DNA of 55,825 bases. Source: Lentisphaerae bacterium GWF2_49_21 (GTDB lineage: Bacteria > Verrucomicrobiota > Lentisphaeria > Victivallales > GWF2-50-93). Under the pieces are notes generated by a model that worked only from the letters and a program-made list of their open reading frames with translations, was not told the DNA's origin and did no database searches. A program made the position numbers and the translations under genes. Below, piece after piece: positions 1 through 55,825 of the stretch. Location: positions 1-55,825 of the forward strand of contig MHBH01000009.1 of the NCBI GenBank assembly GCA_001804805.1, written 5' to 3'. The stretch's first letter is position 1. Each line of letters starts with the position of its first letter.

Positions 1-27
1 AAAAACAGAAAAATCCAAGAACAAGAG

Positions 28-158
28 TTCACCACTAATTCACACTAATTTTACACTAACGAATATCTGCTGCGAATTTGCGCTTGCAGCAAGAGCAAAT
101 TCGCAGCAATTTTGTATTTTAATTCTTGTTAGTGCCTTGTTAGTGCCGATTAGTGGTT
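28..158. repeat. Large imperfect inverted repeat with inner hairpin
   Basis: The core is a perfect 14-bp stem, TGCTGCGAATTTGC at 68-81 and its complement at 95-108, with a second small stem (CTTG/CAAG) in the loop. The outer arms are short repeats of the ACTAA/CACTAAC kind at 28-60, mirrored as TTAGTG-type repeats at 122-158. It lies downstream of the reductase gene ending at 218 and holds no open frame that I would call a gene. It may be an intergenic palindromic repeat or a transcript-end structure; no T-tract is present to call it an intrinsic terminator. Confidence 0.6.
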
Positions 159-217
159 GAGAAATATTATGTGGAAATTGAGTATTGGATATTGGGTGTT
201 CATTAAACTCCTTGGCA

Positions 218-937
218 TTAAATAACAAGACCGCCGTTTATTGCGATGACCTGGCCATGTATGTATGTGCTGTCGGAACCGCAGAGGAAACTTACCACGC
301 CTGCAACTTCTTCAGGCGAACCGGCTCTTTTCAGCGGAATCATGGGGAGAATCTTATCTATTGGAAGATCGGCGGTCATGTCTGTCTCAATGAATCCCGG
401 CGCAACGGCATTGACCAATATGCCTTTTTTACCGACTTCCTTGGCCAGCGCCTTGACCACGCCTATTAGAGCCGCCTTGGAAGCGGAATAATTGACTTGT
501 CCAGGCTGTCCAACCTGGCCTGATGCGCTGGCAATGACGATGATGCGTCCGCTCTTACGTGCAATCATTTGGAAAAGCAATGGATGAATGGTGTTGTAAA
601 ATCCGTCAAGATTGGTGTGGACGACATCGTCCCATTCTCCCGGAGTCATGAAAACCATGAGGTTGTCCCGGGAAATTCCGGCGTTGTACACGAAAATATC
701 GGGGGCGCTTTCACCAAAGAAACCTGTCAATGCGTCAGCTGCCGCTTTACGGTCCTGAATGTCAAAAACCAGTCCGTTGAATTTCCGCCCCAGGTTTCCT
801 ACTTCGCTTTTCAGCGGGTCCAAAGCTGCGATATCCTTGCGGCATGTGGCGACGATATCATAGCCGTCAGTGGCAAGACGAAGCGCAATCTTGCGCCCGA
901 TGCCACGGCTCCCTCCGATGACCAATGCCGTTTTCAT
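218..937 (-). CDS. SDR-family 3-oxoacyl-ACP reductase-like protein (FabG-like)
   Basis: 239 residues, the usual length for a classical short-chain dehydrogenase. The cofactor loop GGSRGIG is at residues 8-14, NAG at 85-87, the structural Asn at 109, and the catalytic Ser (137/139), Tyr150 and Lys154 (YxxxK) are all present. The C-terminus has the GGLVI form seen in FabG-type enzymes. The expected reaction is NADPH-dependent reduction of a beta-keto group, on acyl-ACP if it is a true FabG. The gene lies 92 bp downstream of a polysaccharide deacetylase gene on the same strand and is probably co-transcribed. No acyl carrier protein or ketosynthase is visible in the window, so the substrate is open; another SDR activity is possible. 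Confidence 0.85.
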   Translation of the reverse strand: MKTALVIGGSRGIGRKIALRLATDGYDIVATCRKDIAALDPLKSEVGNLGRKFNGLVFDIQDRKAAADALTGFFGESAPDIFVYNAGISRDNLMVFMTPGEWDDVVHTNLDGFYNTIHPLLFQMIARKSGRIIVIASASGQVGQPGQVNYSASKAALIGVVKALAKEVGKKGILVNAVAPGFIETDMTADLPIDKILPMIPLKRAGSPEEVAGVVSFLCGSDSTYIHGQVIAINGGLVI

Positions 938-1029
938 AAGGATATGATTCGCCCCCTCTTAGAATTTCAGAATGGAAAGCAGAGGGACAATCTACTCCCC
1001 CCGAATGATTTATCAAGCGTGTTTTCTGG

Positions 1030-1653
1030 TCAAAACGAGCTGAACAGGATGTCCGGGCGGAGGAATTCGTAGCCTTTGGCGCTTGCATGCTGGATGATAT
1101 CCTCAACCACGCCAGGAGTATTGGGACAGCGGTCATGAAGCAATATCACGACGCCGGGTTTCAACAGGCGTTTTACACGTTCCACCACTTTTCCTGAATT
1201 GTTTGAAGACGTATCATATGAACGCAGGCTCCAACCCATCACTTTATACCCAGCTTTTTTCACGGCTTTTGCCACCATAGGATTGCCAACCCCGTAGGGT
1301 GGACGGAACCATTGCACTTGTCCCCCGGTTACATTGCTTATGGTTTCCGCGTTTTTCTTTAGGTCAAGGAGCATTTTAGCCGAAGAAAAAAAGGGGAACC
1401 ACAGGGTGTGCGTAAAAGAATGGTTGCCTATAAGGTGACCTTCATGGGCAGTCCTGGCCAATATTTCTTCATTCCCTGAAATGTTGCGGCCGATCACAAA
1501 GAAGGCAGCCTGTACGTTATGTTTTTTCAGCACATCCAAAATTGCGGGAGTCTGTGGACAAGGCCCATCATCAAATGTCAAAGACACTACTTTCTTGTCA
1601 GTTTTTACTTCACGGCAGGTCTCGAGATAGTTGATGGGGAATTTGATTTTCAT
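1030..1653 (-). CDS. Polysaccharide deacetylase (NodB domain)
   Basis: 207 residues forming little more than one NodB homology domain. Motif 1 is TFDDG with Asp28/Asp29, motif 2 is HSFTH with metal-ligand His78 and His82, motif 3 is FRPPYG at about 116-121, and the late ILLHDR motif is present. All metal-binding and catalytic positions expected for a CE4-type de-N-acetylase can be seen. No signal peptide is visible, which is unusual for a wall-acting enzyme and suggests a cytoplasmic substrate or a membrane-face role. It is the first gene of a two-gene minus-strand unit with the SDR reductase. The substrate cannot be told from sequence. Confidence 0.88.
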   Translation of the reverse strand: MKIKFPINYLETCREVKTDKKVVSLTFDDGPCPQTPAILDVLKKHNVQAAFFVIGRNISGNEEILARTAHEGHLIGNHSFTHTLWFPFFSSAKMLLDLKKNAETISNVTGGQVQWFRPPYGVGNPMVAKAVKKAGYKVMGWSLRSYDTSSNNSGKVVERVKRLLKPGVVILLHDRCPNTPGVVEDIIQHASAKGYEFLRPDILFSSF

Positions 1654-1859
1654 ACTGGTGGAAAGTTAGCTAGAAGTTGAATATAAATCAAGTATTTCAA
1701 GTTAAAAACACCGGCTTTACAGATCCAAGTCCAACTTTGTCCAATTTTTGACAAGAAAACGGTTGAAGACGGGATAAATGGTAAAAGCTTGCTTTATTTT
1801 CCGGGCTCTTTACGCATGAAATTTACTTCTATGTCGTATCAGGTTTCGCTAATATGAAT

Positions 1860-3206
1860 TTATTTCCCCCTGATGCAATATAGGTTCTTATAGCCTCTGA
1901 TGAAGAGCTCCTTGCCGGCCACTGCCGGTGATGCGATAATCCCGTCATCAAGCTTGTTGCTGGAGAGAACTTCGAATTTCGGACCAAGCTTCAGGACAAC
2001 AGTCAGGCCATCCTTTCCCGGCACATAGAGATTTCCTCCTGCGGCAACAGGAGATGCAAATACGTTCTTGATGTTTTCGAGCTTGCTGGCATACTGCACC
2101 TTGCCTGTCGCGGCATCGGCGCAGGTCAGGAAACCGTCATTCGTCTTAATATAGTAAAGCAGTCCGCCACTCAGCACAGGAGAAGGAACATACGGGGTTT
2201 CCTTCTTGCACTCCCATGCAACTGCCTCAGCCTTGCCTGTGAGATCGCCTGAAGCGGCCGCAAGCTTGATCGCCAGCAGTGCATTTCCGCGGAATCCGCT
2301 CATGCAGAACACCAGGTTGCCATCCGTCAGGGGACAGGGTATCACGTTGGCGGTCATACCACCGATTTCCCAGAGGACTGAGCCGTCAGCCGGATTATAG
2401 CTGCGGATGCGCTTGGTGGCTGAAACGACGATCTGCTTCTTGTCGCCCTGCTGGATCACGAGAGGTGTGGCCCAGGATGTGGCTTCGTCACGTTTGACGC
2501 GCCATTTCTCCTCGCCGGACTTCCGGTCCAGTGCAACAATGAATGATGCTCCTTCGAAATCCTGGTTTATGATCAGCAGGTCCCCGCAAAAAACCGGAGA
2601 CACGCCTTCGCCGAAATTCGCCCTGGTCTTGAAGGCGCCGAGATTCTTGCTCCACTTGATTTCGCCGTCGAGGGTCATGACATAAAGTCCGTATGATCCG
2701 AAATAGGCATATAGGAGTTCACCATCAGTTATCGGAGATCCGGAAGCCCAACTGCCGTCGGCATGTGTTCCTGCCAGCGGAGCTTGTTCGCAAACCGTCT
2801 TCTGCCATAGCACACTGCCATCGCTGCGTTTCAGGGCCATGACCATGAACTGGAGCACCTTGTCCGGAACATGGGCTCCTTTGCGGGCGAATTCAGGTAT
2901 GTCGTTCACTGCAGCCTTGACCTTTTCAGGATCCACCGCGGTGGCGGTCGGTAAAGCCGTCGTAATGAAGATGCGGTCTTTCCAGATGATCGGCGACGAG
3001 CGGCCGCTTCCGGGGATGGCAGTTTTCCAGGCAATATTGCTTTCTTCCGACCAGGAAACCGGCGGGTTCGCATCCGGAGAGGCCTCACCGGTTGCGGTCG
3101 GACCACGCCACTGCGGCCAGTCGGACACAGGCGCATCGGCGGCGCCAGCTGTCATTGCAAGGATGCAGGCAATAGAGAATATCGCAAGACATTTTTTGGA
3201 ATTCAT
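1860..3206 (-). CDS. Secreted PQQ-like beta-propeller protein (BamB-like)
   Basis: 448 residues. Residues 1-22 form a signal peptide (Lys-rich start, hydrophobic core, Ala-x-Ala-type end). The mature start carries WPQWRGP, the hallmark of PQQ_2/BamB-like propellers in PVC bacteria, followed by repeated blades of the form 'DG..LW' and 'TGK' (for example SDGSVLWQ, GEIKWSK, SGEEKWR, DGSVLWE, TGKVQYA). These folds often do not bind PQQ, and no pqq biosynthesis gene is in view, so I do not call it a quinoprotein dehydrogenase. A good ribosome site (AGAAGGG) lies about 9 bp before the ATG. It is one of five such proteins in the first 26 kb and the only one on the minus strand. Confidence 0.85.
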   Translation of the reverse strand: MNSKKCLAIFSIACILAMTAGAADAPVSDWPQWRGPTATGEASPDANPPVSWSEESNIAWKTAIPGSGRSSPIIWKDRIFITTALPTATAVDPEKVKAAVNDIPEFARKGAHVPDKVLQFMVMALKRSDGSVLWQKTVCEQAPLAGTHADGSWASGSPITDGELLYAYFGSYGLYVMTLDGEIKWSKNLGAFKTRANFGEGVSPVFCGDLLIINQDFEGASFIVALDRKSGEEKWRVKRDEATSWATPLVIQQGDKKQIVVSATKRIRSYNPADGSVLWEIGGMTANVIPCPLTDGNLVFCMSGFRGNALLAIKLAAASGDLTGKAEAVAWECKKETPYVPSPVLSGGLLYYIKTNDGFLTCADAATGKVQYASKLENIKNVFASPVAAGGNLYVPGKDGLTVVLKLGPKFEVLSSNKLDDGIIASPAVAGKELFIRGYKNLYCIRGK

Positions 3207-3250
3207 AATTAATACCCTTCTAATTTACATAGTTCTTGATTATCCATGAT

Positions 3251-3279
3251 GATCGGACCAGTGTTTCACCGGTTCGATC
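3251..3279 (-). terminator. Stem-loop overlapping the end of the unknown gene
   Basis: GATCGGACCAGTG at 3251-3263 pairs imperfectly with CACCGGTTCGATC at 3267-3279 around a 3-nt loop. It overlaps the stop codon of the gene ending at 3266 and precedes the PQQ-like gene starting at 3206. No T-run follows on the minus strand, so it may protect the mRNA end or act in pausing rather than terminate by itself. Confidence 0.35.
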
Positions 3280-3748
3280 TATCTGTCTCGGTATGTTTTG
3301 TTCGATATATAAATTCATAGACCCCCATGCCAAGTCTTAAACAATCCTCACAATCCTTTGGCTTGTCTCCGGAATAGATTGACTGCACAATCAATGTACG
3401 TTCAGGAATTGTTTCAAAGCAAATTTCTATTCCGTGTCCTTTCCAAGCTTCACCAATCTGATGTACTTCGCAGATTCTACGACCTATAAAACAGTCATAA
3501 ACCGGATAAGAGACGATCATGTATCCATTTTGGTTTGTGATTTCAGGCAATACCTCTAACAAATAGATTCCAAGATACTCTCCGCCAATTTCTCCTTGTA
3601 TTGCAAAAACACCCTTGTCGGTTTGCAGGTAAACAACATTAAATTCTGGATCCACTATGTTTACACGAATCTCCTTGACCACAGCGCCAATCATTTTTTT
3701 GATAAGCGCCATTGACTCTTTGATATAAATATTATAATCGGTTTCCAT
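3266..3748 (-). CDS. Protein of unknown function (160 aa)
   Basis: I do not recognise a family. The open frame extends further upstream but would overlap the 2Fe-2S protein gene. The ATG at 3748 (protein starting METDYNIYIKES) leaves a 28-bp gap and is preferred. The product is mostly alternating hydrophobic/charged beta-like segments with no signal peptide or membrane segment, and near its C-terminus has a short Cys pair (DCEDC). Position suggests translation from the same message as the ferredoxin-like gene upstream. It could be an accessory protein of that gene, but this is only proximity. Confidence 0.55.
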   Translation of the reverse strand: METDYNIYIKESMALIKKMIGAVVKEIRVNIVDPEFNVVYLQTDKGVFAIQGEIGGEYLGIYLLEVLPEITNQNGYMIVSYPVYDCFIGRRICEVHQIGEAWKGHGIEICFETIPERTLIVQSIYSGDKPKDCEDCLRLGMGVYEFIYRTKHTETDRSNR

Positions 3749-3776
3749 AATTCTTCTCACGTAACATATGGATGTC

Positions 3777-4103
3777 TTATCCGCAGCAGTCGTTTTTGCT
3801 TGAGCAACATGAATTGGATTTGGAATTTTTCTTAAGCTCATTAAATTCCTGCAGGCGGATTTTCCGCAACAGCTTAAGATCGTCACGGGATATGACAATA
3901 TTCATCCCGGATTTAGGTTTTGTAGAACATGCAAATTTCTGCTTGCCGTTGATTTCCACGACACAGCTCCTGCAACAACCATCCGCCTTTCCGCTTTTAT
4001 TGCAGGGATTTAGGATTTTGATCCTGGCCCTGTCAGCCAAATCGACAATATTCATGTCACTTGAAAGCACCTTGATATATTTCCCGTCGATCATGACCTG
4101 CAT
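3777..4103 (-). CDS. Small 2Fe-2S ferredoxin-domain protein with Cys-rich tail
   Basis: 108 residues. The N-terminal half looks like the plant-type/NuoG-type 2Fe-2S fold: an MQVMIDGKYIKV beta-hairpin start and a cysteine pattern PCNKSGKADGCCRSC, then FACST, giving four candidate cluster ligands. The last 15 residues are a second Cys cluster (SCCSSKNDCC), which could bind a metal or link to a partner. It is soluble, with no signal peptide, and transcribed divergently from the PQQ-like gene at 4496. The predicted role is one-electron transfer in the cytoplasm; the partner is unknown. It may serve the nearby iron-sulfur genes or the unknown gene immediately downstream. Confidence 0.7.
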   Translation of the reverse strand: MQVMIDGKYIKVLSSDMNIVDLADRARIKILNPCNKSGKADGCCRSCVVEINGKQKFACSTKPKSGMNIVISRDDLKLLRKIRLQEFNELKKNSKSNSCCSSKNDCCG

Positions 4104-4495
4104 GTTGATTCCTTTTCCTGAGGATAAAAGCGTCCAATGAATTATTATTTCAAATATTTATGAAGCTAATTGCAGTTTTATTTATGTCAAGTCTTGTTAA
4201 ATATGATCTGCTTATAGTGGATGCACGTGAAAAGCAGCCGGGATTCGAGCAAGTCTCTGTTTTCCACATTATTATTCAGGCAAGGATAATTTTCCAATCA
4301 GGGGCGGCTTGGACAATCGATTAAAAACTGATAGTAAATAAAACCCGCTAATTCTTTCATTGGAGAATTATTTTCCGTTGAGAAAGTGATATATTTAGAT
4401 GATATACAAGGAATTCCGGAAATAAAGGAAAACATACAATGAATTGCATGCTGTGGAAGATGGGAATTATATTCAAAGCCGCTGGAGGAGCAAGA
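4104..4495. other. Divergent intergenic region
   Basis: 392 bp between two divergent units, AT-rich, without a convincing gene. A small stem, AATTCT/AGAATT, occurs near 4350-4369. A weak promoter-like pair toward the plus-strand PQQ gene is TTGAGA (4378-4383) and TATACA (4403-4408), but the 19-bp spacer is long. I recognise no riboswitch. Confidence 0.4.
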
Positions 4496-5740
4496 ATGAA
4501 AAGAAACGTGATGGGGCTGGTGTTGACAGTTCTGGCTCTGGCGGTTTGCTCTGCAATGGGCGAAGATGCTGTGAAGGTTGCTGACTGGCCAGGTTTCCGT
4601 GGAGCTGGTGCTCTGGCGGTTGCTGCAGATGCGAATACTGCCGTCGCATGGGATGTAAAAAGCGGAAAGGGCATACTCTGGAAGGCGGATCTTGCGCTTC
4701 CCGGTTCTGGCTCGGTGATTGTCTCAGGAACAAATGTGATCGCCTCAGGAGCCACCGGAACTGAGGGAGGAATCTTCTGCTTCGACATCAAGACCGGAAA
4801 ACCTCTCTGGAAGGGAAGCATCCCGCTGAAAGGCAAACCTGAGGTCTTCGAAGAGGAAACGACTACATTTGCGCCGGCCACGCCTGTGACCGACGGCAAG
4901 CGCGTGTTCGCCGTCTTCGCAACCGGCGCCATCTCCGCATTCAACATGGATGGCACGGCTGCCTGGACCGCGGATCTGGGAGTCCCGGAAATTACCTACG
5001 GATACGTTTCTTCCCCGGTGATCTACAAGAATACTTTGATTGTGCAGCACGACCAGAGCGACGAGAAGGCGGCCCTTGTCGCTTTCGATACGCAGACCGG
5101 AAAGGAAGCCTGGCGCATGAAGCGTTCCATGGGCGCTTCCTGGTGTTCTCCAATCGTGATAGAAACTTCCAAAGGTCCTCAGATCATCCTCGTGTCATGC
5201 GGCGGAGTGTCCTCCTATGATCCGAAGGATGGACGCGAGATCTGGATCGTGAAGAGAGAGAGCTCCGACATCGTATCTTCCCCCGCCTTTGTAAATGGAC
5301 TGGTCATTGCGACGCTGGGCACTAAAGGAACGTTGGCAATCCGTCCTGATGGTGCAGGCGATGTTACAAAGACGCATGTTGCTTGGAAAAACGACGATGC
5401 CGGCGCCGAGGTCGCTTCACCGGTCGTCAGCGGCGACTGCGTGTTTGTGGTTTCAACTTCAGCACTCTGCCTCAACTTGGCCGACGGCAAGAAAATTGGG
5501 GAAAAGGAACTTGAAGGACAGTTCTATTCCTCGCCCGTCGTTGCAGGAGGGAAGCTTTATCTTATCAACCGTGAAGGAGAGGTGACGATCCTAAAGGCCG
5601 ACAAGACACTGGAAGCCGTTGGCAAGGCCTCCTTCGGTGAACATTTAGATGCCACGCCAGCAGTATCCGGTGGTTTCCTGTTCGTGAGAACCCTGAAGAA
5701 GCTGTTGTGCATTGGTCCGGCATCGCCGTCCAAACCGTGA
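4496..5740 (+). CDS. Secreted PQQ-like beta-propeller protein
   Basis: 414 residues from the ATG at 4496. An upstream in-frame ATG at 4439 exists, but GGAGGAG (4483-4489) sits just before 4496, and that start opens a clean signal peptide (MKRNVMGLVLTVLALAVCS, then Ala-Met-Gly). The mature protein begins with a WPGFRG variant of the WPQWRG motif, followed by blades such as TGKPLWKG, DGTAAWTA, TGKEAWR, DGREIWI and DGKKIGE. It is expected in the periplasm. It is the first gene of a unit with the PEP-mutase-family enzyme, which starts 36 bp after its stop. The function is unknown; a ligand-binding or scaffolding propeller is as likely as a redox enzyme. Confidence 0.85.
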   Translation: MKRNVMGLVLTVLALAVCSAMGEDAVKVADWPGFRGAGALAVAADANTAVAWDVKSGKGILWKADLALPGSGSVIVSGTNVIASGATGTEGGIFCFDIKTGKPLWKGSIPLKGKPEVFEEETTTFAPATPVTDGKRVFAVFATGAISAFNMDGTAAWTADLGVPEITYGYVSSPVIYKNTLIVQHDQSDEKAALVAFDTQTGKEAWRMKRSMGASWCSPIVIETSKGPQIILVSCGGVSSYDPKDGREIWIVKRESSDIVSSPAFVNGLVIATLGTKGTLAIRPDGAGDVTKTHVAWKNDDAGAEVASPVVSGDCVFVVSTSALCLNLADGKKIGEKELEGQFYSSPVVAGGKLYLINREGEVTILKADKTLEAVGKASFGEHLDATPAVSGGFLFVRTLKKLLCIGPASPSKP

Positions 5741-5776
5741 AGTTTTAATATTCAGTAGCCTATGGAGGCAGTAAAA

Positions 5777-6628
5777 ATGAGCAAGGCGAAAATTCTTAAA
5801 GACATGATTTCTTCAGGCAGGACATTGGTAATGCCCGACGCTTATGATCCGCTTTCGGCAATGATCATCGAGCAGATGGGTTTTTCCGCAGTGCAATGTT
5901 CCGGCTACAGCATTGCGATTGCAGAGGGGCTGGCAGAGCCCGATCTGGATTTTGAAAGGAACTTGGCCGTTACAGCAGAGATAGTCAAAGCTGTAAGCGT
6001 CCCAGTCATGGCCGATGGAGAAGACGGGTTCGATGATATTGTCCTGACGATAAAGGCCTACATGAAAGCTGGAGTAGCTGGAATTAACATCGAGGATCAG
6101 GTGATTGCCGCATCTTCCGGTTCCGCCATCAAGAAGGTGATTGATAGAGAGGCGGCTGTAGCAAAAATCAGGGAAGCCAGAAAAACCGCGGTGTCGGAAG
6201 GAACTCCGGATTTGCTGATCAATGCAAGGACTGATGCGTTGCTTGCCGCCGAATCGAGATCGGCGGGACTGAAGGAATCCATCGTGCGCTGCAATATGTT
6301 TTTAGCAGCTGGAGCCGATCTGGCATTTGTCACCAATGTCGCTTCCATTGAAGAAGTGAAAACACTGGTCAAGGATGTGTCCGGACCTGTCAGCATTGCA
6401 GCCGGCCTGCCATATAACATTAATAATTTTTCCATAAAGGAACTGCAGGATTGCGGCGTAGCCAGGGTGAGTCTTCCCAGCATTGCAATACAGACGTCAA
6501 TCGCAGCCCTCGCAAGGACATTGAAGATGATCAAGGAGACCGGGGAATTTACCGAACTTGGCAACAATGGACTCTTATGTCGCAAGGAAGATCTTGCCAC
6601 GTTGGCAAATAAGAAATCCCAGCACTAA
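5777..6628 (+). CDS. PEP mutase / isocitrate lyase family C-C or C-P lyase
   Basis: 283 residues. The ATG at 5777 is chosen over 5762 because TGGAGG (5763-5768) is placed correctly only for it. The protein is a TIM barrel of the PEP phosphomutase/isocitrate lyase superfamily: LVMPDAYDPLSA at the N-terminus, CSGYSIA, metal-binding acidic segment MADGEDGF, and INIEDQ. The KKCGH catalytic loop of isocitrate lyase is absent, so it is not that enzyme. Oxaloacetate decarboxylase, 2-methylisocitrate lyase-like and phosphonate-related activities are possible; no other phosphonate genes are visible. Its 3' end overlaps the next gene's predicted start by 71 bp, suggesting translational coupling. It is cytoplasmic and sits between genes for exported propellers. 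Confidence 0.82.
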   Translation: MSKAKILKDMISSGRTLVMPDAYDPLSAMIIEQMGFSAVQCSGYSIAIAEGLAEPDLDFERNLAVTAEIVKAVSVPVMADGEDGFDDIVLTIKAYMKAGVAGINIEDQVIAASSGSAIKKVIDREAAVAKIREARKTAVSEGTPDLLINARTDALLAAESRSAGLKESIVRCNMFLAAGADLAFVTNVASIEEVKTLVKDVSGPVSIAAGLPYNINNFSIKELQDCGVARVSLPSIAIQTSIAALARTLKMIKETGEFTELGNNGLLCRKEDLATLANKKSQH

Positions 6629-8171
6629 AAAGGTTGAACCAGTGGTGGAAGAAAACAAATCAAATTTCAAAATAATCTTTCTCCCGGCGGCAGTTACAAT
6701 CGCACTGATCTGCATGGGGACTTACTGGCAGCTTGGAATCAAATATCCAATGCTTTCCCCCAGGCTTTCAGGAGAGGACGGAGCTCCGAAAAAGATAGAC
6801 GTCAAGAAAACAGAGCCACAGCCCTTTGCGAAACCTGACAACACCAAGGAAAATGTGAAGGAAGCTGTCACCGAAACAAATCAGGATATGCCTGCGCCTT
6901 TTAAGAAATCAGATGTCATCCGCACAATGCCCGATGGAGCGAAGATTGAACAGGGCAAAGGAAAGCCGGGACAGACGAAGGAATCATGGCCTTGTTTCCG
7001 TGGCGCCGGAAGAGATGCGACAAGTAGCAGTTCCGTGGAACTCTCCCGTGTCTGGTCTGCGGACGGACCTCCTGTCGTCTGGGAGCTGGAGCTTGGTCAG
7101 GGATATGCAGGAGCGGCAGTCCGTGATGGGCGGGTCTACATATTTGATTATGACGAGAAGGGTAAGCGCGACGCAATCAGATGCATTTCATCCGACAATG
7201 CCGAGGAGATTTGGAGATATTCATATCCGGTGGAAATCAAGCGCAACCATGGGATCAGCCGTTCTGTTGTCGCACTGGATGGGCCTCTCCTCATCGCGAT
7301 CAGTCCGAAATGCCAGGTGACATGCCTCAATGCGGAGACAGGCGCTTTCCAGTGGCGCATGGATCTTGTGGAGCAGTTCGGTACTACTGTGCCAAACTGG
7401 TATGCCGGACAATGCCCTCTGGTTGAGAATGGGAGATTGATCCTGGCTCCAGGAGGCCCAGATGTGCTGTTGATGGCAGTTGACTGCGCTTCCGGAAATA
7501 TTATTTGGAAGACCCCGAATCCGCATGGTTCAAAGATGAGCCATTCAAGTGTCGTGCCGATGACATACAAGGGCAAACAGACATATGTCTATTCCGGATC
7601 CAAGGGAGTTGTCGGGGTATCGGCCACCGATGGCAGCATCATCTGGGAGACGGACCAGTTCAAATGGCATACAATAGCGCCTTCGCCGATTTCCGTCTCC
7701 GAGGACCGTGTGCTTTTCACAGCGGGCTATGGCAGCGACTCAAAGCTCGCGAAACTTGTGGAATCCGAAGGCAAGGTCAAGGTGGAAATAATAAAGACCA
7801 TGAAGCCGAAGGAATTCGGCGTCGAACAGCATTCCCCCATCCTGTACAAGGGCAATATCTATGCGGTGCTTCCAAAGCCGCGACAGGAACTTGTATGCAT
7901 GGATACCGATCTCAAGGAGATTTGGGCGAGTGGCTCACAGAACAAGTTCGGTATCGGTCCCTGGATGATCGCCGGCGGAATGATCTTCGTGATGGACGAC
8001 GAGGGAACGCTGACCGCAGTTGAAGCGACAACCAAGGGCTTCAACCAGATTGCCAGGGCAAAGGTCCTCCCCGGTCCTGATTCATGGGGGCCGCTGGTCC
8101 TTGTGGACGGCAAGCTGTTTGTCAGGGATCTCAATATGATGAAATGTCTGGACGTCTCAAAAAAGAAGTGA
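6558..8171 (+). CDS. Membrane-anchored PQQ-like beta-propeller protein
   Basis: 537 residues from the ATG at 6558. That start overlaps the previous gene by 71 bp; in-frame GTG codons at 6642 and 6645, just after the previous stop, are credible alternatives that would remove 28-29 residues. Residues 38-60 form one membrane segment (FLPAAVTIALICMGTYW), followed by a Lys/Pro/Glu-rich linker to about 145. The propeller domain then opens with WPCFRGAG and carries blades such as AEEIWRYS, TGAFQWRM, SGNIIWKT and DGSIIWET. The GQCPLVENG segment resembles one in the PQQ-like protein at 25104. It is probably an inner-membrane protein with a periplasmic propeller. Confidence 0.83.
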   Translation: MATMDSYVARKILPRWQIRNPSTKKVEPVVEENKSNFKIIFLPAAVTIALICMGTYWQLGIKYPMLSPRLSGEDGAPKKIDVKKTEPQPFAKPDNTKENVKEAVTETNQDMPAPFKKSDVIRTMPDGAKIEQGKGKPGQTKESWPCFRGAGRDATSSSSVELSRVWSADGPPVVWELELGQGYAGAAVRDGRVYIFDYDEKGKRDAIRCISSDNAEEIWRYSYPVEIKRNHGISRSVVALDGPLLIAISPKCQVTCLNAETGAFQWRMDLVEQFGTTVPNWYAGQCPLVENGRLILAPGGPDVLLMAVDCASGNIIWKTPNPHGSKMSHSSVVPMTYKGKQTYVYSGSKGVVGVSATDGSIIWETDQFKWHTIAPSPISVSEDRVLFTAGYGSDSKLAKLVESEGKVKVEIIKTMKPKEFGVEQHSPILYKGNIYAVLPKPRQELVCMDTDLKEIWASGSQNKFGIGPWMIAGGMIFVMDDEGTLTAVEATTKGFNQIARAKVLPGPDSWGPLVLVDGKLFVRDLNMMKCLDVSKKK

Positions 8172-8180
8172 GGAATTCCA

Positions 8181-9224
8181 ATGAATCAGGGAAAAGACAC
8201 ATCTGACAAATCCGGGGAACCTGAAATCCCGCAGGTACAGCCTTCTCCGGAAAATGCCCCTGTATCTGGTTTCAGCCTGGTCTTGACCTTGCTTGCGCTC
8301 TTCCTGCTCGGAATCGTATTTTATTTCCTGATGAGGGGGGAGCCGAACGAAACTTCTATAGATAAAACATACAATCTTGACGATCTCCAGAAAACAGCTC
8401 CGAATACCATCCTGTTCAATGAACTCAAGCCGATCCCTTCAGGATTCAAGGAGCCGACATGCATTGCGACAGGATCTGACAACAGGATATACGCCGGTGG
8501 CGACAGGCAGATCCGTATCTTCGACAGTGATGGCAAAAAGACCGGAGAGATTGAACTGCAGAACCAGCCGACCTGCATTGCCGTATCTGGAAACAATGAT
8601 ATCTTTGTCGGTTTTCCATTGCAGGTTTCCGTTTTCAATCCGGCAGGAAAGGAAACGGTGTCATGGAAGTTTGAGACCGGCAGCGCCATTACAGGAATTG
8701 CCGTGTCCGGAAAAAATGTATTCATTGCCGATGCCGGGAAAAAGATGGTGCACGTAAAGGATTTGGACAGCCCGGAAAAGGAGGAGTTCAGGATAGGTGT
8801 TGCAAACAAGGAAACCGGAGATGACGGGATAGTCATCTACTCGGCATATATGGATGTCGCGACTGACGGCAATGATCTCCTGATGGTCGTCGATCCCGGC
8901 AGGCACCGCCTCAAGCTGTATTCATATTCCGGGGGGCTGGTATCCACATGGAAGAGCAATCCCGACATCGACATGAAAGGATTCTCGGGATGCTGCAATC
9001 CTTCCCATATCGCCATATGTCCGCCGGGAAAAGTCGTCACCAGCGAGAAATCAATTCCAAGGATAAAATTATATTCAGCAACCGGGGATTTCGTCGGTGT
9101 CGTCGCCCCTCCGGAATCATTTAAGCCGGGACAGATGCCGTGCGATATCTCTGTTGATAAAAAAGGCATAGTATACGCGATCGATCCGGCAACAGGCAAT
9201 ATTCGAATCTTCAAAGAAAAATAG
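8181..9224 (+). CDS. Membrane-anchored NHL-type beta-propeller protein
   Basis: 347 residues. A Pro/Glu-rich N-terminal stretch is followed by a membrane segment at about 31-50 (FSLVLTLLALFLLGIVFYFL), then an NHL/SMP-30-like propeller: repeated GSDNRIYAGGDRQIRIFDSDG, SGNNDIFVG and GIVYAIDPATGNIRIF units. Each blade has the pattern 'hydrophobic-Ala-D..G-I-hydrophobic' typical of NHL repeats. It starts 9 bp after the PQQ-like gene and shares that protein's cytoplasmic-tail/anchor/periplasmic-propeller layout, so the two probably act together. No catalytic residues can be pointed to. It is the last gene before a 260-bp gap with a large palindromic element. Confidence 0.8.
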   Translation: MNQGKDTSDKSGEPEIPQVQPSPENAPVSGFSLVLTLLALFLLGIVFYFLMRGEPNETSIDKTYNLDDLQKTAPNTILFNELKPIPSGFKEPTCIATGSDNRIYAGGDRQIRIFDSDGKKTGEIELQNQPTCIAVSGNNDIFVGFPLQVSVFNPAGKETVSWKFETGSAITGIAVSGKNVFIADAGKKMVHVKDLDSPEKEEFRIGVANKETGDDGIVIYSAYMDVATDGNDLLMVVDPGRHRLKLYSYSGGLVSTWKSNPDIDMKGFSGCCNPSHIAICPPGKVVTSEKSIPRIKLYSATGDFVGVVAPPESFKPGQMPCDISVDKKGIVYAIDPATGNIRIFKEK

Positions 9225-9314
9225 AGGGTGCAAAAATTTGTTTGATGATGATAAAATATCCAAAGTTCCAGGTGTTTTTGAAATTCATCCTTTGCGAATT
9301 GCAAAATTCGCACA

Positions 9315-9429
9315 TGGAGTGCGGCAATTCATTGCCGCCTTTAACGACGGAATTTATTCCGTCCAGGAGCTCAAGAACTCCGCGAAATAAATTTCGCGGA
9401 ACAAGGCGGTAACAAGTTCCCGCACTCCA
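9315..9429. repeat. Multi-hairpin palindromic element
   Basis: An outer 10-bp perfect stem (TGGAGTGCGG at 9315-9324 with its complement at 9420-9429) encloses three perfect hairpins: GCGGCAAT/ATTGCCGC (9321-9338), GACGGAAT/ATTCCGTC (9346-9363) and CCGCGAAAT/ATTTCGCGG (9380-9399). The first hairpin and the outer stem share bases, so alternative folds compete. The element lies between the propeller genes and the iron-sulfur operon. It looks like a structured intergenic repeat and could attenuate read-through. Confidence 0.7.
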
Positions 9430-9484
9430 AGGTCAGGCCGACGAGCCCGCCTAAAAGTAAAATACGAGGAATAGGAGTTTCAAA

Positions 9485-9700
9485 ATGAAAGACGGATTTT
9501 CGCGGCGTGAGTTTTTAAGGCTCCTTGCCAGGGGAGGACTGCTTGCATTCCTGGGCTATTGCATTATCAGGTCCGTGCGCAAACCTGATCCGGGCAACGT
9601 AAATGCCCAGTGCCCGTATCCGGAAAAAAGGGATTGCTCCGGCTGCATGCTTGCAGGAAAATGCCAGAGCGCCTCCAAGGACACCGGAAATAATTCATAG
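9485..9700 (+). CDS. Small Tat-type membrane-anchored Cys-rich protein
   Basis: 71 residues. The N-terminus carries SRREFLR, a close match to the twin-arginine consensus, followed by a short hydrophobic stretch (GGLLAFLGYCII) that may stay as an anchor. The exported tail has four cysteines in CPYPEKRDCSGCMLAGKCQ, spaced in a way that could bind a metal or cluster. A ribosome site (ATAGGAG) lies 8 bp upstream. It is followed 9 bp later by a Tat-type ferredoxin gene and is the first gene of the eleven-gene run. A Tat signal on so small a protein suggests cofactor insertion in the cytoplasm or piggy-back export with the ferredoxin. I do not recognise a named family. Confidence 0.72.
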   Translation: MKDGFSRREFLRLLARGGLLAFLGYCIIRSVRKPDPGNVNAQCPYPEKRDCSGCMLAGKCQSASKDTGNNS

Positions 9701-9709
9701 GACACGAAT

Positions 9710-10306
9710 ATGGATAATCAAATTACTGAAAATGCTGACACGCCCATCACGAGGCGTGAGGCCCTGCGCAAGGCCGTTGCCGGAATTATCTTCCTGGCAA
9801 TCGGAGCTGCGGGCTTCACGGTTTTCGGAAGAACAAGGAAAAAACGTACCGTCTGGCAGATCGATCACACGAAATGCATCCAGTGCGGACGGTGCGCCAC
9901 CCAGTGCGTCGTCACGCCTTCCGCCGTGAAATGCTTCCATGCATTCAATGTCTGCGGCTACTGCGATCTCTGTTTCGGATACTTCAGGCCGGGCACGATG
10001 GAGTTCGACACTACTGCGGAAAAAGAGTTGTGCCCCACCCATGCCCTGAAGAGGAAATTCATCGAGGAGCCATATTACGAATACACCGTGGATAAGGACA
10101 AATGCATAGGCTGCTCGAAGTGCGTGAAGGGATGCCAGACATTCGGCAACGGCAGCTTCTATCTCCAGGTGGATCATGAGCACTGCGTAAACTGCAACGA
10201 GTGCTCCATCGCCAAGGCATGTCCTTCAAACGCCTTCGTAAGACTGCCATCGGACAATCCCTATATGCTGAAGGGCCAAACCAAGGAAGTACCCAGGAGG
10301 ACCTGA
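9710..10306 (+). CDS. Tat-type periplasmic polyferredoxin
   Basis: 198 residues. TRREALRK at about 14-21 plus a hydrophobic segment (AVAGIIFLAIGAAGFTVFG) form a Tat signal or anchor. Cysteine motifs follow: CIQCGRCATQC near residue 60, CGYCDLC, CIGCSKCVKGC and CVNCNECSIAKACP. This is enough for about three to four 4Fe-4S clusters. The arrangement resembles NrfC/HybA/RnfB-like electron-transfer subunits. It is probably exposed to the periplasm and docks on the NapH/NosR-like membrane protein encoded immediately downstream, where the stop and next start are adjacent (TGA then ATG). The terminal electron acceptor is unknown; no molybdopterin or haem partner gene is in the window. Confidence 0.82.
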   Translation: MDNQITENADTPITRREALRKAVAGIIFLAIGAAGFTVFGRTRKKRTVWQIDHTKCIQCGRCATQCVVTPSAVKCFHAFNVCGYCDLCFGYFRPGTMEFDTTAEKELCPTHALKRKFIEEPYYEYTVDKDKCIGCSKCVKGCQTFGNGSFYLQVDHEHCVNCNECSIAKACPSNAFVRLPSDNPYMLKGQTKEVPRRT

Positions 10307-11605
10307 ATGAGGAATATTTCAAAAATACTTTTCCTTTCAGCGGTGATCATGCTGGGATTTTCCTCATTCGTGACGGCTGTGGACCGTTTTCCGCGTCCGG
10401 ATTTCACGGAGACGAAGCACCAGCATCCCGTTGTCCAGCATGTCCAGCCGCGCCCCGCCGTTTTGGAATATGTCGATACTGCGGTACTGCTGGCCTGCCT
10501 GATACTGGCCGTGCTGGCCCTGAGGTCGAGGTCCCGCAGAAATATGTCGCTCCTGGCTCTTTTCTCGGTGATCTATTTTGGATTCTACAAGCAAGGCTGC
10601 GTCTGTTCCGTCGGAAGCCTGCAGAATATGACACAGGCGATTTTCCAGAGCGATTTCTTCATTCCACTGGTTGTCGTGCTGTTCTTCGTGCTCCCTCTCA
10701 TCTTCGCCCTGTTCTTCGGCAGAGTCTTCTGCGCAGCAGTCTGCCCTCTCGGTTCACTGCAGGAAACATTGCTCATCAAGCCGGTCAAGGTACCTGTATG
10801 GCTTGAGAAGTTATTGAGATTTATACCTTACTTATATCTGTCTTTTGCAATACTCCTTGCTGCTACTGGAACCGCATACATCATCTGCCAGTTCGATCCG
10901 TTCGTCTCGCTGTACCGGATGAACGGCAGTTTCAACATGCTGGTCCTGACAGGTTCGATCATCGGTATTTCATTGTTCGTCGGAAGGCCGTATTGCCGGT
11001 TCATCTGCCCTTACAGCGTGCTCCTGAACCTCTGCTCGAAATTCTCCAGCTGGCATACGGCGATAACGCCCGACAAATGCGTCAGGTGCGGTCTCTGCAA
11101 GGACGCCTGCCCATATGGCGCCATTCGCTTTCCGGAACCGGAAGCTTCAGATGTCGAAAACAAAAAACAGAAGCGCCTGCTGAAAATACTCCTTTTGATC
11201 TGGCCTTTCCTGATCATTGTCGGAGCCGGTGCAGGCCTGTTTTCCGCTGAAGCATTGAGCCACCTGAACAAGACTGTTGAAAGAGCGGAATCTCTCTCTT
11301 CCGGCCAAAAGACCCCTTGGCAGTTGGATCTTGTGACCGCGTTCAGGCAGACTGGGGCGGCTGACAAGGATCTTTATGCGCAAGCCACCAGGATCCTGCA
11401 CCAGTTTGAGATAGGCTCGACAGTGATTGGCGGCGGTCTGGGATTCCTTCTGGGGCTATATATTCTCCGCATGAATATCAGAAGGAGACAGGACGATTAC
11501 CTTCCCGACCGTGGGCTCTGTTTTTCATGTGGCAGATGCCATGCATATTGCCCGAGGGAACAGCTACGCCTGAAGAAACTGAAGGAGGAAAATAATGCCG
11601 GATAA
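10307..11605 (+). CDS. NapH/NosR-like membrane iron-sulfur protein
   Basis: 432 residues with about eight hydrophobic segments: N-terminal signal/TM1, then near 58-78, 85-100, 120-140, 165-190, 205-222, 290-312 and 368-386. Between them lie CVCSVGSLQN, FCAAVCPLGSLQE and YCRFICPYSVLL, the paired CxxxCP motifs typical of the NapH/NosR/CcoG 4Fe-4S membrane family. A CVRCGLCKDACP ferredoxin motif lies near residue 265 and CFSCGRCHAYCP at the C-terminus. Such proteins carry electrons between a quinol or cytoplasmic donor and a periplasmic ferredoxin. It starts directly after the ferredoxin stop and overlaps the next gene by 11 bp. No FMN-binding domain is visible. Confidence 0.85.
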   Translation: MRNISKILFLSAVIMLGFSSFVTAVDRFPRPDFTETKHQHPVVQHVQPRPAVLEYVDTAVLLACLILAVLALRSRSRRNMSLLALFSVIYFGFYKQGCVCSVGSLQNMTQAIFQSDFFIPLVVVLFFVLPLIFALFFGRVFCAAVCPLGSLQETLLIKPVKVPVWLEKLLRFIPYLYLSFAILLAATGTAYIICQFDPFVSLYRMNGSFNMLVLTGSIIGISLFVGRPYCRFICPYSVLLNLCSKFSSWHTAITPDKCVRCGLCKDACPYGAIRFPEPEASDVENKKQKRLLKILLLIWPFLIIVGAGAGLFSAEALSHLNKTVERAESLSSGQKTPWQLDLVTAFRQTGAADKDLYAQATRILHQFEIGSTVIGGGLGFLLGLYILRMNIRRRQDDYLPDRGLCFSCGRCHAYCPREQLRLKKLKEENNAG

Positions 11606-11957
11606 GGTGACATCTGCCTCTTACAGGATCGCCCTGGCCGCCGGACTCTTCTCGCTGGCCGTCCTATTCCTGCTCCTGTTGAATTTCCAGGAGATGAGTT
11701 GGAACGATCCCCTGTCATCTGCGAATGCCGCAAAAATCAACGGGCTGACGGCGAAGCACCGCCTTGAACCCGACAATGAATCCATCAAGAAGGAAATACA
11801 GGTTCTCGACCAGCAGACCAGGCAGTACTATTTCAACAGTGTGCGGAAGGCCCGTACAGGATCCTATCTCCTTGTCGCTGGACTCGTCATATTTATCATC
11901 TCACTGAAAATACACCTTGGAAATTCCTCAGCGCGTTCCAGGAAATCAGACAAGTAA
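11595..11957 (+). CDS. Small two-TM membrane protein
   Basis: 120 residues with two membrane segments, at about 11-30 (IALAAGLFSLAVLFLLLLNF) and 90-107 (GSYLLVAGLVIFIISLKI). A charged, probably coiled-coil stretch lies between them in the periplasm (residues 45-85, rich in Lys/Glu/Gln). Both ends face the cytoplasm by the positive-inside rule. The ATG overlaps the end of the NapH-like gene by 11 bp, so translation is likely coupled and the two proteins may form one membrane complex. I recognise no family. No cysteines or haem motifs are present, so a structural subunit role is the most that can be suggested. Confidence 0.65.
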   Translation: MPDKVTSASYRIALAAGLFSLAVLFLLLLNFQEMSWNDPLSSANAAKINGLTAKHRLEPDNESIKKEIQVLDQQTRQYYFNSVRKARTGSYLLVAGLVIFIISLKIHLGNSSARSRKSDK

Positions 11958-11966
11958 AGGGCTTCC

Positions 11967-12728
11967 ATGAAAATCATCTACTGCGATTGTGCATACAGCG
12001 ACATTGTCGATGAAAAGAAGAAAAGAGAGATCCGCTCCGCCATGCTATCATCCGGAAAGGACGTCCTCCTGGTTCCAGACCTGTGCAGAATTGCGGCCAA
12101 GGACAAAGCCCTGCTTAAGAAGGTTTCATCATCTGGTGAACTGGCTGTGGTCGCATGCTTTCCACGGGCGGTAAAGGCATTGTTCGCCTATGCCGGGATT
12201 GACAAGAAGGTGAAACTGCATGTTTTCAACATGAGGACTTCCAGCTCTGCCGAAATACTCAGTAAACTTAAAGTCCATGGCTCAAGAAGTCAGAATGAAA
12301 CTGTGAAAGAATGCAAACCAGATAAAAAATCCTGGATACCGTGGTTTCCTGCGATCGAATATGGACGCTGTGTCAACTGCAAGCAATGCCTGAGCTTCTG
12401 TCTTTTCGGTGTCTATAAGCTTTCCAAGGACGGAAAAGTCATTGTCGCAAAGCCTGAAAATTGCAAGACCAACTGCCCGGCCTGCGCGAAGGTCTGCCCG
12501 AAATCCGCAATCATATTCCCGAAATACACCGAAGCTCCGGTCAATGGCGGTGAAGTTGACGAAAACGCACCTGCAGGGAAGAACATGAGGATCGATTATG
12601 AAAAACTTCTGGCGGACGACACATATGCGTTCCTGCACCAGCGCAGGCTGAATGCGATGAAAGCGGCACAGAATGGAACCGGCGCACAACCGGCCGGAAA
12701 AACAAGGCTCCTAAAAAAAGCAAAATGA
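11967..12728 (+). CDS. Cytoplasmic two-cluster 4Fe-4S protein
   Basis: 253 residues without signal or membrane segment. The N-terminal 100 residues form a Rossmann-like region with ELAVVACFPRAVKALFAYAG, which faintly recalls the 'CSPR' segment of heterodisulfide reductase A-type proteins. The middle holds CVNCKQCLSFC and the segment CKTNCPACAKVCP (about 161-178), enough for two 4Fe-4S clusters. A Lys-rich tail follows. Its likely job is feeding electrons to the radical SAM enzyme encoded next (ATGA overlap) or to the NapH-like membrane protein. It could also be an independent oxidoreductase subunit; the N-terminal domain is not clearly assignable. Confidence 0.75.
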   Translation: MKIIYCDCAYSDIVDEKKKREIRSAMLSSGKDVLLVPDLCRIAAKDKALLKKVSSSGELAVVACFPRAVKALFAYAGIDKKVKLHVFNMRTSSSAEILSKLKVHGSRSQNETVKECKPDKKSWIPWFPAIEYGRCVNCKQCLSFCLFGVYKLSKDGKVIVAKPENCKTNCPACAKVCPKSAIIFPKYTEAPVNGGEVDENAPAGKNMRIDYEKLLADDTYAFLHQRRLNAMKAAQNGTGAQPAGKTRLLKKAK

Positions 12729-13915
12729 TATTCCAACTCACAAAACGGATGCTGATGGAAACCGACAAGAGGCTTCTGTTCAAGTTCGCCTACAACTTCG
12801 GCTGGAAGGGCATCGGGGCCGTGCGTGCCTTCGACAGGCGCGTCAGGAAAGGCGAGCAGTTCCCCGCCTTCCTGTTCCTGTCCATCACCAACAATTGCAA
12901 TCTCAAATGCCAGGGATGCTGGGTCACTCCTTCCGTTCCCGCCCTTGAACTTGCTACCGCAGACATTGAAAATGTGATCGACACCTGCAAACGGCACGGC
13001 TCATACTTCTTCGGAATCATGGGCGGCGAACCGTTGCTCTACAAAGGACTCTTCGATTTGATCGGCAAACATCCCGACTGCTATTTCCTGATATTCACCA
13101 ACGGTACGCTCCTCACCGACGAGGTCGCCCGCGAAATGCGCAGGCTGGGAAATGTGACTCCGCTTGTCAGCGTAGAGGGCACGGCCGACGTCAGCGATGT
13201 CAGGCGCGGAGGCAGCGATGTCTATTCGCACGCCATGCACGCCCTGGAAAACTGCAGCAGGAACAGGCTGATCACCGGAGTCGCCACGAGCGTCTGCAAA
13301 AGCAATTTCAAGGATCTGGCGTCAGAGAAATTCGTCAATGAACTCATCGCAAAGAAGGTCCATTACCTCTGGTATTACATTTATCGGCCGGTGGGGAGGA
13401 TTCCGCATCCTGAACTGACACTCGACCGCAATGAGATATTGGAGCTGCGGAAATTCATTGTCAATACCAGGACAACGGCGCCTATCGCCATTGTCGATTC
13501 GTACTGGGACCATCTTGGCAGGGCCCTATGTCCTGCAGCCACCGGGATCGGCTACCATGTCAATCCTGCCGGATATCTTGAATTCTGTCCTCCGATACAA
13601 TATGCTAAGGAAAATATCAGGGATGGAAACCTCTCCGAGCTTGTCAAGAAGTCGGAGTTCCTGGCGGGATTCCGGAAAATGGCAAGCAGTTCTTCGCGCG
13701 GTTGTATACTACTGGAAAATCCCGTGCTGATGGCTAAATTCATAGTTGATCAGAAGGCGATAAATACGAGCGGGCGATGCGCAGGCATCGAGGAGCTGGA
13801 GGCGATGAAGTGCTGTGCAAGCCACCATCAGCCTGGCGAGGAGATACCTGAAAAACATTGGGCATACAGGATGGCGAAAAAATACTGGTTCTTCGGTTTT
13901 GGAGCATATGGATGA
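12725..13915 (+). CDS. Radical SAM protein with SPASM-like C-terminus
   Basis: 396 residues. The radical SAM cluster motif is CNLKCQGC (CxxxCxxC) at about residues 58-65, inside LFLSITNNCNLKCQGCW, followed by the GGEPLLY motif near 101. A later Cys-rich region (RALCPAATG, LEFCPPI, SRGCILLE, GRCAGIEE, MKCCASH) resembles a SPASM/twitch extension holding auxiliary clusters. No B12-binding domain is present. The gene overlaps both neighbours by the ATGA type, so it is translated with the ferredoxin-like and DUF116-polyprenyl synthase genes. By context it may modify an isoprenoid or a small peptide. HpnH-type hopanoid chemistry was considered, but the motif set is not specific enough to claim it. 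Confidence 0.85.
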   Translation: MIFQLTKRMLMETDKRLLFKFAYNFGWKGIGAVRAFDRRVRKGEQFPAFLFLSITNNCNLKCQGCWVTPSVPALELATADIENVIDTCKRHGSYFFGIMGGEPLLYKGLFDLIGKHPDCYFLIFTNGTLLTDEVAREMRRLGNVTPLVSVEGTADVSDVRRGGSDVYSHAMHALENCSRNRLITGVATSVCKSNFKDLASEKFVNELIAKKVHYLWYYIYRPVGRIPHPELTLDRNEILELRKFIVNTRTTAPIAIVDSYWDHLGRALCPAATGIGYHVNPAGYLEFCPPIQYAKENIRDGNLSELVKKSEFLAGFRKMASSSSRGCILLENPVLMAKFIVDQKAINTSGRCAGIEELEAMKCCASHHQPGEEIPEKHWAYRMAKKYWFFGFGAYG

Positions 13916-15543
13916 TGAAAAAAAGAAATTCAAAATCAAGCGTTGAAGCCGTCAATGAAGTTCCGCAATCGGGGACTGAACGGAAATTATTCTTCAGGCG
14001 CGTCAATGAATACGTCGGAACGCATGTCCTTGTGCCGCCTGTCACGGTAGATGAAATTAAAAGGCATGCAGGGGTATTGCGCGAGGACTGCCATATCGAA
14101 AGGCGGTATTCGGATTTCATTTCCGTGCTGCTGGGGAACACCCTCTGGAGGCAGACGGTCAGCACTGTTCCGTTCAACAGGCGGATCTTCATGATCCCTC
14201 ATTGCCTGCGCGATAAAAAGACATGTCCCGCCGAGATGGATGAGTTCGGGCTTCTCTGCCGTGAATGCGGCAAATGTCCGATTGGCACCTTGAAGAAGGA
14301 GGCGGAATCCCTTGGTTATCTTGTCCTGATTGCTGAAGGGACCACTCTGGTCACGAGCCTGATCGAGCAGGGGAAGATAGATGCCGTGATCGGGATTGGA
14401 TGCCTTTCAGCGCTTGAGAAGACATTCCCGCATGTCACTTCCAATGCCGTTCCCGGCCTGGCGATACCTCTTCTGCGCAATGGCTGCATAAATACAAAGG
14501 TCGATGTCGAGTGGGCAATGGACATGCTCCGCCTGAAATCCAAGAACAGAAATGTCAGCCATGTTGATTATCATGCCCTCCAGAAGGAAGTTTCCTCCTG
14601 GTTCTCCATTGGACATCTGCAAGGTTTTTTAAAGCCGGGAGGAAGCACGGTCGAAAAGATAGCTGTTGATTATCTCGCGAAGGCTGGAAAGAGATGGAGG
14701 CCATTTATCTTAGCCGCTTCCTACAAGGCCCTTTCTCCATCCTCGGATTCAATCCCGGATGCAGTAAGAAAACTCGCCATATCAATAGAATGCTTCCATA
14801 AGGCTTCACTTCTCCACGATGATATTGAAGATGACGATGAGTTCAGGGACGGCGAGAGGACTTTGCACACGGAATATGGCGTGCCTGTCGCCCTTAACAT
14901 TGGGGATTTCCTGCTTGGCGAAGGATATCGCCTGATCGCCGAATGCAATTTGCCGCTGGCGCAGAAGGAACTCCTGTTGAAAGTGGTTTCGCAGGGGCAC
15001 AGGAACCTTTGCATAGGGCAGGGGAAGGAGCTTTCGTGGAGGCTGTCACCGGGCCTGCCCCCGGTGCGTGAGGTAATTGATATCTCATGCCTGAAGACTG
15101 CACCAGCTTTTGAAGTTGCTTTTCTGCTTGGGGCGATAACAGCAGGGGCCGATGGGAAGACCTGCAGTTCCCTGAAGGATTTCAGCAGGCATTTGGGCAT
15201 TGCCTACCAGATCAGCGATGATATGAAGGATGCCTTGAGAAGGCCCGGGAAGCATCCTGAGCTGTCGATCAATCTTGCTGTTGCCAATGAGCTGGCGCGC
15301 GGAGCCGGTAAAAAACTGATAGCCGGTGGATGGAGGAACGGTTTCAATAAGAGCAGGGAGGCGGCCTTAAGAAAAACTCTCGCTTCTCCGAAGGTCGGGG
15401 AGAAGGTCGGCAAAATATTGGATCATCATAGGAAGATGGCCATTACCTCCGCCAACGGAGTTGATAGCATCGCCTTGAAGACTTTCTTATACAGGATCAT
15501 CGGGAGAATTGTCAAGGCGGATGAAAACAAGCGATCAAATTAG
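13912..15543 (+). CDS. DUF116 - trans-polyprenyl diphosphate synthase fusion
   Basis: 543 residues from the ATG at 13912, which overlaps the previous stop (ATGA); a longer frame from 13858 is less likely. Residues about 90-205 match DUF116: IPHCLRDKKTCP and LCRECGKCPIG give five Cys (98, 105, 116, 119, 122), suggesting a metal or iron-sulfur centre. Residues about 240-530 are an all-alpha polyprenyl synthase with GKRWRP, the first Asp-rich motif DDIED (303-307), GDFLLG, and the second motif DDMKD (436-440). Both Mg-diphosphate motifs are intact, so chain elongation of isoprenyl diphosphates is expected. Fusion of the two domains in one chain is uncommon to my knowledge. Chain length cannot be told safely. 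Confidence 0.85.
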   Translation: MMKKRNSKSSVEAVNEVPQSGTERKLFFRRVNEYVGTHVLVPPVTVDEIKRHAGVLREDCHIERRYSDFISVLLGNTLWRQTVSTVPFNRRIFMIPHCLRDKKTCPAEMDEFGLLCRECGKCPIGTLKKEAESLGYLVLIAEGTTLVTSLIEQGKIDAVIGIGCLSALEKTFPHVTSNAVPGLAIPLLRNGCINTKVDVEWAMDMLRLKSKNRNVSHVDYHALQKEVSSWFSIGHLQGFLKPGGSTVEKIAVDYLAKAGKRWRPFILAASYKALSPSSDSIPDAVRKLAISIECFHKASLLHDDIEDDDEFRDGERTLHTEYGVPVALNIGDFLLGEGYRLIAECNLPLAQKELLLKVVSQGHRNLCIGQGKELSWRLSPGLPPVREVIDISCLKTAPAFEVAFLLGAITAGADGKTCSSLKDFSRHLGIAYQISDDMKDALRRPGKHPELSINLAVANELARGAGKKLIAGGWRNGFNKSREAALRKTLASPKVGEKVGKILDHHRKMAITSANGVDSIALKTFLYRIIGRIVKADENKRSN

Positions 15544-16489
15544 CATGGATGTGTTCACCATCGCCTCATCTGCTAAAAAGCACTTGGATGATGACGCCAT
15601 CAGCAAAACTGCCGCTTTTATAATGTCAAGGATGAATGAGGATGGCGGATTCCGGGGCAGGTCGTCTTCAAGCGATCTCTATTATACTTTTTTCGCCCTA
15701 GCGACCCTTGCGAGCCTTGGAGCTTCAAAACATATTTCTCCAGTAAATTCATATTTAAAAAAGATTGACACCCATCGGTTTGGTTTTATCGACCTGTACT
15801 GCCTGGCATGCACCAAGCCTCTGCTGACTTACCTCAAGCTGCCTGATAAACTCAAAGCTCTTGCCCTGTTGACGGCCCGGAAGAACAGTATGTTTACAGG
15901 CAGGGCAGCGAAGGAACTCGTCGGACGGCTTGAGGATTACAGGTCAATGGACGGCGGTTATAATCAAAATACCAAAAACTCAAAGCATGGAACTGTCTAT
16001 GCATCATTCCTGGCGTGTCAGGCATATGACAACCTAGGTCTGGAAATACCGGACAAGAAAGGAATTCTTAACAGTCTGGAAGCTTTGAAGGCTTCCGACA
16101 ACGGTTATGCAAACCAGCCGGGAATGGCCCATGGGACAACCACCGCCACTGCGGCATCAGGAATCATGATGATGCGCCTTGGCGGAAAATTTCCACAGAC
16201 TGTTGAAAAATGGCTGGCCGGGCAGCTTCTTCCCTGCGGAGGATTCAGGGCAAGCCCGCAGACACCGATTGCAGACATGCTGTCGACTTCAACCGCCGTA
16301 CTCGCCCTGAGGCACGTTGGACATAAGTTCGAATCCAGACAAAGCATCATTGATTTTGTTGAAAGCCACTGGGATGATTCCGGCGGGTTCTTCGGATCGA
16401 TGCTTGATCCTGTTTGCGACTGTGAATATACATTTTATGCACTGTTGACCCTTGGATGTCTGTTGGAAAATAGTTTTTCAGGGAACTGA
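15521..16489 (+). CDS. Prenyltransferase/squalene-oxidase-repeat protein lacking zinc ligands
   Basis: 322 residues from the ATG at 15521; a TTG at 15509 is an alternative. It overlaps the polyprenyl synthase gene by 23 bp. Five repeats of the alpha/alpha-toroid type are visible (NEDGGFRG, MDGGYNQN, SDNGYANQ, PCGGFRAS, DDSGGFFG), each followed by a helix such as YYTFFALATL or EYTFYALLTL. The fold is that of protein prenyltransferase beta subunits and class II cyclases. The Asp-x-Cys and late His that bind zinc in protein farnesyltransferases are not conserved (DML and CDCEYT occur at those places), and there is no DxDD motif. It may be a non-catalytic partner or a divergent terpenoid-binding protein for the cyclase encoded next. 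Confidence 0.75.
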   Translation: MKTSDQISMDVFTIASSAKKHLDDDAISKTAAFIMSRMNEDGGFRGRSSSSDLYYTFFALATLASLGASKHISPVNSYLKKIDTHRFGFIDLYCLACTKPLLTYLKLPDKLKALALLTARKNSMFTGRAAKELVGRLEDYRSMDGGYNQNTKNSKHGTVYASFLACQAYDNLGLEIPDKKGILNSLEALKASDNGYANQPGMAHGTTTATAASGIMMMRLGGKFPQTVEKWLAGQLLPCGGFRASPQTPIADMLSTSTAVLALRHVGHKFESRQSIIDFVESHWDDSGGFFGSMLDPVCDCEYTFYALLTLGCLLENSFSGN

Positions 16490-16498
16490 AAAACTATT
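16469..16498 (+). promoter_or_regulatory. 12-bp perfect hairpin over the stop codon, upstream of the cyclase start
   Basis: AATAGTTTTTCA at 16469-16480 pairs perfectly with TGAAAAACTATT at 16487-16498 around a 6-nt loop (GGGAAC). The stop codon of the preceding gene lies in the right arm, and the cyclase ribosome site (AAAGGA) begins a few bases later. There is no T-tract. It could pause transcription, stabilise mRNA or tune translation of the cyclase when ribosomes terminate through it. Confidence 0.5.
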
Positions 16499-16516
16499 AC
16501 ACAAAGGAAAAATTTC

Positions 16517-18313
16517 ATGTCGGGAAATAATAACATTGACAAAATGCTAAAGAGTAGCTTGTCCCATCTCGAGCAGAAGCTGATAGGGGAAATGCAGTCC
16601 GGATTCTGCTGGCGCGGGAAACTTTCCTCCAGCGCTCTCTCGACCGCCGTTGCGATGTTCGCACTTTCAAAAGTTGATTCCAGGAAATACTCAGGAAAAA
16701 TTAATAAGGCCGCAAGCTGGCTGCTTGAAAATGTAAATCAGGATGGCGGCTGGGGAGATACCCCGGAAAGTCCGAGCAATATAAGCACCACTCTTTTGGC
16801 ATGGTCCGCTCTTTCATTGGTGGAAAAAGAGGAGCCTTATGCAAAGCTCATTGAAAGGGTGGAACAATATATCAAAAAGACAACAGGCTCGCTGGAGCCT
16901 GCGGATATTTCCAGGACTGTACTCGGACATTACGGGAAGGATCGCACATTTTCAGTTCCGATATTGACCATGTGCACACTAGCTGGCAGGCTCGGAGATG
17001 ATGGCAGTGAATGGAATTATGTCATCCAGCTCCCATTTGAAATGTCGGTACTGCCAAGGAGTTTTTTCCGGTTGATCGGCCTGCCTGTCGTCAGTTATGC
17101 GCTGCCCGCGTTGATTGCCATGGGAATGCTCAGGCATAGGAAGGCAAAGGGCAATCCCCTCATGAGGATAATAAGGAATATGGTGGCTGGCAGATCTCTT
17201 GAAGTATTGAAAAGTACTCTTCCTTCCTCAGGAGGTTTTCTGGAAGCCGTTCCGCTGACAGGATTTGTTACAATGTCCCTCGTTGCCGCAGGATGCAAAG
17301 ATGAAAGCATAATAGGCGCATGTTCCGGATTTCTGGAAAAATCGTTCCGTGAAGACGGGAGCTGCCCAATAGATACGGACCTGGCGACATGGCTGACTTC
17401 GCTGTCGGTAAAAGCCCTCGGAATAGAATCATTGGGTGCGGAAAAGTCGGAGGCTATAACAAAATGGCTGATGGCTCAGCAATACAGAACTGTTCATCCT
17501 TACACAGGAGCGGCTCCGGGCGGCTGGGCCTGGACAGATCTTCCGGGAGGAGTACCAGATGCCGACGATACCTCTGGCGCATTGATTGCCTTGAAGCTCC
17601 TGAATCCTTCATGCGACCGGCAATCCATTTCCGCAGGAATAGGATGGATTCTTGATCTGCAGAACAGTGACGGAGGGATTCCCACCTTCTGCAAAGGCTG
17701 GGGTAAACTGCCATTTGACAGGAGCTGTCCTGAAATCACAGCGCATGCCCTGGAAGCGTTTTCCAGATGGAGAAAAGAAGTGGATGATTCCCTTGGGAGA
17801 AGGATGGATGCCTCCATGGTCCGGGGCCTCGAATACCTGCGAAGTTCGCAGAAAGCCGATGGCTCATGGAAGCCATTGTGGTTTGGAAACCAGTTCGCGA
17901 CCAACCGCGAAAATCCCACATATGGAACAAGCCGGGTGCTGATGGGGCTGAATGTCCTGCAGGATCCTGAATATAAAACGAAAACTGAATTCATGATCAA
18001 AAATGCCGTTGCCTGGCTCTTGAATGCCCAGAACCAGGATCATGGCTGGGGCGGAGACAAAGGACTGCAAAGTTCGATTGAGGAAACTGCCCTTGCCGTC
18101 AACGCGCTGGGCGGACTGCAGGAAAGAACACCGGAAATAGATGAGGCTGTCATGAAAGGGGCTGCAAGACTGCTTGAATTCACGGACAATTCCGACATGC
18201 CTCCGGCATCCCCGATTGGACTTTATTTTTCCATGCTATGGTATTCGGAACGGCTTTATCCTTTGATTTTCACAGTCTCAGCCCTTAAAGTAATAAAGGG
18301 AACCTCTAAATGA
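16517..18313 (+). CDS. Class II terpene cyclase of the squalene-hopene cyclase family
   Basis: 598 residues, near the family's usual 620-650. It carries the protonating acid motif DxDDT at 348-352 (DADDT) in the context GGWAWTDLPGGVPDADDT, as in squalene-hopene cyclases. QW-type repeats include QDGGWGD (75-81), NSDGGIP, KADGSW and QNQDHGWGGD (505-513), and the NPTYGTSRVL segment matches the family's YGTW region. It has no signal peptide; such enzymes are monotopic membrane proteins. Cyclisation of a linear polyprenoid is expected. No squalene synthase genes (hpnCDE or sqs) are in the window, so the substrate may be a polyprenyl diphosphate or prenylated compound made by the fusion synthase upstream rather than squalene. 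The stop overlaps the next start (ATGA). Confidence 0.85.
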   Translation: MSGNNNIDKMLKSSLSHLEQKLIGEMQSGFCWRGKLSSSALSTAVAMFALSKVDSRKYSGKINKAASWLLENVNQDGGWGDTPESPSNISTTLLAWSALSLVEKEEPYAKLIERVEQYIKKTTGSLEPADISRTVLGHYGKDRTFSVPILTMCTLAGRLGDDGSEWNYVIQLPFEMSVLPRSFFRLIGLPVVSYALPALIAMGMLRHRKAKGNPLMRIIRNMVAGRSLEVLKSTLPSSGGFLEAVPLTGFVTMSLVAAGCKDESIIGACSGFLEKSFREDGSCPIDTDLATWLTSLSVKALGIESLGAEKSEAITKWLMAQQYRTVHPYTGAAPGGWAWTDLPGGVPDADDTSGALIALKLLNPSCDRQSISAGIGWILDLQNSDGGIPTFCKGWGKLPFDRSCPEITAHALEAFSRWRKEVDDSLGRRMDASMVRGLEYLRSSQKADGSWKPLWFGNQFATNRENPTYGTSRVLMGLNVLQDPEYKTKTEFMIKNAVAWLLNAQNQDHGWGGDKGLQSSIEETALAVNALGGLQERTPEIDEAVMKGAARLLEFTDNSDMPPASPIGLYFSMLWYSERLYPLIFTVSALKVIKGTSK

Positions 18314-19488
18314 TTCATAAACGGAAAATCTTCCTGATGGTGACGATGCTCGCGGTGATGATTGCTGCGATATTCGCATTTTCCCAGACCCCCAATCCCT
18401 TTCCGGCTGCAACCTCGAAAAAGACTCCGTCAAACATGGACTGGCCGGTGTTCCGTGGCAACCAAAATCTTACAGCCGCCGTTGATGGTACTCTCGCAGA
18501 CGACCTTGAACTCGCCTGGACATTCACGGCCGGCGGGGCAATAGGTTCAGCTCCGATAATCAGCAAGGGAATAATATTCGCAACTTCCGCCGATGGAAAA
18601 ATCTATGCACTGTCCGCCGAAAAGGGAAACAAGCTCTGGGAATTTGATTCTGGTGCCCCGTTCGAAGCCTCAGCTCTATTTTTCAAAAACACAGTATATG
18701 CCGGAAACCAGAAGGGAATCCTATATGCCGTTGACGCCGATACCGGTAAGGAAAAATGGAAGTTCACCGCCGAGGACAAGATCGCCGGCTCTGCGAACTT
18801 CGCAGAAGTTTCCGAAAAACTGTCACTGGTCTTCATAGGCGGCTACGACAACATCATGCGAGCGCTTGACGCCGATACCGGGAAGGAAGTATGGCAGTAT
18901 GCCACCCAGAACTATATCAACGGCTCTCCTGCCGTCAGCAAGGACATGCTGGCGTTCGGAGGATGCGATGCAAACCTGAGGATCCTGAAAATCGCCGACG
19001 GCAAGGAGATTGCGAACGTCCCGATGGGTTCATATATTCCAAACTCCCCATGTGTTTACGAGGACTTCATTTATCTCGGACATTACGGGGGGAACCTGTT
19101 CTGCGTCTCCATCCAGCAGAACAAGATCATCTGGCAGTTCCCGAAGGATTCGTCAGCCGGTTCTTTTATGGGCTCTCCAGCCGTCAGCAAGGACAAGGTC
19201 GTGATAGGAAGCCAGGACAGCAAGATATATGCAGTAAAACGCGCATCAGGCGAACTTGCCTGGACTTTCAATACGAAGGGTGAAGTGAAAAGCTCCCCGG
19301 TCATCATCGGCAGCAAGGTCGTTGCCGGCTCTTCAGACGGCCGCCTTTACATTTTGAATATTGAGGATGGCTCCAAGCTCTGGTCATACGATATGGGCGC
19401 GGAGGTCACTGGTTTCGCCGTTACAGGCGCAATGATCATAGCTGCTTCAGATACAAGAGTGTATGCTTTCAGGAAACGGGGCAACTGA
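18310..19488 (+). CDS. Secreted PQQ-like beta-propeller protein
   Basis: 392 residues with an N-terminal signal sequence or anchor (residues 8-25, IFLMVTMLAVMIAAIFAFS). The mature part starts DWPVFRGNQN, a variant of the WPQWRG motif, and has very regular seven- to eight-bladed PQQ_2 repeats: DGKIYALSAEKGNKLWEF, KGILYAVDADTGKEKWKF, ALDADTGKEVWQY, SKIYAVKRASGELAWTF and GRLYILNIEDGSKLWSY. It is the most BamB-like of the five. Translation is coupled to the cyclase by the ATGA overlap, and the glycosyltransferase gene starts 2 bp after its stop. Being exported while its operon neighbours are cytoplasmic enzymes suggests that the product is handled in the periplasm. Confidence 0.85.
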   Translation: MIHKRKIFLMVTMLAVMIAAIFAFSQTPNPFPAATSKKTPSNMDWPVFRGNQNLTAAVDGTLADDLELAWTFTAGGAIGSAPIISKGIIFATSADGKIYALSAEKGNKLWEFDSGAPFEASALFFKNTVYAGNQKGILYAVDADTGKEKWKFTAEDKIAGSANFAEVSEKLSLVFIGGYDNIMRALDADTGKEVWQYATQNYINGSPAVSKDMLAFGGCDANLRILKIADGKEIANVPMGSYIPNSPCVYEDFIYLGHYGGNLFCVSIQQNKIIWQFPKDSSAGSFMGSPAVSKDKVVIGSQDSKIYAVKRASGELAWTFNTKGEVKSSPVIIGSKVVAGSSDGRLYILNIEDGSKLWSYDMGAEVTGFAVTGAMIIAASDTRVYAFRKRGN

Positions 19489-19490
19489 CA

Positions 19491-20777
19491 ATGAGGATAC
19501 TCCACATAGTCGCTGGAAGCGGCGGTTTCTACTGCGAGAACTGCATCCGCGACCAAGTACTCGCCAGAAAGCTCAAGGAGCTCGGACATGACATTGTCCT
19601 CATGCCCCTTTACCTGCCGTTCCCGGAGGAGAAGAACCTGAACGTGGAAAGCACACCTGTCTTCTATGGTGCGATCAACCTTTACCTCAGGGAAAATTAC
19701 CCTTGGTACCGGAAGATGCCGGACTGGATCCAGAAGCTCATGAATTCTCCTGTGCTTTTAAAGCTTGTTGCGAGAAATGCCGGAATCATGCGTGCGACAG
19801 GACTCGAGGAAATGACCATCTCCATGCTGCAGGGTGAGAATGGCGGTCAGGCGCAGTCGCTTGAGAGGATGATCGAATGGCTAAAGAATGAACACAAGCC
19901 AGAGGTGATCCATCTGTCGAATGCGCTGCTTATAGGGATTGCAAAACGGCTTAGGGAGCAGTTCGATTGCCCGATTGTGTGTTCGCTCCAGGACGAGGAC
20001 CAGTGGGTCGACGCCATGCATGAGGCTGGAAGGAAGAAGATTTGGGAAATCATTTCCGACATGGCAAAAAATGTCGACGCTTTCATATCGGTAAGCGACT
20101 TCTACGGCATGAAGATGAAGGAGCGGCTGAAGCTCCCTGACGCCAAGCTCCATACCTGCCACATAGGAATAGACACCGGCAGGTATAAGCCCGCATCTCC
20201 CGAGCCGGGACAGCCGACTATAGGTTATCTCTCCAGACTCTCGGAATCCTGCGGGGTTGGAATTCTCATAAATGCCTTCATTATCCTCAGGCAGAAAGAC
20301 AAGTTTAAAAATTTGAGGCTGAAGCTTGCAGGTGGATTTACCGGGGACGACGCAAAATTCCTAGAGGGATTGAAATTACAGCTTGCTCAAAAAGGCCTTT
20401 CCGATCATTGCGATTTTGTTACAGGATACGATGAGGAGAGCAGACTTGCGTTCCTGAGGAAACTGACATTGCTTTCTGTTCCTTCGGTACAGCCCGAGGC
20501 GTTCGGGCTTTTCCAGATCGAGGCGATGGCGAGCAGAGTGCCTGTAGTCCAGCCAGACACCGGAGGATTCCGCGAGGTTGTGAATCTGTCGCAGGGCGGT
20601 GTCCTTTATTCTCCCAATACACCTGAAGCCCTCGCAACCGCAATCGAGAACCTGCTGGACAATCCCGCAAGGCTGCAGAAGCTTGGTGAAAATGGCCGGA
20701 AGGGAACGGAAAAGTATTTTTCCGCCGAAAAGATGGCGGAAAGGATTTTGGAAATTTATAGGAAGTTGATTGTATAG
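19491..20777 (+). CDS. GT4-family glycosyltransferase
   Basis: 428 residues. The N-terminus MRILHIVAGSGGFYCENCIRDQVLARKL is the acceptor-side Rossmann half with the Gly-rich loop, and ISVSDFYGMKM marks the domain join. The C-terminal half has the retaining GT4 signature PEAFGLFQIEAMASRVPVV (the E-x7-E motif) with GGFREVV. It is cytoplasmic, using a nucleotide sugar. It is the last gene of the eleven-gene run, and the context suggests glycosylation of an isoprenoid or lipid before export by the ABC system that follows. Acceptor and sugar are unknown. An independent exopolysaccharide role is possible but has no neighbour support. A palindromic repeat follows its stop. Confidence 0.85.
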   Translation: MRILHIVAGSGGFYCENCIRDQVLARKLKELGHDIVLMPLYLPFPEEKNLNVESTPVFYGAINLYLRENYPWYRKMPDWIQKLMNSPVLLKLVARNAGIMRATGLEEMTISMLQGENGGQAQSLERMIEWLKNEHKPEVIHLSNALLIGIAKRLREQFDCPIVCSLQDEDQWVDAMHEAGRKKIWEIISDMAKNVDAFISVSDFYGMKMKERLKLPDAKLHTCHIGIDTGRYKPASPEPGQPTIGYLSRLSESCGVGILINAFIILRQKDKFKNLRLKLAGGFTGDDAKFLEGLKLQLAQKGLSDHCDFVTGYDEESRLAFLRKLTLLSVPSVQPEAFGLFQIEAMASRVPVVQPDTGGFREVVNLSQGGVLYSPNTPEALATAIENLLDNPARLQKLGENGRKGTEKYFSAEKMAERILEIYRKLIV

Positions 20778-20795
20778 GAAATTATATATAACTTC

Positions 20796-20855
20796 ACAGC
20801 CGAGACGCCTGTACCACATTGAAGAAAAAGAGAGTGGTACAGCCGTCTCGGCTGT
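20796..20855. repeat. Palindromic repeat, family B (copy 1)
   Basis: ACAGCCGAGACGCCTGTACCAC at 20796-20817 is inverted at 20834-20855, joined by a 16-bp spacer. The same motif type recurs at 31737, 48807, 50442 and 52969. It sits between the glycosyltransferase and ABC ATPase genes and would form a stable stem-loop in RNA. Confidence 0.75.
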
Positions 20856-20918
20856 AATTAAAGTTTATTTGGAAATTGGTGAACACGCCTAATGGATTAT
20901 AATTTTGGGAGCAATAAT

Positions 20919-21605
20919 ATGAATGAGCCAATTATATCGCTGGAGAAAGTGAGCAAGACTTATCCTGTTCCTGACGACAAGGACGGGCTGAAGGTGCTCA
21001 AAGGAATAAGTCTCTCGGTTGAGAAGTCGCAGACCGTCGCTGTCACCGGACCTTCAGGTTCCGGGAAGACCACTCTGCTAAACATGATGAGCGGGCTGGA
21101 TCTTCCGACCGAAGGCAAAATTACTATTGCAGGACAGGAGCTGACCTGCATGTTCCCCGATGATCTTCCGTTGTTCAGGAACCGGAACCTGGGATTCGTA
21201 TTCCAGTCGCATTGCCTGCTCCCCCAGTGCACCGTAATTGAAAATGTCCTTCTGCCAAGCATCGTCGAGGAGAGGGAAGGCCGGGATGCGGTGCTTGACA
21301 GGGCTCGCAAACTTCTGGAGCGTGTCGGGCTGGAGCGCAAGATAAACACTTTTCCCGGAAAACTTTCAGGAGGTGAATGTCAGCGGGTGGCGGTTGTCAG
21401 GGCATTGATCAACCAGCCCAAGATCATCATGGCGGATGAGCCGACCGGATCCCTTGACAATGCGACTGCAATCCTTCTGGCGAAGCTTCTGATTGAACTG
21501 AATGAAGAACTTGGCACGACCTTGGTTGTCGTAACCCATTCCGATCTTGTAGCAGACCTGATGAAGCTGAAGTTCAAACTGGCGGACGGGAAGCTTAATA
21601 TATAG
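20919..21605 (+). CDS. LolD/MacB-type ABC transporter ATPase
   Basis: 228 residues from the ATG at 20919, chosen because GGGAGC precedes it (20908-20913); the frame also opens at 20892. Walker A is GPSGSGKTT, the Q-loop is VFQSHCLLP, the signature is LSGGE(C)QRVAVVRAL, Walker B is IIMADEPTG and the switch His is in VVTHS. Length and motifs match the LolD/MacB/FtsE group, which powers FtsX-fold permeases by mechanotransmission rather than moving substrate through the membrane. The partner permease is encoded 115 bp downstream, after a terminator-like repeat. By context it may export or extract the product of the upstream operon; a lipoprotein or lipid substrate is also possible. Confidence 0.88.
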   Translation: MNEPIISLEKVSKTYPVPDDKDGLKVLKGISLSVEKSQTVAVTGPSGSGKTTLLNMMSGLDLPTEGKITIAGQELTCMFPDDLPLFRNRNLGFVFQSHCLLPQCTVIENVLLPSIVEEREGRDAVLDRARKLLERVGLERKINTFPGKLSGGECQRVAVVRALINQPKIIMADEPTGSLDNATAILLAKLLIELNEELGTTLVVVTHSDLVADLMKLKFKLADGKLNI

Positions 21606-21637
21606 GATCTTGAAAAGATAGAGTTTCGAGAGATAAC

Positions 21638-21697
21638 GGAGGGCGGACTTTCCAGTCCGCCATTTCGCGGGTTGGAAAACCCGCGCTCCTTTTTTTA
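21638..21697 (+). terminator. Palindromic repeat family C (copy 1) with T-tract
   Basis: GGAGGGCGGACTTTCCAGTCC and then CGCGGGTTGGAAAACCCGCG form two hairpins inside an outer GGAG/CTCC stem, followed by seven T's (21690-21696). This is a good intrinsic terminator shape placed between the ATPase and permease genes of one transporter, so it should lower permease expression unless another promoter exists. Similar copies are at 38853, 42402 and 46127. Confidence 0.65.
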
Positions 21698-21720
21698 ATC
21701 AGATACATAAAGGTGGCTCG

Positions 21721-24700
21721 TTGAACTATCTCAAACTGGCATGCCGCAACATGGCATATTACTGGAAACCGCTTCTGGCGGTTTTCACTGGCACCATGCT
21801 ATGTACCGCCGTGCTGTGCGGAGCCCTGATGCTGGGAGACTCCCTGCGTTCCAGCCTGCAATACATAAACAGCAATCGCCTGGGTGATGTTGAGTATGCC
21901 CTTGCTTCCAAGGGCGTTTTTTTCAAAGCCGACATTGACGAAAGAATCAGACAGGAAACAGGTCTTGCAATCACCTCGGTACTCGGGACAAACGGCATAG
22001 CCGTAATAAATGGCGGAAAACTCCGGCTGAACAATATAAAAATATTGGGTGTGAGCAACGAGTTCTGGGTTTTCAGAACAAATGAAAAACCACCTATCAG
22101 CATACCAAACGGTTCTGTAGCCATCAACCAGCAGTTCGCAAAAAGATCTGGTTTGAAAAAAGGGGATGAATTCATAATCCGTGTTGAAAAGAAATCTTTT
22201 ATCCCTGCAGATACATCGCTGGCACAGGAAAACGGAACCTCTGCGGCAGCATTGCGTGTCCGCGTCCATGAGATAGTTCCGGACTCCCAGCTCGGTAATT
22301 TCAGTCTTGACGCAAGCCAGATACCGCCTATGAATGTCTTTGTTCCTAGGAGTGAGCTCTCCGCGAAGATCGGCATGCCGAACAGGGCCAATATCCTTTT
22401 GGCCGCCGGGACAATACCCAAACCTAGACTATATGATATCAATCAGATATTAAAGAGAGCATTGACACTGGACGATATGGGGCTTGAGCTCAAGGATCTT
22501 TCCGAATTCAAAGCCATCGAGCTTAAAAGCAGGGAGATTTTCCTAAGTATCGAATTGAGCGGAAAGGCCCTTGCAACCGGCAAGAACGCGATGCCCGTAT
22601 TCTCCTATTTCGTAAACGAGTTCAGCTGCGGGGAACGCCAGACGCCATATTCCTTTATTGCAGGGCTGGACAAGGCCGCGCTTCCGGTCCAGCTCCTCGA
22701 TGACGAGATCGTTATCAATAAATGGATGGCCGACGACCTGAATGCCGAGGTGGGGCAAGTTGTTAAATTAAGGTATTATATGATTGGCCCGATGAGGACT
22801 CTCTCCGAAGAGACTGTTTCCTTGAAGATCAGGAGAATTGTTCCGATTGAAGGGTTTGCCGGCGACATGGATCTCATGATGGATTTCCCGGGTATGTCGA
22901 AGAAGGAATCATGCAATGACTGGGATCCCGGCATCCCAATAGATCTGAAGAAAATACGCAGCAAGGACGAGGAGTACTGGAAGAAATACAAGGGGACGCC
23001 GAAGGCATTTGTCAGCTTTGCCACTGCGCAAAGGCTATGGTCAAATAAATATGGAAATCTTACCGCAGTCAGATATCCGATGGCGGAAAACAGCACGGAG
23101 GAAATCTCCATGGCGATCCTCAAATCGATAGAACCGAGAGATGTCGGACTCCAGTTTGAGAATGTCAGACATGATGTACTTGCCGCCGCCAGAGGTTCGG
23201 TGGACTTCGGTCAGCTCTTCCTGGGACTGAGCTTCTTCATAATAATATCCTCGCTCCTCCTGCTGTCGGTGTTCTTCTCCTTGTACGTGGAACAGCGCAG
23301 GCCGGACATGGCGGTGCTTCTCTCCCTCGGATTCAAGCCGTCGCTGATCAAACGACTTTTCCTTTTTGAAGGCGTCATGATCGCTCTTGCCGGATGTCTC
23401 GCTGGTATATTCGTTGGAATCATCTATCTCGATTCCGTCTTATTCCTGCTTGGGACATTATGGCAAGGCGCGATCGGAAATACTGTTTTGAAAATTCATA
23501 TCAGCGCTTCCACTATTGCCATTGGGTTTACGATCTCCCTGCTGCTTGCTGTCGCCACCATGTGGTTCACCATGAGACGGCATCTGAAACTGACAGCGGC
23601 AACTCTCCTGTCCGGGAGCGATGGGCTTGCAGAAATTCTGCGGGGCAACAGCCGATTGGCCAATGCCGTTTTCTGTATTTCACTTGCAGGTGCCATCATC
23701 ATGCTCATGTCCGCCCTGGAGGTAAAAGGCAAAGGAGTCGCGGACATGTTCTTCGGCACAGGATTTTTTATTTTGATAGCAAGCCTGAGCTTATTCAATA
23801 TTATCCTGGGACTCGCAAGCCGCAGGATGAGCAACAGGTTTGACGTCCCGAGTATGATTGTTCAGAACATGATGAGAAGGCGCGGCCGGAACCTAACCGT
23901 AACGGCTTTGATGGCTGTTGGAATTTTCCTGGTTTACTCAGTTGGTGTTAACCGACATAGCCCATTGACGGACCAGAACAATCCGAAGTCAGGGACAGGA
24001 GGCTTCCAACTCTACTGCGAGTCGACATTGCCCCTCGTATATGACCTGAACACACAAAAGGGAAAAGACGCCTATGGTCTTGAGAACAAGATTTTCCAAG
24101 ATGCGAAGTTCGTCCAGCTGCGGATGAAACCCGGAGACGATGCCAGTTGTCTCAACCTGAACCGTGTCCGCAATCCTGCGCTTCTCGGAGTTGATCTGAA
24201 GGCATTCAGCGGACGTAAAGCGTTCAGCTTCGTCAAAACTGCAGACAATATATCCGCTGATGATGCCTGGGCTGCCCTCGACAAGATCAGTCAGAATGCG
24301 ATCCCAGGAATAGCTGATCAATCAACGATAATGTGGAGCCTCGGAAAATCGGTGGGCGACACTTTGGACTACTTTGACGAGAGGGGAAACCAATTCAAGG
24401 TCAGGCTGATCGCCGGACTCGACAACTCCATTTTCCAGGGAAGGATTTTAATCTCTGCAAAGAATCTGGAAACGCTTTATCCCTCCATTGGCGGAACAAG
24501 GATCCTGCTTGTGAATGCGTCAGTGGCGTCGGTCAAGGAAATGCAAATGCAGCTCACGGAGAAGTTCGAGGACCTGGGACTTGATGTCATGCCCGCTTCG
24601 GCAAGGCTTGCCGAATTCAACAAGGTCGAAAACACATATCTTGACATATTCCTCATGCTTGGGGCGCTGGGCTTTGCCATCGGCACCGTCGGTCTCGGAG

Positions 24701-25014
24701 CAATGACCATGAAGAACATCCTCGAACGGAAGACCGAGTTTGCAGTGATGGAGGCCGTAGGTTTTTCAAGGAGAAGGATCATGCGTATTTTACTCTTGGA
24801 ACATTCCGCACTGGTCGGCGCCGGTCTCCTCTGCGGTCTTGTCAGCGCCCTTGTAGCCGTCACGCCCTCCTTGCTTGAGCAGGGAGCAGGAATACCTTGG
24901 ACTGCACTGTCCATCATATCGGCTGTGATCGTGGCAAATATAATATTCTGGATAATTCTGAGCCTGAAGCTGGCCATGCCGTCAAACCTGCTGGATTCCC
25001 TGAAAGACAAATGA
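21721..25014 (+). CDS. Large FtsX/MacB-type ABC permease
   Basis: 1097 residues with a TTG start at 21721 preceded by AAGGTGG. It begins with a membrane segment (about 18-36), then a long MacB-like periplasmic region. A first FtsX block follows with membrane segments near 500-520, 545-570 and 600-620. Additional segments lie near 640-660, 675-700 and 720-735, then a second periplasmic region (about 740-970), and a C-terminal FtsX block near 975-995, 1018-1040 and 1062-1080. This two-block, ten-segment layout is that of the large single-chain FtsX permeases. It works with the upstream ATPase. No periplasmic adaptor (MacA-like) gene is seen; the PQQ-like protein next door might take an accessory role, which is inference. 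Confidence 0.87.
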   Translation: MNYLKLACRNMAYYWKPLLAVFTGTMLCTAVLCGALMLGDSLRSSLQYINSNRLGDVEYALASKGVFFKADIDERIRQETGLAITSVLGTNGIAVINGGKLRLNNIKILGVSNEFWVFRTNEKPPISIPNGSVAINQQFAKRSGLKKGDEFIIRVEKKSFIPADTSLAQENGTSAAALRVRVHEIVPDSQLGNFSLDASQIPPMNVFVPRSELSAKIGMPNRANILLAAGTIPKPRLYDINQILKRALTLDDMGLELKDLSEFKAIELKSREIFLSIELSGKALATGKNAMPVFSYFVNEFSCGERQTPYSFIAGLDKAALPVQLLDDEIVINKWMADDLNAEVGQVVKLRYYMIGPMRTLSEETVSLKIRRIVPIEGFAGDMDLMMDFPGMSKKESCNDWDPGIPIDLKKIRSKDEEYWKKYKGTPKAFVSFATAQRLWSNKYGNLTAVRYPMAENSTEEISMAILKSIEPRDVGLQFENVRHDVLAAARGSVDFGQLFLGLSFFIIISSLLLLSVFFSLYVEQRRPDMAVLLSLGFKPSLIKRLFLFEGVMIALAGCLAGIFVGIIYLDSVLFLLGTLWQGAIGNTVLKIHISASTIAIGFTISLLLAVATMWFTMRRHLKLTAATLLSGSDGLAEILRGNSRLANAVFCISLAGAIIMLMSALEVKGKGVADMFFGTGFFILIASLSLFNIILGLASRRMSNRFDVPSMIVQNMMRRRGRNLTVTALMAVGIFLVYSVGVNRHSPLTDQNNPKSGTGGFQLYCESTLPLVYDLNTQKGKDAYGLENKIFQDAKFVQLRMKPGDDASCLNLNRVRNPALLGVDLKAFSGRKAFSFVKTADNISADDAWAALDKISQNAIPGIADQSTIMWSLGKSVGDTLDYFDERGNQFKVRLIAGLDNSIFQGRILISAKNLETLYPSIGGTRILLVNASVASVKEMQMQLTEKFEDLGLDVMPASARLAEFNKVENTYLDIFLMLGALGFAIGTVGLGAMTMKNILERKTEFAVMEAVGFSRRRIMRILLLEHSALVGAGLLCGLVSALVAVTPSLLEQGAGIPWTALSIISAVIVANIIFWIILSLKLAMPSNLLDSLKDK

Positions 25015-25103
25015 CCCTACGCTATCTTGATTTATGCATAAACGCCTGTTATCTTTAGAGCTTGATTATAATTATAGAATTTTAATATTCCAGGAGGATC
25101 CAA

Positions 25104-26357
25104 ATGCGTGCAGGAATGAAGTTCGCAATCGGCATCGCCGGCTTACTGCTGGCCTTTTCACAGGTTCAGGCACAGAACGAATGGCCGCAATGGCGCGGGG
25201 CGGAAAGGAATGACCTGTCCAAGGAAAAGGGACTGCTGAAAGAATGGAAGGCCGGCGGACCTGAGCTCAAATGGAAGGCAACTGATCTGGGCAACGGATT
25301 TTCCGGAATCTCGCTCGTAAAAGGCACGATCTACACAATGGGCGACGTCGAAGGCGCATGCCAGCTGATGGCCTTCGCCGAAGATACGGGCAAGAAACTC
25401 TGGTCACTGAAAGTCGGCGAAGTCGGCGGTGGCGGAGGATATCCCGGCCCTCGCTGTACACCAGCTGTTGAAGGCGGACTCGTTATCGCGCTCGGCCAGT
25501 TTGGAGATCTCGTCTGCGCGGATGCCGCAACGGGCAAGGAAGTCTGGCGCAAGAACCTGGCAAAGGATTTCGGCGGCAAGGTTCCCAAGTGGGGATATGC
25601 CGAGTCACCGCTGGTTGATGACGGGAAAGTTTATTGCACGCCCGGCGGCAAGGAAGGATCAATAATCGCCCTCAACATAAAGACCGGTGCCACTGCCTGG
25701 CGCAGCAAGGAATATACCGATGAGCCCCACTATACATCGCTGATACTGGAAACCATTGCCGGACAGAAACAGCTCATACATCTTTCACCAGCCAACGTCG
25801 TCGGGGTGGACATAAAGGACGGCAAACTGCTCTGGAAGGCTGCCCGCGAAGGCAAGACTGCTGTCGTGCCAACTCCCGTCTATGCCGACAACCAGGTATT
25901 TGTGACCTCTGGCTACGGTGTAGGCTGCAACGCATTCAAGATCTCAAAGGATGCGAGCGGATTCAAAGCCGAACAGATCTATTCCAACAAGGACATGGTT
26001 GACCATCATGGTGGAGTAATCCTCCTTGACGGCTATGTCTATGGGCATTCTGATTCAAAGGGATGGGTCTGCATGGAACTCAAGACCGGACAGCTCGCTT
26101 GGTCGAACAAGGGCGTCGGCAAGGGGTCCATAGGATATGCCGACGGCAACTTCTATATCCGCGGCGAGGGCGGCAAGGGCGGCAAAGGCCCGATCGCCCT
26201 TATCGAGGCGAATCCGAAAGCCTATACTGAGAAGGGAAGCTTTGACCAGCCTGACCGCAGCGACAAGAACAGCTGGCCGCATCCTGTCATCGTCAATGGC
26301 AAGCTTTACCTTCGTGACCAGGGCGTACTGCTCTGTTACGATGTCAAAGGCAAGTAA
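25104..26357 (+). CDS. Secreted PQQ-like beta-propeller protein
   Basis: 417 residues. The ribosome site AGGAGG (25091-25096) sits well before the ATG. The signal peptide is residues 1-24 (FAIGIAGLLLAFSQVQA), and the mature N-terminus is NEWPQWRGAERNDLS, the full family motif. The blades include TGKKLWSL, TGKEVWRK, TGATAWRS, DGKLLWKA and TGQLAWSN. It shares the KWGYAESPLVDDGK-type segment with the anchored PQQ-like protein at 6558, so those two may be closer relatives of each other than of the rest. It is the last gene of the plus-strand region, and a large palindrome follows. Function unknown; periplasmic. Confidence 0.86.
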   Translation: MRAGMKFAIGIAGLLLAFSQVQAQNEWPQWRGAERNDLSKEKGLLKEWKAGGPELKWKATDLGNGFSGISLVKGTIYTMGDVEGACQLMAFAEDTGKKLWSLKVGEVGGGGGYPGPRCTPAVEGGLVIALGQFGDLVCADAATGKEVWRKNLAKDFGGKVPKWGYAESPLVDDGKVYCTPGGKEGSIIALNIKTGATAWRSKEYTDEPHYTSLILETIAGQKQLIHLSPANVVGVDIKDGKLLWKAAREGKTAVVPTPVYADNQVFVTSGYGVGCNAFKISKDASGFKAEQIYSNKDMVDHHGGVILLDGYVYGHSDSKGWVCMELKTGQLAWSNKGVGKGSIGYADGNFYIRGEGGKGGKGPIALIEANPKAYTEKGSFDQPDRSDKNSWPHPVIVNGKLYLRDQGVLLCYDVKGK

Positions 26358-26359
26358 AA

Positions 26360-26482
26360 TAAAGAATCTCCTGACGGCCATCCTATCCCGCCGCATCCGG
26401 CTTCGCAAGACTACGCCGTGACAAGAGCAACGGGGTATTACGGACGCCCTCTTTCGCCTCGGTGCGGGCCGGAGATTCTTTA
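26360..26482. repeat. Composite palindromic element after the PQQ-like gene
   Basis: TAAAGAATCTCC (26360-26371) is inverted perfectly at 26471-26482, enclosing about 100 bp with further GC-rich complementarity (GGCC near both ends) and a CCGGCTTCGCAAGACTACGCCG hairpin-like core. It starts 3 bp after the stop at 26355-26357 and probably closes the plus-strand transcription unit. The core resembles the CCGCC..TTCGC..GGCGG palindromes at 30304 and 55100. Confidence 0.6.
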
Positions 26483-26566
26483 TAACAAAAGAAAATCAAA
26501 GCTGACCCAAGGGTCGGGGAATTTGACCCAACTAAGATAAAAATGTGGAATCAACAGTACGGATTA

Positions 26567-26586
26567 AGTAAACGACATAGTTTACT
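26567..26586 (-). terminator. Inverted repeat at the 3' end of the GH116-lacI unit
   Basis: AGTAAAC at 26567-26573 and GTTTACT at 26580-26586 pair around a 6-nt loop; flanking bases extend the match imperfectly. It lies 40 bp beyond the stop of the LacI-family gene and may be a weak terminator. As a 20-bp palindrome it could also be a protein-binding site. Confidence 0.35.
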
Positions 26587-26626
26587 GAATACGTACCTTT
26601 TAAAGCCAGGTCGAAGTTGGCCTGTT

Positions 26627-27589
26627 TTACAATTTCGATTTTATCGAAACTGTCTTCCTGTCTATTACCTTCAGGGGATGGAACTTCCTGCCGGTTCCAC
26701 TTTTGCCGCCGACAAGATTTTCAAAGACCATGTCTGCGACATCGTCAATAGGATATTCGACAGTGGACAGTTCCGGGAACAGTGATATGAAAGTAGGGCT
26801 GTTGTCGACTCCGAGCACTGAAATGTCAGATGGGACCTTGTATCCGTTCCTTTCAAGAATCCTTATCGTTGTCAGTGCGAGCCAGTCGTTATGGCAGAAG
26901 ACAGCGGTAGGCTTGAAGCTTCCTATGCTTTTAATCAGCGATTCCTCCGTGACGGGGAACAGCGATTCAAATGGAAGATTTTTTGACTTCATGAACTTTT
27001 CATAGCCTTTTCTCCTGTCTGAAATCGCCATCGCCTTCCGGACATATGTCAGGAAAAGAATCCGCCTGTGTCCTTTTTCCCATAGGAATTCAGTGCCAGT
27101 GAAACCAGTCTTGATCTCATCCGGGAAGATATTGACTATTTTTTTGCCGGAACACGGAGCTACGATTGAAAGCACTTTGAGGGAGCTTGTGATTTCATCC
27201 GGGATTTCCAATCCATCCTCAGGAGGGACGAGTATTGCACCGAGATATCGCCTCGATGCGAAATCCCTCAATGCGGAAATCGTCTCCTCCGGAGTTGACA
27301 CGGGCATGATGACAAGAGTCAATCCTTTCTTCCTGAGCAACTGCCTTATCTTCTCAAAGATATCCATGAAGAATATGCTGTTGAAGGAGGAAATGACGCC
27401 TCCGACAATCGAGCTTTTTCCTGTCATGAGCTCGCGCGCCGACGGATTCGGGCTGAATCCGTATTTCTTTGCGGCGGCAATGATCCTCCTGCGGGTCTCC
27501 TCGTTTATCCCCTTTCGGGCATGAAGGGCCCTGTCGACAGTCCCCTGCGACACGCCGCATATCCTTGCAAGCTTCAATGACGATATCAT
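26627..27589 (-). CDS. LacI-family transcriptional regulator
   Basis: 320 residues from the ATG at 27589. A longer open frame exists but would overlap the glycosidase gene, whose stop is 7 bp upstream. The N-terminal helix-turn-helix reads SLKLARICGVSQGTVDRAL, followed by the GINEETRRRI turn and a hinge (PNPSARELM). A periplasmic-binding-protein-like sensor domain follows (SIVGGVISS, SDISVLGVDNSP, ELSTVEYPIDDVADM). It is encoded directly after the GH116 gene, so it most likely controls that unit in response to a sugar, binding the palindrome at 30084-30099. The sugar is unknown. Confidence 0.88.
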   Translation of the reverse strand: MISSLKLARICGVSQGTVDRALHARKGINEETRRRIIAAAKKYGFSPNPSARELMTGKSSIVGGVISSFNSIFFMDIFEKIRQLLRKKGLTLVIMPVSTPEETISALRDFASRRYLGAILVPPEDGLEIPDEITSSLKVLSIVAPCSGKKIVNIFPDEIKTGFTGTEFLWEKGHRRILFLTYVRKAMAISDRRKGYEKFMKSKNLPFESLFPVTEESLIKSIGSFKPTAVFCHNDWLALTTIRILERNGYKVPSDISVLGVDNSPTFISLFPELSTVEYPIDDVADMVFENLVGGKSGTGRKFHPLKVIDRKTVSIKSKL

Positions 27590-27596
27590 GGATGCC

Positions 27597-30056
27597 TTAT
27601 TTATTGTATTCGATCCTGCGGATCTCGATTTTGCCTTTTGCGAACTTCGCAAACGGTTTTCCATTTTTGACTCCGACTGTTCCAAATCCTCCCTTGGCGC
27701 AGAAGAATGTCTTGAAATCACCCTTGATCTTCGGGGAGATGTAAAGGACCTTTTCAACCGCATCATATCTGACGCCGGTTATGCCCTGTATCAAGCCGTA
27801 GGAAGACATCGCCCTTGCATAGAAATGCCCGCATTCATATTCATTGAAGGGATTGCGGACCCTGCCGTCATATCTTCTCCGTGCAGCTCTTACGATTTCA
27901 AGCCCCTTCTGGATCTCTCCTGCGTGCAGGAGGTGGGAAGCCACCTGATATTCATAACCTGTCCAGACTTCATTGCTGTAAGGGAAGGGGAGGGTGAGCG
28001 CATCGCCTTTTGGCCAGGTGCAGAGAAGAAGTCCGCCATCGTTTCCAAGGGCGTAGCCGGGCCTCTGTGGATTTGCGTGATCCTTCAAATTCTTCCTGTA
28101 ATTATATTTATAGATGGATGCCAGATTCTTCTTTACTTTTTTGTCATCGAGGATTTCACCGAGTCCGCACATCTCCGCCAGCCATGCGCCAAGGACTCCG
28201 TCCGACAGGCAGCCTTTTCCATATTGGTATTTTGGTCCTTCCTTTTTCAATAAGGCTGTCGCCTCTTTCGAGTAATTCATCCTGATTCCGACCTTGCATT
28301 CCTTTGTAGGATCCTTCACCTTCAAGCCCTTCCACTGGACCTTCTGATAGAAATATTCGCCGTTGAACAGATCTTTTTCCAGATAGCTGCGTCCCTTCGT
28401 GTAAAGTTTCGAATAGAAGGAGACATCCTCTTTCATGAACTCACCCATCCTGATGGCAGCCTTGAGAGCGCCAAGATAGAAGCTTGAGCACATTCCGTCC
28501 GGCCCCCAGAATTCAATGTCATAGGTGTTGTGATGGGGTTCTACAAGGACTCCCCTGTGATCAGGATCCCATTTTTCAATGCAGAAATCAAGGCTGTTCC
28601 TAACTTCCGGCCAGATGCCTTTGAGCCAGGATGAATCGCCGCTTATCCTCCATTCCCGGTAAATCTTCATGATGCCGCCGAGCTGCCCATCGGAAGCGGC
28701 ATGGAAATTATGGTCGGAAGTCCTTATCGGCAGCGACGAACGGAAATTCTGATGGCCTTTTTCATCCTGTGAAAACTTGAATTCAGTGTTCCTGAGGGAT
28801 TGTTCGAGCGAAGGGAAGAGATGGGGAATTGCCTGCGCGTAATTCCAGACATGGGTGCAGGAGCCATAACAGCATCCGCTGTTGTCATTACAGCCTTCCC
28901 ATCCCCACAGGCTTCCGTTTTTCTGGCGGAGTACCGTCGGAGATTTCATTATTGCGAGATTCGCAGCAATGGCGTCCAGGATTTCCGGAGGGAGGGTTGA
29001 ATCGTAGAAGCTCCCAGCGAAGACCATTGATGATTTTTTCAGCTCCGCATATGAGTTGTGCCAATAGGCGGAAAGTCCGCCGACATTCTTGAACCTGCCG
29101 GAATACCATGGCTGATAGAATTTGTCAGGACTGCTTTCGCAATTGCAGTTTCCGCTGCATGAGGGACTGTCTTTTCCTACGGCGACATTCGAATATGGGA
29201 CAAACCATGAGAGCTTCAATTTTACAGTTATGGATTTCCCCGGAGCCAGGCTGAACGGGACGTATAGGCTTCCACCCGGAGAAGGATCTCCTGATGTCAG
29301 GGCTTTCTTCTCAAGGCAGCTTCCGCTTTCGATGTTTTTCCATGTAAGGGTCATTGGATCAAACCAGCCGCCTCTGAACATTGCGCAATCGACTTTTGCG
29401 CCTCTTGCATCCGTCTCGGCGCAGAACGCGCCCTTTGTCCAGAATTTGTCGGGCATTGATTCCTGGTTGAGGATGAATCCCTGCGGACTTCGCAGGACTG
29501 CATCCTTGCTGGGCATGTCTTTTGCAGGATTCACACGGAGGAAATTAAACGCATGGAATGACCAGACAGCTTCGATTTTCCTTGTCGACTTGTTTGTCAT
29601 GGTATACTCAAGACCTGCGACCGGCAGGCTTGAATTGTCGGCGTCGCCCGGAATGAACGGGCTCCATCCGGTGATTTCTGCCGAGACCGGGAAATTCTTT
29701 TCCTGCAGCTTTACGGTTCCAAAGGGGAATTTCGTGTGGAATTCGGCGTAGGAAAACCTTGGAAGGCCGAAATTTCTTCCACCAAGGCCTTTTCCGCCTT
29801 CAGGTCTTCCGAATATCTTCCAGTTCGGTACAGGCCCTTCAAGGACTTTCGCCTTATTGCCGTTCTTATCCTTGACGCAGACTGCCGCGAACATGCTTGA
29901 ATCCGTCAAGATGTCCGGCTGGTGCTTGATTGAAATGTCGGAAAACGCCCCGTTCCCGTCCAGGCATATCATGCCGGCGCCGATGCCTCCCATCGGGAAT
30001 GCGAGATAGCTCAGGTTCTCCCCCTGGTACACTCCGTCGAGACAGTTCTTTTTCAT
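27597..30056 (-). CDS. GH116-family beta-glycosidase
   Basis: 819 residues, a typical length. Hallmarks of family GH116 (glucosylceramidase GBA2-like) are FPMGGIGAGMICLDG at 20-34, GCCYGSCTHVWNYAQ at about 394-408, SDGQLGG near 455, EPHHNTYD at 506-513 with Glu506 the candidate nucleophile, and LSDGVLGAWLAEM with Asp620 the candidate acid/base. Both catalytic positions are therefore present; assignment is by analogy with characterised family members. No signal peptide is visible, so it should act in the cytoplasm on an imported glucoside or xyloside. GGAGAT lies 10 bp before the ATG. It forms a two-gene unit with a LacI regulator behind a recognisable promoter and operator. Confidence 0.88.
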   Translation of the reverse strand: MKKNCLDGVYQGENLSYLAFPMGGIGAGMICLDGNGAFSDISIKHQPDILTDSSMFAAVCVKDKNGNKAKVLEGPVPNWKIFGRPEGGKGLGGRNFGLPRFSYAEFHTKFPFGTVKLQEKNFPVSAEITGWSPFIPGDADNSSLPVAGLEYTMTNKSTRKIEAVWSFHAFNFLRVNPAKDMPSKDAVLRSPQGFILNQESMPDKFWTKGAFCAETDARGAKVDCAMFRGGWFDPMTLTWKNIESGSCLEKKALTSGDPSPGGSLYVPFSLAPGKSITVKLKLSWFVPYSNVAVGKDSPSCSGNCNCESSPDKFYQPWYSGRFKNVGGLSAYWHNSYAELKKSSMVFAGSFYDSTLPPEILDAIAANLAIMKSPTVLRQKNGSLWGWEGCNDNSGCCYGSCTHVWNYAQAIPHLFPSLEQSLRNTEFKFSQDEKGHQNFRSSLPIRTSDHNFHAASDGQLGGIMKIYREWRISGDSSWLKGIWPEVRNSLDFCIEKWDPDHRGVLVEPHHNTYDIEFWGPDGMCSSFYLGALKAAIRMGEFMKEDVSFYSKLYTKGRSYLEKDLFNGEYFYQKVQWKGLKVKDPTKECKVGIRMNYSKEATALLKKEGPKYQYGKGCLSDGVLGAWLAEMCGLGEILDDKKVKKNLASIYKYNYRKNLKDHANPQRPGYALGNDGGLLLCTWPKGDALTLPFPYSNEVWTGYEYQVASHLLHAGEIQKGLEIVRAARRRYDGRVRNPFNEYECGHFYARAMSSYGLIQGITGVRYDAVEKVLYISPKIKGDFKTFFCAKGGFGTVGVKNGKPFAKFAKGKIEIRRIEYNK

Positions 30057-30083
30057 CTATGGGATCTCCTTTTATGGTGAATT

Positions 30084-30099
30084 ACGTGTAACTACACGT
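30084..30099 (-). promoter_or_regulatory. Candidate LacI-type operator
   Basis: ACGTGTAACTACACGT is a palindrome with perfect 7-bp arms and a 2-bp centre. It lies just downstream of the predicted -10 box, so a bound protein would cover the transcription start of the GH116-lacI unit. The natural ligand is the LacI-family protein encoded in the same unit. Confidence 0.55.
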
Positions 30100-30100
30100 T

Positions 30101-30128
30101 AAAATAGGACGGAGAGGAATTATTTCAA
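30101..30128 (-). promoter_or_regulatory. Candidate sigma-70 promoter for GH116-lacI
   Basis: On the minus strand, TTGAAA (30123-30128) and TATTTT (30101-30106) are separated by 16 bp, an acceptable -35/-10 pair. Transcription would begin near 30094, inside the palindromic operator, about 40 bp before the GH116 start codon. Confidence 0.45.
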
Positions 30129-30595
30129 GCGCCATGCAGGCTTTTATTGACTTATTTTCACTGCCGTCCCATGGATGATTGGATGACTGGATTGCTGGAT
30201 TCTTGGGTATTAAAGAAGCTGATTTCAAAAATACGAAAAACATTTGTTGCGGGAATAACGCTTGTTGGAGTTCATCACGTGACTCACGTGGCAGCTTCCT
30301 GCGTCCGCCGTAGCTTCTTAGCGAAGGCGGAAGCGTGTCTTGGTATTTCCCGACACCCATGGGGACGGGATCTTCGACAACAGGTTACACACGCTAAAGC
30401 AGCGCACTCCAACTTTTGAAATTGCCTCAAAGACATAAGGCCAAAGCATCCTGGACAAAGTTGAAAATCCCGGCCCGACGGCGTCGGGAACTGTTCCCGG
30501 CACTGGGAAATGAAGACCTCGAAGTTTCAGCCGGCTGATGGACTGGGGCTAACGATTGGAATGAAAAACCGAGTGAATACAAAGTTCCATCAATC
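30129..30595. other. Non-coding stretch with low-complexity and palindromic sequence
   Basis: No gene seen. It contains a GGATGATTGGATGACTGGAT-type simple repeat (30173-30200), two CACGTG hexamers spaced 3 bp apart (30276-30290), and a palindrome of the TCCGCCGTAGC/GCGAAGGCGGA type (30304-30331). A segment at about 30383-30418 shares AGGTTA..CACGC..CTCCAACTTT with 42306-42335. It looks like repeat-derived spacer. Confidence 0.45.
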
Positions 30596-31000
30596 CTACT
30601 TGTTGGTGTCTCTATTTCGTACTGAGTCAAGAAGTCGTTTTTTGACTCCCGGAGAACTCCAGTGATTGGAACCAGTGCCAGTAAACTGAATAATTTCATC
30701 AGGTTCTAATGCGTATTGAGTATCATCGATTATCACGGCGATGTTCGGCTCTAATGGAACAGATGGTGTCTCTAAGCGAGAAGGATTATCTATGACTTTT
30801 TTGATCCACAGAGTATCCCTCTCGGAGAGTGAGATGGTCCGTTCCTTTTGTGGTATTCCGATATCCAAAACGATTGCAGCATTTGATTTGGAGAGTTTTG
30901 GTCTTTGGGCATCATTTTCTGGGTTATCAGTTCCTGGCGTAGGACCACATCCTGTGAGGATAGCAAGCGATGCAATTGTAAAAATATATTTCATAATCAT
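30596..31000 (-). CDS. Small predicted lipoprotein, function unknown
   Basis: 134 residues. The N-terminus is a lipoprotein signal with lipobox LTGC (Cys18 if the first ATG is used; a second ATG is two codons later). The mature part is polar, Pro/Asp/Glu-rich at first, then has short beta-like segments (AAIVLDIGI, NIAVIIDDTQYAL) and an SxGVKKRLLDSVRN tail. I recognise no domain. It lies next to another small secreted protein gene on the same strand, separated by a palindrome. The gene's ribosome site is weak. Outer-membrane or periplasmic-face location is inferred from the lipobox only. Confidence 0.6.
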   Translation of the reverse strand: MIMKYIFTIASLAILTGCGPTPGTDNPENDAQRPKLSKSNAAIVLDIGIPQKERTISLSERDTLWIKKVIDNPSRLETPSVPLEPNIAVIIDDTQYALEPDEIIQFTGTGSNHWSSPGVKKRLLDSVRNRDTNK

Positions 31001-31005
31001 GTTTT

Positions 31006-31065
31006 AGTCCAACCCTCCGGCAACCGGCGAAGCCTGGTTGCCAGAGGGGGCGCACTAGCTGGACT
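31006..31065. repeat. Nested palindrome between two small secreted-protein genes
   Basis: AGTCCA (31006-31011) pairs with TGGACT (31060-31065), CCCTC pairs with GAGGG inside it, and GGCAACC (31019-31025) pairs with GGTTGCC (31036-31042) around GGCGAAGCCT. The result is a long interrupted stem filling the whole gap. Confidence 0.6.
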
Positions 31066-31067
31066 CT

Positions 31068-31448
31068 CTATTTCTTTTTCTGTATTGATTTAGACCATGA
31101 ATTCTTTGATACTTTTATAATTTCTCCGGAATTTGAGAGTTCTACGATAACTGTTTCTGTTTTAGTGTCTGTTTTAATATATTCCTGATCGCTCTTATCC
31201 TCTGTCTTTGCAGTGCTTGGACGCATGTATGTAATATCGATAGTTTCCTCGTTTTTATCAGTCTTGGAGTAATGAAAATCATGAAAAACCAAATCATCTG
31301 TTTTGATATTGGGATATTTTTCTAAAATCGCCTTGATAGCCAAGGTATTCAAACGAGGAAAATCAGTTTTAATCAGAGCATTGTCCGACTCAGCAGAAAC
31401 ATTAATGCAATAGAGAATTAAAGATAAAACAAGAATTGAGAATTTCAT
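31068..31448 (-). CDS. Small secreted protein, function unknown
   Basis: 126 residues from the ATG at 31448, chosen because AAAAGGAAAAG precedes it and it opens a signal peptide (MKFSILVLSLILYCINVSA). A longer frame upstream lacks such features. The mature protein is charged and contains FPRLNTLAIKAILEKYPNIK, then HDFHYSKTDKNEETIDITY and VIVELSNSGEIIKVS, a layout resembling small PepSY-like or beta-sheet periplasmic domains. That resemblance is too loose to name a family. No cysteine follows the signal. It neighbours the lipoprotein gene downstream. Confidence 0.6.
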   Translation of the reverse strand: MKFSILVLSLILYCINVSAESDNALIKTDFPRLNTLAIKAILEKYPNIKTDDLVFHDFHYSKTDKNEETIDITYMRPSTAKTEDKSDQEYIKTDTKTETVIVELSNSGEIIKVSKNSWSKSIQKKK

Positions 31449-31815
31449 ATGCTTTTCCTTTTGTTCAACTGTTGTTATACGCAATTGCGCTTTTTTGTAA
31501 AATAGCACTTTTTTCAGTGCAATACAATATGCATATGGCGGTTGGAATCTGCCAAAACTGATTGAAAGCGGGCTGTCGTTATGTCGCCTGAAATACAAGC
31601 TGATTATCGAAGCAATAATTATATGATATTTGTTCGTAGTTAAGCCATTATTGGCTGTTATTAATAATCGAAGAAACACGCAAAAATGCGTTGACTACAA
31701 ACAGAATGCCTTATCAAAAAAGAAGCTAATATGAATTACAGCCGAGACGGCTGTACCACATTCTCAGACGTGAATATTCGCTGAAGGATGTCCTTCAGAG
31801 AATATTTACAATTCC
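31449..31815. other. AT-rich intergenic region with repeat remnants
   Basis: No convincing gene. It contains a half copy of palindromic family B (TTACAGCCGAGACGGCTGTA near 31737-31756, followed by CCACATT) and a strong hairpin at 31773-31806, listed separately. Confidence 0.45.
31773..31806 (-). terminator. Strong hairpin after the sigma-FHA unit
   Basis: AATATTC-G-CTGAAGGA (31773-31788) pairs with TCCTTCAG-A-GAATATT (31791-31806): 15 base pairs with one internal mismatch and a 2-nt loop in DNA notation. It lies 10 bp past the FHA gene stop. It lacks a T-run, so it may be an mRNA-end stabiliser or a factor-dependent terminator. Confidence 0.5.
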
Positions 31816-32271
31816 TCACATGAATTCAGGCTTCCTGTTGTTGATGTAGATCAGCTCGATCGTGCCGATCCTGATGATGTCGCCTTCACAGAGGATGCGT
31901 TTCTTCATTTTTTTGCCGTTGACGAAGACTCCGTTCTTCGAGTTGTCATCGATGATGCTCCAGCCGTTGTTGTCCTTGCTGATATGGCAGTGGTTGCGCG
32001 AGACCTTCGAGCTCTGTATGACAATATCAGAGGATTCGGCGCGGCCCACGTTGATAAGATCAGAATCAAGCTGGAACCAGGTGTTCGGCTTTCCCTTGGC
32101 TACTATGAGGAGGAATTCATCCCCGGCCGGCGGCGGTTCGAAGGATTCAAGCATCTTGTCGATATGCTTCAGCCTGTTCTTGACCTCGTCAAGACCTATC
32201 TCCTTCATTTCTGAAGTCACAAGGAGGATCGTCCTGAACTCATCCGACTTCATATTTGGTATGTTGGTCAT
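31816..32271 (-). CDS. FHA-domain protein
   Basis: 151 residues. The N-terminal 45 residues are helical and charged (EMKEIGLDEVKNRLKHIDKMLESF). The rest is a forkhead-associated domain: INVGRAESSDIVI, SKVSRNHCHIS and DDNSKNGVFVNGKKM carry the conserved Gly-Arg, Ser-x-x-His and Asn-Gly residues that bind phosphothreonine. It is cytoplasmic. The gene starts 12 bp after the sigma-factor gene, so the pair is surely co-transcribed. No Ser/Thr kinase is in the window; a distant kinase could phosphorylate the sigma factor or another partner that this protein then binds. Confidence 0.88.
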   Translation of the reverse strand: MTNIPNMKSDEFRTILLVTSEMKEIGLDEVKNRLKHIDKMLESFEPPPAGDEFLLIVAKGKPNTWFQLDSDLINVGRAESSDIVIQSSKVSRNHCHISKDNNGWSIIDDNSKNGVFVNGKKMKKRILCEGDIIRIGTIELIYINNRKPEFM

Positions 32272-32283
32272 AATGCCGTCCTG

Positions 32284-32898
32284 TCAGCTCTTTTCAAGAT
32301 TGTGTATCATTTTCTTCGCGGTGTCGACAATTATCTTCATCACCCTGAACTTGTTCTGGGCAAGAAGATTCGGTGAAACCTTCAACTGTTCGGCGACCTC
32401 CTCCACGGATTTCTCCTTCAGATAGACCTCCTCGAAACATTTGAAGACCCTGGAGTTGACCCTTTTCTTGGCCTCCTGCAGGGATTCCCTGAGGATCATG
32501 GTCTTCCATTCGTTGTCCCAGATATTCTCCCTTTCAGTGATTATCCTGGCATGGTCCTCCGACGTGGCCTTGCTGAAAAGCTCGGAATTCCTGAGCCTCG
32601 AGATCTTCCCGGCCCTCCTGAACGCATCGATGACCTTGGACTCCGTGATCTTGAAAAGAAGGGACTTGAACCTGCCTTTCTTCCTGTCATACTGGAAATT
32701 CTTCAGATACCTCATCAGGACCATCGTGGTTTCCTGGAGGACGTCCTCCGCCAGCTCCTTCGGACATCCACGCTTCCTCGCGAAATTTATTATCACGGGC
32801 GCGTAGAGCTCGTAGAACACGGCCCAGGCCTTCTCATCGTCCTGCTTCAAGGCCATGATCAGAGTTTCTCTTGTCTTGACTATGTCGTATCCTGACAT
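32284..32898 (-). CDS. ECF-type RNA polymerase sigma factor
   Basis: 204 residues. Region 2 runs from about residue 20 to 95 (AWAVFYELYAPVIINFARKRG, EDVLQETTMVLMRYL, FKSLLFKITESKVIDAFRR). A charged linker of 50 residues follows, then region 4 (about 145-200, VFKCFEEVYLKEKSVEEVAEQL and NKFRVMKI). This is the standard two-domain ECF architecture as found in Planctomycetes/Lentisphaerae-type factors. No anti-sigma factor is adjacent; instead the FHA-protein gene follows. The regulon is unknown. Confidence 0.85.
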   Translation of the reverse strand: MSGYDIVKTRETLIMALKQDDEKAWAVFYELYAPVIINFARKRGCPKELAEDVLQETTMVLMRYLKNFQYDRKKGRFKSLLFKITESKVIDAFRRAGKISRLRNSELFSKATSEDHARIITERENIWDNEWKTMILRESLQEAKKRVNSRVFKCFEEVYLKEKSVEEVAEQLKVSPNLLAQNKFRVMKIIVDTAKKMIHNLEKS

Positions 32899-33124
32899 CT
32901 GGAACCCATCGTTATTTTCGGGAATCCGGCGTTTTATTCCTGGAACCAGCCTGAAAAGATTTCCAATTGGCGCCTAATATAGTTTTCCCGAATGCAATCT
33001 TCCAGTCTCTCCACATATTTAGTTGTAGAGCGTTGACGTCAGGTAATGTATCAGTCTTTATTGATATTGCTCGTTATATAGACAATACGCAGTTATGCGG
33101 AGAAAATTATAGGCAGGCAGGGAA

Positions 33125-34030
33125 TTATCCTTTTCTATATTCGACAGGGCTTTTTCCGGCGATCCTGCTGAATACCTTTGAAAAGTAGAATATGTCGGTG
33201 AATCCGGCCTTGGCAGCTATTTCAGCGCAGGAAAGAGGCGTGGTGCGCAGGAGGTTCTTGGCGGCGCTTATCCTGTATTCGTTCATGTAGCTGACAGGCG
33301 CGAGACCGAACTTCTTCTTGAACTCCCTCTGGAAATGCCCTTTCGAGATGCAGGCTTCGGACGCGAGCTTTTCAATGCGTATCCTGCCGGTGCAATGGGA
33401 ATGCATGTAGTCCCTGGCCCTTCCAAGCCTTGATGAGATTGAATCCTCGATGGGCGTATCAAGACCGGCATAGGTCATTATCAGGAAATGGAAAAGCTCG
33501 GATAGGTTCCTGTGGAACTGTATGAACCTGAACCTGGAATTGTCCTCCTTCAGTTCGGCGATCCTGGCAAGAATATTGCCGAGGGACTTGTGCTGATCCT
33601 TGTCAAGCAGGAGCACGTTTTGCCACTTCGTGATCTCCATTCCCGAATAGGCCTCAAGCAGCTCCTTGAAGGAAATATCAAGCCCATTTCCCTTTCCACA
33701 GACATACGAGAAGGAAAATTCCGAATATGAGACTTTTCCCTTGTCAATAGGCTGGAACATGTGTCCTTCGCCCGGAGAGCTCAGGACAAGGAGTCCGGGT
33801 TCCGCATCCAGGATCTTTCCGCCTATGGAGAAATTTCCATGGCCTTCGCCATAAAGCACGACGTGAAATACATTGTGCCTGTGTTCATGGGACCTTGCTG
33901 CTGATTTCTTTATATGCAGCGAGTCGATGCTCACGTGCAGGGGAAGCATGTCGTAGCTTGCGACACCGCAGCTTATCTGCATGAACTGCGGTTTCCTTGA
34001 AGGCAGATCGTTTTCAGTGAATACCAGCAA
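33125..34030 (-). CDS. AraC-family transcriptional regulator
   Basis: 301 residues. The N-terminal cupin-like sensing domain shows HEHRHNVFHVVLYGEGHG and the GLLVLSSPGEGHMFQP turn. The C-terminal 100 residues are two helix-turn-helix motifs (RIRIEKLASEACISKGHFQREFKKKFG and PLSCAEIAAKAGFTDIFYFSKVFSRIAG) ending in the family signature SPVEYR. It is divergent from the URO-D tandem pair, with 190 bp between start codons holding a widely spaced inverted repeat, so it is a good candidate regulator of those genes. The ligand is probably a small sugar-like molecule, as in many such regulators, but unproven. Confidence 0.87.
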   Translation of the reverse strand: MLVFTENDLPSRKPQFMQISCGVASYDMLPLHVSIDSLHIKKSAARSHEHRHNVFHVVLYGEGHGNFSIGGKILDAEPGLLVLSSPGEGHMFQPIDKGKVSYSEFSFSYVCGKGNGLDISFKELLEAYSGMEITKWQNVLLLDKDQHKSLGNILARIAELKEDNSRFRFIQFHRNLSELFHFLIMTYAGLDTPIEDSISSRLGRARDYMHSHCTGRIRIEKLASEACISKGHFQREFKKKFGLAPVSYMNEYRISAAKNLLRTTPLSCAEIAAKAGFTDIFYFSKVFSRIAGKSPVEYRKG

Positions 34031-34049
34031 AGGGCACCTCTAAAAATTC

Positions 34050-34114
34050 ATAACATCACAAAATTACAAATAAATGTGTTAAAAATCCATTTATATTACT
34101 TCTTATGATGTTAT
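34050..34114. promoter_or_regulatory. Candidate AraC half-sites
   Basis: ATAACATCA at 34050-34058 is repeated in inverse orientation (TGATGTTAT) at 34106-34114, centres about 56 bp apart, in the AT-rich divergent region between the AraC gene and the first URO-D gene. The spacing (about five helical turns) and position fit a looping or bidirectional AraC-type site. Confidence 0.35.
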
Positions 34115-34140
34115 TTTACAAATAATAAAATAGAATAATG

Positions 34141-34192
34141 GGAACGCCAGACCCCGTGCTGGCGAAGATGCCGGTACAGGGCCCGGCGTTCC
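34141..34192. repeat. Palindromic repeat near the first URO-D gene
   Basis: GGAACGCC at 34141-34148 pairs with GGCGTTCC at 34185-34192, with additional GC pairing inside around a GGCGAAGATGCCGG core. It lies 28 bp before the URO-D gene start and would be transcribed in its leader. It is unlike families A-C. Confidence 0.55.
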
Positions 34193-34220
34193 AAAATCAT
34201 TAAGATAAGGAGAAATTCAC

Positions 34221-35420
34221 ATGTCAAACGCGAATATCGAAGGTTTCCCGCAGGAAGATGTCTCTAAGGCCGAATGGCTCGTCAAGGAGGCGCATAAGAA
34301 CGGCGGTCTTGCGCCAGTAGATATTGAAAAGTTCTGGATTGACCAGGACGCGGCCGCAAAAGATCCTTTTTCAAAAAATATCAAACAGGCCCCATTGGGA
34401 GTCTTCCATAGCAATGAAGTTGTCTTCGACGAACTCGGTATTCCCGAAGATATGTGGCGTCTGGAAAAAGATGAAGCCTGGAAACTGTCGTTGAACAAGG
34501 CGTATAATGATAAGGCTGAAAAAATAGTTGGACGCCGCCTGCTGAACGAAAAACCTTCTGCTCCAGTTTCCGACCGCTATCCTGAGACCAAGAAGCTGCA
34601 TGATGTCTTCGAAGCCAAGAACGTTTGGCACGAAGGTTCCTGGTGGCTCCAGCAGTCCGCAAACACCGAGGACGAATTAAAAGCTCTTCTTGACCGCGTT
34701 GAAAATCGCGACATCCGCAAGTTCATCCTGCCGGAAGGGTGGAACGAGGCCAAGGCGAAACTCCTGCCGCGCGGAATCAAGCCCGGTCTCTACCGTGGGC
34801 AGCGCGGACCCTGCACTTTTGCGACAAGCGTCTATGGCGCCGAGAACATGATCTTCCTCGTTCTGGACAATCCGGATCTAGCCAGACGCTTCAGTAATGC
34901 GATCCTGAAGACAATGCTTGAGATTGCCAGAGTTCTTGACGAAGAGGCGGGCTACACGCCGGAAACTGCTCCTCACGGTTTTGGTTTCGCCGATGACAAC
35001 TGCTGTCTCTTCAATCCCGAGATGTACGAGCTCTTCGGATATCCGATATTGAAAGGGATATTTGAACGCTACAGCCCGAATCCCGGAGACAACCGGTACC
35101 AGCATTCCGATTCTTCAATGGCGCATCTTCTTCCATTCTTCACAAAACTAAACATGACTGGTGTAAATTTCGGGCCGACCCTGACAGTCAGCGAGATCCG
35201 CAGCCATTGTCCGAAAGCGGTGATCCACGGACAGCTTGCTCCGTTCACATTCAGCCGGAACGAGGAAGTCAGGATGATCTGCGAATTCCTGCGTGATTTC
35301 AGACAGGCGAAGGAGAAGAGGGGGCTGTTGTTCACCACTGCCGGCTCGATAAACAACGGTTCGCGTCTGACCGGCATGCGCCTGCTGATGGCGGCCGCGC
35401 AGCTCTGGGGAAGGTATTAG
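34221..35420 (+). CDS. Uroporphyrinogen-decarboxylase-family protein (copy 1)
   Basis: 399 residues, with AAGGAGA placed well before the ATG. The C-terminal two-thirds fit the URO-D/MtaA-type TIM barrel seen in corrinoid methyltransferase systems: RGPCTFATSVYG, FADDNCCLFNPEMYELFGYP, QHSDSSMAHLLPFF, MTGVNFGPTLTVSEIR and INNGSRLTGMRLLMAA. True HemE motifs are absent, so haem synthesis is unlikely. Members of this wide family in Lentisphaerota and Planctomycetes often lack known substrates; demethylation through a corrinoid protein is one option, but no corrinoid protein is nearby. It is followed by a very similar copy. Regulation by the divergent AraC gene is likely. Confidence 0.8.
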   Translation: MSNANIEGFPQEDVSKAEWLVKEAHKNGGLAPVDIEKFWIDQDAAAKDPFSKNIKQAPLGVFHSNEVVFDELGIPEDMWRLEKDEAWKLSLNKAYNDKAEKIVGRRLLNEKPSAPVSDRYPETKKLHDVFEAKNVWHEGSWWLQQSANTEDELKALLDRVENRDIRKFILPEGWNEAKAKLLPRGIKPGLYRGQRGPCTFATSVYGAENMIFLVLDNPDLARRFSNAILKTMLEIARVLDEEAGYTPETAPHGFGFADDNCCLFNPEMYELFGYPILKGIFERYSPNPGDNRYQHSDSSMAHLLPFFTKLNMTGVNFGPTLTVSEIRSHCPKAVIHGQLAPFTFSRNEEVRMICEFLRDFRQAKEKRGLLFTTAGSINNGSRLTGMRLLMAAAQLWGRY

Positions 35421-35422
35421 AA

Positions 35423-35592
35423 GTAGGTACGGCCTTCAGGCTGTACCATTCTTTATTTGCCAGTAGGTACGGCCTTTAGGCTGTACCATTCTTTGCTTGA
35501 AAATTTAATAACACTTAAAAACTGGTACAGGCTTCCGCCTTCGCTGAGAAGCTACGGTGGACACAGAAAGCCCGTACCTACTTCAAATCCAA
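35423..35592. repeat. Palindromic repeat family A, three units with nested insertion
   Basis: Two direct units of GTAGGTACGGCCTTNAGGCT-type (from 35423 and 35463) are followed by the conserved spacer ending TTTAATAACACTT and one inverted unit (35521-35592). The inverted unit is split by about 32 bp of a different palindrome (CCGCCTTCGC..AGAAGC..GGTGG, about 35534-35565). The block fills the gap between the two URO-D genes. Confidence 0.8.
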
Positions 35593-35681
35593 AAAACGAA
35601 TTCAGAATAAATTTCAAGATGGAGAGTTCATAAACATCTCCGCAGCCGCAAGGAGTATTTTTTAAACAAGGAGATTATACA

Positions 35682-36875
35682 ATGTCGGAACTTGAAGGTT
35701 TTCCGCAGGATCATATTAAGAAGTCTGAATGGCTCGTCAAGGAGGCGCATAAGAACGGTGGACTGGCGCCTGTGGATCTGGAAAAGTTCTGGGTGGATCA
35801 GGACGCGGCTGCAAAAGATCCGTTCTCGAAAAATATAAAGCAGCTTCCTTTGGGAGTCTTCCACAGCAACGAAATTGTCTTCGACGAACTTGGTATCCCT
35901 GAGGAGATGTGGCGCCTGGAAACAGACGAAGCTTGGAAGCTTTCTGTAAACAAGGCATATAACGACAAGGCCGAGAAAATAATTGGACGCCGCATCTTGA
36001 ACGAGAAACCGCCAGTACCGGCGCCCGACCGCTATCCTGAAGTCAAGCTGTTGCATGATGTCTTCGAAGCGAAGAACGTCTGGCATGAGGGTTCCTGGTG
36101 GCTCCAGCAGTCCGCAAATACCGAGGACGAGTTAAAGGCGCTTCTCGACCGTGTAGAAAGCCGCGAGATCCGCAAATTCATCCTTCCGGAAGGATGGAAC
36201 GAAGCGAAGGCGAAGCTGCTGCCGTGCGGAATAAAGACCGGGCTCTACCGCTGGCAGCGCGGACCCTGCACATTTGCGACAAGCGTCTATGGCTCCGAGA
36301 ACATGCTCTTCCTAGTTCTGGACAACCCGGATCTTGCTGTCAGGTTCCGGAACGCAATAATCAAGGCGATGCTTGGCATAGCACGGATTCTTGACGAGGA
36401 GGCGGGCTACACTCCGGAAACGGCTCCCCATGGTTTTGGATTCGCCGACGACAACTGCTGTCTCTTCAATCCGGAAATGTACGAGCTCTTCGGATATCCG
36501 ATTCTCAAGACCCTCTTCGAACGGTACAGTCCGAATCCCGGAGATAGACGGTACCAGCATTCCGATTCAGCCATGTCGCACCTCCTTCCATTCTTTACGA
36601 AGTTGAACATGACAGGCGTAAATTTCGGACCGAGTCTGACTGTCAGCGAGATCCGCAGACATTGTCCGAACGCCGTCATTGAAGGACAGCTTGCGCCGTT
36701 CACATTCAGCCGGAACGAGGAAGTAAGGCTGGTCTGCGAATTGCTACGCGATTTTGAACAGGCGAAGGAGAAGAGGGGCCTTGTGTTCGCCACGTCTGGG
36801 GTGATAAACAATGGTTCGCGCCTGACCGGCATGCGCCTGCTGATGGCGGCCGCCCAGCTCTGGGGAAGGTATTAA
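35682..36875 (+). CDS. Uroporphyrinogen-decarboxylase-family protein (copy 2)
   Basis: 397 residues, nearly colinear with the copy at 34221 (only short gaps at the N-terminus) and very similar in both protein and DNA, so a recent tandem duplication. The ribosome site AAGGAG is kept. The same barrel segments are present: RGPCTFATSVYG, FADDNCCLFNPEMYEL, QHSDSAMSHLLPFF and MTGVNFGPSLTVSEIR. Differences cluster on the surface and around residues 280-300 and 340-360. Keeping both copies intact suggests selection for dosage or slightly different substrates. Transcription probably reads through from copy 1, although a palindromic repeat block separates them. Confidence 0.8.
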   Translation: MSELEGFPQDHIKKSEWLVKEAHKNGGLAPVDLEKFWVDQDAAAKDPFSKNIKQLPLGVFHSNEIVFDELGIPEEMWRLETDEAWKLSVNKAYNDKAEKIIGRRILNEKPPVPAPDRYPEVKLLHDVFEAKNVWHEGSWWLQQSANTEDELKALLDRVESREIRKFILPEGWNEAKAKLLPCGIKTGLYRWQRGPCTFATSVYGSENMLFLVLDNPDLAVRFRNAIIKAMLGIARILDEEAGYTPETAPHGFGFADDNCCLFNPEMYELFGYPILKTLFERYSPNPGDRRYQHSDSAMSHLLPFFTKLNMTGVNFGPSLTVSEIRRHCPNAVIEGQLAPFTFSRNEEVRLVCELLRDFEQAKEKRGLVFATSGVINNGSRLTGMRLLMAAAQLWGRY

Positions 36876-36876
36876 A

Positions 36877-36967
36877 AGTAGGTACGGCCTTTAGGCTGTA
36901 CCATTCTTTGCTTGAAAATTTAATAACACTTCAAAGGCTGGTACAGGCTGAAGCCCGTACCTACTTA
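36877..36967. repeat. Palindromic repeat family A flanking the RAYT gene (3' side)
   Basis: One direct unit (from 36877) and one inverted unit (about 36935-36967) surround the spacer TTTGCTTGAAAATTTAATAA, the typical two-headed BIME layout. The right edge (CTACTTA) contains the stop codon of the transposase gene at 36965-36967. Confidence 0.82.
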
Positions 36968-37567
36968 TTTTGGTTTTCTCCACGGCCAGTCTTCAGGCTT
37001 TGATACAAGGCGGGCTTTAACAGGATTATTCATAATGTATCTTTTGACAGATTCTACTTTTAGCGGGCTTCGGCACCAGTGGTCGAAATTTTCCGCTGCC
37101 CAGAACTTTCCCTCTTTTCCAAGTATCCTGTTCGCCTGAAAAGCAGTGGAACCTTTAATTTCACCGAGGACTTTGCCCAGTGATACAAGGGCATTGTCCG
37201 AATCACAGCATAGGCAATGCACATGATTCGGCATGATGACGATAAAAGGAAACCGCCACCGATATTTTGTTTCCATCTCGTCGAATTTTGACAATACAAG
37301 TCTGGCAATGTCGGGATTGGAAAGAAATGCCCTGTTATTGTCGGCCGTGTCAAGGATTGACTCGATCTTAAGGAATTCCAACCGTTGATTTTGAATTATT
37401 TCTTCCTGGGGAGCATCTTTCAATTTATCTCTCTTCTCGCGGAGAGTGGCAATGACATGTGCTGGAATAGTTCCATGGAGGCGGAAAGTTACAAAATATT
37501 CGTGGTTCAAAACGCTCCAATGAGGGAGTTTCCTCCGATGAAAGGCAGTTGTTATAGGTTTTTCCAT
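36965..37567 (-). CDS. REP-associated tyrosine transposase (RAYT, Y1/IS200-like)
   Basis: 200 residues from the ATG at 37567 (MEKPITTAFHRRKLPHW). An upstream in-frame ATG would lie inside the repeat and is rejected. Motifs of the Y1 HUH superfamily are VIMPNHVHCLC (the HxH metal site) and VKRYIMNNPVKARLV (catalytic Tyr and the usual YI..NPV context). The gene is bracketed by family A palindromes on both sides, the hallmark of RAYTs, which process or mobilise REP/BIME elements as single-copy domesticated transposases. It appears intact. It lacks other IS features such as a partner tnpB. Confidence 0.87.
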   Translation of the reverse strand: MEKPITTAFHRRKLPHWSVLNHEYFVTFRLHGTIPAHVIATLREKRDKLKDAPQEEIIQNQRLEFLKIESILDTADNNRAFLSNPDIARLVLSKFDEMETKYRWRFPFIVIMPNHVHCLCCDSDNALVSLGKVLGEIKGSTAFQANRILGKEGKFWAAENFDHWCRSPLKVESVKRYIMNNPVKARLVSKPEDWPWRKPK

Positions 37568-37576
37568 GAGTTCTAA

Positions 37577-37744
37577 GTAGGTACGGCCTTTAGGCTGTAC
37601 CATTCCTTGCTTAAAAATTTAATAACACTTTAAAACTGGTACAGGCTGAAGCCCGTACCTACTTCAAATCCAAATGCTGGTACAGGCTAAAGCCCGTACC
37701 TACTTCAAATCCAAAGGCTGGTACAGGCTAAAGCCCGTACCTAC
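37577..37744. repeat. Palindromic repeat family A flanking the RAYT gene (5' side)
   Basis: A direct unit at about 37577-37608, the AT-rich spacer, and three inverted units in tandem (about 37636-37671, 37676-37712, 37716-37744) joined by TTCAAATCCAAA. The last unit ends in CTACTT, which supplies the stop codon of the kinase gene at 37741. Confidence 0.83.
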
Positions 37745-38769
37745 TTTATATTCAAATACTGCTGGTTCAATTCCCTTAACTGGTCGGCCCAGAATGAATC
37801 AGTGCCCCAGTTCGGGAAATTGGCCGGGAAGCACGGATCTTCACGCTGACGGCTTATCCAGTCCAGGAAATAAAGCATTCGCATTGCGCGGAGAGGTTCG
37901 ATGAGCTCAATGCTGTCCTCCTCAAAATCTCGGAATTCCCTGTATCCTTTGATCATAAGGTCGAGTTCGCGTCCTGATTCAAGCATGTGCCCGGGAAGAA
38001 GCATCCAGAGGTCATGCACGGGAGGTCCCATCACCATGTCGTCGAAGTCGATCAGAAGAAGCCCTTCGTCGGGCCTGTGCAAGATATTTTTCGCATGGCA
38101 GTCGCCGTGGATCCTGATGTATTCGGTGTCATCGAACATCGGCAGGATCAGATCCAGAAGCTGGGAGCAGACGTCTTCAAAAGGTTTCTGGTATCTCGGC
38201 GGAATCTGTCCACCATCGACAAGCTGCGAAATATCCGACTTGGTAGTTTCCCTTGGATGAAGCTTAAGGCGGTGTTTTGCCGGCTTGCGGCTTCCGACGA
38301 CATGTGCGCGGGCGACGACCCGTCCAAGACGCTTCCAGTCGTCGTCGCTTGTCTGTTCCCATATCCGACCGAGTCGTTTCGGATATACGGCGAAGAAAAT
38401 GCCGTCGGTTTCACCGACAGTTGTCTTGTTCTTGAGAATGAACGGTGCGACGACCGGGATCTCGTCATGCGCGCATTCCATCACGAAATCATGTTCGTCC
38501 TGTATTGCCTTCTTGGACCAGCGGCCGGGCCGGTAGAACTTTACGATGATGCGTTCGCGGTCGTCGGCCATCAGCTCATATACCCGGTTGATGTAGCTGT
38601 TCATGGGATGGGTGTAGCCGAGCAGGTGACGACCAAGCGCCTTCTCGACCTCCGGGACGATGACGTCCGGAGTCAGTGCGGTGAAATTCCCGCAGGCCTG
38701 GGGTGCGGCCTGAACTTGGCTGTTGCCGTCTTTTTTCGTCTTTGCTGTCTTGACTGTTTTTTTATTCAT
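37741..38769 (-). CDS. srkA: SrkA/YihE-like stress response kinase (APH fold)
   Basis: 342 residues from the ATG at 38769. After a Lys-rich 30-residue N-terminus it follows the SrkA layout: YINRVYELMADDRERIIVKFYRPGRWSKKAIQDEH (nucleotide-binding Lys), EIPVVAPFILKN, the catalytic loop RIHGDCHAKNIL (HGDxHxxN) and metal-binding LIDFDDMVMGPPVHDLWMLL. These match the E. coli SrkA/YihE group of the aminoglycoside phosphotransferase fold, reported to phosphorylate proteins and help envelope-stress survival. The symbol rests on motif similarity, so the function is probable rather than certain. The stop codon lies inside a family A repeat. A weak ribosome site precedes the start. Confidence 0.82.
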   Translation of the reverse strand: MNKKTVKTAKTKKDGNSQVQAAPQACGNFTALTPDVIVPEVEKALGRHLLGYTHPMNSYINRVYELMADDRERIIVKFYRPGRWSKKAIQDEHDFVMECAHDEIPVVAPFILKNKTTVGETDGIFFAVYPKRLGRIWEQTSDDDWKRLGRVVARAHVVGSRKPAKHRLKLHPRETTKSDISQLVDGGQIPPRYQKPFEDVCSQLLDLILPMFDDTEYIRIHGDCHAKNILHRPDEGLLLIDFDDMVMGPPVHDLWMLLPGHMLESGRELDLMIKGYREFRDFEEDSIELIEPLRAMRMLYFLDWISRQREDPCFPANFPNWGTDSFWADQLRELNQQYLNIK

Positions 38770-38852
38770 AAGTATGGGAAATAAAAATAACTGGATTCCA
38801 TTACAAAACAATGCACTCAGGTGTACATTATGCGCTTATTTTGTTTTATAAA

Positions 38853-38939
38853 GGAGGGTGGGCATTCCTGTCCGCCGTAGCGTAGCTCTTCAGTGCGAAG
38901 ACTGATTTGCCAATACGCGGGTTGGAAAACCCGCGCTCC
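38853..38939. repeat. Palindromic repeat family C with nested palindrome
   Basis: The ends match family C (GGAGGGTGGGCATTCC and CGCGGGTTGGAAAACCCGCG, then CTCC). The middle is interrupted by GCCGTAGCGTAGCTCTTCAG and about a dozen further bases, a palindrome of the CCGCCGTAGC..GCGAAG type. It lies between the srkA and GH30 genes, which are divergent. Confidence 0.65.
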
Positions 38940-38996
38940 GTTGGAAAACAAAATCTTGAAATTAATATGCGTTTGGCAATTTAAAAGAAGGATTAT

Positions 38997-40340
38997 ATGC
39001 CGATGAAGAACTCAATCAAAGTCATACTCACTTCAGAGAAGACTGCCGACAGGCTGTCAGAGAAGAAGAGCGTGCAGTTCAAGAAAGATGTCAACGGTGT
39101 TGAACCCCAGGTGATCAACATTTTCCCGGAAGTCGCCTACCAGAAGATCGAGGGATTCGGCGGAGCCCTGACTGAATCTGCGGCAGTCTCCTTGGACAAG
39201 GCAGGTCCGGCAATCAGGGAGAAGGTGCTCAAGGCATATTTCGACACCGACAAGGGATTGAACTACAGCCTCTGCCGCGCACATATCAACAGCTGCGACT
39301 TCTCGACCGGGAACTACCATTACACCGCGAAGAACGACCGCCAGCTGAAGACTTTCAACATCGAACGCGACCAGCAGCTCATCATTCCGATGATCAAGGA
39401 TGCCCAGAAGATCAGAGGTTCAAAGCTCAGCATCCTGTCTTCTCCGTGGAGTCCGCCGGACTGGATGAAGACCACCGGCAAGATGAATCTCGGTGGAAAG
39501 CTCAGGCCCGACTGCCGCAAGATATGGGCCGATTACTATTCCAAGTACATTGAAGCCTACGCCAAGGAAGGCATCAAGATCTGCTATCTCACCGTCCAGA
39601 ACGAGCCTAAGGCGAAACAGACCTGGGACTCATGTATCTATACCGCCGAAGAGGAAAGGGATTTCGTGAAGAACTATCTCGGTCCTTCGCTCAAGAAGCA
39701 TGGACACGGCAACGTCAGGCTCCTAGTGTGGGACCATAACAAGGAACGCGTCTTCGACCGTACTAAGATAATCCTATCTGACCGCAATGCCGCAAAATAT
39801 ATCTGGGGCACGGGATTCCACTGGTATTCAGGAGATCATTTCGAAGGGCTCGACATACTGCATGACATGTTCCCGTCGAAGGGATTGATCTTCACCGAAG
39901 GTTGCGTTTCCGGACCCAAAGACTGCGGCTGGCGCAAAGGCGAAAAATATGCCCACGACATCATCGGCGACTTGAACAACTGGACGCAGGGATGGATCGA
40001 TTGGAACATAACTCTTGATGAGTTGGGCGGACCCAACCACGTCGGCAACTTCTGCGATGCGCCGATAATCGTCGACACGAAAAAGAAGAAGATGACATAC
40101 AAGTCGTCATTCTATTACATCGGGCACATCAGCAAGTATATCAAGCCCGGTGCGCGAAGGATCGGGTTCAGCAAGTATTCGCCGTATCTCGACGTCACGG
40201 CAGCGAAAAATCCGAATGGCGAGATCGTCACGGTCGTGATGAACAGCTCGGGCGAGAAGATTGACTTCGTCCTGAGATGCGGAGAAAATATTGCGAACTT
40301 CGCAATCGCCCCGCATTCGATCATGACGCTGGTGTTCTAG
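38997..40340 (+). CDS. GH30-family glycosidase (glucosylceramidase-like)
   Basis: 447 residues. GH30 subfamily-1-like features are QKIEGFGGALTESAA at 49-63, LSSPWSPPDWMKTTG at 147-161, LTVQNEPKAK with acid/base Glu203, GTGFHWYSGDHF at 271-282 and FTEGCV with nucleophile Glu301, followed by NWTQGWIDWNITLDE. A beta-side domain closes the C-terminus (NGEIVTVVMNSSGEKIDF). No signal peptide is present, which is unusual since most GH30 enzymes are secreted, so it should work in the cytoplasm on imported glucosides or lipids. AAGGA precedes the start. The stop codon TAG shares its G with the first base of a family A repeat. Confidence 0.88.
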   Translation: MPMKNSIKVILTSEKTADRLSEKKSVQFKKDVNGVEPQVINIFPEVAYQKIEGFGGALTESAAVSLDKAGPAIREKVLKAYFDTDKGLNYSLCRAHINSCDFSTGNYHYTAKNDRQLKTFNIERDQQLIIPMIKDAQKIRGSKLSILSSPWSPPDWMKTTGKMNLGGKLRPDCRKIWADYYSKYIEAYAKEGIKICYLTVQNEPKAKQTWDSCIYTAEEERDFVKNYLGPSLKKHGHGNVRLLVWDHNKERVFDRTKIILSDRNAAKYIWGTGFHWYSGDHFEGLDILHDMFPSKGLIFTEGCVSGPKDCGWRKGEKYAHDIIGDLNNWTQGWIDWNITLDELGGPNHVGNFCDAPIIVDTKKKKMTYKSSFYYIGHISKYIKPGARRIGFSKYSPYLDVTAAKNPNGEIVTVVMNSSGEKIDFVLRCGENIANFAIAPHSIMTLVF

Positions 40341-40540
40341 TAGGTACGGCCTTTAGGCTGTACCATTCTTAGTTCTTAAAATTCTAAAATGCTGGTACAG
40401 GCTAAAGCCCGTACCTACTTCAAATCCAAAACTGGTACAGGCTAAAGCCCGTACCTACTTCAAATCCAAAACTGGTACAGGCTAAAGCCCGTACCTACTT
40501 CAAATCCAAAACTGGTACAGGCTAAAGCCCGTACCTACTA
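40340..40540. repeat. Palindromic repeat family A, 40-bp tandem array
   Basis: One direct unit begins at 40340, then a spacer, then four inverted units at about 40391-40540 with an almost exact 40-bp period (CTGGTACAGGCTAAAGCCCG, then TACCTACTTCAAATCCAAAA). The last unit ends CTACTA. The regular array lies between the convergent GH30 and FAD oxidoreductase genes. It is not a CRISPR because the 'spacers' are identical. Confidence 0.85.
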
Positions 40541-40583
40541 TAGGATGCAGACTGCGACTCGAACAGAAATTTCTGCGATGGAA

Positions 40584-42269
40584 TCATTTGACACCGGATT
40601 TACTCCCAGGAAGTTTCCTGTTCGTCTGCCAATCGATGATCTGGCCGTCAGCCGACAGGCGTTCGCGCAGCGCGTCGTATGGAAGATCCTGCAATGAGAT
40701 TTTGCCGTCGATCGCGAGGCTCGCGGCAGTGGCGGCGGATTGGCCTAGCACCATGAAGACCGGTTCCATCCGCATGGACCCATATGCCGCATGCGTGGCG
40801 GAGGAGCAGACCGGCACCAGCAGGTTCTCGCATTCACCGCGCCTGGGTATGATGGCACGGTAGCTGATCCCGAACGGCGCGGGCACCTTGACGAACATGC
40901 CGCCCTCGCTTGTCACGAAGCCTTCAGGCGATACAAAGAGTTTTATCGCATGGGAGTCCATGTGATATGAGCCAAGCCCCACCGGATCCGTCGCGACATC
41001 CTTGCCTAGTGCGGTGTTTTCAGTGACAACGTAATCGCCGACCATGCGGCGGGCTTCGCGGACGTAGAGCTGAAACGGCCAGTTTCCGGTGTCGGTGAAC
41101 TCGTCCTTTGCCAGCCCCCAAGGGGCATAGCGAAGGCGGACTTTCTCGGGAATGCGCGGATGGTTCTGCAGGGTCCAGATGAGACCTCGCTGCCAGTGCT
41201 CATGATCTTTTGCAATGCGCTCGCGGGTGGCGTAATCGGCCTCCGGGTAGTCCCAGTTCATGCCGACAAAATCCGTGGAAACATAGCCGTTGTTATTGCT
41301 GTCGGTCTTTCCATTAGGCAACATGTCAAACTTGAAGAAGTTATCTGTCGCCACTCCTGCTTCGATGAACCGGAAGAGGATTTCGTATTGCTTTTCGTCG
41401 TAATCTGCCGGCTTCTTCACAGGTATCCGGTTTTCAGGAAATTTTGTAAGGCACATCCGGTAATTGTAAGCCTGAACTCCCCGATCGCCTTCGCCCACCT
41501 TCCCACCCCAGGCGGGATGGATGCGGGGCAGGAGTCCGCTCTTGGTATCTCCCTTGATTTGATACGGATCAATCCCCTCGGGGAAGCGGCCGGGGAGCGG
41601 CATGGGCCTGATCCCGTTGATCGTTTCGTTGTATCGGCTGTTGGGTTCGCGCCCGACGAAATACGTGACACCGGATGCGGCCATCAGATCGCCTTCGTAA
41701 GTTGCGTCGATGAACATCCTGGCTTTGAAAACGCGGCCGGATTCCATGGCGATGCTGACTATTTTACGCCCCTCTTTTTCCACGCCGCTCTTGCGATTCA
41801 GCTTTTCATTGCGAAAGACCTTCACCTTTGCTTCAGTTGCCATCCGGTCGAACAGCCGTTCTGCAACGGAAGGCTCGAGAATCCACATTGTCTGATCGTC
41901 GGGGGACAGCGGGGAATGCTGTCCACTCATTTTGTGCTTTTTCTCAAGCTTCCATGCGGCATCATCCTGGTAGTATTCCCAGACCCTGTGGAAATACTCA
42001 CGGGCCAGTCCGCCAATCGTCCGCGGATTTCCAACATCGACCCAGCCGAGTCCGCCGCTGGTCAATCCCCCGAGGTGTTTGTTGGGCTCAATCAGGGCCA
42101 CGGTTTTTCCCATACGCGCCGCCTGGACAGCGGCAATGACTCCGGCGCTATTGCCACCGTAGACGACGATGTCATACGTTTCGGCTTTGTCCTGTGCCGA
42201 CATAGCAGTCGACGAACCTGTTCCAATGAGGGCACACGCCAGCAAGAAAACACAATAATGTCTTTCCAT
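40584..42269 (-). CDS. Secreted FAD-dependent oxidoreductase
   Basis: 561 residues. The signal peptide is about residues 1-25 (HYCVFLLACALIGTGSSTAMSA). The FAD-binding Rossmann motif is YDIVVYGGNSAGVIAAVQAA with IEPN, followed by HLGGLTSGGLGWVD; this is the FAD_oxidored (PF12831) form common in Lentisphaerota and Planctomycetes. MFIDATYEGDLMAASG and SSATHAAYGSMRMEPVFMVLGQSAATAA near the end are typical. Substrate is unknown; members lie in polysaccharide or sugar loci, but a direct link to the neighbouring GH30 is inference. The GGNSAG dinucleotide loop deviates only slightly from the GxGxxG consensus. Confidence 0.85.
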   Translation of the reverse strand: MERHYCVFLLACALIGTGSSTAMSAQDKAETYDIVVYGGNSAGVIAAVQAARMGKTVALIEPNKHLGGLTSGGLGWVDVGNPRTIGGLAREYFHRVWEYYQDDAAWKLEKKHKMSGQHSPLSPDDQTMWILEPSVAERLFDRMATEAKVKVFRNEKLNRKSGVEKEGRKIVSIAMESGRVFKARMFIDATYEGDLMAASGVTYFVGREPNSRYNETINGIRPMPLPGRFPEGIDPYQIKGDTKSGLLPRIHPAWGGKVGEGDRGVQAYNYRMCLTKFPENRIPVKKPADYDEKQYEILFRFIEAGVATDNFFKFDMLPNGKTDSNNNGYVSTDFVGMNWDYPEADYATRERIAKDHEHWQRGLIWTLQNHPRIPEKVRLRYAPWGLAKDEFTDTGNWPFQLYVREARRMVGDYVVTENTALGKDVATDPVGLGSYHMDSHAIKLFVSPEGFVTSEGGMFVKVPAPFGISYRAIIPRRGECENLLVPVCSSATHAAYGSMRMEPVFMVLGQSAATAASLAIDGKISLQDLPYDALRERLSADGQIIDWQTNRKLPGSKSGVK

Positions 42270-42401
42270 AAATTCCTTCCGTTATCAAAATAATGGCATT
42301 CAATAGGTTATGCACGCCGTGAACTCCAACTTTAGAAATCAGCTCAAAAGAGGCAAATTGCCTCATATACAAATAGTCTCATAATAGAATTTACTTAAAA
42401 G

Positions 42402-42456
42402 GGAGGGCGGACTTTCCAGTCCGCCAAATCGCGGGTTGGAAAACCCGCGCTCCTTT
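42402..42456. repeat. Palindromic repeat family C (copy 3)
   Basis: GGAGGGCGGACTTTCCAGTCC and CGCGGGTTGGAAAACCCGCG, ending CTCCTTT, match the copy at 21638 almost base for base. It lies between the minus-strand FAD oxidoreductase gene and the 3' end of the prepilin-like gene and could end that transcript. Just before it, 42306-42335 carries a short repeat shared with about 30383-30418. Confidence 0.75.
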
Positions 42457-42490
42457 GAAATGTAAATACAATTATGCAACTACTAGTAAG

Positions 42491-43327
42491 TCATCGCTCC
42501 ACGGAGAAAAGCAAAGAGTTGCTGGCTGCATGGGTTCCAATATATTTTAGATCCGCAAACGGAATCCATTCCGCATGGCCGTCGCAAAAGACATGATTGC
42601 TCCCGTCAACCCTTATGGCTTTAACTACAACAAAAGACGGGTTGTTCGCAGGATATGGAACAAACTCGCCTTTTCCAGTCACATGGTTCATACGGAAAAT
42701 ACCGTCCCCTGCCCATTGATAGACTTCGTCGCTCATTAGAACATCGTTCGGACTGTTCTTTGCCACGTTGAAGTCAGTATAGAAAGTCCCCAGGTAGTTC
42801 TTCCCGGGATAGTAATGATAATTGGCCCGTGGATCAGCGTCAGTGTTTGCCGGGTTGTCGACAGAAGCCGCGTCCAAGGCAGGACATTTCCAGACATTGA
42901 AATTCTGCAAGTAATCGGACATCCTTGTAAGAAGCGAGTCAGAGGAATGCCTGAAGACATCCGGCATGTCGGTATTCCATGAAATCTTTGGCAGAAGCTG
43001 AGTGTTGTCACTCTCATACGCGAAGAGTGACAGGTAGCATTGCTTGAAATTGCTCACGCACACAATCCGCTTTGAATAGGATTTGGCTGTAGCAAGGGCC
43101 GGCAGCAGCAATGACGCCAAGATTGCGATAATTGCAATGACCACGAGCAACTCGATAAGAGTAAAGAGAGTTGCTCTCGTCTTCGCTTGAAACGCCTGGC
43201 GTTTCTCAGCTTCGCCGGGCGCAGCCACCAGAAGCTCGATCAAGGTGAAACATCTTGTCCGAACATGCATACGTCCCCTAAAAGGGAGAGAGCATGCTCT
43301 GTCAGACAATGAAAAGACATTGCTCAT
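42491..43327 (-). CDS. Prepilin-type protein with doubled N-terminal cleavage motif
   Basis: 278 residues. The ATG at 43327 is preferred because GGGGGAG lies before it; an ATG at 43270 is also possible. The N-methylation motif FTLIELLV appears twice, at residues 27-34 and 55-62. Only the second is followed by the full hydrophobic helix ([16 protein letters not shown], 63-78). The residues before the two Phe are Cys and Leu rather than the usual Gly. The C-terminal part contains [15 protein letters not shown], the DGH signature of the PVC-type prepilin family (DUF1559-like). It is probably a secreted pseudopilin-like protein. The doubled leader looks like an internal duplication or recombination. 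It is divergent from an AraC-family gene. Confidence 0.82.
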
Positions 43328-43467
43328 AATCGTAACTCCCCCTTATGCAATTATTCTAACATAAAACAAAACCATAAGCAATACTCCCGATTTACATATA
43401 TTATTCAAAAAGTTGTGATATTTTATCATTATTCGGAAATAGAGGCTGATAACCGAGGAGGATGCGG

Positions 43468-44334
43468 ATGCAAAAGCAGACGATGAAATACCGTGACTGG
43501 CTGAACCTTAGTTCCCATCTGCTCTGGTGCTATGAACATCGGATGATAAGCCCTCCCAGGGAGATGAAAAGGGGGAAGTACAATTTTACAAACAACGGCG
43601 CCTGGCTGGTGCACAGGGGATGGGCGCAGGTCAAGCATGACGGCAAGATCTTCAGGGCGTTGCCTGGGCAATGGCTGATCGTCAAGCCTGTTAGCAGGTC
43701 TCATCTTTTCGCCGCGGATACTGTCATGTTGTCCGTGGCCTTTGACGCGCACTGGCCGGACGGAAGCAAATGGATTGAAGACGGCCTCAGCCTGGTCATC
43801 AACGCCGAAGATCATCCTTTGCTTGAGAAACGCGCGAGGCCGATGGCTAGGATCATGAAGAACATCGGCATAGCTCCGGGAATATGGAACATGCGGGATT
43901 ACAGGGTGGACTCATCTGATTTTTTCGCATTGGAAAGGCACTTGAACAACTGGTTTGCGGAACTGTTGAAGGCATTGAGCGACCATGGCGTCCATCCCTC
44001 CGGAAATTTTGGGATTGACGAACGGGTTGCAAGAGCCGTCGCAATAATGAACAATTCGGTTGTGGAGGAGAACTTTGACATGCACAAGCTGTCTGCCCAG
44101 ATCGGGATCAGCCTGGTCCATCTGGTCAGGCTTTTCCAGAAGGAGATGAACCGCAGTCCCAAAGCCTATTTTGAAGATCTGCGCCTCAGATATGCCATGG
44201 ACCGCCTGAATTCGAAAGGTGAAAGAATCAACGAAGTCGCCAATGCCCTGGGATTTGCTTATTTATCAAACTTTTCCAACTGGTTCAGGAAGCATACAGG
44301 GATGTCGCCAAGAAATTATATTGACAGTATTTAG
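43468..44334 (+). CDS. AraC-family transcriptional regulator
   Basis: 288 residues from the ATG at 43468, since GAGGAGG (43455-43461) abuts the earlier ATG at 43462 too closely. The N-terminal cupin-like region includes GAWLVHRGWAQVKHDGK and LPGQWLIVKPVSRSH. The C-terminal 100 residues contain both HTH motifs (NFDMHKLSAQIGISLVHLVRLFQKEMN and GERINEVANALGFAYLSNFSNWFRKHTG) ending in SPRNYI. It is divergent from the prepilin-like gene, with about 140 bp between, and precedes the chorismate-synthase-like gene, which lies on the opposite strand. Targets cannot be told; a role for the prepilin-like gene is possible. Confidence 0.86.
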   Translation: MQKQTMKYRDWLNLSSHLLWCYEHRMISPPREMKRGKYNFTNNGAWLVHRGWAQVKHDGKIFRALPGQWLIVKPVSRSHLFAADTVMLSVAFDAHWPDGSKWIEDGLSLVINAEDHPLLEKRARPMARIMKNIGIAPGIWNMRDYRVDSSDFFALERHLNNWFAELLKALSDHGVHPSGNFGIDERVARAVAIMNNSVVEENFDMHKLSAQIGISLVHLVRLFQKEMNRSPKAYFEDLRLRYAMDRLNSKGERINEVANALGFAYLSNFSNWFRKHTGMSPRNYIDSI

Positions 44335-44360
44335 GCATTGCAAATCAGGGCGGGGGTTGA

Positions 44361-44442
44361 AGTAGGTACGGCCTTTAGGCTGTACCATTCTTAGTTCTAA
44401 AAATACCAAAATGCTGGTACAGGCTAAAGCCCGTACCTACTT
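44361..44442. repeat. Palindromic repeat family A between convergent genes
   Basis: A direct unit at 44361-44392 and an inverted unit at about 44413-44442 flank a 20-bp A/T-rich spacer. The inverted unit ends CTACTT and contains the stop codon (44437-44439) of the chorismate-synthase-like gene. Confidence 0.8.
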
Positions 44443-45768
44443 GGAAATCTTATCCTTAAGCATCTGGTACCCGTAATGGGCGATCAGGTAGTCGAGGAGA
44501 ACGATTGCCATGTAGTTCTCGGCGACCGGCCAGATGCGTCCGGCGATCGTGGGATCGCGGCGCGTTATTGCGGCAAGTGCCTTGTTCTCCATAGTGTATT
44601 TGTCGATCGTGACCTGTTTCTTGTCGATAGTAGGTGTGGGCTTGACTGCGACTCTCGCAACGATTGGCTGTCCGGTGGCGAGTCCGCCAGTGATTCCGCC
44701 GGCGTTGTTGCTCATGAACTTGACCTTGCCCTTTTCAGCGCGCATCGCGTCGTTCGACTGGATGCCGGTCATGTCCTTTACTGCGAATCCAGCTCCGACC
44801 TCGACGCCCTTGACGGCGCCGATTCCGAGCATCCTGCCGAGTTCAGCATCAAGTTTCTTGAAGACGGGTTCACCGAGTCCGCAGGGAACTCCGAGCGCGA
44901 CGACTTCCACTACTCCACCGGACGAATCTCCGGTCGCGGAGATCTTGTTGCAGGCCGCGAGCATTTCTTCGGCGGCATCTACGTCCGGACAGTTCACGAC
45001 GTGGTGGACGCCATATTTCTTCCTGATGGCCTTGGAATCCATCTTCGGGGTCTTTGCGCGGATCGCGTCTATTTCCTTTTCAATTTCTGCGAATATCGCA
45101 GCTTTCTGGAGGAAGCGCATGTCCATGGTGATGCGTTTCTTCACATAGATTTCCTGATAGAACGGATCGAGGTCGCGGCGCATCTTCTTGAAGGCGTCCG
45201 TGCCCTTGAGGACTTTTGCATAATCCATCTCATTGCACCGGACTCCCGCCATTTCGCGGATATATGAGAATACTTCGATGCCACAGGCTTTGAGGACTTT
45301 CTTGGCGACATAACCGGCTGCGACGATCGTAGCGGTATAACGCCCGCTGAAAATTCCGGCGCCGATCGCGTCATCATCCGGACCATATTTAATGAAGGAG
45401 GCATATGATGCATGTCCCGGGCGAGGGGTTCTGTTGGTGCTCTGGTACTGCCAGACATGGATGTCATGGCGGTCGAGGTTCGGGATGAGGATTGTGATCG
45501 GTGTTCCGTTCGTGAGGTTCTTGTTTCCGGCCTTTTCGATGGTGTCCCATGAGTTAAGTCCTGTGTATATTATAGGAAGGTCAGGTTCCTTTCTAGGGGA
45601 TGAAAGCTCGTCGGCTCCGGGTTTGCGGAGGAGAAGATCGCCGTAGATCTCCTGTTCAGTGAGGAGCATGCCCGGGGGAACGCCCTGTATTAAGGAAGTA
45701 AGTCCTTCCTGATATGACCCGCCAGCCACGCTGACCTGGAAAAAATTACCTAAATGACAACCCATCAT
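44437..45768 (-). CDS. Divergent chorismate-synthase-family protein with altered active site
   Basis: 443 residues; canonical enzymes have about 360. The AroC fold is clear: VPPGMLLTEQEIYGDLLLRKPG, FIKYG, RPGHASY (His119), VAAGYVAKKVLKA, GDSSGGVVEVVA, FMSNNAGGITGGLATGQ, KPTPTID and PVAENYMAIVLLDYLI. Canonical FGESHG is replaced by AGGSYQ (residues 15-20), so the conserved Glu and catalytic His are Gly17 and Tyr19. GRSSARET becomes GIFSGRYTAT, keeping only one Arg (143), and the HDP of the late motif is RDP. These positions bind EPSP, FMN or protons in known enzymes, so I doubt ordinary chorismate synthesis. The stop codon lies in a family A repeat. It could be a paralogue with a new role or simply a divergent lineage. 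Confidence 0.8.
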   Translation of the reverse strand: MMGCHLGNFFQVSVAGGSYQEGLTSLIQGVPPGMLLTEQEIYGDLLLRKPGADELSSPRKEPDLPIIYTGLNSWDTIEKAGNKNLTNGTPITILIPNLDRHDIHVWQYQSTNRTPRPGHASYASFIKYGPDDDAIGAGIFSGRYTATIVAAGYVAKKVLKACGIEVFSYIREMAGVRCNEMDYAKVLKGTDAFKKMRRDLDPFYQEIYVKKRITMDMRFLQKAAIFAEIEKEIDAIRAKTPKMDSKAIRKKYGVHHVVNCPDVDAAEEMLAACNKISATGDSSGGVVEVVALGVPCGLGEPVFKKLDAELGRMLGIGAVKGVEVGAGFAVKDMTGIQSNDAMRAEKGKVKFMSNNAGGITGGLATGQPIVARVAVKPTPTIDKKQVTIDKYTMENKALAAITRRDPTIAGRIWPVAENYMAIVLLDYLIAHYGYQMLKDKISK

Positions 45769-46336
45769 AAATAAATTTCTCCGAAATTTATAAGTTGAAA
45801 ATCCAATTGATTAAGGCGGTTACAGATAATATAAATCCCTGAAAAGTCAAACAGTGCTTCGTTTTTGCAGAGGCAAGTCTTTTCTTGATCCGTTTCATCG
45901 CCTCGATGCCTGAAACAAGGCTGAATCTTCGCTTCAGCTTGCATAACCTGTTGAATGCTAAGACAAACTAAAGTTTGTACTCCAACGGGTATGTTTCAGC
46001 AACAATTGTATTTTTGTTTTTGCAATCAGCCTTTAGTTCAAGCGGAGAATATTATATAAGACAATTTAAAAACAGCAATGTTCCATCATTATGAAAAAAG
46101 ATAATTTGCAGGATTTAAATTTTAAAGGAGGGCGGGTTTTCATACCCGCCAAAAGAAAATATCGCGGGTTGGACCACAGCCATCCGGCGTGGCAGGAAAC
46201 CCGCGCTCCTTTGTTTATAAATCAGTTCAATGGAATCATGCAATTCCTTAAGGGATAAAATTCATCCTGCAAGCTCTGGCAAAGTAACATAGTCCGGTTT
46301 ACATTATCAGCCCTGAAAAACTAGGAAGGGGAACAC
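45769..46336. other. Intergenic region before the arabinose genes
   Basis: 568 bp without a convincing gene. It contains ACAAACTAAAGTTTGTACTCC, a 16-bp palindrome with its flank (about 45962-45982), and family C copy 4 at 46127-46212. The last 120 bp form the leader of the ribulokinase gene, with ribosome site GGAAGGGG just before its ATG. No promoter or AraC-like site can be fixed with confidence. Confidence 0.4.
46127..46212. repeat. Palindromic repeat family C (copy 4) with nested palindrome
   Basis: GGAGGGCGGGTTTTCATACC and the ending ACCCGCGCTCC match family C. The loop of the second hairpin (GCGGGTTGG/AAAACCCGC) is interrupted by about 23 bp (CCACAGCCATCCGGCGTGGC, about 46174-46193), itself a palindrome of the CCA..CCGG..TGG type. 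Confidence 0.65.
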
Positions 46337-48013
46337 ATGTCAAAAAACAATTTCGTGATTGGTCTCGATTATGGGACGGATTCGGTAAGATGTCTTATCG
46401 TTGATGCTTCTAACGGCAGGGAGATTTCGAGCGCTGTCCACTACTACAGCCGCTGGCAGGACGGGAAGTTCTGTCTGCCGGTCGAAAACCAGTTCCGCCA
46501 GCATCCCCTCGACTATCTCGAGGGGCTTGAGATCACCGTGAAGAAGTCCGTAAAGGCCGCGGGTGCGAATGTCGCAAAGAACATCAAGGGAATCTCGATC
46601 GACACCACAGGTTCGACCCCGATAGCGGTTGACAGGAACGGCGTGGCGCTTTCGCTGCAGGACGAGTTCAAGAACAACCCCAATGCGATGTTCATCCTGT
46701 GGAAGGACCATACCGGAATTAAGGAAGCCGAGGAGATAAACACTCTCGCCCATAGCGGGAAGTTCGAGGATTTCACGAAATATTGCGGCGGAATATATTC
46801 CTCCGAATGGTTCTGGGCGAAAGTCCTGCACGCCCTCAGGGCCGACAAGAAGGTCCGCGCCGCGGCGTTTTCCTGGGTTGAACACTGCGACTGGCTGCCT
46901 GCCGTCCTTACAGGCGACACGAATCCACTCACTCTCAAGCGCGGCAGATGCTCTTCCGGACACAAGGCGATGTGGCATGAATCATTTGGCGGATTGCCTT
47001 CTGAAGAATTCCTGACAAAGCTTGATCCGCTTCTCAAAGGCCTGCGTGGCCGTCTCTATAAGGATACATATACCTCCGACTGTGCCGCAGGGACTCTTTC
47101 CCCGGTTTGGGCGAAAAAGCTCGGTCTGGGCGAAAATGTCGTGGTCGGCATCGGGGCTTTCGATGCGCACATGGGCGCTGTCGGCGGACAGATCAAACCC
47201 TACATAATGAGCAAAGTAATGGGAACTTCAACATGCGACATGCTGATCGCTCCAATGAACAAGGTCGGCAAGAAACTCATCCGCGGGATCTGCGGACAGG
47301 TTGACGGCTCGATCGTTCCGGGAATGCTCGGTATGGAAGCAGGGCAGTCCGCGTTCGGTGACATCTACGCCTGGTACAGGAATGTCCTCATGTGGCCGCT
47401 TCAGAATGCGCTTGCCTCAGAAATAAAATCCGAGAGCGCGAGGAAGAAGATAATTGATGCAGTTCATCACAGCGTCATTCCGGCACTTTCCAAGTCCGCG
47501 GCGAAAATTCCGATCGGCGAATCAGGAATTGTCGCACTCGACTGGATGAACGGCAGGCGCACACCTGATGCGAACCAGGCGCTCAAGGGCGCCATCGGCG
47601 GACTTAATCTTGGAAGCGATGCACCTAGGATTTTCCGCGCTCTCGTCGAAGCCACGGCATTCGGATCAAAGAAGATAGTCGACCGTTTCGTGGATGAAGG
47701 CGTCGAGATCAAGGGAGTCATTGCACTTGGCGGAGTTGCGAAGAAATCTCCGTTCATCATGCAGACGGTTACGGATGTGCTTGGCATGAAGATCAAGGTG
47801 GCGCGTTCCGAACAGGCATGCGCGCTTGGAGCTGCGATGTTCGCAGCAGTTGTTGCAGGCATATATAGAAATGTGGAGGCGGCGCAGGACGCCATGGGTA
47901 GCGGATTCGAGGCCGAATACACGCCGGACAAGACGAATTCCGCGAAATACGCAAAGCTCTATGCGAAATATTCGTCCCTCGGCGGATTTGTGGAGGAGGA
48001 GACGAAAAAGTAG
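46337..48013 (+). CDS. araB: Ribulokinase
   Basis: 558 residues, close to the 560 of AraB. The FGGY-kinase start FVIGLDYGTDSVRCLIVDA carries the phosphate-binding Asp-Tyr-Gly-Thr loop. GISIDTTGSTPIAVD and LWKDHTGIKEA (ribulokinase-specific), SSEWFWAKVLHALR, VEHCDWLP, and the nucleotide motif GGVAKKSPFIMQTVTDVLGM are present. The reaction is ATP-dependent phosphorylation of L-ribulose. It is the first of three genes (araB, araD, isomerase), separated from each other by short palindromic repeats but clearly one pathway. The TAG stop abuts a GACAGGC palindrome. No arabinose transporter is in the window. Confidence 0.92.
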   Translation: MSKNNFVIGLDYGTDSVRCLIVDASNGREISSAVHYYSRWQDGKFCLPVENQFRQHPLDYLEGLEITVKKSVKAAGANVAKNIKGISIDTTGSTPIAVDRNGVALSLQDEFKNNPNAMFILWKDHTGIKEAEEINTLAHSGKFEDFTKYCGGIYSSEWFWAKVLHALRADKKVRAAAFSWVEHCDWLPAVLTGDTNPLTLKRGRCSSGHKAMWHESFGGLPSEEFLTKLDPLLKGLRGRLYKDTYTSDCAAGTLSPVWAKKLGLGENVVVGIGAFDAHMGAVGGQIKPYIMSKVMGTSTCDMLIAPMNKVGKKLIRGICGQVDGSIVPGMLGMEAGQSAFGDIYAWYRNVLMWPLQNALASEIKSESARKKIIDAVHHSVIPALSKSAAKIPIGESGIVALDWMNGRRTPDANQALKGAIGGLNLGSDAPRIFRALVEATAFGSKKIVDRFVDEGVEIKGVIALGGVAKKSPFIMQTVTDVLGMKIKVARSEQACALGAAMFAAVVAGIYRNVEAAQDAMGSGFEAEYTPDKTNSAKYAKLYAKYSSLGGFVEEETKK

Positions 48014-48072
48014 GACAGGCTTTCCAGCCTGTCCTTAAAGATAGCGGGCTAGAAAGCCCGCCATACTTAAGG
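48011..48072. repeat. Two-hairpin palindrome between araB and araD
   Basis: GACAGGCTTTCCAGCCTGTC (48014-48033) and GCGGGCTAGAAAGCCCGC (48043-48060) form two hairpins. The TAG stop codon of araB directly adjoins the first, and the araD start codon follows 21 bp after the second. It resembles family C in layout and family B in its ACAGGC core. Confidence 0.65.
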
Positions 48073-48081
48073 AAATACAAT

Positions 48082-48777
48082 ATGTCAAAATACAAGGCTC
48101 TGAAGGAACAGGCGTGGGAATGCAACATGGAAATCCCGAAGCTCGGGCTTGCCATCTACACGTTCGGGAATGTCAGCGCGGTCGACCGTTCAAAAGGCGT
48201 GTTCGCGATAAAACCAAGCGGCGTGCCTTATGACAGGCTGAAGCCCCGCGAAATGGTTGTCGTGGATCTCGAGGGCAAGGTTGTCGAAGGATCGCTGAGA
48301 CCTTCCTCCGATACGAACACGCATGCCGTCCTATACAGGAGTTTCTCCGACATCGGTGGGATTGTCCACACGCATTCGACATATGCCGTGGCCTGGGCGC
48401 AGGCGATCAGGCCGATTCCGATCTTCGGCACGACACACGCCGACCATCTTGTCGAAGCTGTGCCATGCACTGAAGTCATGGACGATGAAATGATAAAGGG
48501 TGATTACGAGGAGCAGACTGGACAGCAGATCCTTGACGCCTTCAAAAAACGCAGCTACAAGGAAGTCGAGATGGTGCTTGTTGCCTGCCATGGTCCGTTC
48601 ACCTGGGGCGCTACCCCGGGGAAGGCGGTCTACAACAGCGCAGTCCTCGAGGAACTTGCGAAGATGGCGTATCTGACACTGACAATAAATCCCAAGGCTC
48701 CTGAACTTAAGAAAACGCTCATCGACAAACATTACCAGAGGAAGCACGGGAAGAATTCGTATTACGGGCAGAAATGA
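48082..48777 (+). CDS. araD: L-ribulose-5-phosphate 4-epimerase
   Basis: 231 residues, exactly the AraD length. A class II aldolase-fold enzyme with zinc ligands in GGIVHTHSTYAVAW (both His) and VACHGPFTWG (the third). The metal-site Asp/Glu region (SDTNTHAVLYRSF), GTTHADHLVEAVPCT and the tail GKNSYYGQK match AraD rather than fuculose aldolase. It converts L-ribulose-5-phosphate to D-xylulose-5-phosphate. The upstream (araB) and downstream (isomerase) genes complete the L-arabinose pathway. The start MSKYKALKEQAWECNMEIPK is typical of the family. Confidence 0.93.
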   Translation: MSKYKALKEQAWECNMEIPKLGLAIYTFGNVSAVDRSKGVFAIKPSGVPYDRLKPREMVVVDLEGKVVEGSLRPSSDTNTHAVLYRSFSDIGGIVHTHSTYAVAWAQAIRPIPIFGTTHADHLVEAVPCTEVMDDEMIKGDYEEQTGQQILDAFKKRSYKEVEMVLVACHGPFTWGATPGKAVYNSAVLEELAKMAYLTLTINPKAPELKKTLIDKHYQRKHGKNSYYGQK

Positions 48778-48806
48778 ATTGTAACTCGGAAATGGGATTT
48801 AAGAGT

Positions 48807-48867
48807 GTAGGACAGGCGTCTCGCCTGTAGGAAATTTAAATAAGAACAGGCGAGACGCCTATTCTAC
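48807..48867. repeat. Palindromic repeat family B (copy 3)
   Basis: GTAGGACAGGCGTCTCGCCTGT-type arm at 48807-48828, inverted at 48846-48867 around an A/T spacer. It sits between araD and the isomerase gene. Confidence 0.75.
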
Positions 48868-48907
48868 ATTATTTAAGAGATAATTTTTAATTTAGAAGGG
48901 ACATAAG

Positions 48908-50395
48908 ATGAACAACGTACCGGAAGTGAAACTCGGAATCGTGGCCGTCAGCAGGGACTGTTTCCCGATTGAACTTTCAAAGAAGCGCAAGAGTGAAGTC
49001 CTCAAGGCGTGCGCCGCGAAGGATATCAAGATCAAGAACATTCCTACCGTCATTGAAAAAGAGACGGATGTCCTCAAGGCCTATGAGGAAATAACCAATC
49101 TCAAAGTAAACGCCCTGATAGTCTATCTCGGAAACTTCGGTCCGGAAGGCCCGGAGACGCTTATCGCCCAGAAGTTCAACGGACCTGTGATGTTCGTGGC
49201 CGCCGCCGAGGAGACAGGCGAAAATCTGATCAACGGCCGCGGCGATGCCTATTGCGGGATGCTCAACGCCTCCTACAATCTCGCTCTCCGCAAGATCAAG
49301 GCCTACATTCCGGAATATCCTGTCGGAACCCCTGATGATGTCGCCGGAATGATAAAGGAATTCATCCCTGTTGCGAGAATACTTGTCGCCATCAGGAAGC
49401 TGAAGATCTTCGCTTTCGGTCCACGTCCCCAGGACTTCCTTGCATGCAACGCGCCGATCAAACCGCTCTACGACATCGGTGTCGAGGTCATGGAGAACAG
49501 CGAGCTAGATCTTTACGACGTGTTCCGTTCCGCCGAGGGCAATCCGAAGATCAGGAAGGTCGCTGCGGAAATGGCGCAGGAGCTGGGCAAGAACAATGCG
49601 TATCCTGATCTTCTTGCGAAACTCGCACAGTTCGAAGTCGGGCTCACGAAGTTCATGGCTGACAACCTTGGCGCGTCCCAGTACGGGATATTCGCCAACA
49701 AGTGCTGGCCGTCATTCGAGAAATATTTCGGATTCGTCCCCTGCTACGTCAATTCGAGGATGGCGGCAAAGGGGATTCCGGTGTCATGCGAAGTGGACAT
49801 CTACGGCGCGTTGAGCGAATACATCGCGACCTGTGCGACGGAACATCCGGCTACTCTTCTCGACATCAACAACACCGTCCCGCGCGACATGTATGAGAAG
49901 GCAGGAAAGAAGGCGGCAGGCTACCAGCTCAACGATCTCTTCATGGGATTCCACTGTGGAAACACGTGCTCGGAATGTCTGGCGGGATGCAGCCTCAAAT
50001 ATCAGCTCATCATGCACAGGCTCATGGAGCCTGGCAAGGCCCCGGATATCACACGAGGCACGCTTGAAGGAAGGATCAGGCCGGGGGATATCACCCTCTT
50101 CAGGCTGCAGTCCACCGCCGACGCCGTTCTGAAATCGTATATCGCCGATGGAGAGGTTCTCGACGTGGATCCGAAATCTTTCGGAGGCATCGGAATTTTC
50201 GCGGTGAAGGAGATGGGCAGGTTCTACCGCCATGTCCTCATCGAACAGAGGTTCCCGCACCATGGTGCGATAGCGTTCAAGCATTCGGGGAAAGCCCTTT
50301 ATGATGCGATGAAGACGATAGGCGTCTGCAACTGCAATATCTATTACAATCATCCGAAGGGCGTCCGCTACTGCGGCGAGAATCCATTCGCATGA
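48908..50395 (+). CDS. L-arabinose/L-fucose isomerase-family protein
   Basis: 495 residues, in the length range of AraA (about 500). It belongs to the fucose/arabinose isomerase fold: VNALIVYLGNFGPEGPETL, SCEVDIYGALSEY (metal Glu), ATLLDINN (metal Asp) and HHGAIAFKHSGKALYDAM (metal His). Sequence looks nearer the L-fucose-isomerase-like branch than classical AraA, but the operon (araB, araD) points to L-arabinose to L-ribulose. I therefore leave the gene symbol blank. It is cytoplasmic and Mn-dependent by family. The palindromes before and after it suggest independent mRNA ends or repeat insertions. Confidence 0.83.
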   Translation: MNNVPEVKLGIVAVSRDCFPIELSKKRKSEVLKACAAKDIKIKNIPTVIEKETDVLKAYEEITNLKVNALIVYLGNFGPEGPETLIAQKFNGPVMFVAAAEETGENLINGRGDAYCGMLNASYNLALRKIKAYIPEYPVGTPDDVAGMIKEFIPVARILVAIRKLKIFAFGPRPQDFLACNAPIKPLYDIGVEVMENSELDLYDVFRSAEGNPKIRKVAAEMAQELGKNNAYPDLLAKLAQFEVGLTKFMADNLGASQYGIFANKCWPSFEKYFGFVPCYVNSRMAAKGIPVSCEVDIYGALSEYIATCATEHPATLLDINNTVPRDMYEKAGKKAAGYQLNDLFMGFHCGNTCSECLAGCSLKYQLIMHRLMEPGKAPDITRGTLEGRIRPGDITLFRLQSTADAVLKSYIADGEVLDVDPKSFGGIGIFAVKEMGRFYRHVLIEQRFPHHGAIAFKHSGKALYDAMKTIGVCNCNIYYNHPKGVRYCGENPFA

Positions 50396-50441
50396 TAAAA
50401 TTTTCCAGACGGAAAATTTTATAGAGGATAATTTTAGGAAT

Positions 50442-50502
50442 GTGGTACAGGCGTTTCGCCTGTATACGTAAATTTTAATCACAGGCGAGACGCCTGTACT
50501 AC
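50442..50502. repeat. Palindromic repeat family B (copy 4)
   Basis: GTGGTACAGGCGTTTCGCCT-type arm at 50442-50464 and its inverse (ACAGGCGAGACGCCTGTACT) at 50481-50502, separated by 16 bp. It lies between the isomerase gene and the GT-C-like gene. Confidence 0.75.
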
Positions 50503-50523
50503 ATTCTTTTAGGAAAGACTGGA

Positions 50524-52878
50524 ATGAAAAACATCAGGTTGCCGTTTATAAATACTTCAGGGCATCTCTTTGTTTTCATCCTTTTTGCATTCGTATACAT
50601 CTGCTCCTTCTCGATGAGGACTTTCGTCTTCAACCGCGAGGAGGCGAGGATAGCGGATTGCTACAAGGACTACGAAGGCAAACTGCCCAATCCTTCAACG
50701 GGCCCGTTCATTCCATTTTTCGTTGAAAGCTCGGTCATGTATGCGTATTCCGCAGATGTCGCGTATGGAAAGGGGATTCCGTCGTATGACCGTCTTCTGC
50801 CGACCAACAGGAACATACGGGTGGTGGAGCAGGATACGATCGGGCTGGAATATTTCCTGGGATATGGCTACAAGCTGAAGAACAAGCTGTTTCCATCATC
50901 GGGATTGAAACCCGAGGTGCAGGTTTATGAGGACAATCCGTATTTCACTAACTGGGCGAGGTTCCAGATCCGGCTCTGGGCGAGTTCTATTGCGGCGCTG
51001 ACCTTCCTTTTCCTGATCGTGGTCAGATGTCCATGGCCACTGGCTTTGGCAGGCGGGCTTCTCCATGTTGTTTCCCCGGCGGCGATAGCGAGATACACCG
51101 GACAGGATATTGTCAGGGGTGAATTCTGCCTGCCGATCATAGTTGCAGTGCTTGTCATCGCATTCTGGTATCTTGGCCGGCCATCGAAATGGAAGCTTGT
51201 CCTGCTCGGGGTGACCGCCTTTGTCGCGATATCGACCTGGGACATGTGCCAGATATTCTTTGGTGTATGGGGCATTTCGGAGATATTCCGGATGATAATC
51301 GGGGGGAAGCCCAGCACGAGGAGGAGGAACATATGGATCGTGATTTTAATCGCGGTCCTCGCGGCTTCGGTCCTCATCCCGTACCACAGGGTGCACAGTC
51401 TTTTCCTTTCTCCACTGGTGCTTGTCATAATTCCTGCGGTCATAATTTCGTCGTTGCATATCTTTAGGCGGTCCTATCTGAAAAGGGCCATGGCGCTCGG
51501 AATCACTTTGGTGCTTGCAATATCGGTGTGGTGGGGGATAAGCAGGATAAGCAGTTTTTCCGACAGCTACGGCCATTTCGGGAATCTGCTTCTCGCGAAG
51601 ATCAAGAACTTGAACGTCAAGCCGCAGGATCCCCTGCTTTTGAATTTTGACGCCCGGATACTGTGGACGCCGGCGATGCATTCGGCCAACATGGAAATCC
51701 TGAGGCAGCATTTCCCCTTTGCCATCTACAGCGTCCCTCTTATCCTCATCCTCTCGCTTTTCTTTGCATCCCAGAGGAGGCGTATTTATTCCAGGGAGAT
51801 GGCGAGGCTCTATTTTCCGCTGTTCATGACAATATTCTATTTCATCGCATTCATATTCGTAGTCCGATACTATGACTTCACAATAATATTCCTGTGCATG
51901 CTCATGCCGCTGCTTTTCCAGGGCTGGCTGAAGAATATAAGGAATCACAGGTTCCAGTTTGTTTTCATCTGGGGCGGACTTTTTGCACTGCTTGTCCTTG
52001 CGCTCATTGTACTGCTCCCCAAACACCCTATCGTGATATCAAGCAATGTAAGTGTAGTTATTTCAGTCCTTGTCCTGGTGTTTGTCATCGGCGGATCTTT
52101 ACTTGTCCTTGTATTGAGGAAAGCAATCCCGGATGTCCGGATTGCATGTGAAAGAACTGCGGTCATGGCTTTCCTGGGGCTAATTGTGTTCACGGAATTT
52201 GCACAGACCTGCCGCATGGGGAGGAACTATGCACGTGAGTATCTTCCGGAAACAGCCGGCCTTATAGAATGGATGAGGGCGGAAGGCGTTGACAACGAGG
52301 TGTTCCTTGCGGACTTCACAATTTCTCCACTTCTGAAGGCCTACTGTCATACCGCAATAATACTCCAGCCGAAATTCGAACTCGGTGAGACCAGGAAGAA
52401 CGTGGAAATCTACCTGGACAAGATCTTCCACAGCGACGAATGGAATTTCAACCAGTTCTGTACCGACAAGGGGGCGAGATATTATGTGTTCGACAGGGGG
52501 CACCAGGGAGACATGATGATTTATTCTTCCAGATACTGTGCTGCCGCCATAAGATTGAAAAAGGATTCCCCAGTCTGCCTGATGTATATGCCACAGGAAC
52601 GGGAAAAGCTGAAGATGTTCTACGAGGTCGAACCTCCGCCGGAGCTTAAATTCATAAGCAACAAATATATAGTCTTCAAGGTAATATCCGGAGAAGACCG
52701 AAAGAACGCCCAGCAGTGGGCCCAGGACGCCAGGAAGGCCCTTGACACCGGTAATATTGCGCTCGCAAGCAGGCTTATAAAAGCGGCAGTATACGCCGAT
52801 CCTGTCGCGCCAAACGTCCGCATCCTATATGTCCATGTCTTCGGGAAAGTTCCGGAAATAAGGCTGAGAGGATTCTAG
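50524..52878 (+). CDS. Polytopic membrane protein, GT-C glycosyltransferase-like
   Basis: 784 residues with about a dozen membrane segments from residue 12 to 555, then a soluble C-terminal domain (about 560-784). The layout, with a first periplasmic loop rich in acidic residues after TM1 (FNREEARIADCYKDYEG), repeated short-loop TM pairs and a C-terminal globular domain, resembles STT3/PMT-like GT-C enzymes that use polyprenyl-phosphate sugars. No diagnostic WWDYG motif is present, so the call is structural only. It stands alone between palindromic repeats. A lipid-linked sugar transfer to protein or glycan is possible; a non-enzymatic transporter-like role cannot be excluded. Confidence 0.6.
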   Translation: MKNIRLPFINTSGHLFVFILFAFVYICSFSMRTFVFNREEARIADCYKDYEGKLPNPSTGPFIPFFVESSVMYAYSADVAYGKGIPSYDRLLPTNRNIRVVEQDTIGLEYFLGYGYKLKNKLFPSSGLKPEVQVYEDNPYFTNWARFQIRLWASSIAALTFLFLIVVRCPWPLALAGGLLHVVSPAAIARYTGQDIVRGEFCLPIIVAVLVIAFWYLGRPSKWKLVLLGVTAFVAISTWDMCQIFFGVWGISEIFRMIIGGKPSTRRRNIWIVILIAVLAASVLIPYHRVHSLFLSPLVLVIIPAVIISSLHIFRRSYLKRAMALGITLVLAISVWWGISRISSFSDSYGHFGNLLLAKIKNLNVKPQDPLLLNFDARILWTPAMHSANMEILRQHFPFAIYSVPLILILSLFFASQRRRIYSREMARLYFPLFMTIFYFIAFIFVVRYYDFTIIFLCMLMPLLFQGWLKNIRNHRFQFVFIWGGLFALLVLALIVLLPKHPIVISSNVSVVISVLVLVFVIGGSLLVLVLRKAIPDVRIACERTAVMAFLGLIVFTEFAQTCRMGRNYAREYLPETAGLIEWMRAEGVDNEVFLADFTISPLLKAYCHTAIILQPKFELGETRKNVEIYLDKIFHSDEWNFNQFCTDKGARYYVFDRGHQGDMMIYSSRYCAAAIRLKKDSPVCLMYMPQEREKLKMFYEVEPPPELKFISNKYIVFKVISGEDRKNAQQWAQDARKALDTGNIALASRLIKAAVYADPVAPNVRILYVHVFGKVPEIRLRGF

Positions 52879-52968
52879 AAGATTGGATGAATGGATTGAT
52901 GGATGAGTGGATGGTTGGGGGAATTGCTCGTAACTTGAAACTCGATACTTGATTGGATTTTTAAGAAA

Positions 52969-53030
52969 GTGATACAGGCGTCTCGCCTGTATTCCTCTTT
53001 AATCAATTACAGGCGGGACGCCTGTACCAC
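52969..53030. repeat. Palindromic repeat family B (copy 5) with simple repeats around
   Basis: Arms at 52969-52990 and 53009-53030 (ACAGGCGGGACGCCTGTACC). The whole gap 52879-53157 is repeat-like: GATTGGATGAATGGATTGAT-type low complexity before it and GGAAACTGGAAACTGGAAAC (about 53055-53074) after it. No gene is seen in the gap. Confidence 0.75.
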
Positions 53031-53157
53031 TTTGTAGATTTGAAACTTGAAATTGGAAACTGGAAACTGGAAACTCGTAATTGGTCCTTGAAACATATGT
53101 TTTTATACCAATCAATTCTGAATGAGAACATAAACTGATTGTTCGAGAAAAATAATA

Positions 53158-55017
53158 ATGAAAACAAAGCTAATGTTATTTTGCATACTCTGCCTGGTTG
53201 GCTGTTCGTATCACCACCCCAGAGTAATTGTTACAACAGGAGAAGATGCAAATTTGTTCCTTGGTGTTTTTAGTGGCAATATAAAGGAAATATCATCAGC
53301 AGTTCAAGCCGGAGCAAACATCAATGCCCGTCATTATGGGCTAATGGCTGCAGCGCGACTTGATGGAGCCACGCCGCTTTATGCGGCTGTATTCGATAAT
53401 AAACCGGAAATTGTAGATTGGCTATTATCGCACGGAGCTGATCCCTCAATCCCCAATCTTACCGGAGAAACTCCTCTGCAATTGGCAAAAGATCAAAAAC
53501 TAAAAAGGATAGTGGAAATATTAACGAAAGAAAATTCGAACGAATTGGTTCTGCCAACCTCGGCTTCGCCGGATGGCAAACTTCAAGATATTGATATTCC
53601 ATTGGACAAGGCACCGGTTCTAAAGGAGCTGAAATCCGGAGAGAAAATCGATCTTGGTTTATGGGACGATGTTTTTGCCGGCGAGGAGTTCAACTTCATG
53701 GTTCTGAGGCGCGGTTCGGAGATCCATTATTTGAAGCCAGGTTCAGATTTGTCGGTTCCTATGGCGAACATTGAAAGAATGAAAAACTCCAAAATAGTAA
53801 CCGGTATTTGTCTTGATGACATGGTCTGGTTGTTCTGCAATTCGGAAAAAGAGGGGCCTTTTGCCGTTGAAGTCAACAGCAAGACCTGCATTGAATTCCA
53901 CAAGTTATATTTCTGGGATATCTTTTCCGATGTCCCATACATTCAATCCTGGGTTTTCACGCCCCATGTAAAAAGTGTACTTTTGGATTTCTGCGGTGCG
54001 TCATGCATATGGGTGGATCTCGAGAAGAAAACATCCATCGAACTGCCGTCCGGCTGGCAGCTACGCAGTTTCAACGCAACAATGGACATGGCGGTATTCA
54101 GCAGAAAAGAAGGATTGATCCGGACGGAATGGACGTCGGTCGGCCTTGACATGAAAACAGGTGAAACAATAAGTAAGCTGCCGGAACCATATAAGGAACC
54201 CTGGGTGGAGTATAGTTGGGAAACCAAGGACAGGCAGGCATATCCTCTATATACTTTGCCTGTGAGGGGAGGTCGAATTGATTTATCCGGATTTTCGTTC
54301 AACGGGACCCCCTATCTCCAAAAAATATCCCATGACATTGTTGATGTCCCATATCCTCCTGTTTTTAAAGCAAGAGACGGGTGGATATCCTCCTATTATT
54401 ATCATGGCGATACTCAGTTTCTGAGAAATTACCCGCTGTTTTTCTCTCAGGTTAAAGCCGATGCCATACCCCGTCTTCTAAGTTATGATGTTGCTTATAA
54501 TGCCGTTTTAGGTGCTGGGAAGTGCGTGTTCAGCAAATTCAACAGAGATGCAATGAACATATCTTATTCCATGGAGGATCACATTGACAACGTTTTTGTA
54601 TATGATGCGGCCACCGGGAAGAAATGGGATGTGCTTGAGGGGATTGATGGACTTCCACCAATTGATCCGAAACTGAAGGGGAAGGGAAATATACAGGACA
54701 TAAAATCTGTACGTTTTGTAAATGCCTTTGGACAGGGCGATAATGGGATGTTACTCCTTCTTTTCTATCATGGCCGATGTGACGCAAGAGCGGTTGCTCT
54801 ATATAGCGAATTAGTGATTCCGCATACTGAATGGCGGAAAACAATCCTCCTTACGTCAGAAGGACGGCGCTATCAGGGTGATTTGCGTAATGAGATTAAA
54901 CAGTGGGACTTTGCCTGGTTGCACAGGTCCGGTATGCTTATACTGGGAATTCATGAATGGAGTGATGACGGTAATAGAAAAACGCATCTTTATAGATTGC
55001 CACTCAAGCTTGATTGA
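53158..55017 (+). CDS. Ankyrin-repeat lipoprotein
   Basis: 619 residues. Lipoprotein signal MKTKLMLFCILCLVGCSY (lipobox LVGC, Cys16). Residues about 30-125 hold ankyrin repeats (SAVQAGANINARHYG, GATPLYAAVFDNKPEIVDWLLSHGADPSIPN, GETPLQLAKDQKLKRIVEIL). The remaining 490 residues have recurring beta-strand segments with aromatic and Asp residues and no family I can name; a beta-propeller is possible. The ribosome site is weak (AT-rich leader). Ankyrin repeats on a lipoprotein suggest protein binding at the inner or outer membrane. No neighbour gives a partner. Confidence 0.72.
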   Translation: MKTKLMLFCILCLVGCSYHHPRVIVTTGEDANLFLGVFSGNIKEISSAVQAGANINARHYGLMAAARLDGATPLYAAVFDNKPEIVDWLLSHGADPSIPNLTGETPLQLAKDQKLKRIVEILTKENSNELVLPTSASPDGKLQDIDIPLDKAPVLKELKSGEKIDLGLWDDVFAGEEFNFMVLRRGSEIHYLKPGSDLSVPMANIERMKNSKIVTGICLDDMVWLFCNSEKEGPFAVEVNSKTCIEFHKLYFWDIFSDVPYIQSWVFTPHVKSVLLDFCGASCIWVDLEKKTSIELPSGWQLRSFNATMDMAVFSRKEGLIRTEWTSVGLDMKTGETISKLPEPYKEPWVEYSWETKDRQAYPLYTLPVRGGRIDLSGFSFNGTPYLQKISHDIVDVPYPPVFKARDGWISSYYYHGDTQFLRNYPLFFSQVKADAIPRLLSYDVAYNAVLGAGKCVFSKFNRDAMNISYSMEDHIDNVFVYDAATGKKWDVLEGIDGLPPIDPKLKGKGNIQDIKSVRFVNAFGQGDNGMLLLLFYHGRCDARAVALYSELVIPHTEWRKTILLTSEGRRYQGDLRNEIKQWDFAWLHRSGMLILGIHEWSDDGNRKTHLYRLPLKLD

Positions 55018-55088
55018 TTCTATTACGGTTTCTTGGTGAAACTTAACTTCGCACTTCGATTGTTCGTTATTCGTAATTCAATTCAGTT

Positions 55089-55144
55089 GCCGGCGAGATG
55101 TCCGCCTTCGCAAAGAAGCTTCGGCGCGACAGGCCGGCGCTCCT
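55089..55144. repeat. Palindrome of the CCGCC-TTCGC type
   Basis: GCCGGCG at both ends (55089-55095 and in the right arm near 55133-55140) encloses TGTCCGCCTTCGCAAAGAAG and CTTCGGCGCGACA. It resembles the inserts found inside repeats at 35534 and 38869 and the element at 30304. It lies between the ankyrin lipoprotein and pseudopilin-like genes, which converge. Confidence 0.6.
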
Positions 55145-55153
55145 GTAAAAGCT

Positions 55154-55696
55154 TCAATTCTTCCACGAGCAGATGTCGTCTCCTCCGCCTTCTTCGTCCT
55201 TCTTGTTCGGCCCGGAGGAATATACAAAGACAGTGCCGGTTTCTTCCTTATTCCCAATCTTGACCTTGTTGTCGTAGTTCAAGTCAAGATAGATATTGAA
55301 TCTCTGTCCCCAGTAATCTACATATCCGGTTTTCGTGTAATTTTTAGGAGCATCAAGAAATTTAATGTTTCTTGGGTTTCCTACGGCTGCATTGTAATTG
55401 GCAGGACCGGGGATGCATGTCAGGATTTCAAGCAGCTTGTCATATCCCATGATGTTCTTCTCGCTGCATTTCAGATCAGTCTCTCCTCCCCATGGCAGCA
55501 GGCCGTAAGTTGATTCATAGTTCTTAATAGCAGCGACTAGACGGTAGATAAGGTGTGTTACAGGTTGTCGTATTCTGGGATGGTCTCTTTTAGCTTTTCC
55601 AAGGAAAAGAAAAGTTGCAATGAGAAGGACGGCTAATAAGGGGTAAACAATTACAATCCGTATCATTGAATATTTATTTTTATTCTCTTCTTCCAT
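55154..55696 (-). CDS. Type II secretion GspG-like pseudopilin-related protein
   Basis: 180 residues. A single N-terminal membrane helix (about 11-33, MIRIVIVYPLLAVLLIATFLFL) is preceded by a charged start without the FTLIE prepilin motif. The C-terminal part matches the calcium-binding GspG region: GYVDYWGQRFNIYLDLNYDNKVKIG and TVFVYSSGPNKKDEEGGGDDI, the 'DPWG.PY...D.N.D...VYS.GPN' pattern. AIKNYESTYGLLP is the usual helix start after the hydrophobic segment. The missing cleavage motif suggests a membrane-bound relative rather than a processed pseudopilin. No other secretion genes are near. Confidence 0.75.
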   Translation of the reverse strand: MEEENKNKYSMIRIVIVYPLLAVLLIATFLFLGKAKRDHPRIRQPVTHLIYRLVAAIKNYESTYGLLPWGGETDLKCSEKNIMGYDKLLEILTCIPGPANYNAAVGNPRNIKFLDAPKNYTKTGYVDYWGQRFNIYLDLNYDNKVKIGNKEETGTVFVYSSGPNKKDEEGGGDDICSWKN

Positions 55697-55758
55697 GAAT
55701 TCCCATTTCTTTACTTCGATGTTGGAAGTTCGAAGTTGAATGTTCGATGTTCATGTCT

Positions 55759-55825
55759 TGTCCTGAAATAAGTTGACACTTGCCAAAAGGAAAGGCAAGT
55801 AGTATGAAAGAGGTTTTCAGGTATA
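55759..55825 (+). mobile_element. Possible insertion-sequence end, cut by the window edge
   Basis: TGTCCTGAAATAAGTTGACA at 55759 looks like a terminal repeat start, and a short leader leads to an ATG at 55804 (MKEVFRY, frame open at the window end). This layout fits the 5' end of an IS3/IS481-like element, but the second end and transposase motifs are outside the window. The preceding 55725-55755 is low-complexity (GTTCGAAGTTGAATGTTCGA). Low certainty. Confidence 0.25.

Follow-up and report, generated by a model that had tools for sequence, protein, structure and literature searches.

The relatives of NapH are best known as quinol dehydrogenases, and the Rnf complex connects NAD(H)/ferredoxin with an Fe-S/flavin route across the membrane. 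Among the electron-bifurcating NAD(P)H modules, StnC (NuoG + GltD) is given a full length of 1172 aa in a passage of PMC10482914, and the FLEET locus of extracellular electron transfer is described in a passage of PMC9888254 as holding a dedicated NADH dehydrogenase and lipid-quinone synthesis genes together. The locus presented here lies in a window (the whole stretch of DNA analysed) of 55,825 nucleotides from Lentisphaerae bacterium GWF2_49_21. Six ORFs are present at 9485-13915, positioned as the earlier note gave them; five of them encode Fe-S or Cys-rich proteins, with Fer4-type domains in the 9710, 10307 and 11967 proteins and Radical_SAM in the 12725 protein (Pfam). These six genes are real and conserved and are not chance ORFs, because the Cys residues of the polyferredoxin TatFd and of NapH are invariant in the alignments of relatives. 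The gene set extends past this stretch, upstream to 4439-5740, 6558-8171 and 8181-9224 and downstream to 13900-18313, all of which had been missed, and 9485-13915 is the junction of two operons meeting at about 11960. The two conserved sets, placed side by side, are separate machines often travelling together: the electron-transfer set is probably an outward path for electrons, leading from inside the cell through the membrane, and the second set probably builds an unusual ring-shaped lipid. The features are listed below with their respective evidence.

4439-5740, + strand: BamB-like propeller of PQQ repeats, whose own N-terminus is signal-like (Pfam PQQ_2)
6558-8171, + strand: PQQ6558 propeller, opening the electron-transfer operon and having a single N-terminal TM (Pfam PQQ_2)
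8181-9224, + strand: membrane-anchored NHL-repeat protein with invariant GCCNP (Pfam NHL; TM at 33-51)
9485-9700, + strand: small Tat-like Cys-rich protein, 71 aa (sequence; orthologue seen in locus L032 only)
9710-10306, + strand: TatFd, Tat-like polyferredoxin, 198 aa (Pfam Fer4-type and Cys conservation)
10307-11605, + strand: NapH/NosR-like membrane Fe-S protein (NapH), 432 aa (Pfam Fer4-type, TM positions, location directly after TatFd)
11595-11957, + strand: two-TM protein, 120 aa (homology to the N-terminal part of the propellers that follow NapH)
11967-12728, + strand: cytoplasmic Fe-S protein with a putative HdrA-N-like domain and 2[4Fe-4S] ferredoxin, 253 aa, first gene of the cassette (Pfam, fold)
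12725-13915, + strand: radical SAM enzyme, 396 aa (Radical_SAM; CxxxCxxC and three invariant C-terminal Cys)
13900-15543, + strand: DUF116-polyprenyl synthetase fusion, DUF116PS (Pfam, conservation)
15509-16489, + strand: alpha-alpha toroid protein of prenyltransferase/cyclase fold, SQC_s (Pfam, conservation)
16517-18313, + strand: class II cyclase resembling squalene-hopene cyclases, DADDT conserved, SQC_l (Pfam, conservation)
18310-19488, + strand: propeller (beside either module in relatives)
19491-20777, + strand: GT4 glycosyltransferase (beside either module in relatives)
20892-21605, + strand: LolD/MacB-like ABC ATPase (beside either module in relatives)
21721-25014, + strand: large permease (beside either module in relatives)

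The electron-transfer operon (module 1) occupies 4439-11957. TatFd has a Tat-like start (TRREALRK) and 17 conserved Cys, corresponding to about four [4Fe-4S] sites, and these Cys are invariant in 22/22 alignment rows except for C63 (95%). The GCxC, the two CxxxC(P) and the two four-Cys sites of NapH are invariant in all rows with a letter (20-24 of 25), as is the GCCNP Cys pair of the NHL protein in the relatives' alignment (22/22 rows with a letter). The 71-aa protein combines a Tat-like SRREFLR start, one hydrophobic segment and the pattern C-x8-C-x2-C-x5-C, and its Pfam match to FeoB_associated is sub-threshold (E 0.056). The Fe-S and Cys-rich proteins of 9485-13915 are predicted within the membrane and on both its sides, a molybdo- or haem-catalytic subunit is absent from this stretch, and the cytoplasm-to-periplasm Fe-S route proposed from it agrees with the anatomy and with the relatives. 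The 11595-11957 protein does possess the two TM ascribed to it but, rather than being a separate partner, is the cut-off anchor of an anchored propeller. The top window propeller for all of the anchored propellers located after NapH in relatives (37/37) is 4439-5740, which by this match is the counterpart of their propeller half; the anchored propeller has been split in the window lineage, with the anchor at 11595-11957 and the propeller half at 4439-5740. For the propellers preceding NHL in relatives, the best match is 6558-8171 (42/43). NuoE in paralogous operons also bears a two-TM anchor, and its homology to the anchor described here is suggestive only (hhalign probability 72, one of the two sides being just five sequences, cut loosely). 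A search of Rfam over 4000-26500 gave no match.

The gene order in relatives is propeller, NHL, TatFd, NapH, anchored propeller, NuoE/NuoF fusion (NuoEF) and NuoG/GltD-like protein. Counts were taken from 54 annotated TatFd loci of several phyla, and NuoEF was counted where more than 5.5 kb of room was available. NapH directly follows TatFd in 54/54 loci and NuoEF lies downstream in 31/42 loci with room; NHL is upstream of TatFd in 51/54 and a PQQ6558-type propeller in 43/54, in agreement with the suggestion that propeller proteins are periplasmic partners. The relatives' NuoEF (L193 protein) contains thioredoxin-like [2Fe-2S], Nuo51 FMN, NADH_4Fe-4S and C-terminal Fer4 domains (Pfam), and its top matches among solved structures were 9bov_B, 8oh5_B (Stn), 9n5u_B and HydB. 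The NuoG/GltD-like protein (514 aa, with NuoG N-terminal and GltD-like parts) best matched 9bov_A and 8oh5_C; the NADPH site of the GltD-like part is uncertain because the good match of this part spans about residues 97-294 only. Since the pair resembles StnABC/HydB, the cytoplasmic donor is likely to be NAD(P)H or ferredoxin and not the radical SAM enzyme. The NuoEF fusion was absent from the window's genome, where none of the 4 NuoF-like matches covers the NuoE part or adjoins NapH. With the adjacent NuoEF/NuoG genes missing in the window lineage, another donor must therefore feed NapH, and the 11967 ferredoxin could have replaced the missing fusion, so that it possibly took over as NapH donor in this genome.

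The cassette (module 2, 11967-18313) has the order Fd-rSAM-DUF116PS-SQC_s-SQC_l over 80 loci. In the fold search, most matches of the 11967 protein were ferredoxins, and the HdrA N-terminal region scored Z 5.2-5.6; the alignment of its residues 1-103 with 8rvy_A (HdrA N-terminal; Z 5.6, rmsd 3.4, 99 aligned) falls under the reliable range. Among the matches listed for the DUF116-polyprenyl synthetase, only the synthetase part is covered. The DxDD acid motif of the class II cyclases is present as PDADDT in SQC_l and is conserved at 90% or more (59-row alignment).

Among 194 genomes of the window's own phylum, TatFd was detected in 29 and DUF116PS in 31: both in 27, TatFd only in 2, DUF116PS only in 4 and neither in 161 (Fisher p 1.5e-26 by genome and 3.6e-16 by genus, in a test that ignores phylogeny). 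The two are no more than 10 kb apart in 11 of the 27 genomes having both, and one Planctomycetota genome (L058/L200) and one Bacteroidota genome (L099/L193) each carry both modules on a single contig. The co-occurrence is weaker in Planctomycetota, with DUF116PS in 14/26 strong-TatFd genomes vs 42/220 others (p 2.5e-4, Fisher, again ignoring phylogeny). A strict tie of TatFd to the cassette is ruled out by the Planctomycetota genomes, 9 of 26 of which hold the TatFd/NapH operon with neither DUF116PS nor cyclase detected. Assembly gaps explain the 12 TatFd genomes lacking DUF116PS in part: G335 has the ferredoxin, the cyclase, a radical SAM of B12 type and, at its contig end, a DUF116PS that is cut, and a cyclase is present in G300 and G253. 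The explanation fails for G364, in which the operon lies on a 3.87-Mb contig and neither DUF116PS nor cyclase was found. Of 50 genomes with the cassette, 31 gave no TatFd match at E 1e-10, and the GcvH/CobW-bearing cassettes mostly go without TatFd (27/34 none, 4 weak and 3 strong). The radical SAM enzyme and the 11967 ferredoxin, which had been counted as partners of the route, both sit in this other cassette, and such a partnership is not supported.

The reading that we favour, and hold to be moderately probable, is one of two modules: a membrane electron-transfer unit, fed in relatives by a Stn-type module, and a pathway in the cytoplasm that yields a cyclised isoprenoid. In relatives, NuoEF and the NuoG/GltD-like protein would oxidise NAD(P)H, or exchange electrons with ferredoxin, in the cytoplasm; the electrons would pass to two cytoplasm-facing [4Fe-4S] sites of NapH, cross the membrane by way of the conserved cysteines of its GCxC and CxxxCP motifs, and reach the Tat-exported TatFd with its four or so clusters, which would serve membrane-tethered NHL proteins and propellers of PQQ type on the periplasmic side. 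In module 2, the polyprenyl diphosphate synthase fused to DUF116 (an Fe-S protein) would act with the class II cyclase and its partner, and the ferredoxin and radical SAM enzyme may perform a difficult modification. The simplest link between the modules would be an exported redox-active or reducible lipid. A far broader version, which we regard as unlikely, is that of a widespread undescribed Rnf-like respiratory unit, in which a Stn-type module docked on NapH oxidises NAD(P)H/ferredoxin and sends electrons to TatFd and a periplasmic propeller scaffold, while in many genomes DUF116-prenyl synthetase, cyclase and radical SAM enzyme also make a dedicated cyclised isoprenoid. After glycosylation and export through the LolD/MacB-like transporter, this lipid would act as either the redox lipid or the terminal substrate of the wire.

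NapH and TatFd might instead form a NapGH-like quinol dehydrogenase that oxidises (mena)quinol and feeds a periplasmic acceptor, with NuoEF as a mere genetic neighbour. NapH does resemble the NapH and NosR profiles (46.7 and 48.1 bits, respectively) and keeps its ferredoxin sites and CxxxCP motifs in the same order, and one UbiA family member above the cut-off rules out that the genome lacks a quinone prenyltransferase. However, the NapH score is far under the cut-off of 213, the NuoEF/NuoG pair is adjacent in 31/42 loci and the genome has no molybdopterin partner, and we consider this reading somewhat improbable. The related case of a nitrate reductase set with a distant catalytic gene, named in the earlier note as what would overturn its proposal, is ruled out for molybdoenzymes: PF00384 (molybdopterin reductase) gave no match in the own genome, which is 95.19% complete, with 11/14 control genomes positive. 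NosZ (TIGR04246) likewise gave none there, the control being weak with no control genome above the cut-off.

Two further alternatives concern the direction and the extent of the wire. The operon might run inward, with periplasmic PQQ-type propellers acting as dehydrogenases that feed TatFd, NapH and then NAD(P)+ or ferredoxin, as the propellers flanking TatFd and NapH in most loci could suggest; but reducing NAD+ with electrons from such donors would run uphill, the CxxCH motif is absent from the 77 flanking propellers scanned (of 80), and those of the window fit the BamB-type PQQ_2 model more closely than that of the PQQ dehydrogenases, leaving this direction quite unlikely. Slightly less probable still is a single wire in which NapH-TatFd lets electrons pass between the periplasm and the 11967 ferredoxin and radical SAM enzyme, thus driving or draining the lipid chemistry across the membrane. 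The modules are juxtaposed in the window and in L032 exactly where the NuoEF genes are missing, and co-occur by genome in the own phylum, but each of them is also kept without the other, as counted above for the 50 cassette genomes and the 26 Planctomycetota genomes.

In a full-text search of open-licence PubMed Central papers, no paper on either module was found. If the two-module reading is true, it adds an electron route from NAD(P)H/ferredoxin to the periplasm in genomes of Planctomycetota, Lentisphaerota/Verrucomicrobiota, Acidobacteriota and some Bacteroidota, groups whose bioenergetics are poorly known; the periplasmic NHL/PQQ propeller proteins of TatFd operons would gain a testable redox role, and the conserved DUF116-polyprenyl synthetase-cyclase cassette is a candidate for a new lipid or cofactor class.

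Compared with the known systems, the cassette is like the hopanoid pathway (squalene-hopene cyclases/HpnH) in its DADDT motif, cyclase N and C domains and radical SAM gene, but differs in score from hopene cyclase (TIGR01507, 91.2 vs cut-off 431.1 bits) and HpnH (38 bits vs cut-off 225), and squalene synthase was not seen in the cassette, which has the polyprenyl synthetase-DUF116 fusion instead. The likeness to FLEET is an analogy only, no Ndh2, PplA or DmkA being recognised here; similarly, no Rnf membrane subunit was recognised in the operon, which has a Tat-exported polyferredoxin instead. NapH matches the membrane part of NosR of the NosR/NosGH system of nitrous-oxide reduction (residues 414-645 of 680, 48.1 bits), but Pfam, with matches taken up to E 0.1, shows no FMN-binding domain in 10307-11605. 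As in NapGH (MauMN), a Tat polyferredoxin adjoins a membrane protein that carries a pair of CxxxCP motifs and two four-Cys sites of the ferredoxin type; the scores, however, lie below the cut-offs (TIGR02163, 46.7 vs 213.05 bits; NF007013, 40.3 vs 234), and the genome has NHL/propeller partners, joined in relatives by NuoEF/NuoG, and no molybdoenzyme. With StnABC/HydBC the relatives share NuoE- and NuoF-type parts with FMN and C-terminal ferredoxin domains, and their NuoEF and NuoG/GltD best match subunits of 8oh5 and 9bov, whereas their NuoE and NuoF are fused, stand beside NapH/TatFd and are accompanied by a StnC-like protein of 514 aa.

The six genes that the earlier note had placed within 9485-13915, and had read as a single iron-sulfur wire with ferredoxin and radical SAM enzyme included, were confirmed as real and correctly located by the sequence and by Pfam. 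Their products, in order, are as follows.

9485 onwards, first gene: small Tat-like Cys-rich protein
9710-10306: Tat-like polyferredoxin (TatFd)
10307-11605: NapH/NosR-like membrane protein (NapH)
11595-11957: two-TM protein
Fifth gene: cytoplasmic ferredoxin
Sixth gene, to 13915: radical SAM enzyme

The expected Fe-S ligand positions were occupied by invariant cysteines in alignments of relatives. From hydropathy and the positive-inside rule we read NapH as having its two four-Cys sites and its two CxxxCP motifs on the cytoplasmic side and its GCxC pair on the periplasmic side. Between the gene for the NHL-repeat protein (NHL, 8181-9224) and the small Tat gene, an imperfect inverted repeat (9315-9429; 47-nt arms, 74% complementary) with nested perfect hairpins was observed, which looks like a palindromic extragenic element; a second exact copy of its CGGCAAT hairpin was not found within the window.

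TatFd and NapH are part of a conserved run (electron-transfer operon, module 1, 4439-11957), which is distinct from the cassette around the DUF116-polyprenyl synthetase fusion (DUF116PS, 13900-15543; isoprenoid cassette, module 2, 11967-18313). NapH directly followed TatFd in 54 of 54 TatFd loci, NHL stood immediately upstream of TatFd in 51 of them, and a propeller of the type encoded at 6558-8171 preceded TatFd in 43. The gene at 5762-6628, which has a propeller gene of this operon on either side, had a match in no other locus among the 81 annotated sources and is presumably phosphoenolpyruvate mutase/isocitrate-lyase-like. Elsewhere in the window, two tandem ORFs (34221-35420 and 35682-36875; 399 and 397 aa, respectively) were nearly identical, and we take them to be uroporphyrinogen-decarboxylase-like.

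For the isoprenoid cassette, 80 loci from named genomes were gathered by one scan with DUF116PS and annotated by iterative profiles. The recurrent order was ferredoxin, radical SAM, DUF116PS, small toroid protein and cyclase, with ferredoxin-type, radical SAM and cyclase matches in 69, 64 and 53 of 81 sources (the window included), respectively; many of the loci were truncated where their contig ended. A B12-binding-type radical SAM replaced the usual radical SAM gene in eight loci (L053, at 8386-9951, and L033, L041, L043, L058, L062, L106 and L111), that of L053 being nearest to TIGR04013 (78 bits). The second form of the cassette additionally contained a GcvH-like protein, a CobW-type GTPase and often a cysteine desulfurase, and its ferredoxin was split in two. 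GcvH and CobW gave 35 and 39 matches, respectively, among 101 sources, and such genes were present in the cassettes of many Planctomycetota and Acidobacteriota (loci L036, L045, L046, L071, L104 and others); a cysteine desulfurase-like gene (DndA/IscS-like) was present in 20 cassette loci. These additional genes hint that the pathway to the isoprenoid involves sulfur or lipoyl-type chemistry.

The co-occurrence of both modules was counted in genomes that are mostly draft assemblies, and absence is weak evidence; the Fisher tests of co-occurrence treated each genome as an independent case. Among 194 genomes drawn from the window's own phylum (Verrucomicrobiota), DUF116PS was detected in 31 (E 2.1e-77 or better, with 16 further genomes left out that matched only in the synthetase part), TatFd in 29 and both in 27; in these 27, the two modules were at most 10 kb apart in 11 and on separate contigs in 16. 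Among the exceptions in this phylum, the cyclase was present in 4/4 genomes with DUF116PS only, as a broken piece in genome G139 and not at all in genome G059. Outside the phylum, we selected 50 genomes from the 80 named ones; TatFd was close in 13 of these, distant in 6 and not detected in 31, and a close TatFd accompanied the fused-ferredoxin form in 7/11 genomes as against 3/34 with the GcvH/CobW form (5/50 being untypable). For Planctomycetota (246 genomes), 56 had DUF116PS, 26 had a close TatFd and 14 had both; in the other 12 genomes with a close TatFd the cyclase was found in three and not found in nine. These counts thus show the modules to be separable yet associated. Both were located on a common contig in one Planctomycetota and one Bacteroidota genome, and a propeller-GT-ABC-permease block, complete or partial, adjoins either module in relatives.

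In relatives, NapH is followed by a propeller with an N-terminal anchor, to which the two-TM protein at 11595-11957 was homologous. The window propeller closest to these anchored propellers was that at 4439-5740 in 37/37 comparisons; for these reasons the anchored propeller appears to have been split in the window's lineage. Directly after NapH, the paralogous operons at six loci (L183, L184, L185, L186, L189 and L190) carried a NuoE-like protein with its own two-TM anchor.

In the proposed scheme, NAD(P)H or ferredoxin would supply module 1 with electrons for propeller-bound steps in the periplasm, and a cyclised isoprenoid would be the product of module 2; the direction of the electrons, their donor in this organism, their acceptor and the product are at best inferred. 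With the donor genes missing in the window, the neighbouring ferredoxin may feed NapH there, a narrower form of the idea in the earlier note. Stn-like genes were not adjacent to NapH in the window's lineage, and none of the four NuoF-like matches in its own genome had a fused NuoE part. Elsewhere in this genome (L205, G000:C40:13331-15085), NuoE-like, NuoF-like and NuoG-N-containing ORFs were consecutive, and this row is, we presume, possibly a HydABC-type hydrogenase. A NuoEF gene lay downstream in 31 of the 42 TatFd loci with more than 5.5 kb of room, the window and L032, a locus of a relative, being among the 11 others. NuoEF and the neighbouring NuoG/GltD-like protein are related to StnABC and HydB.
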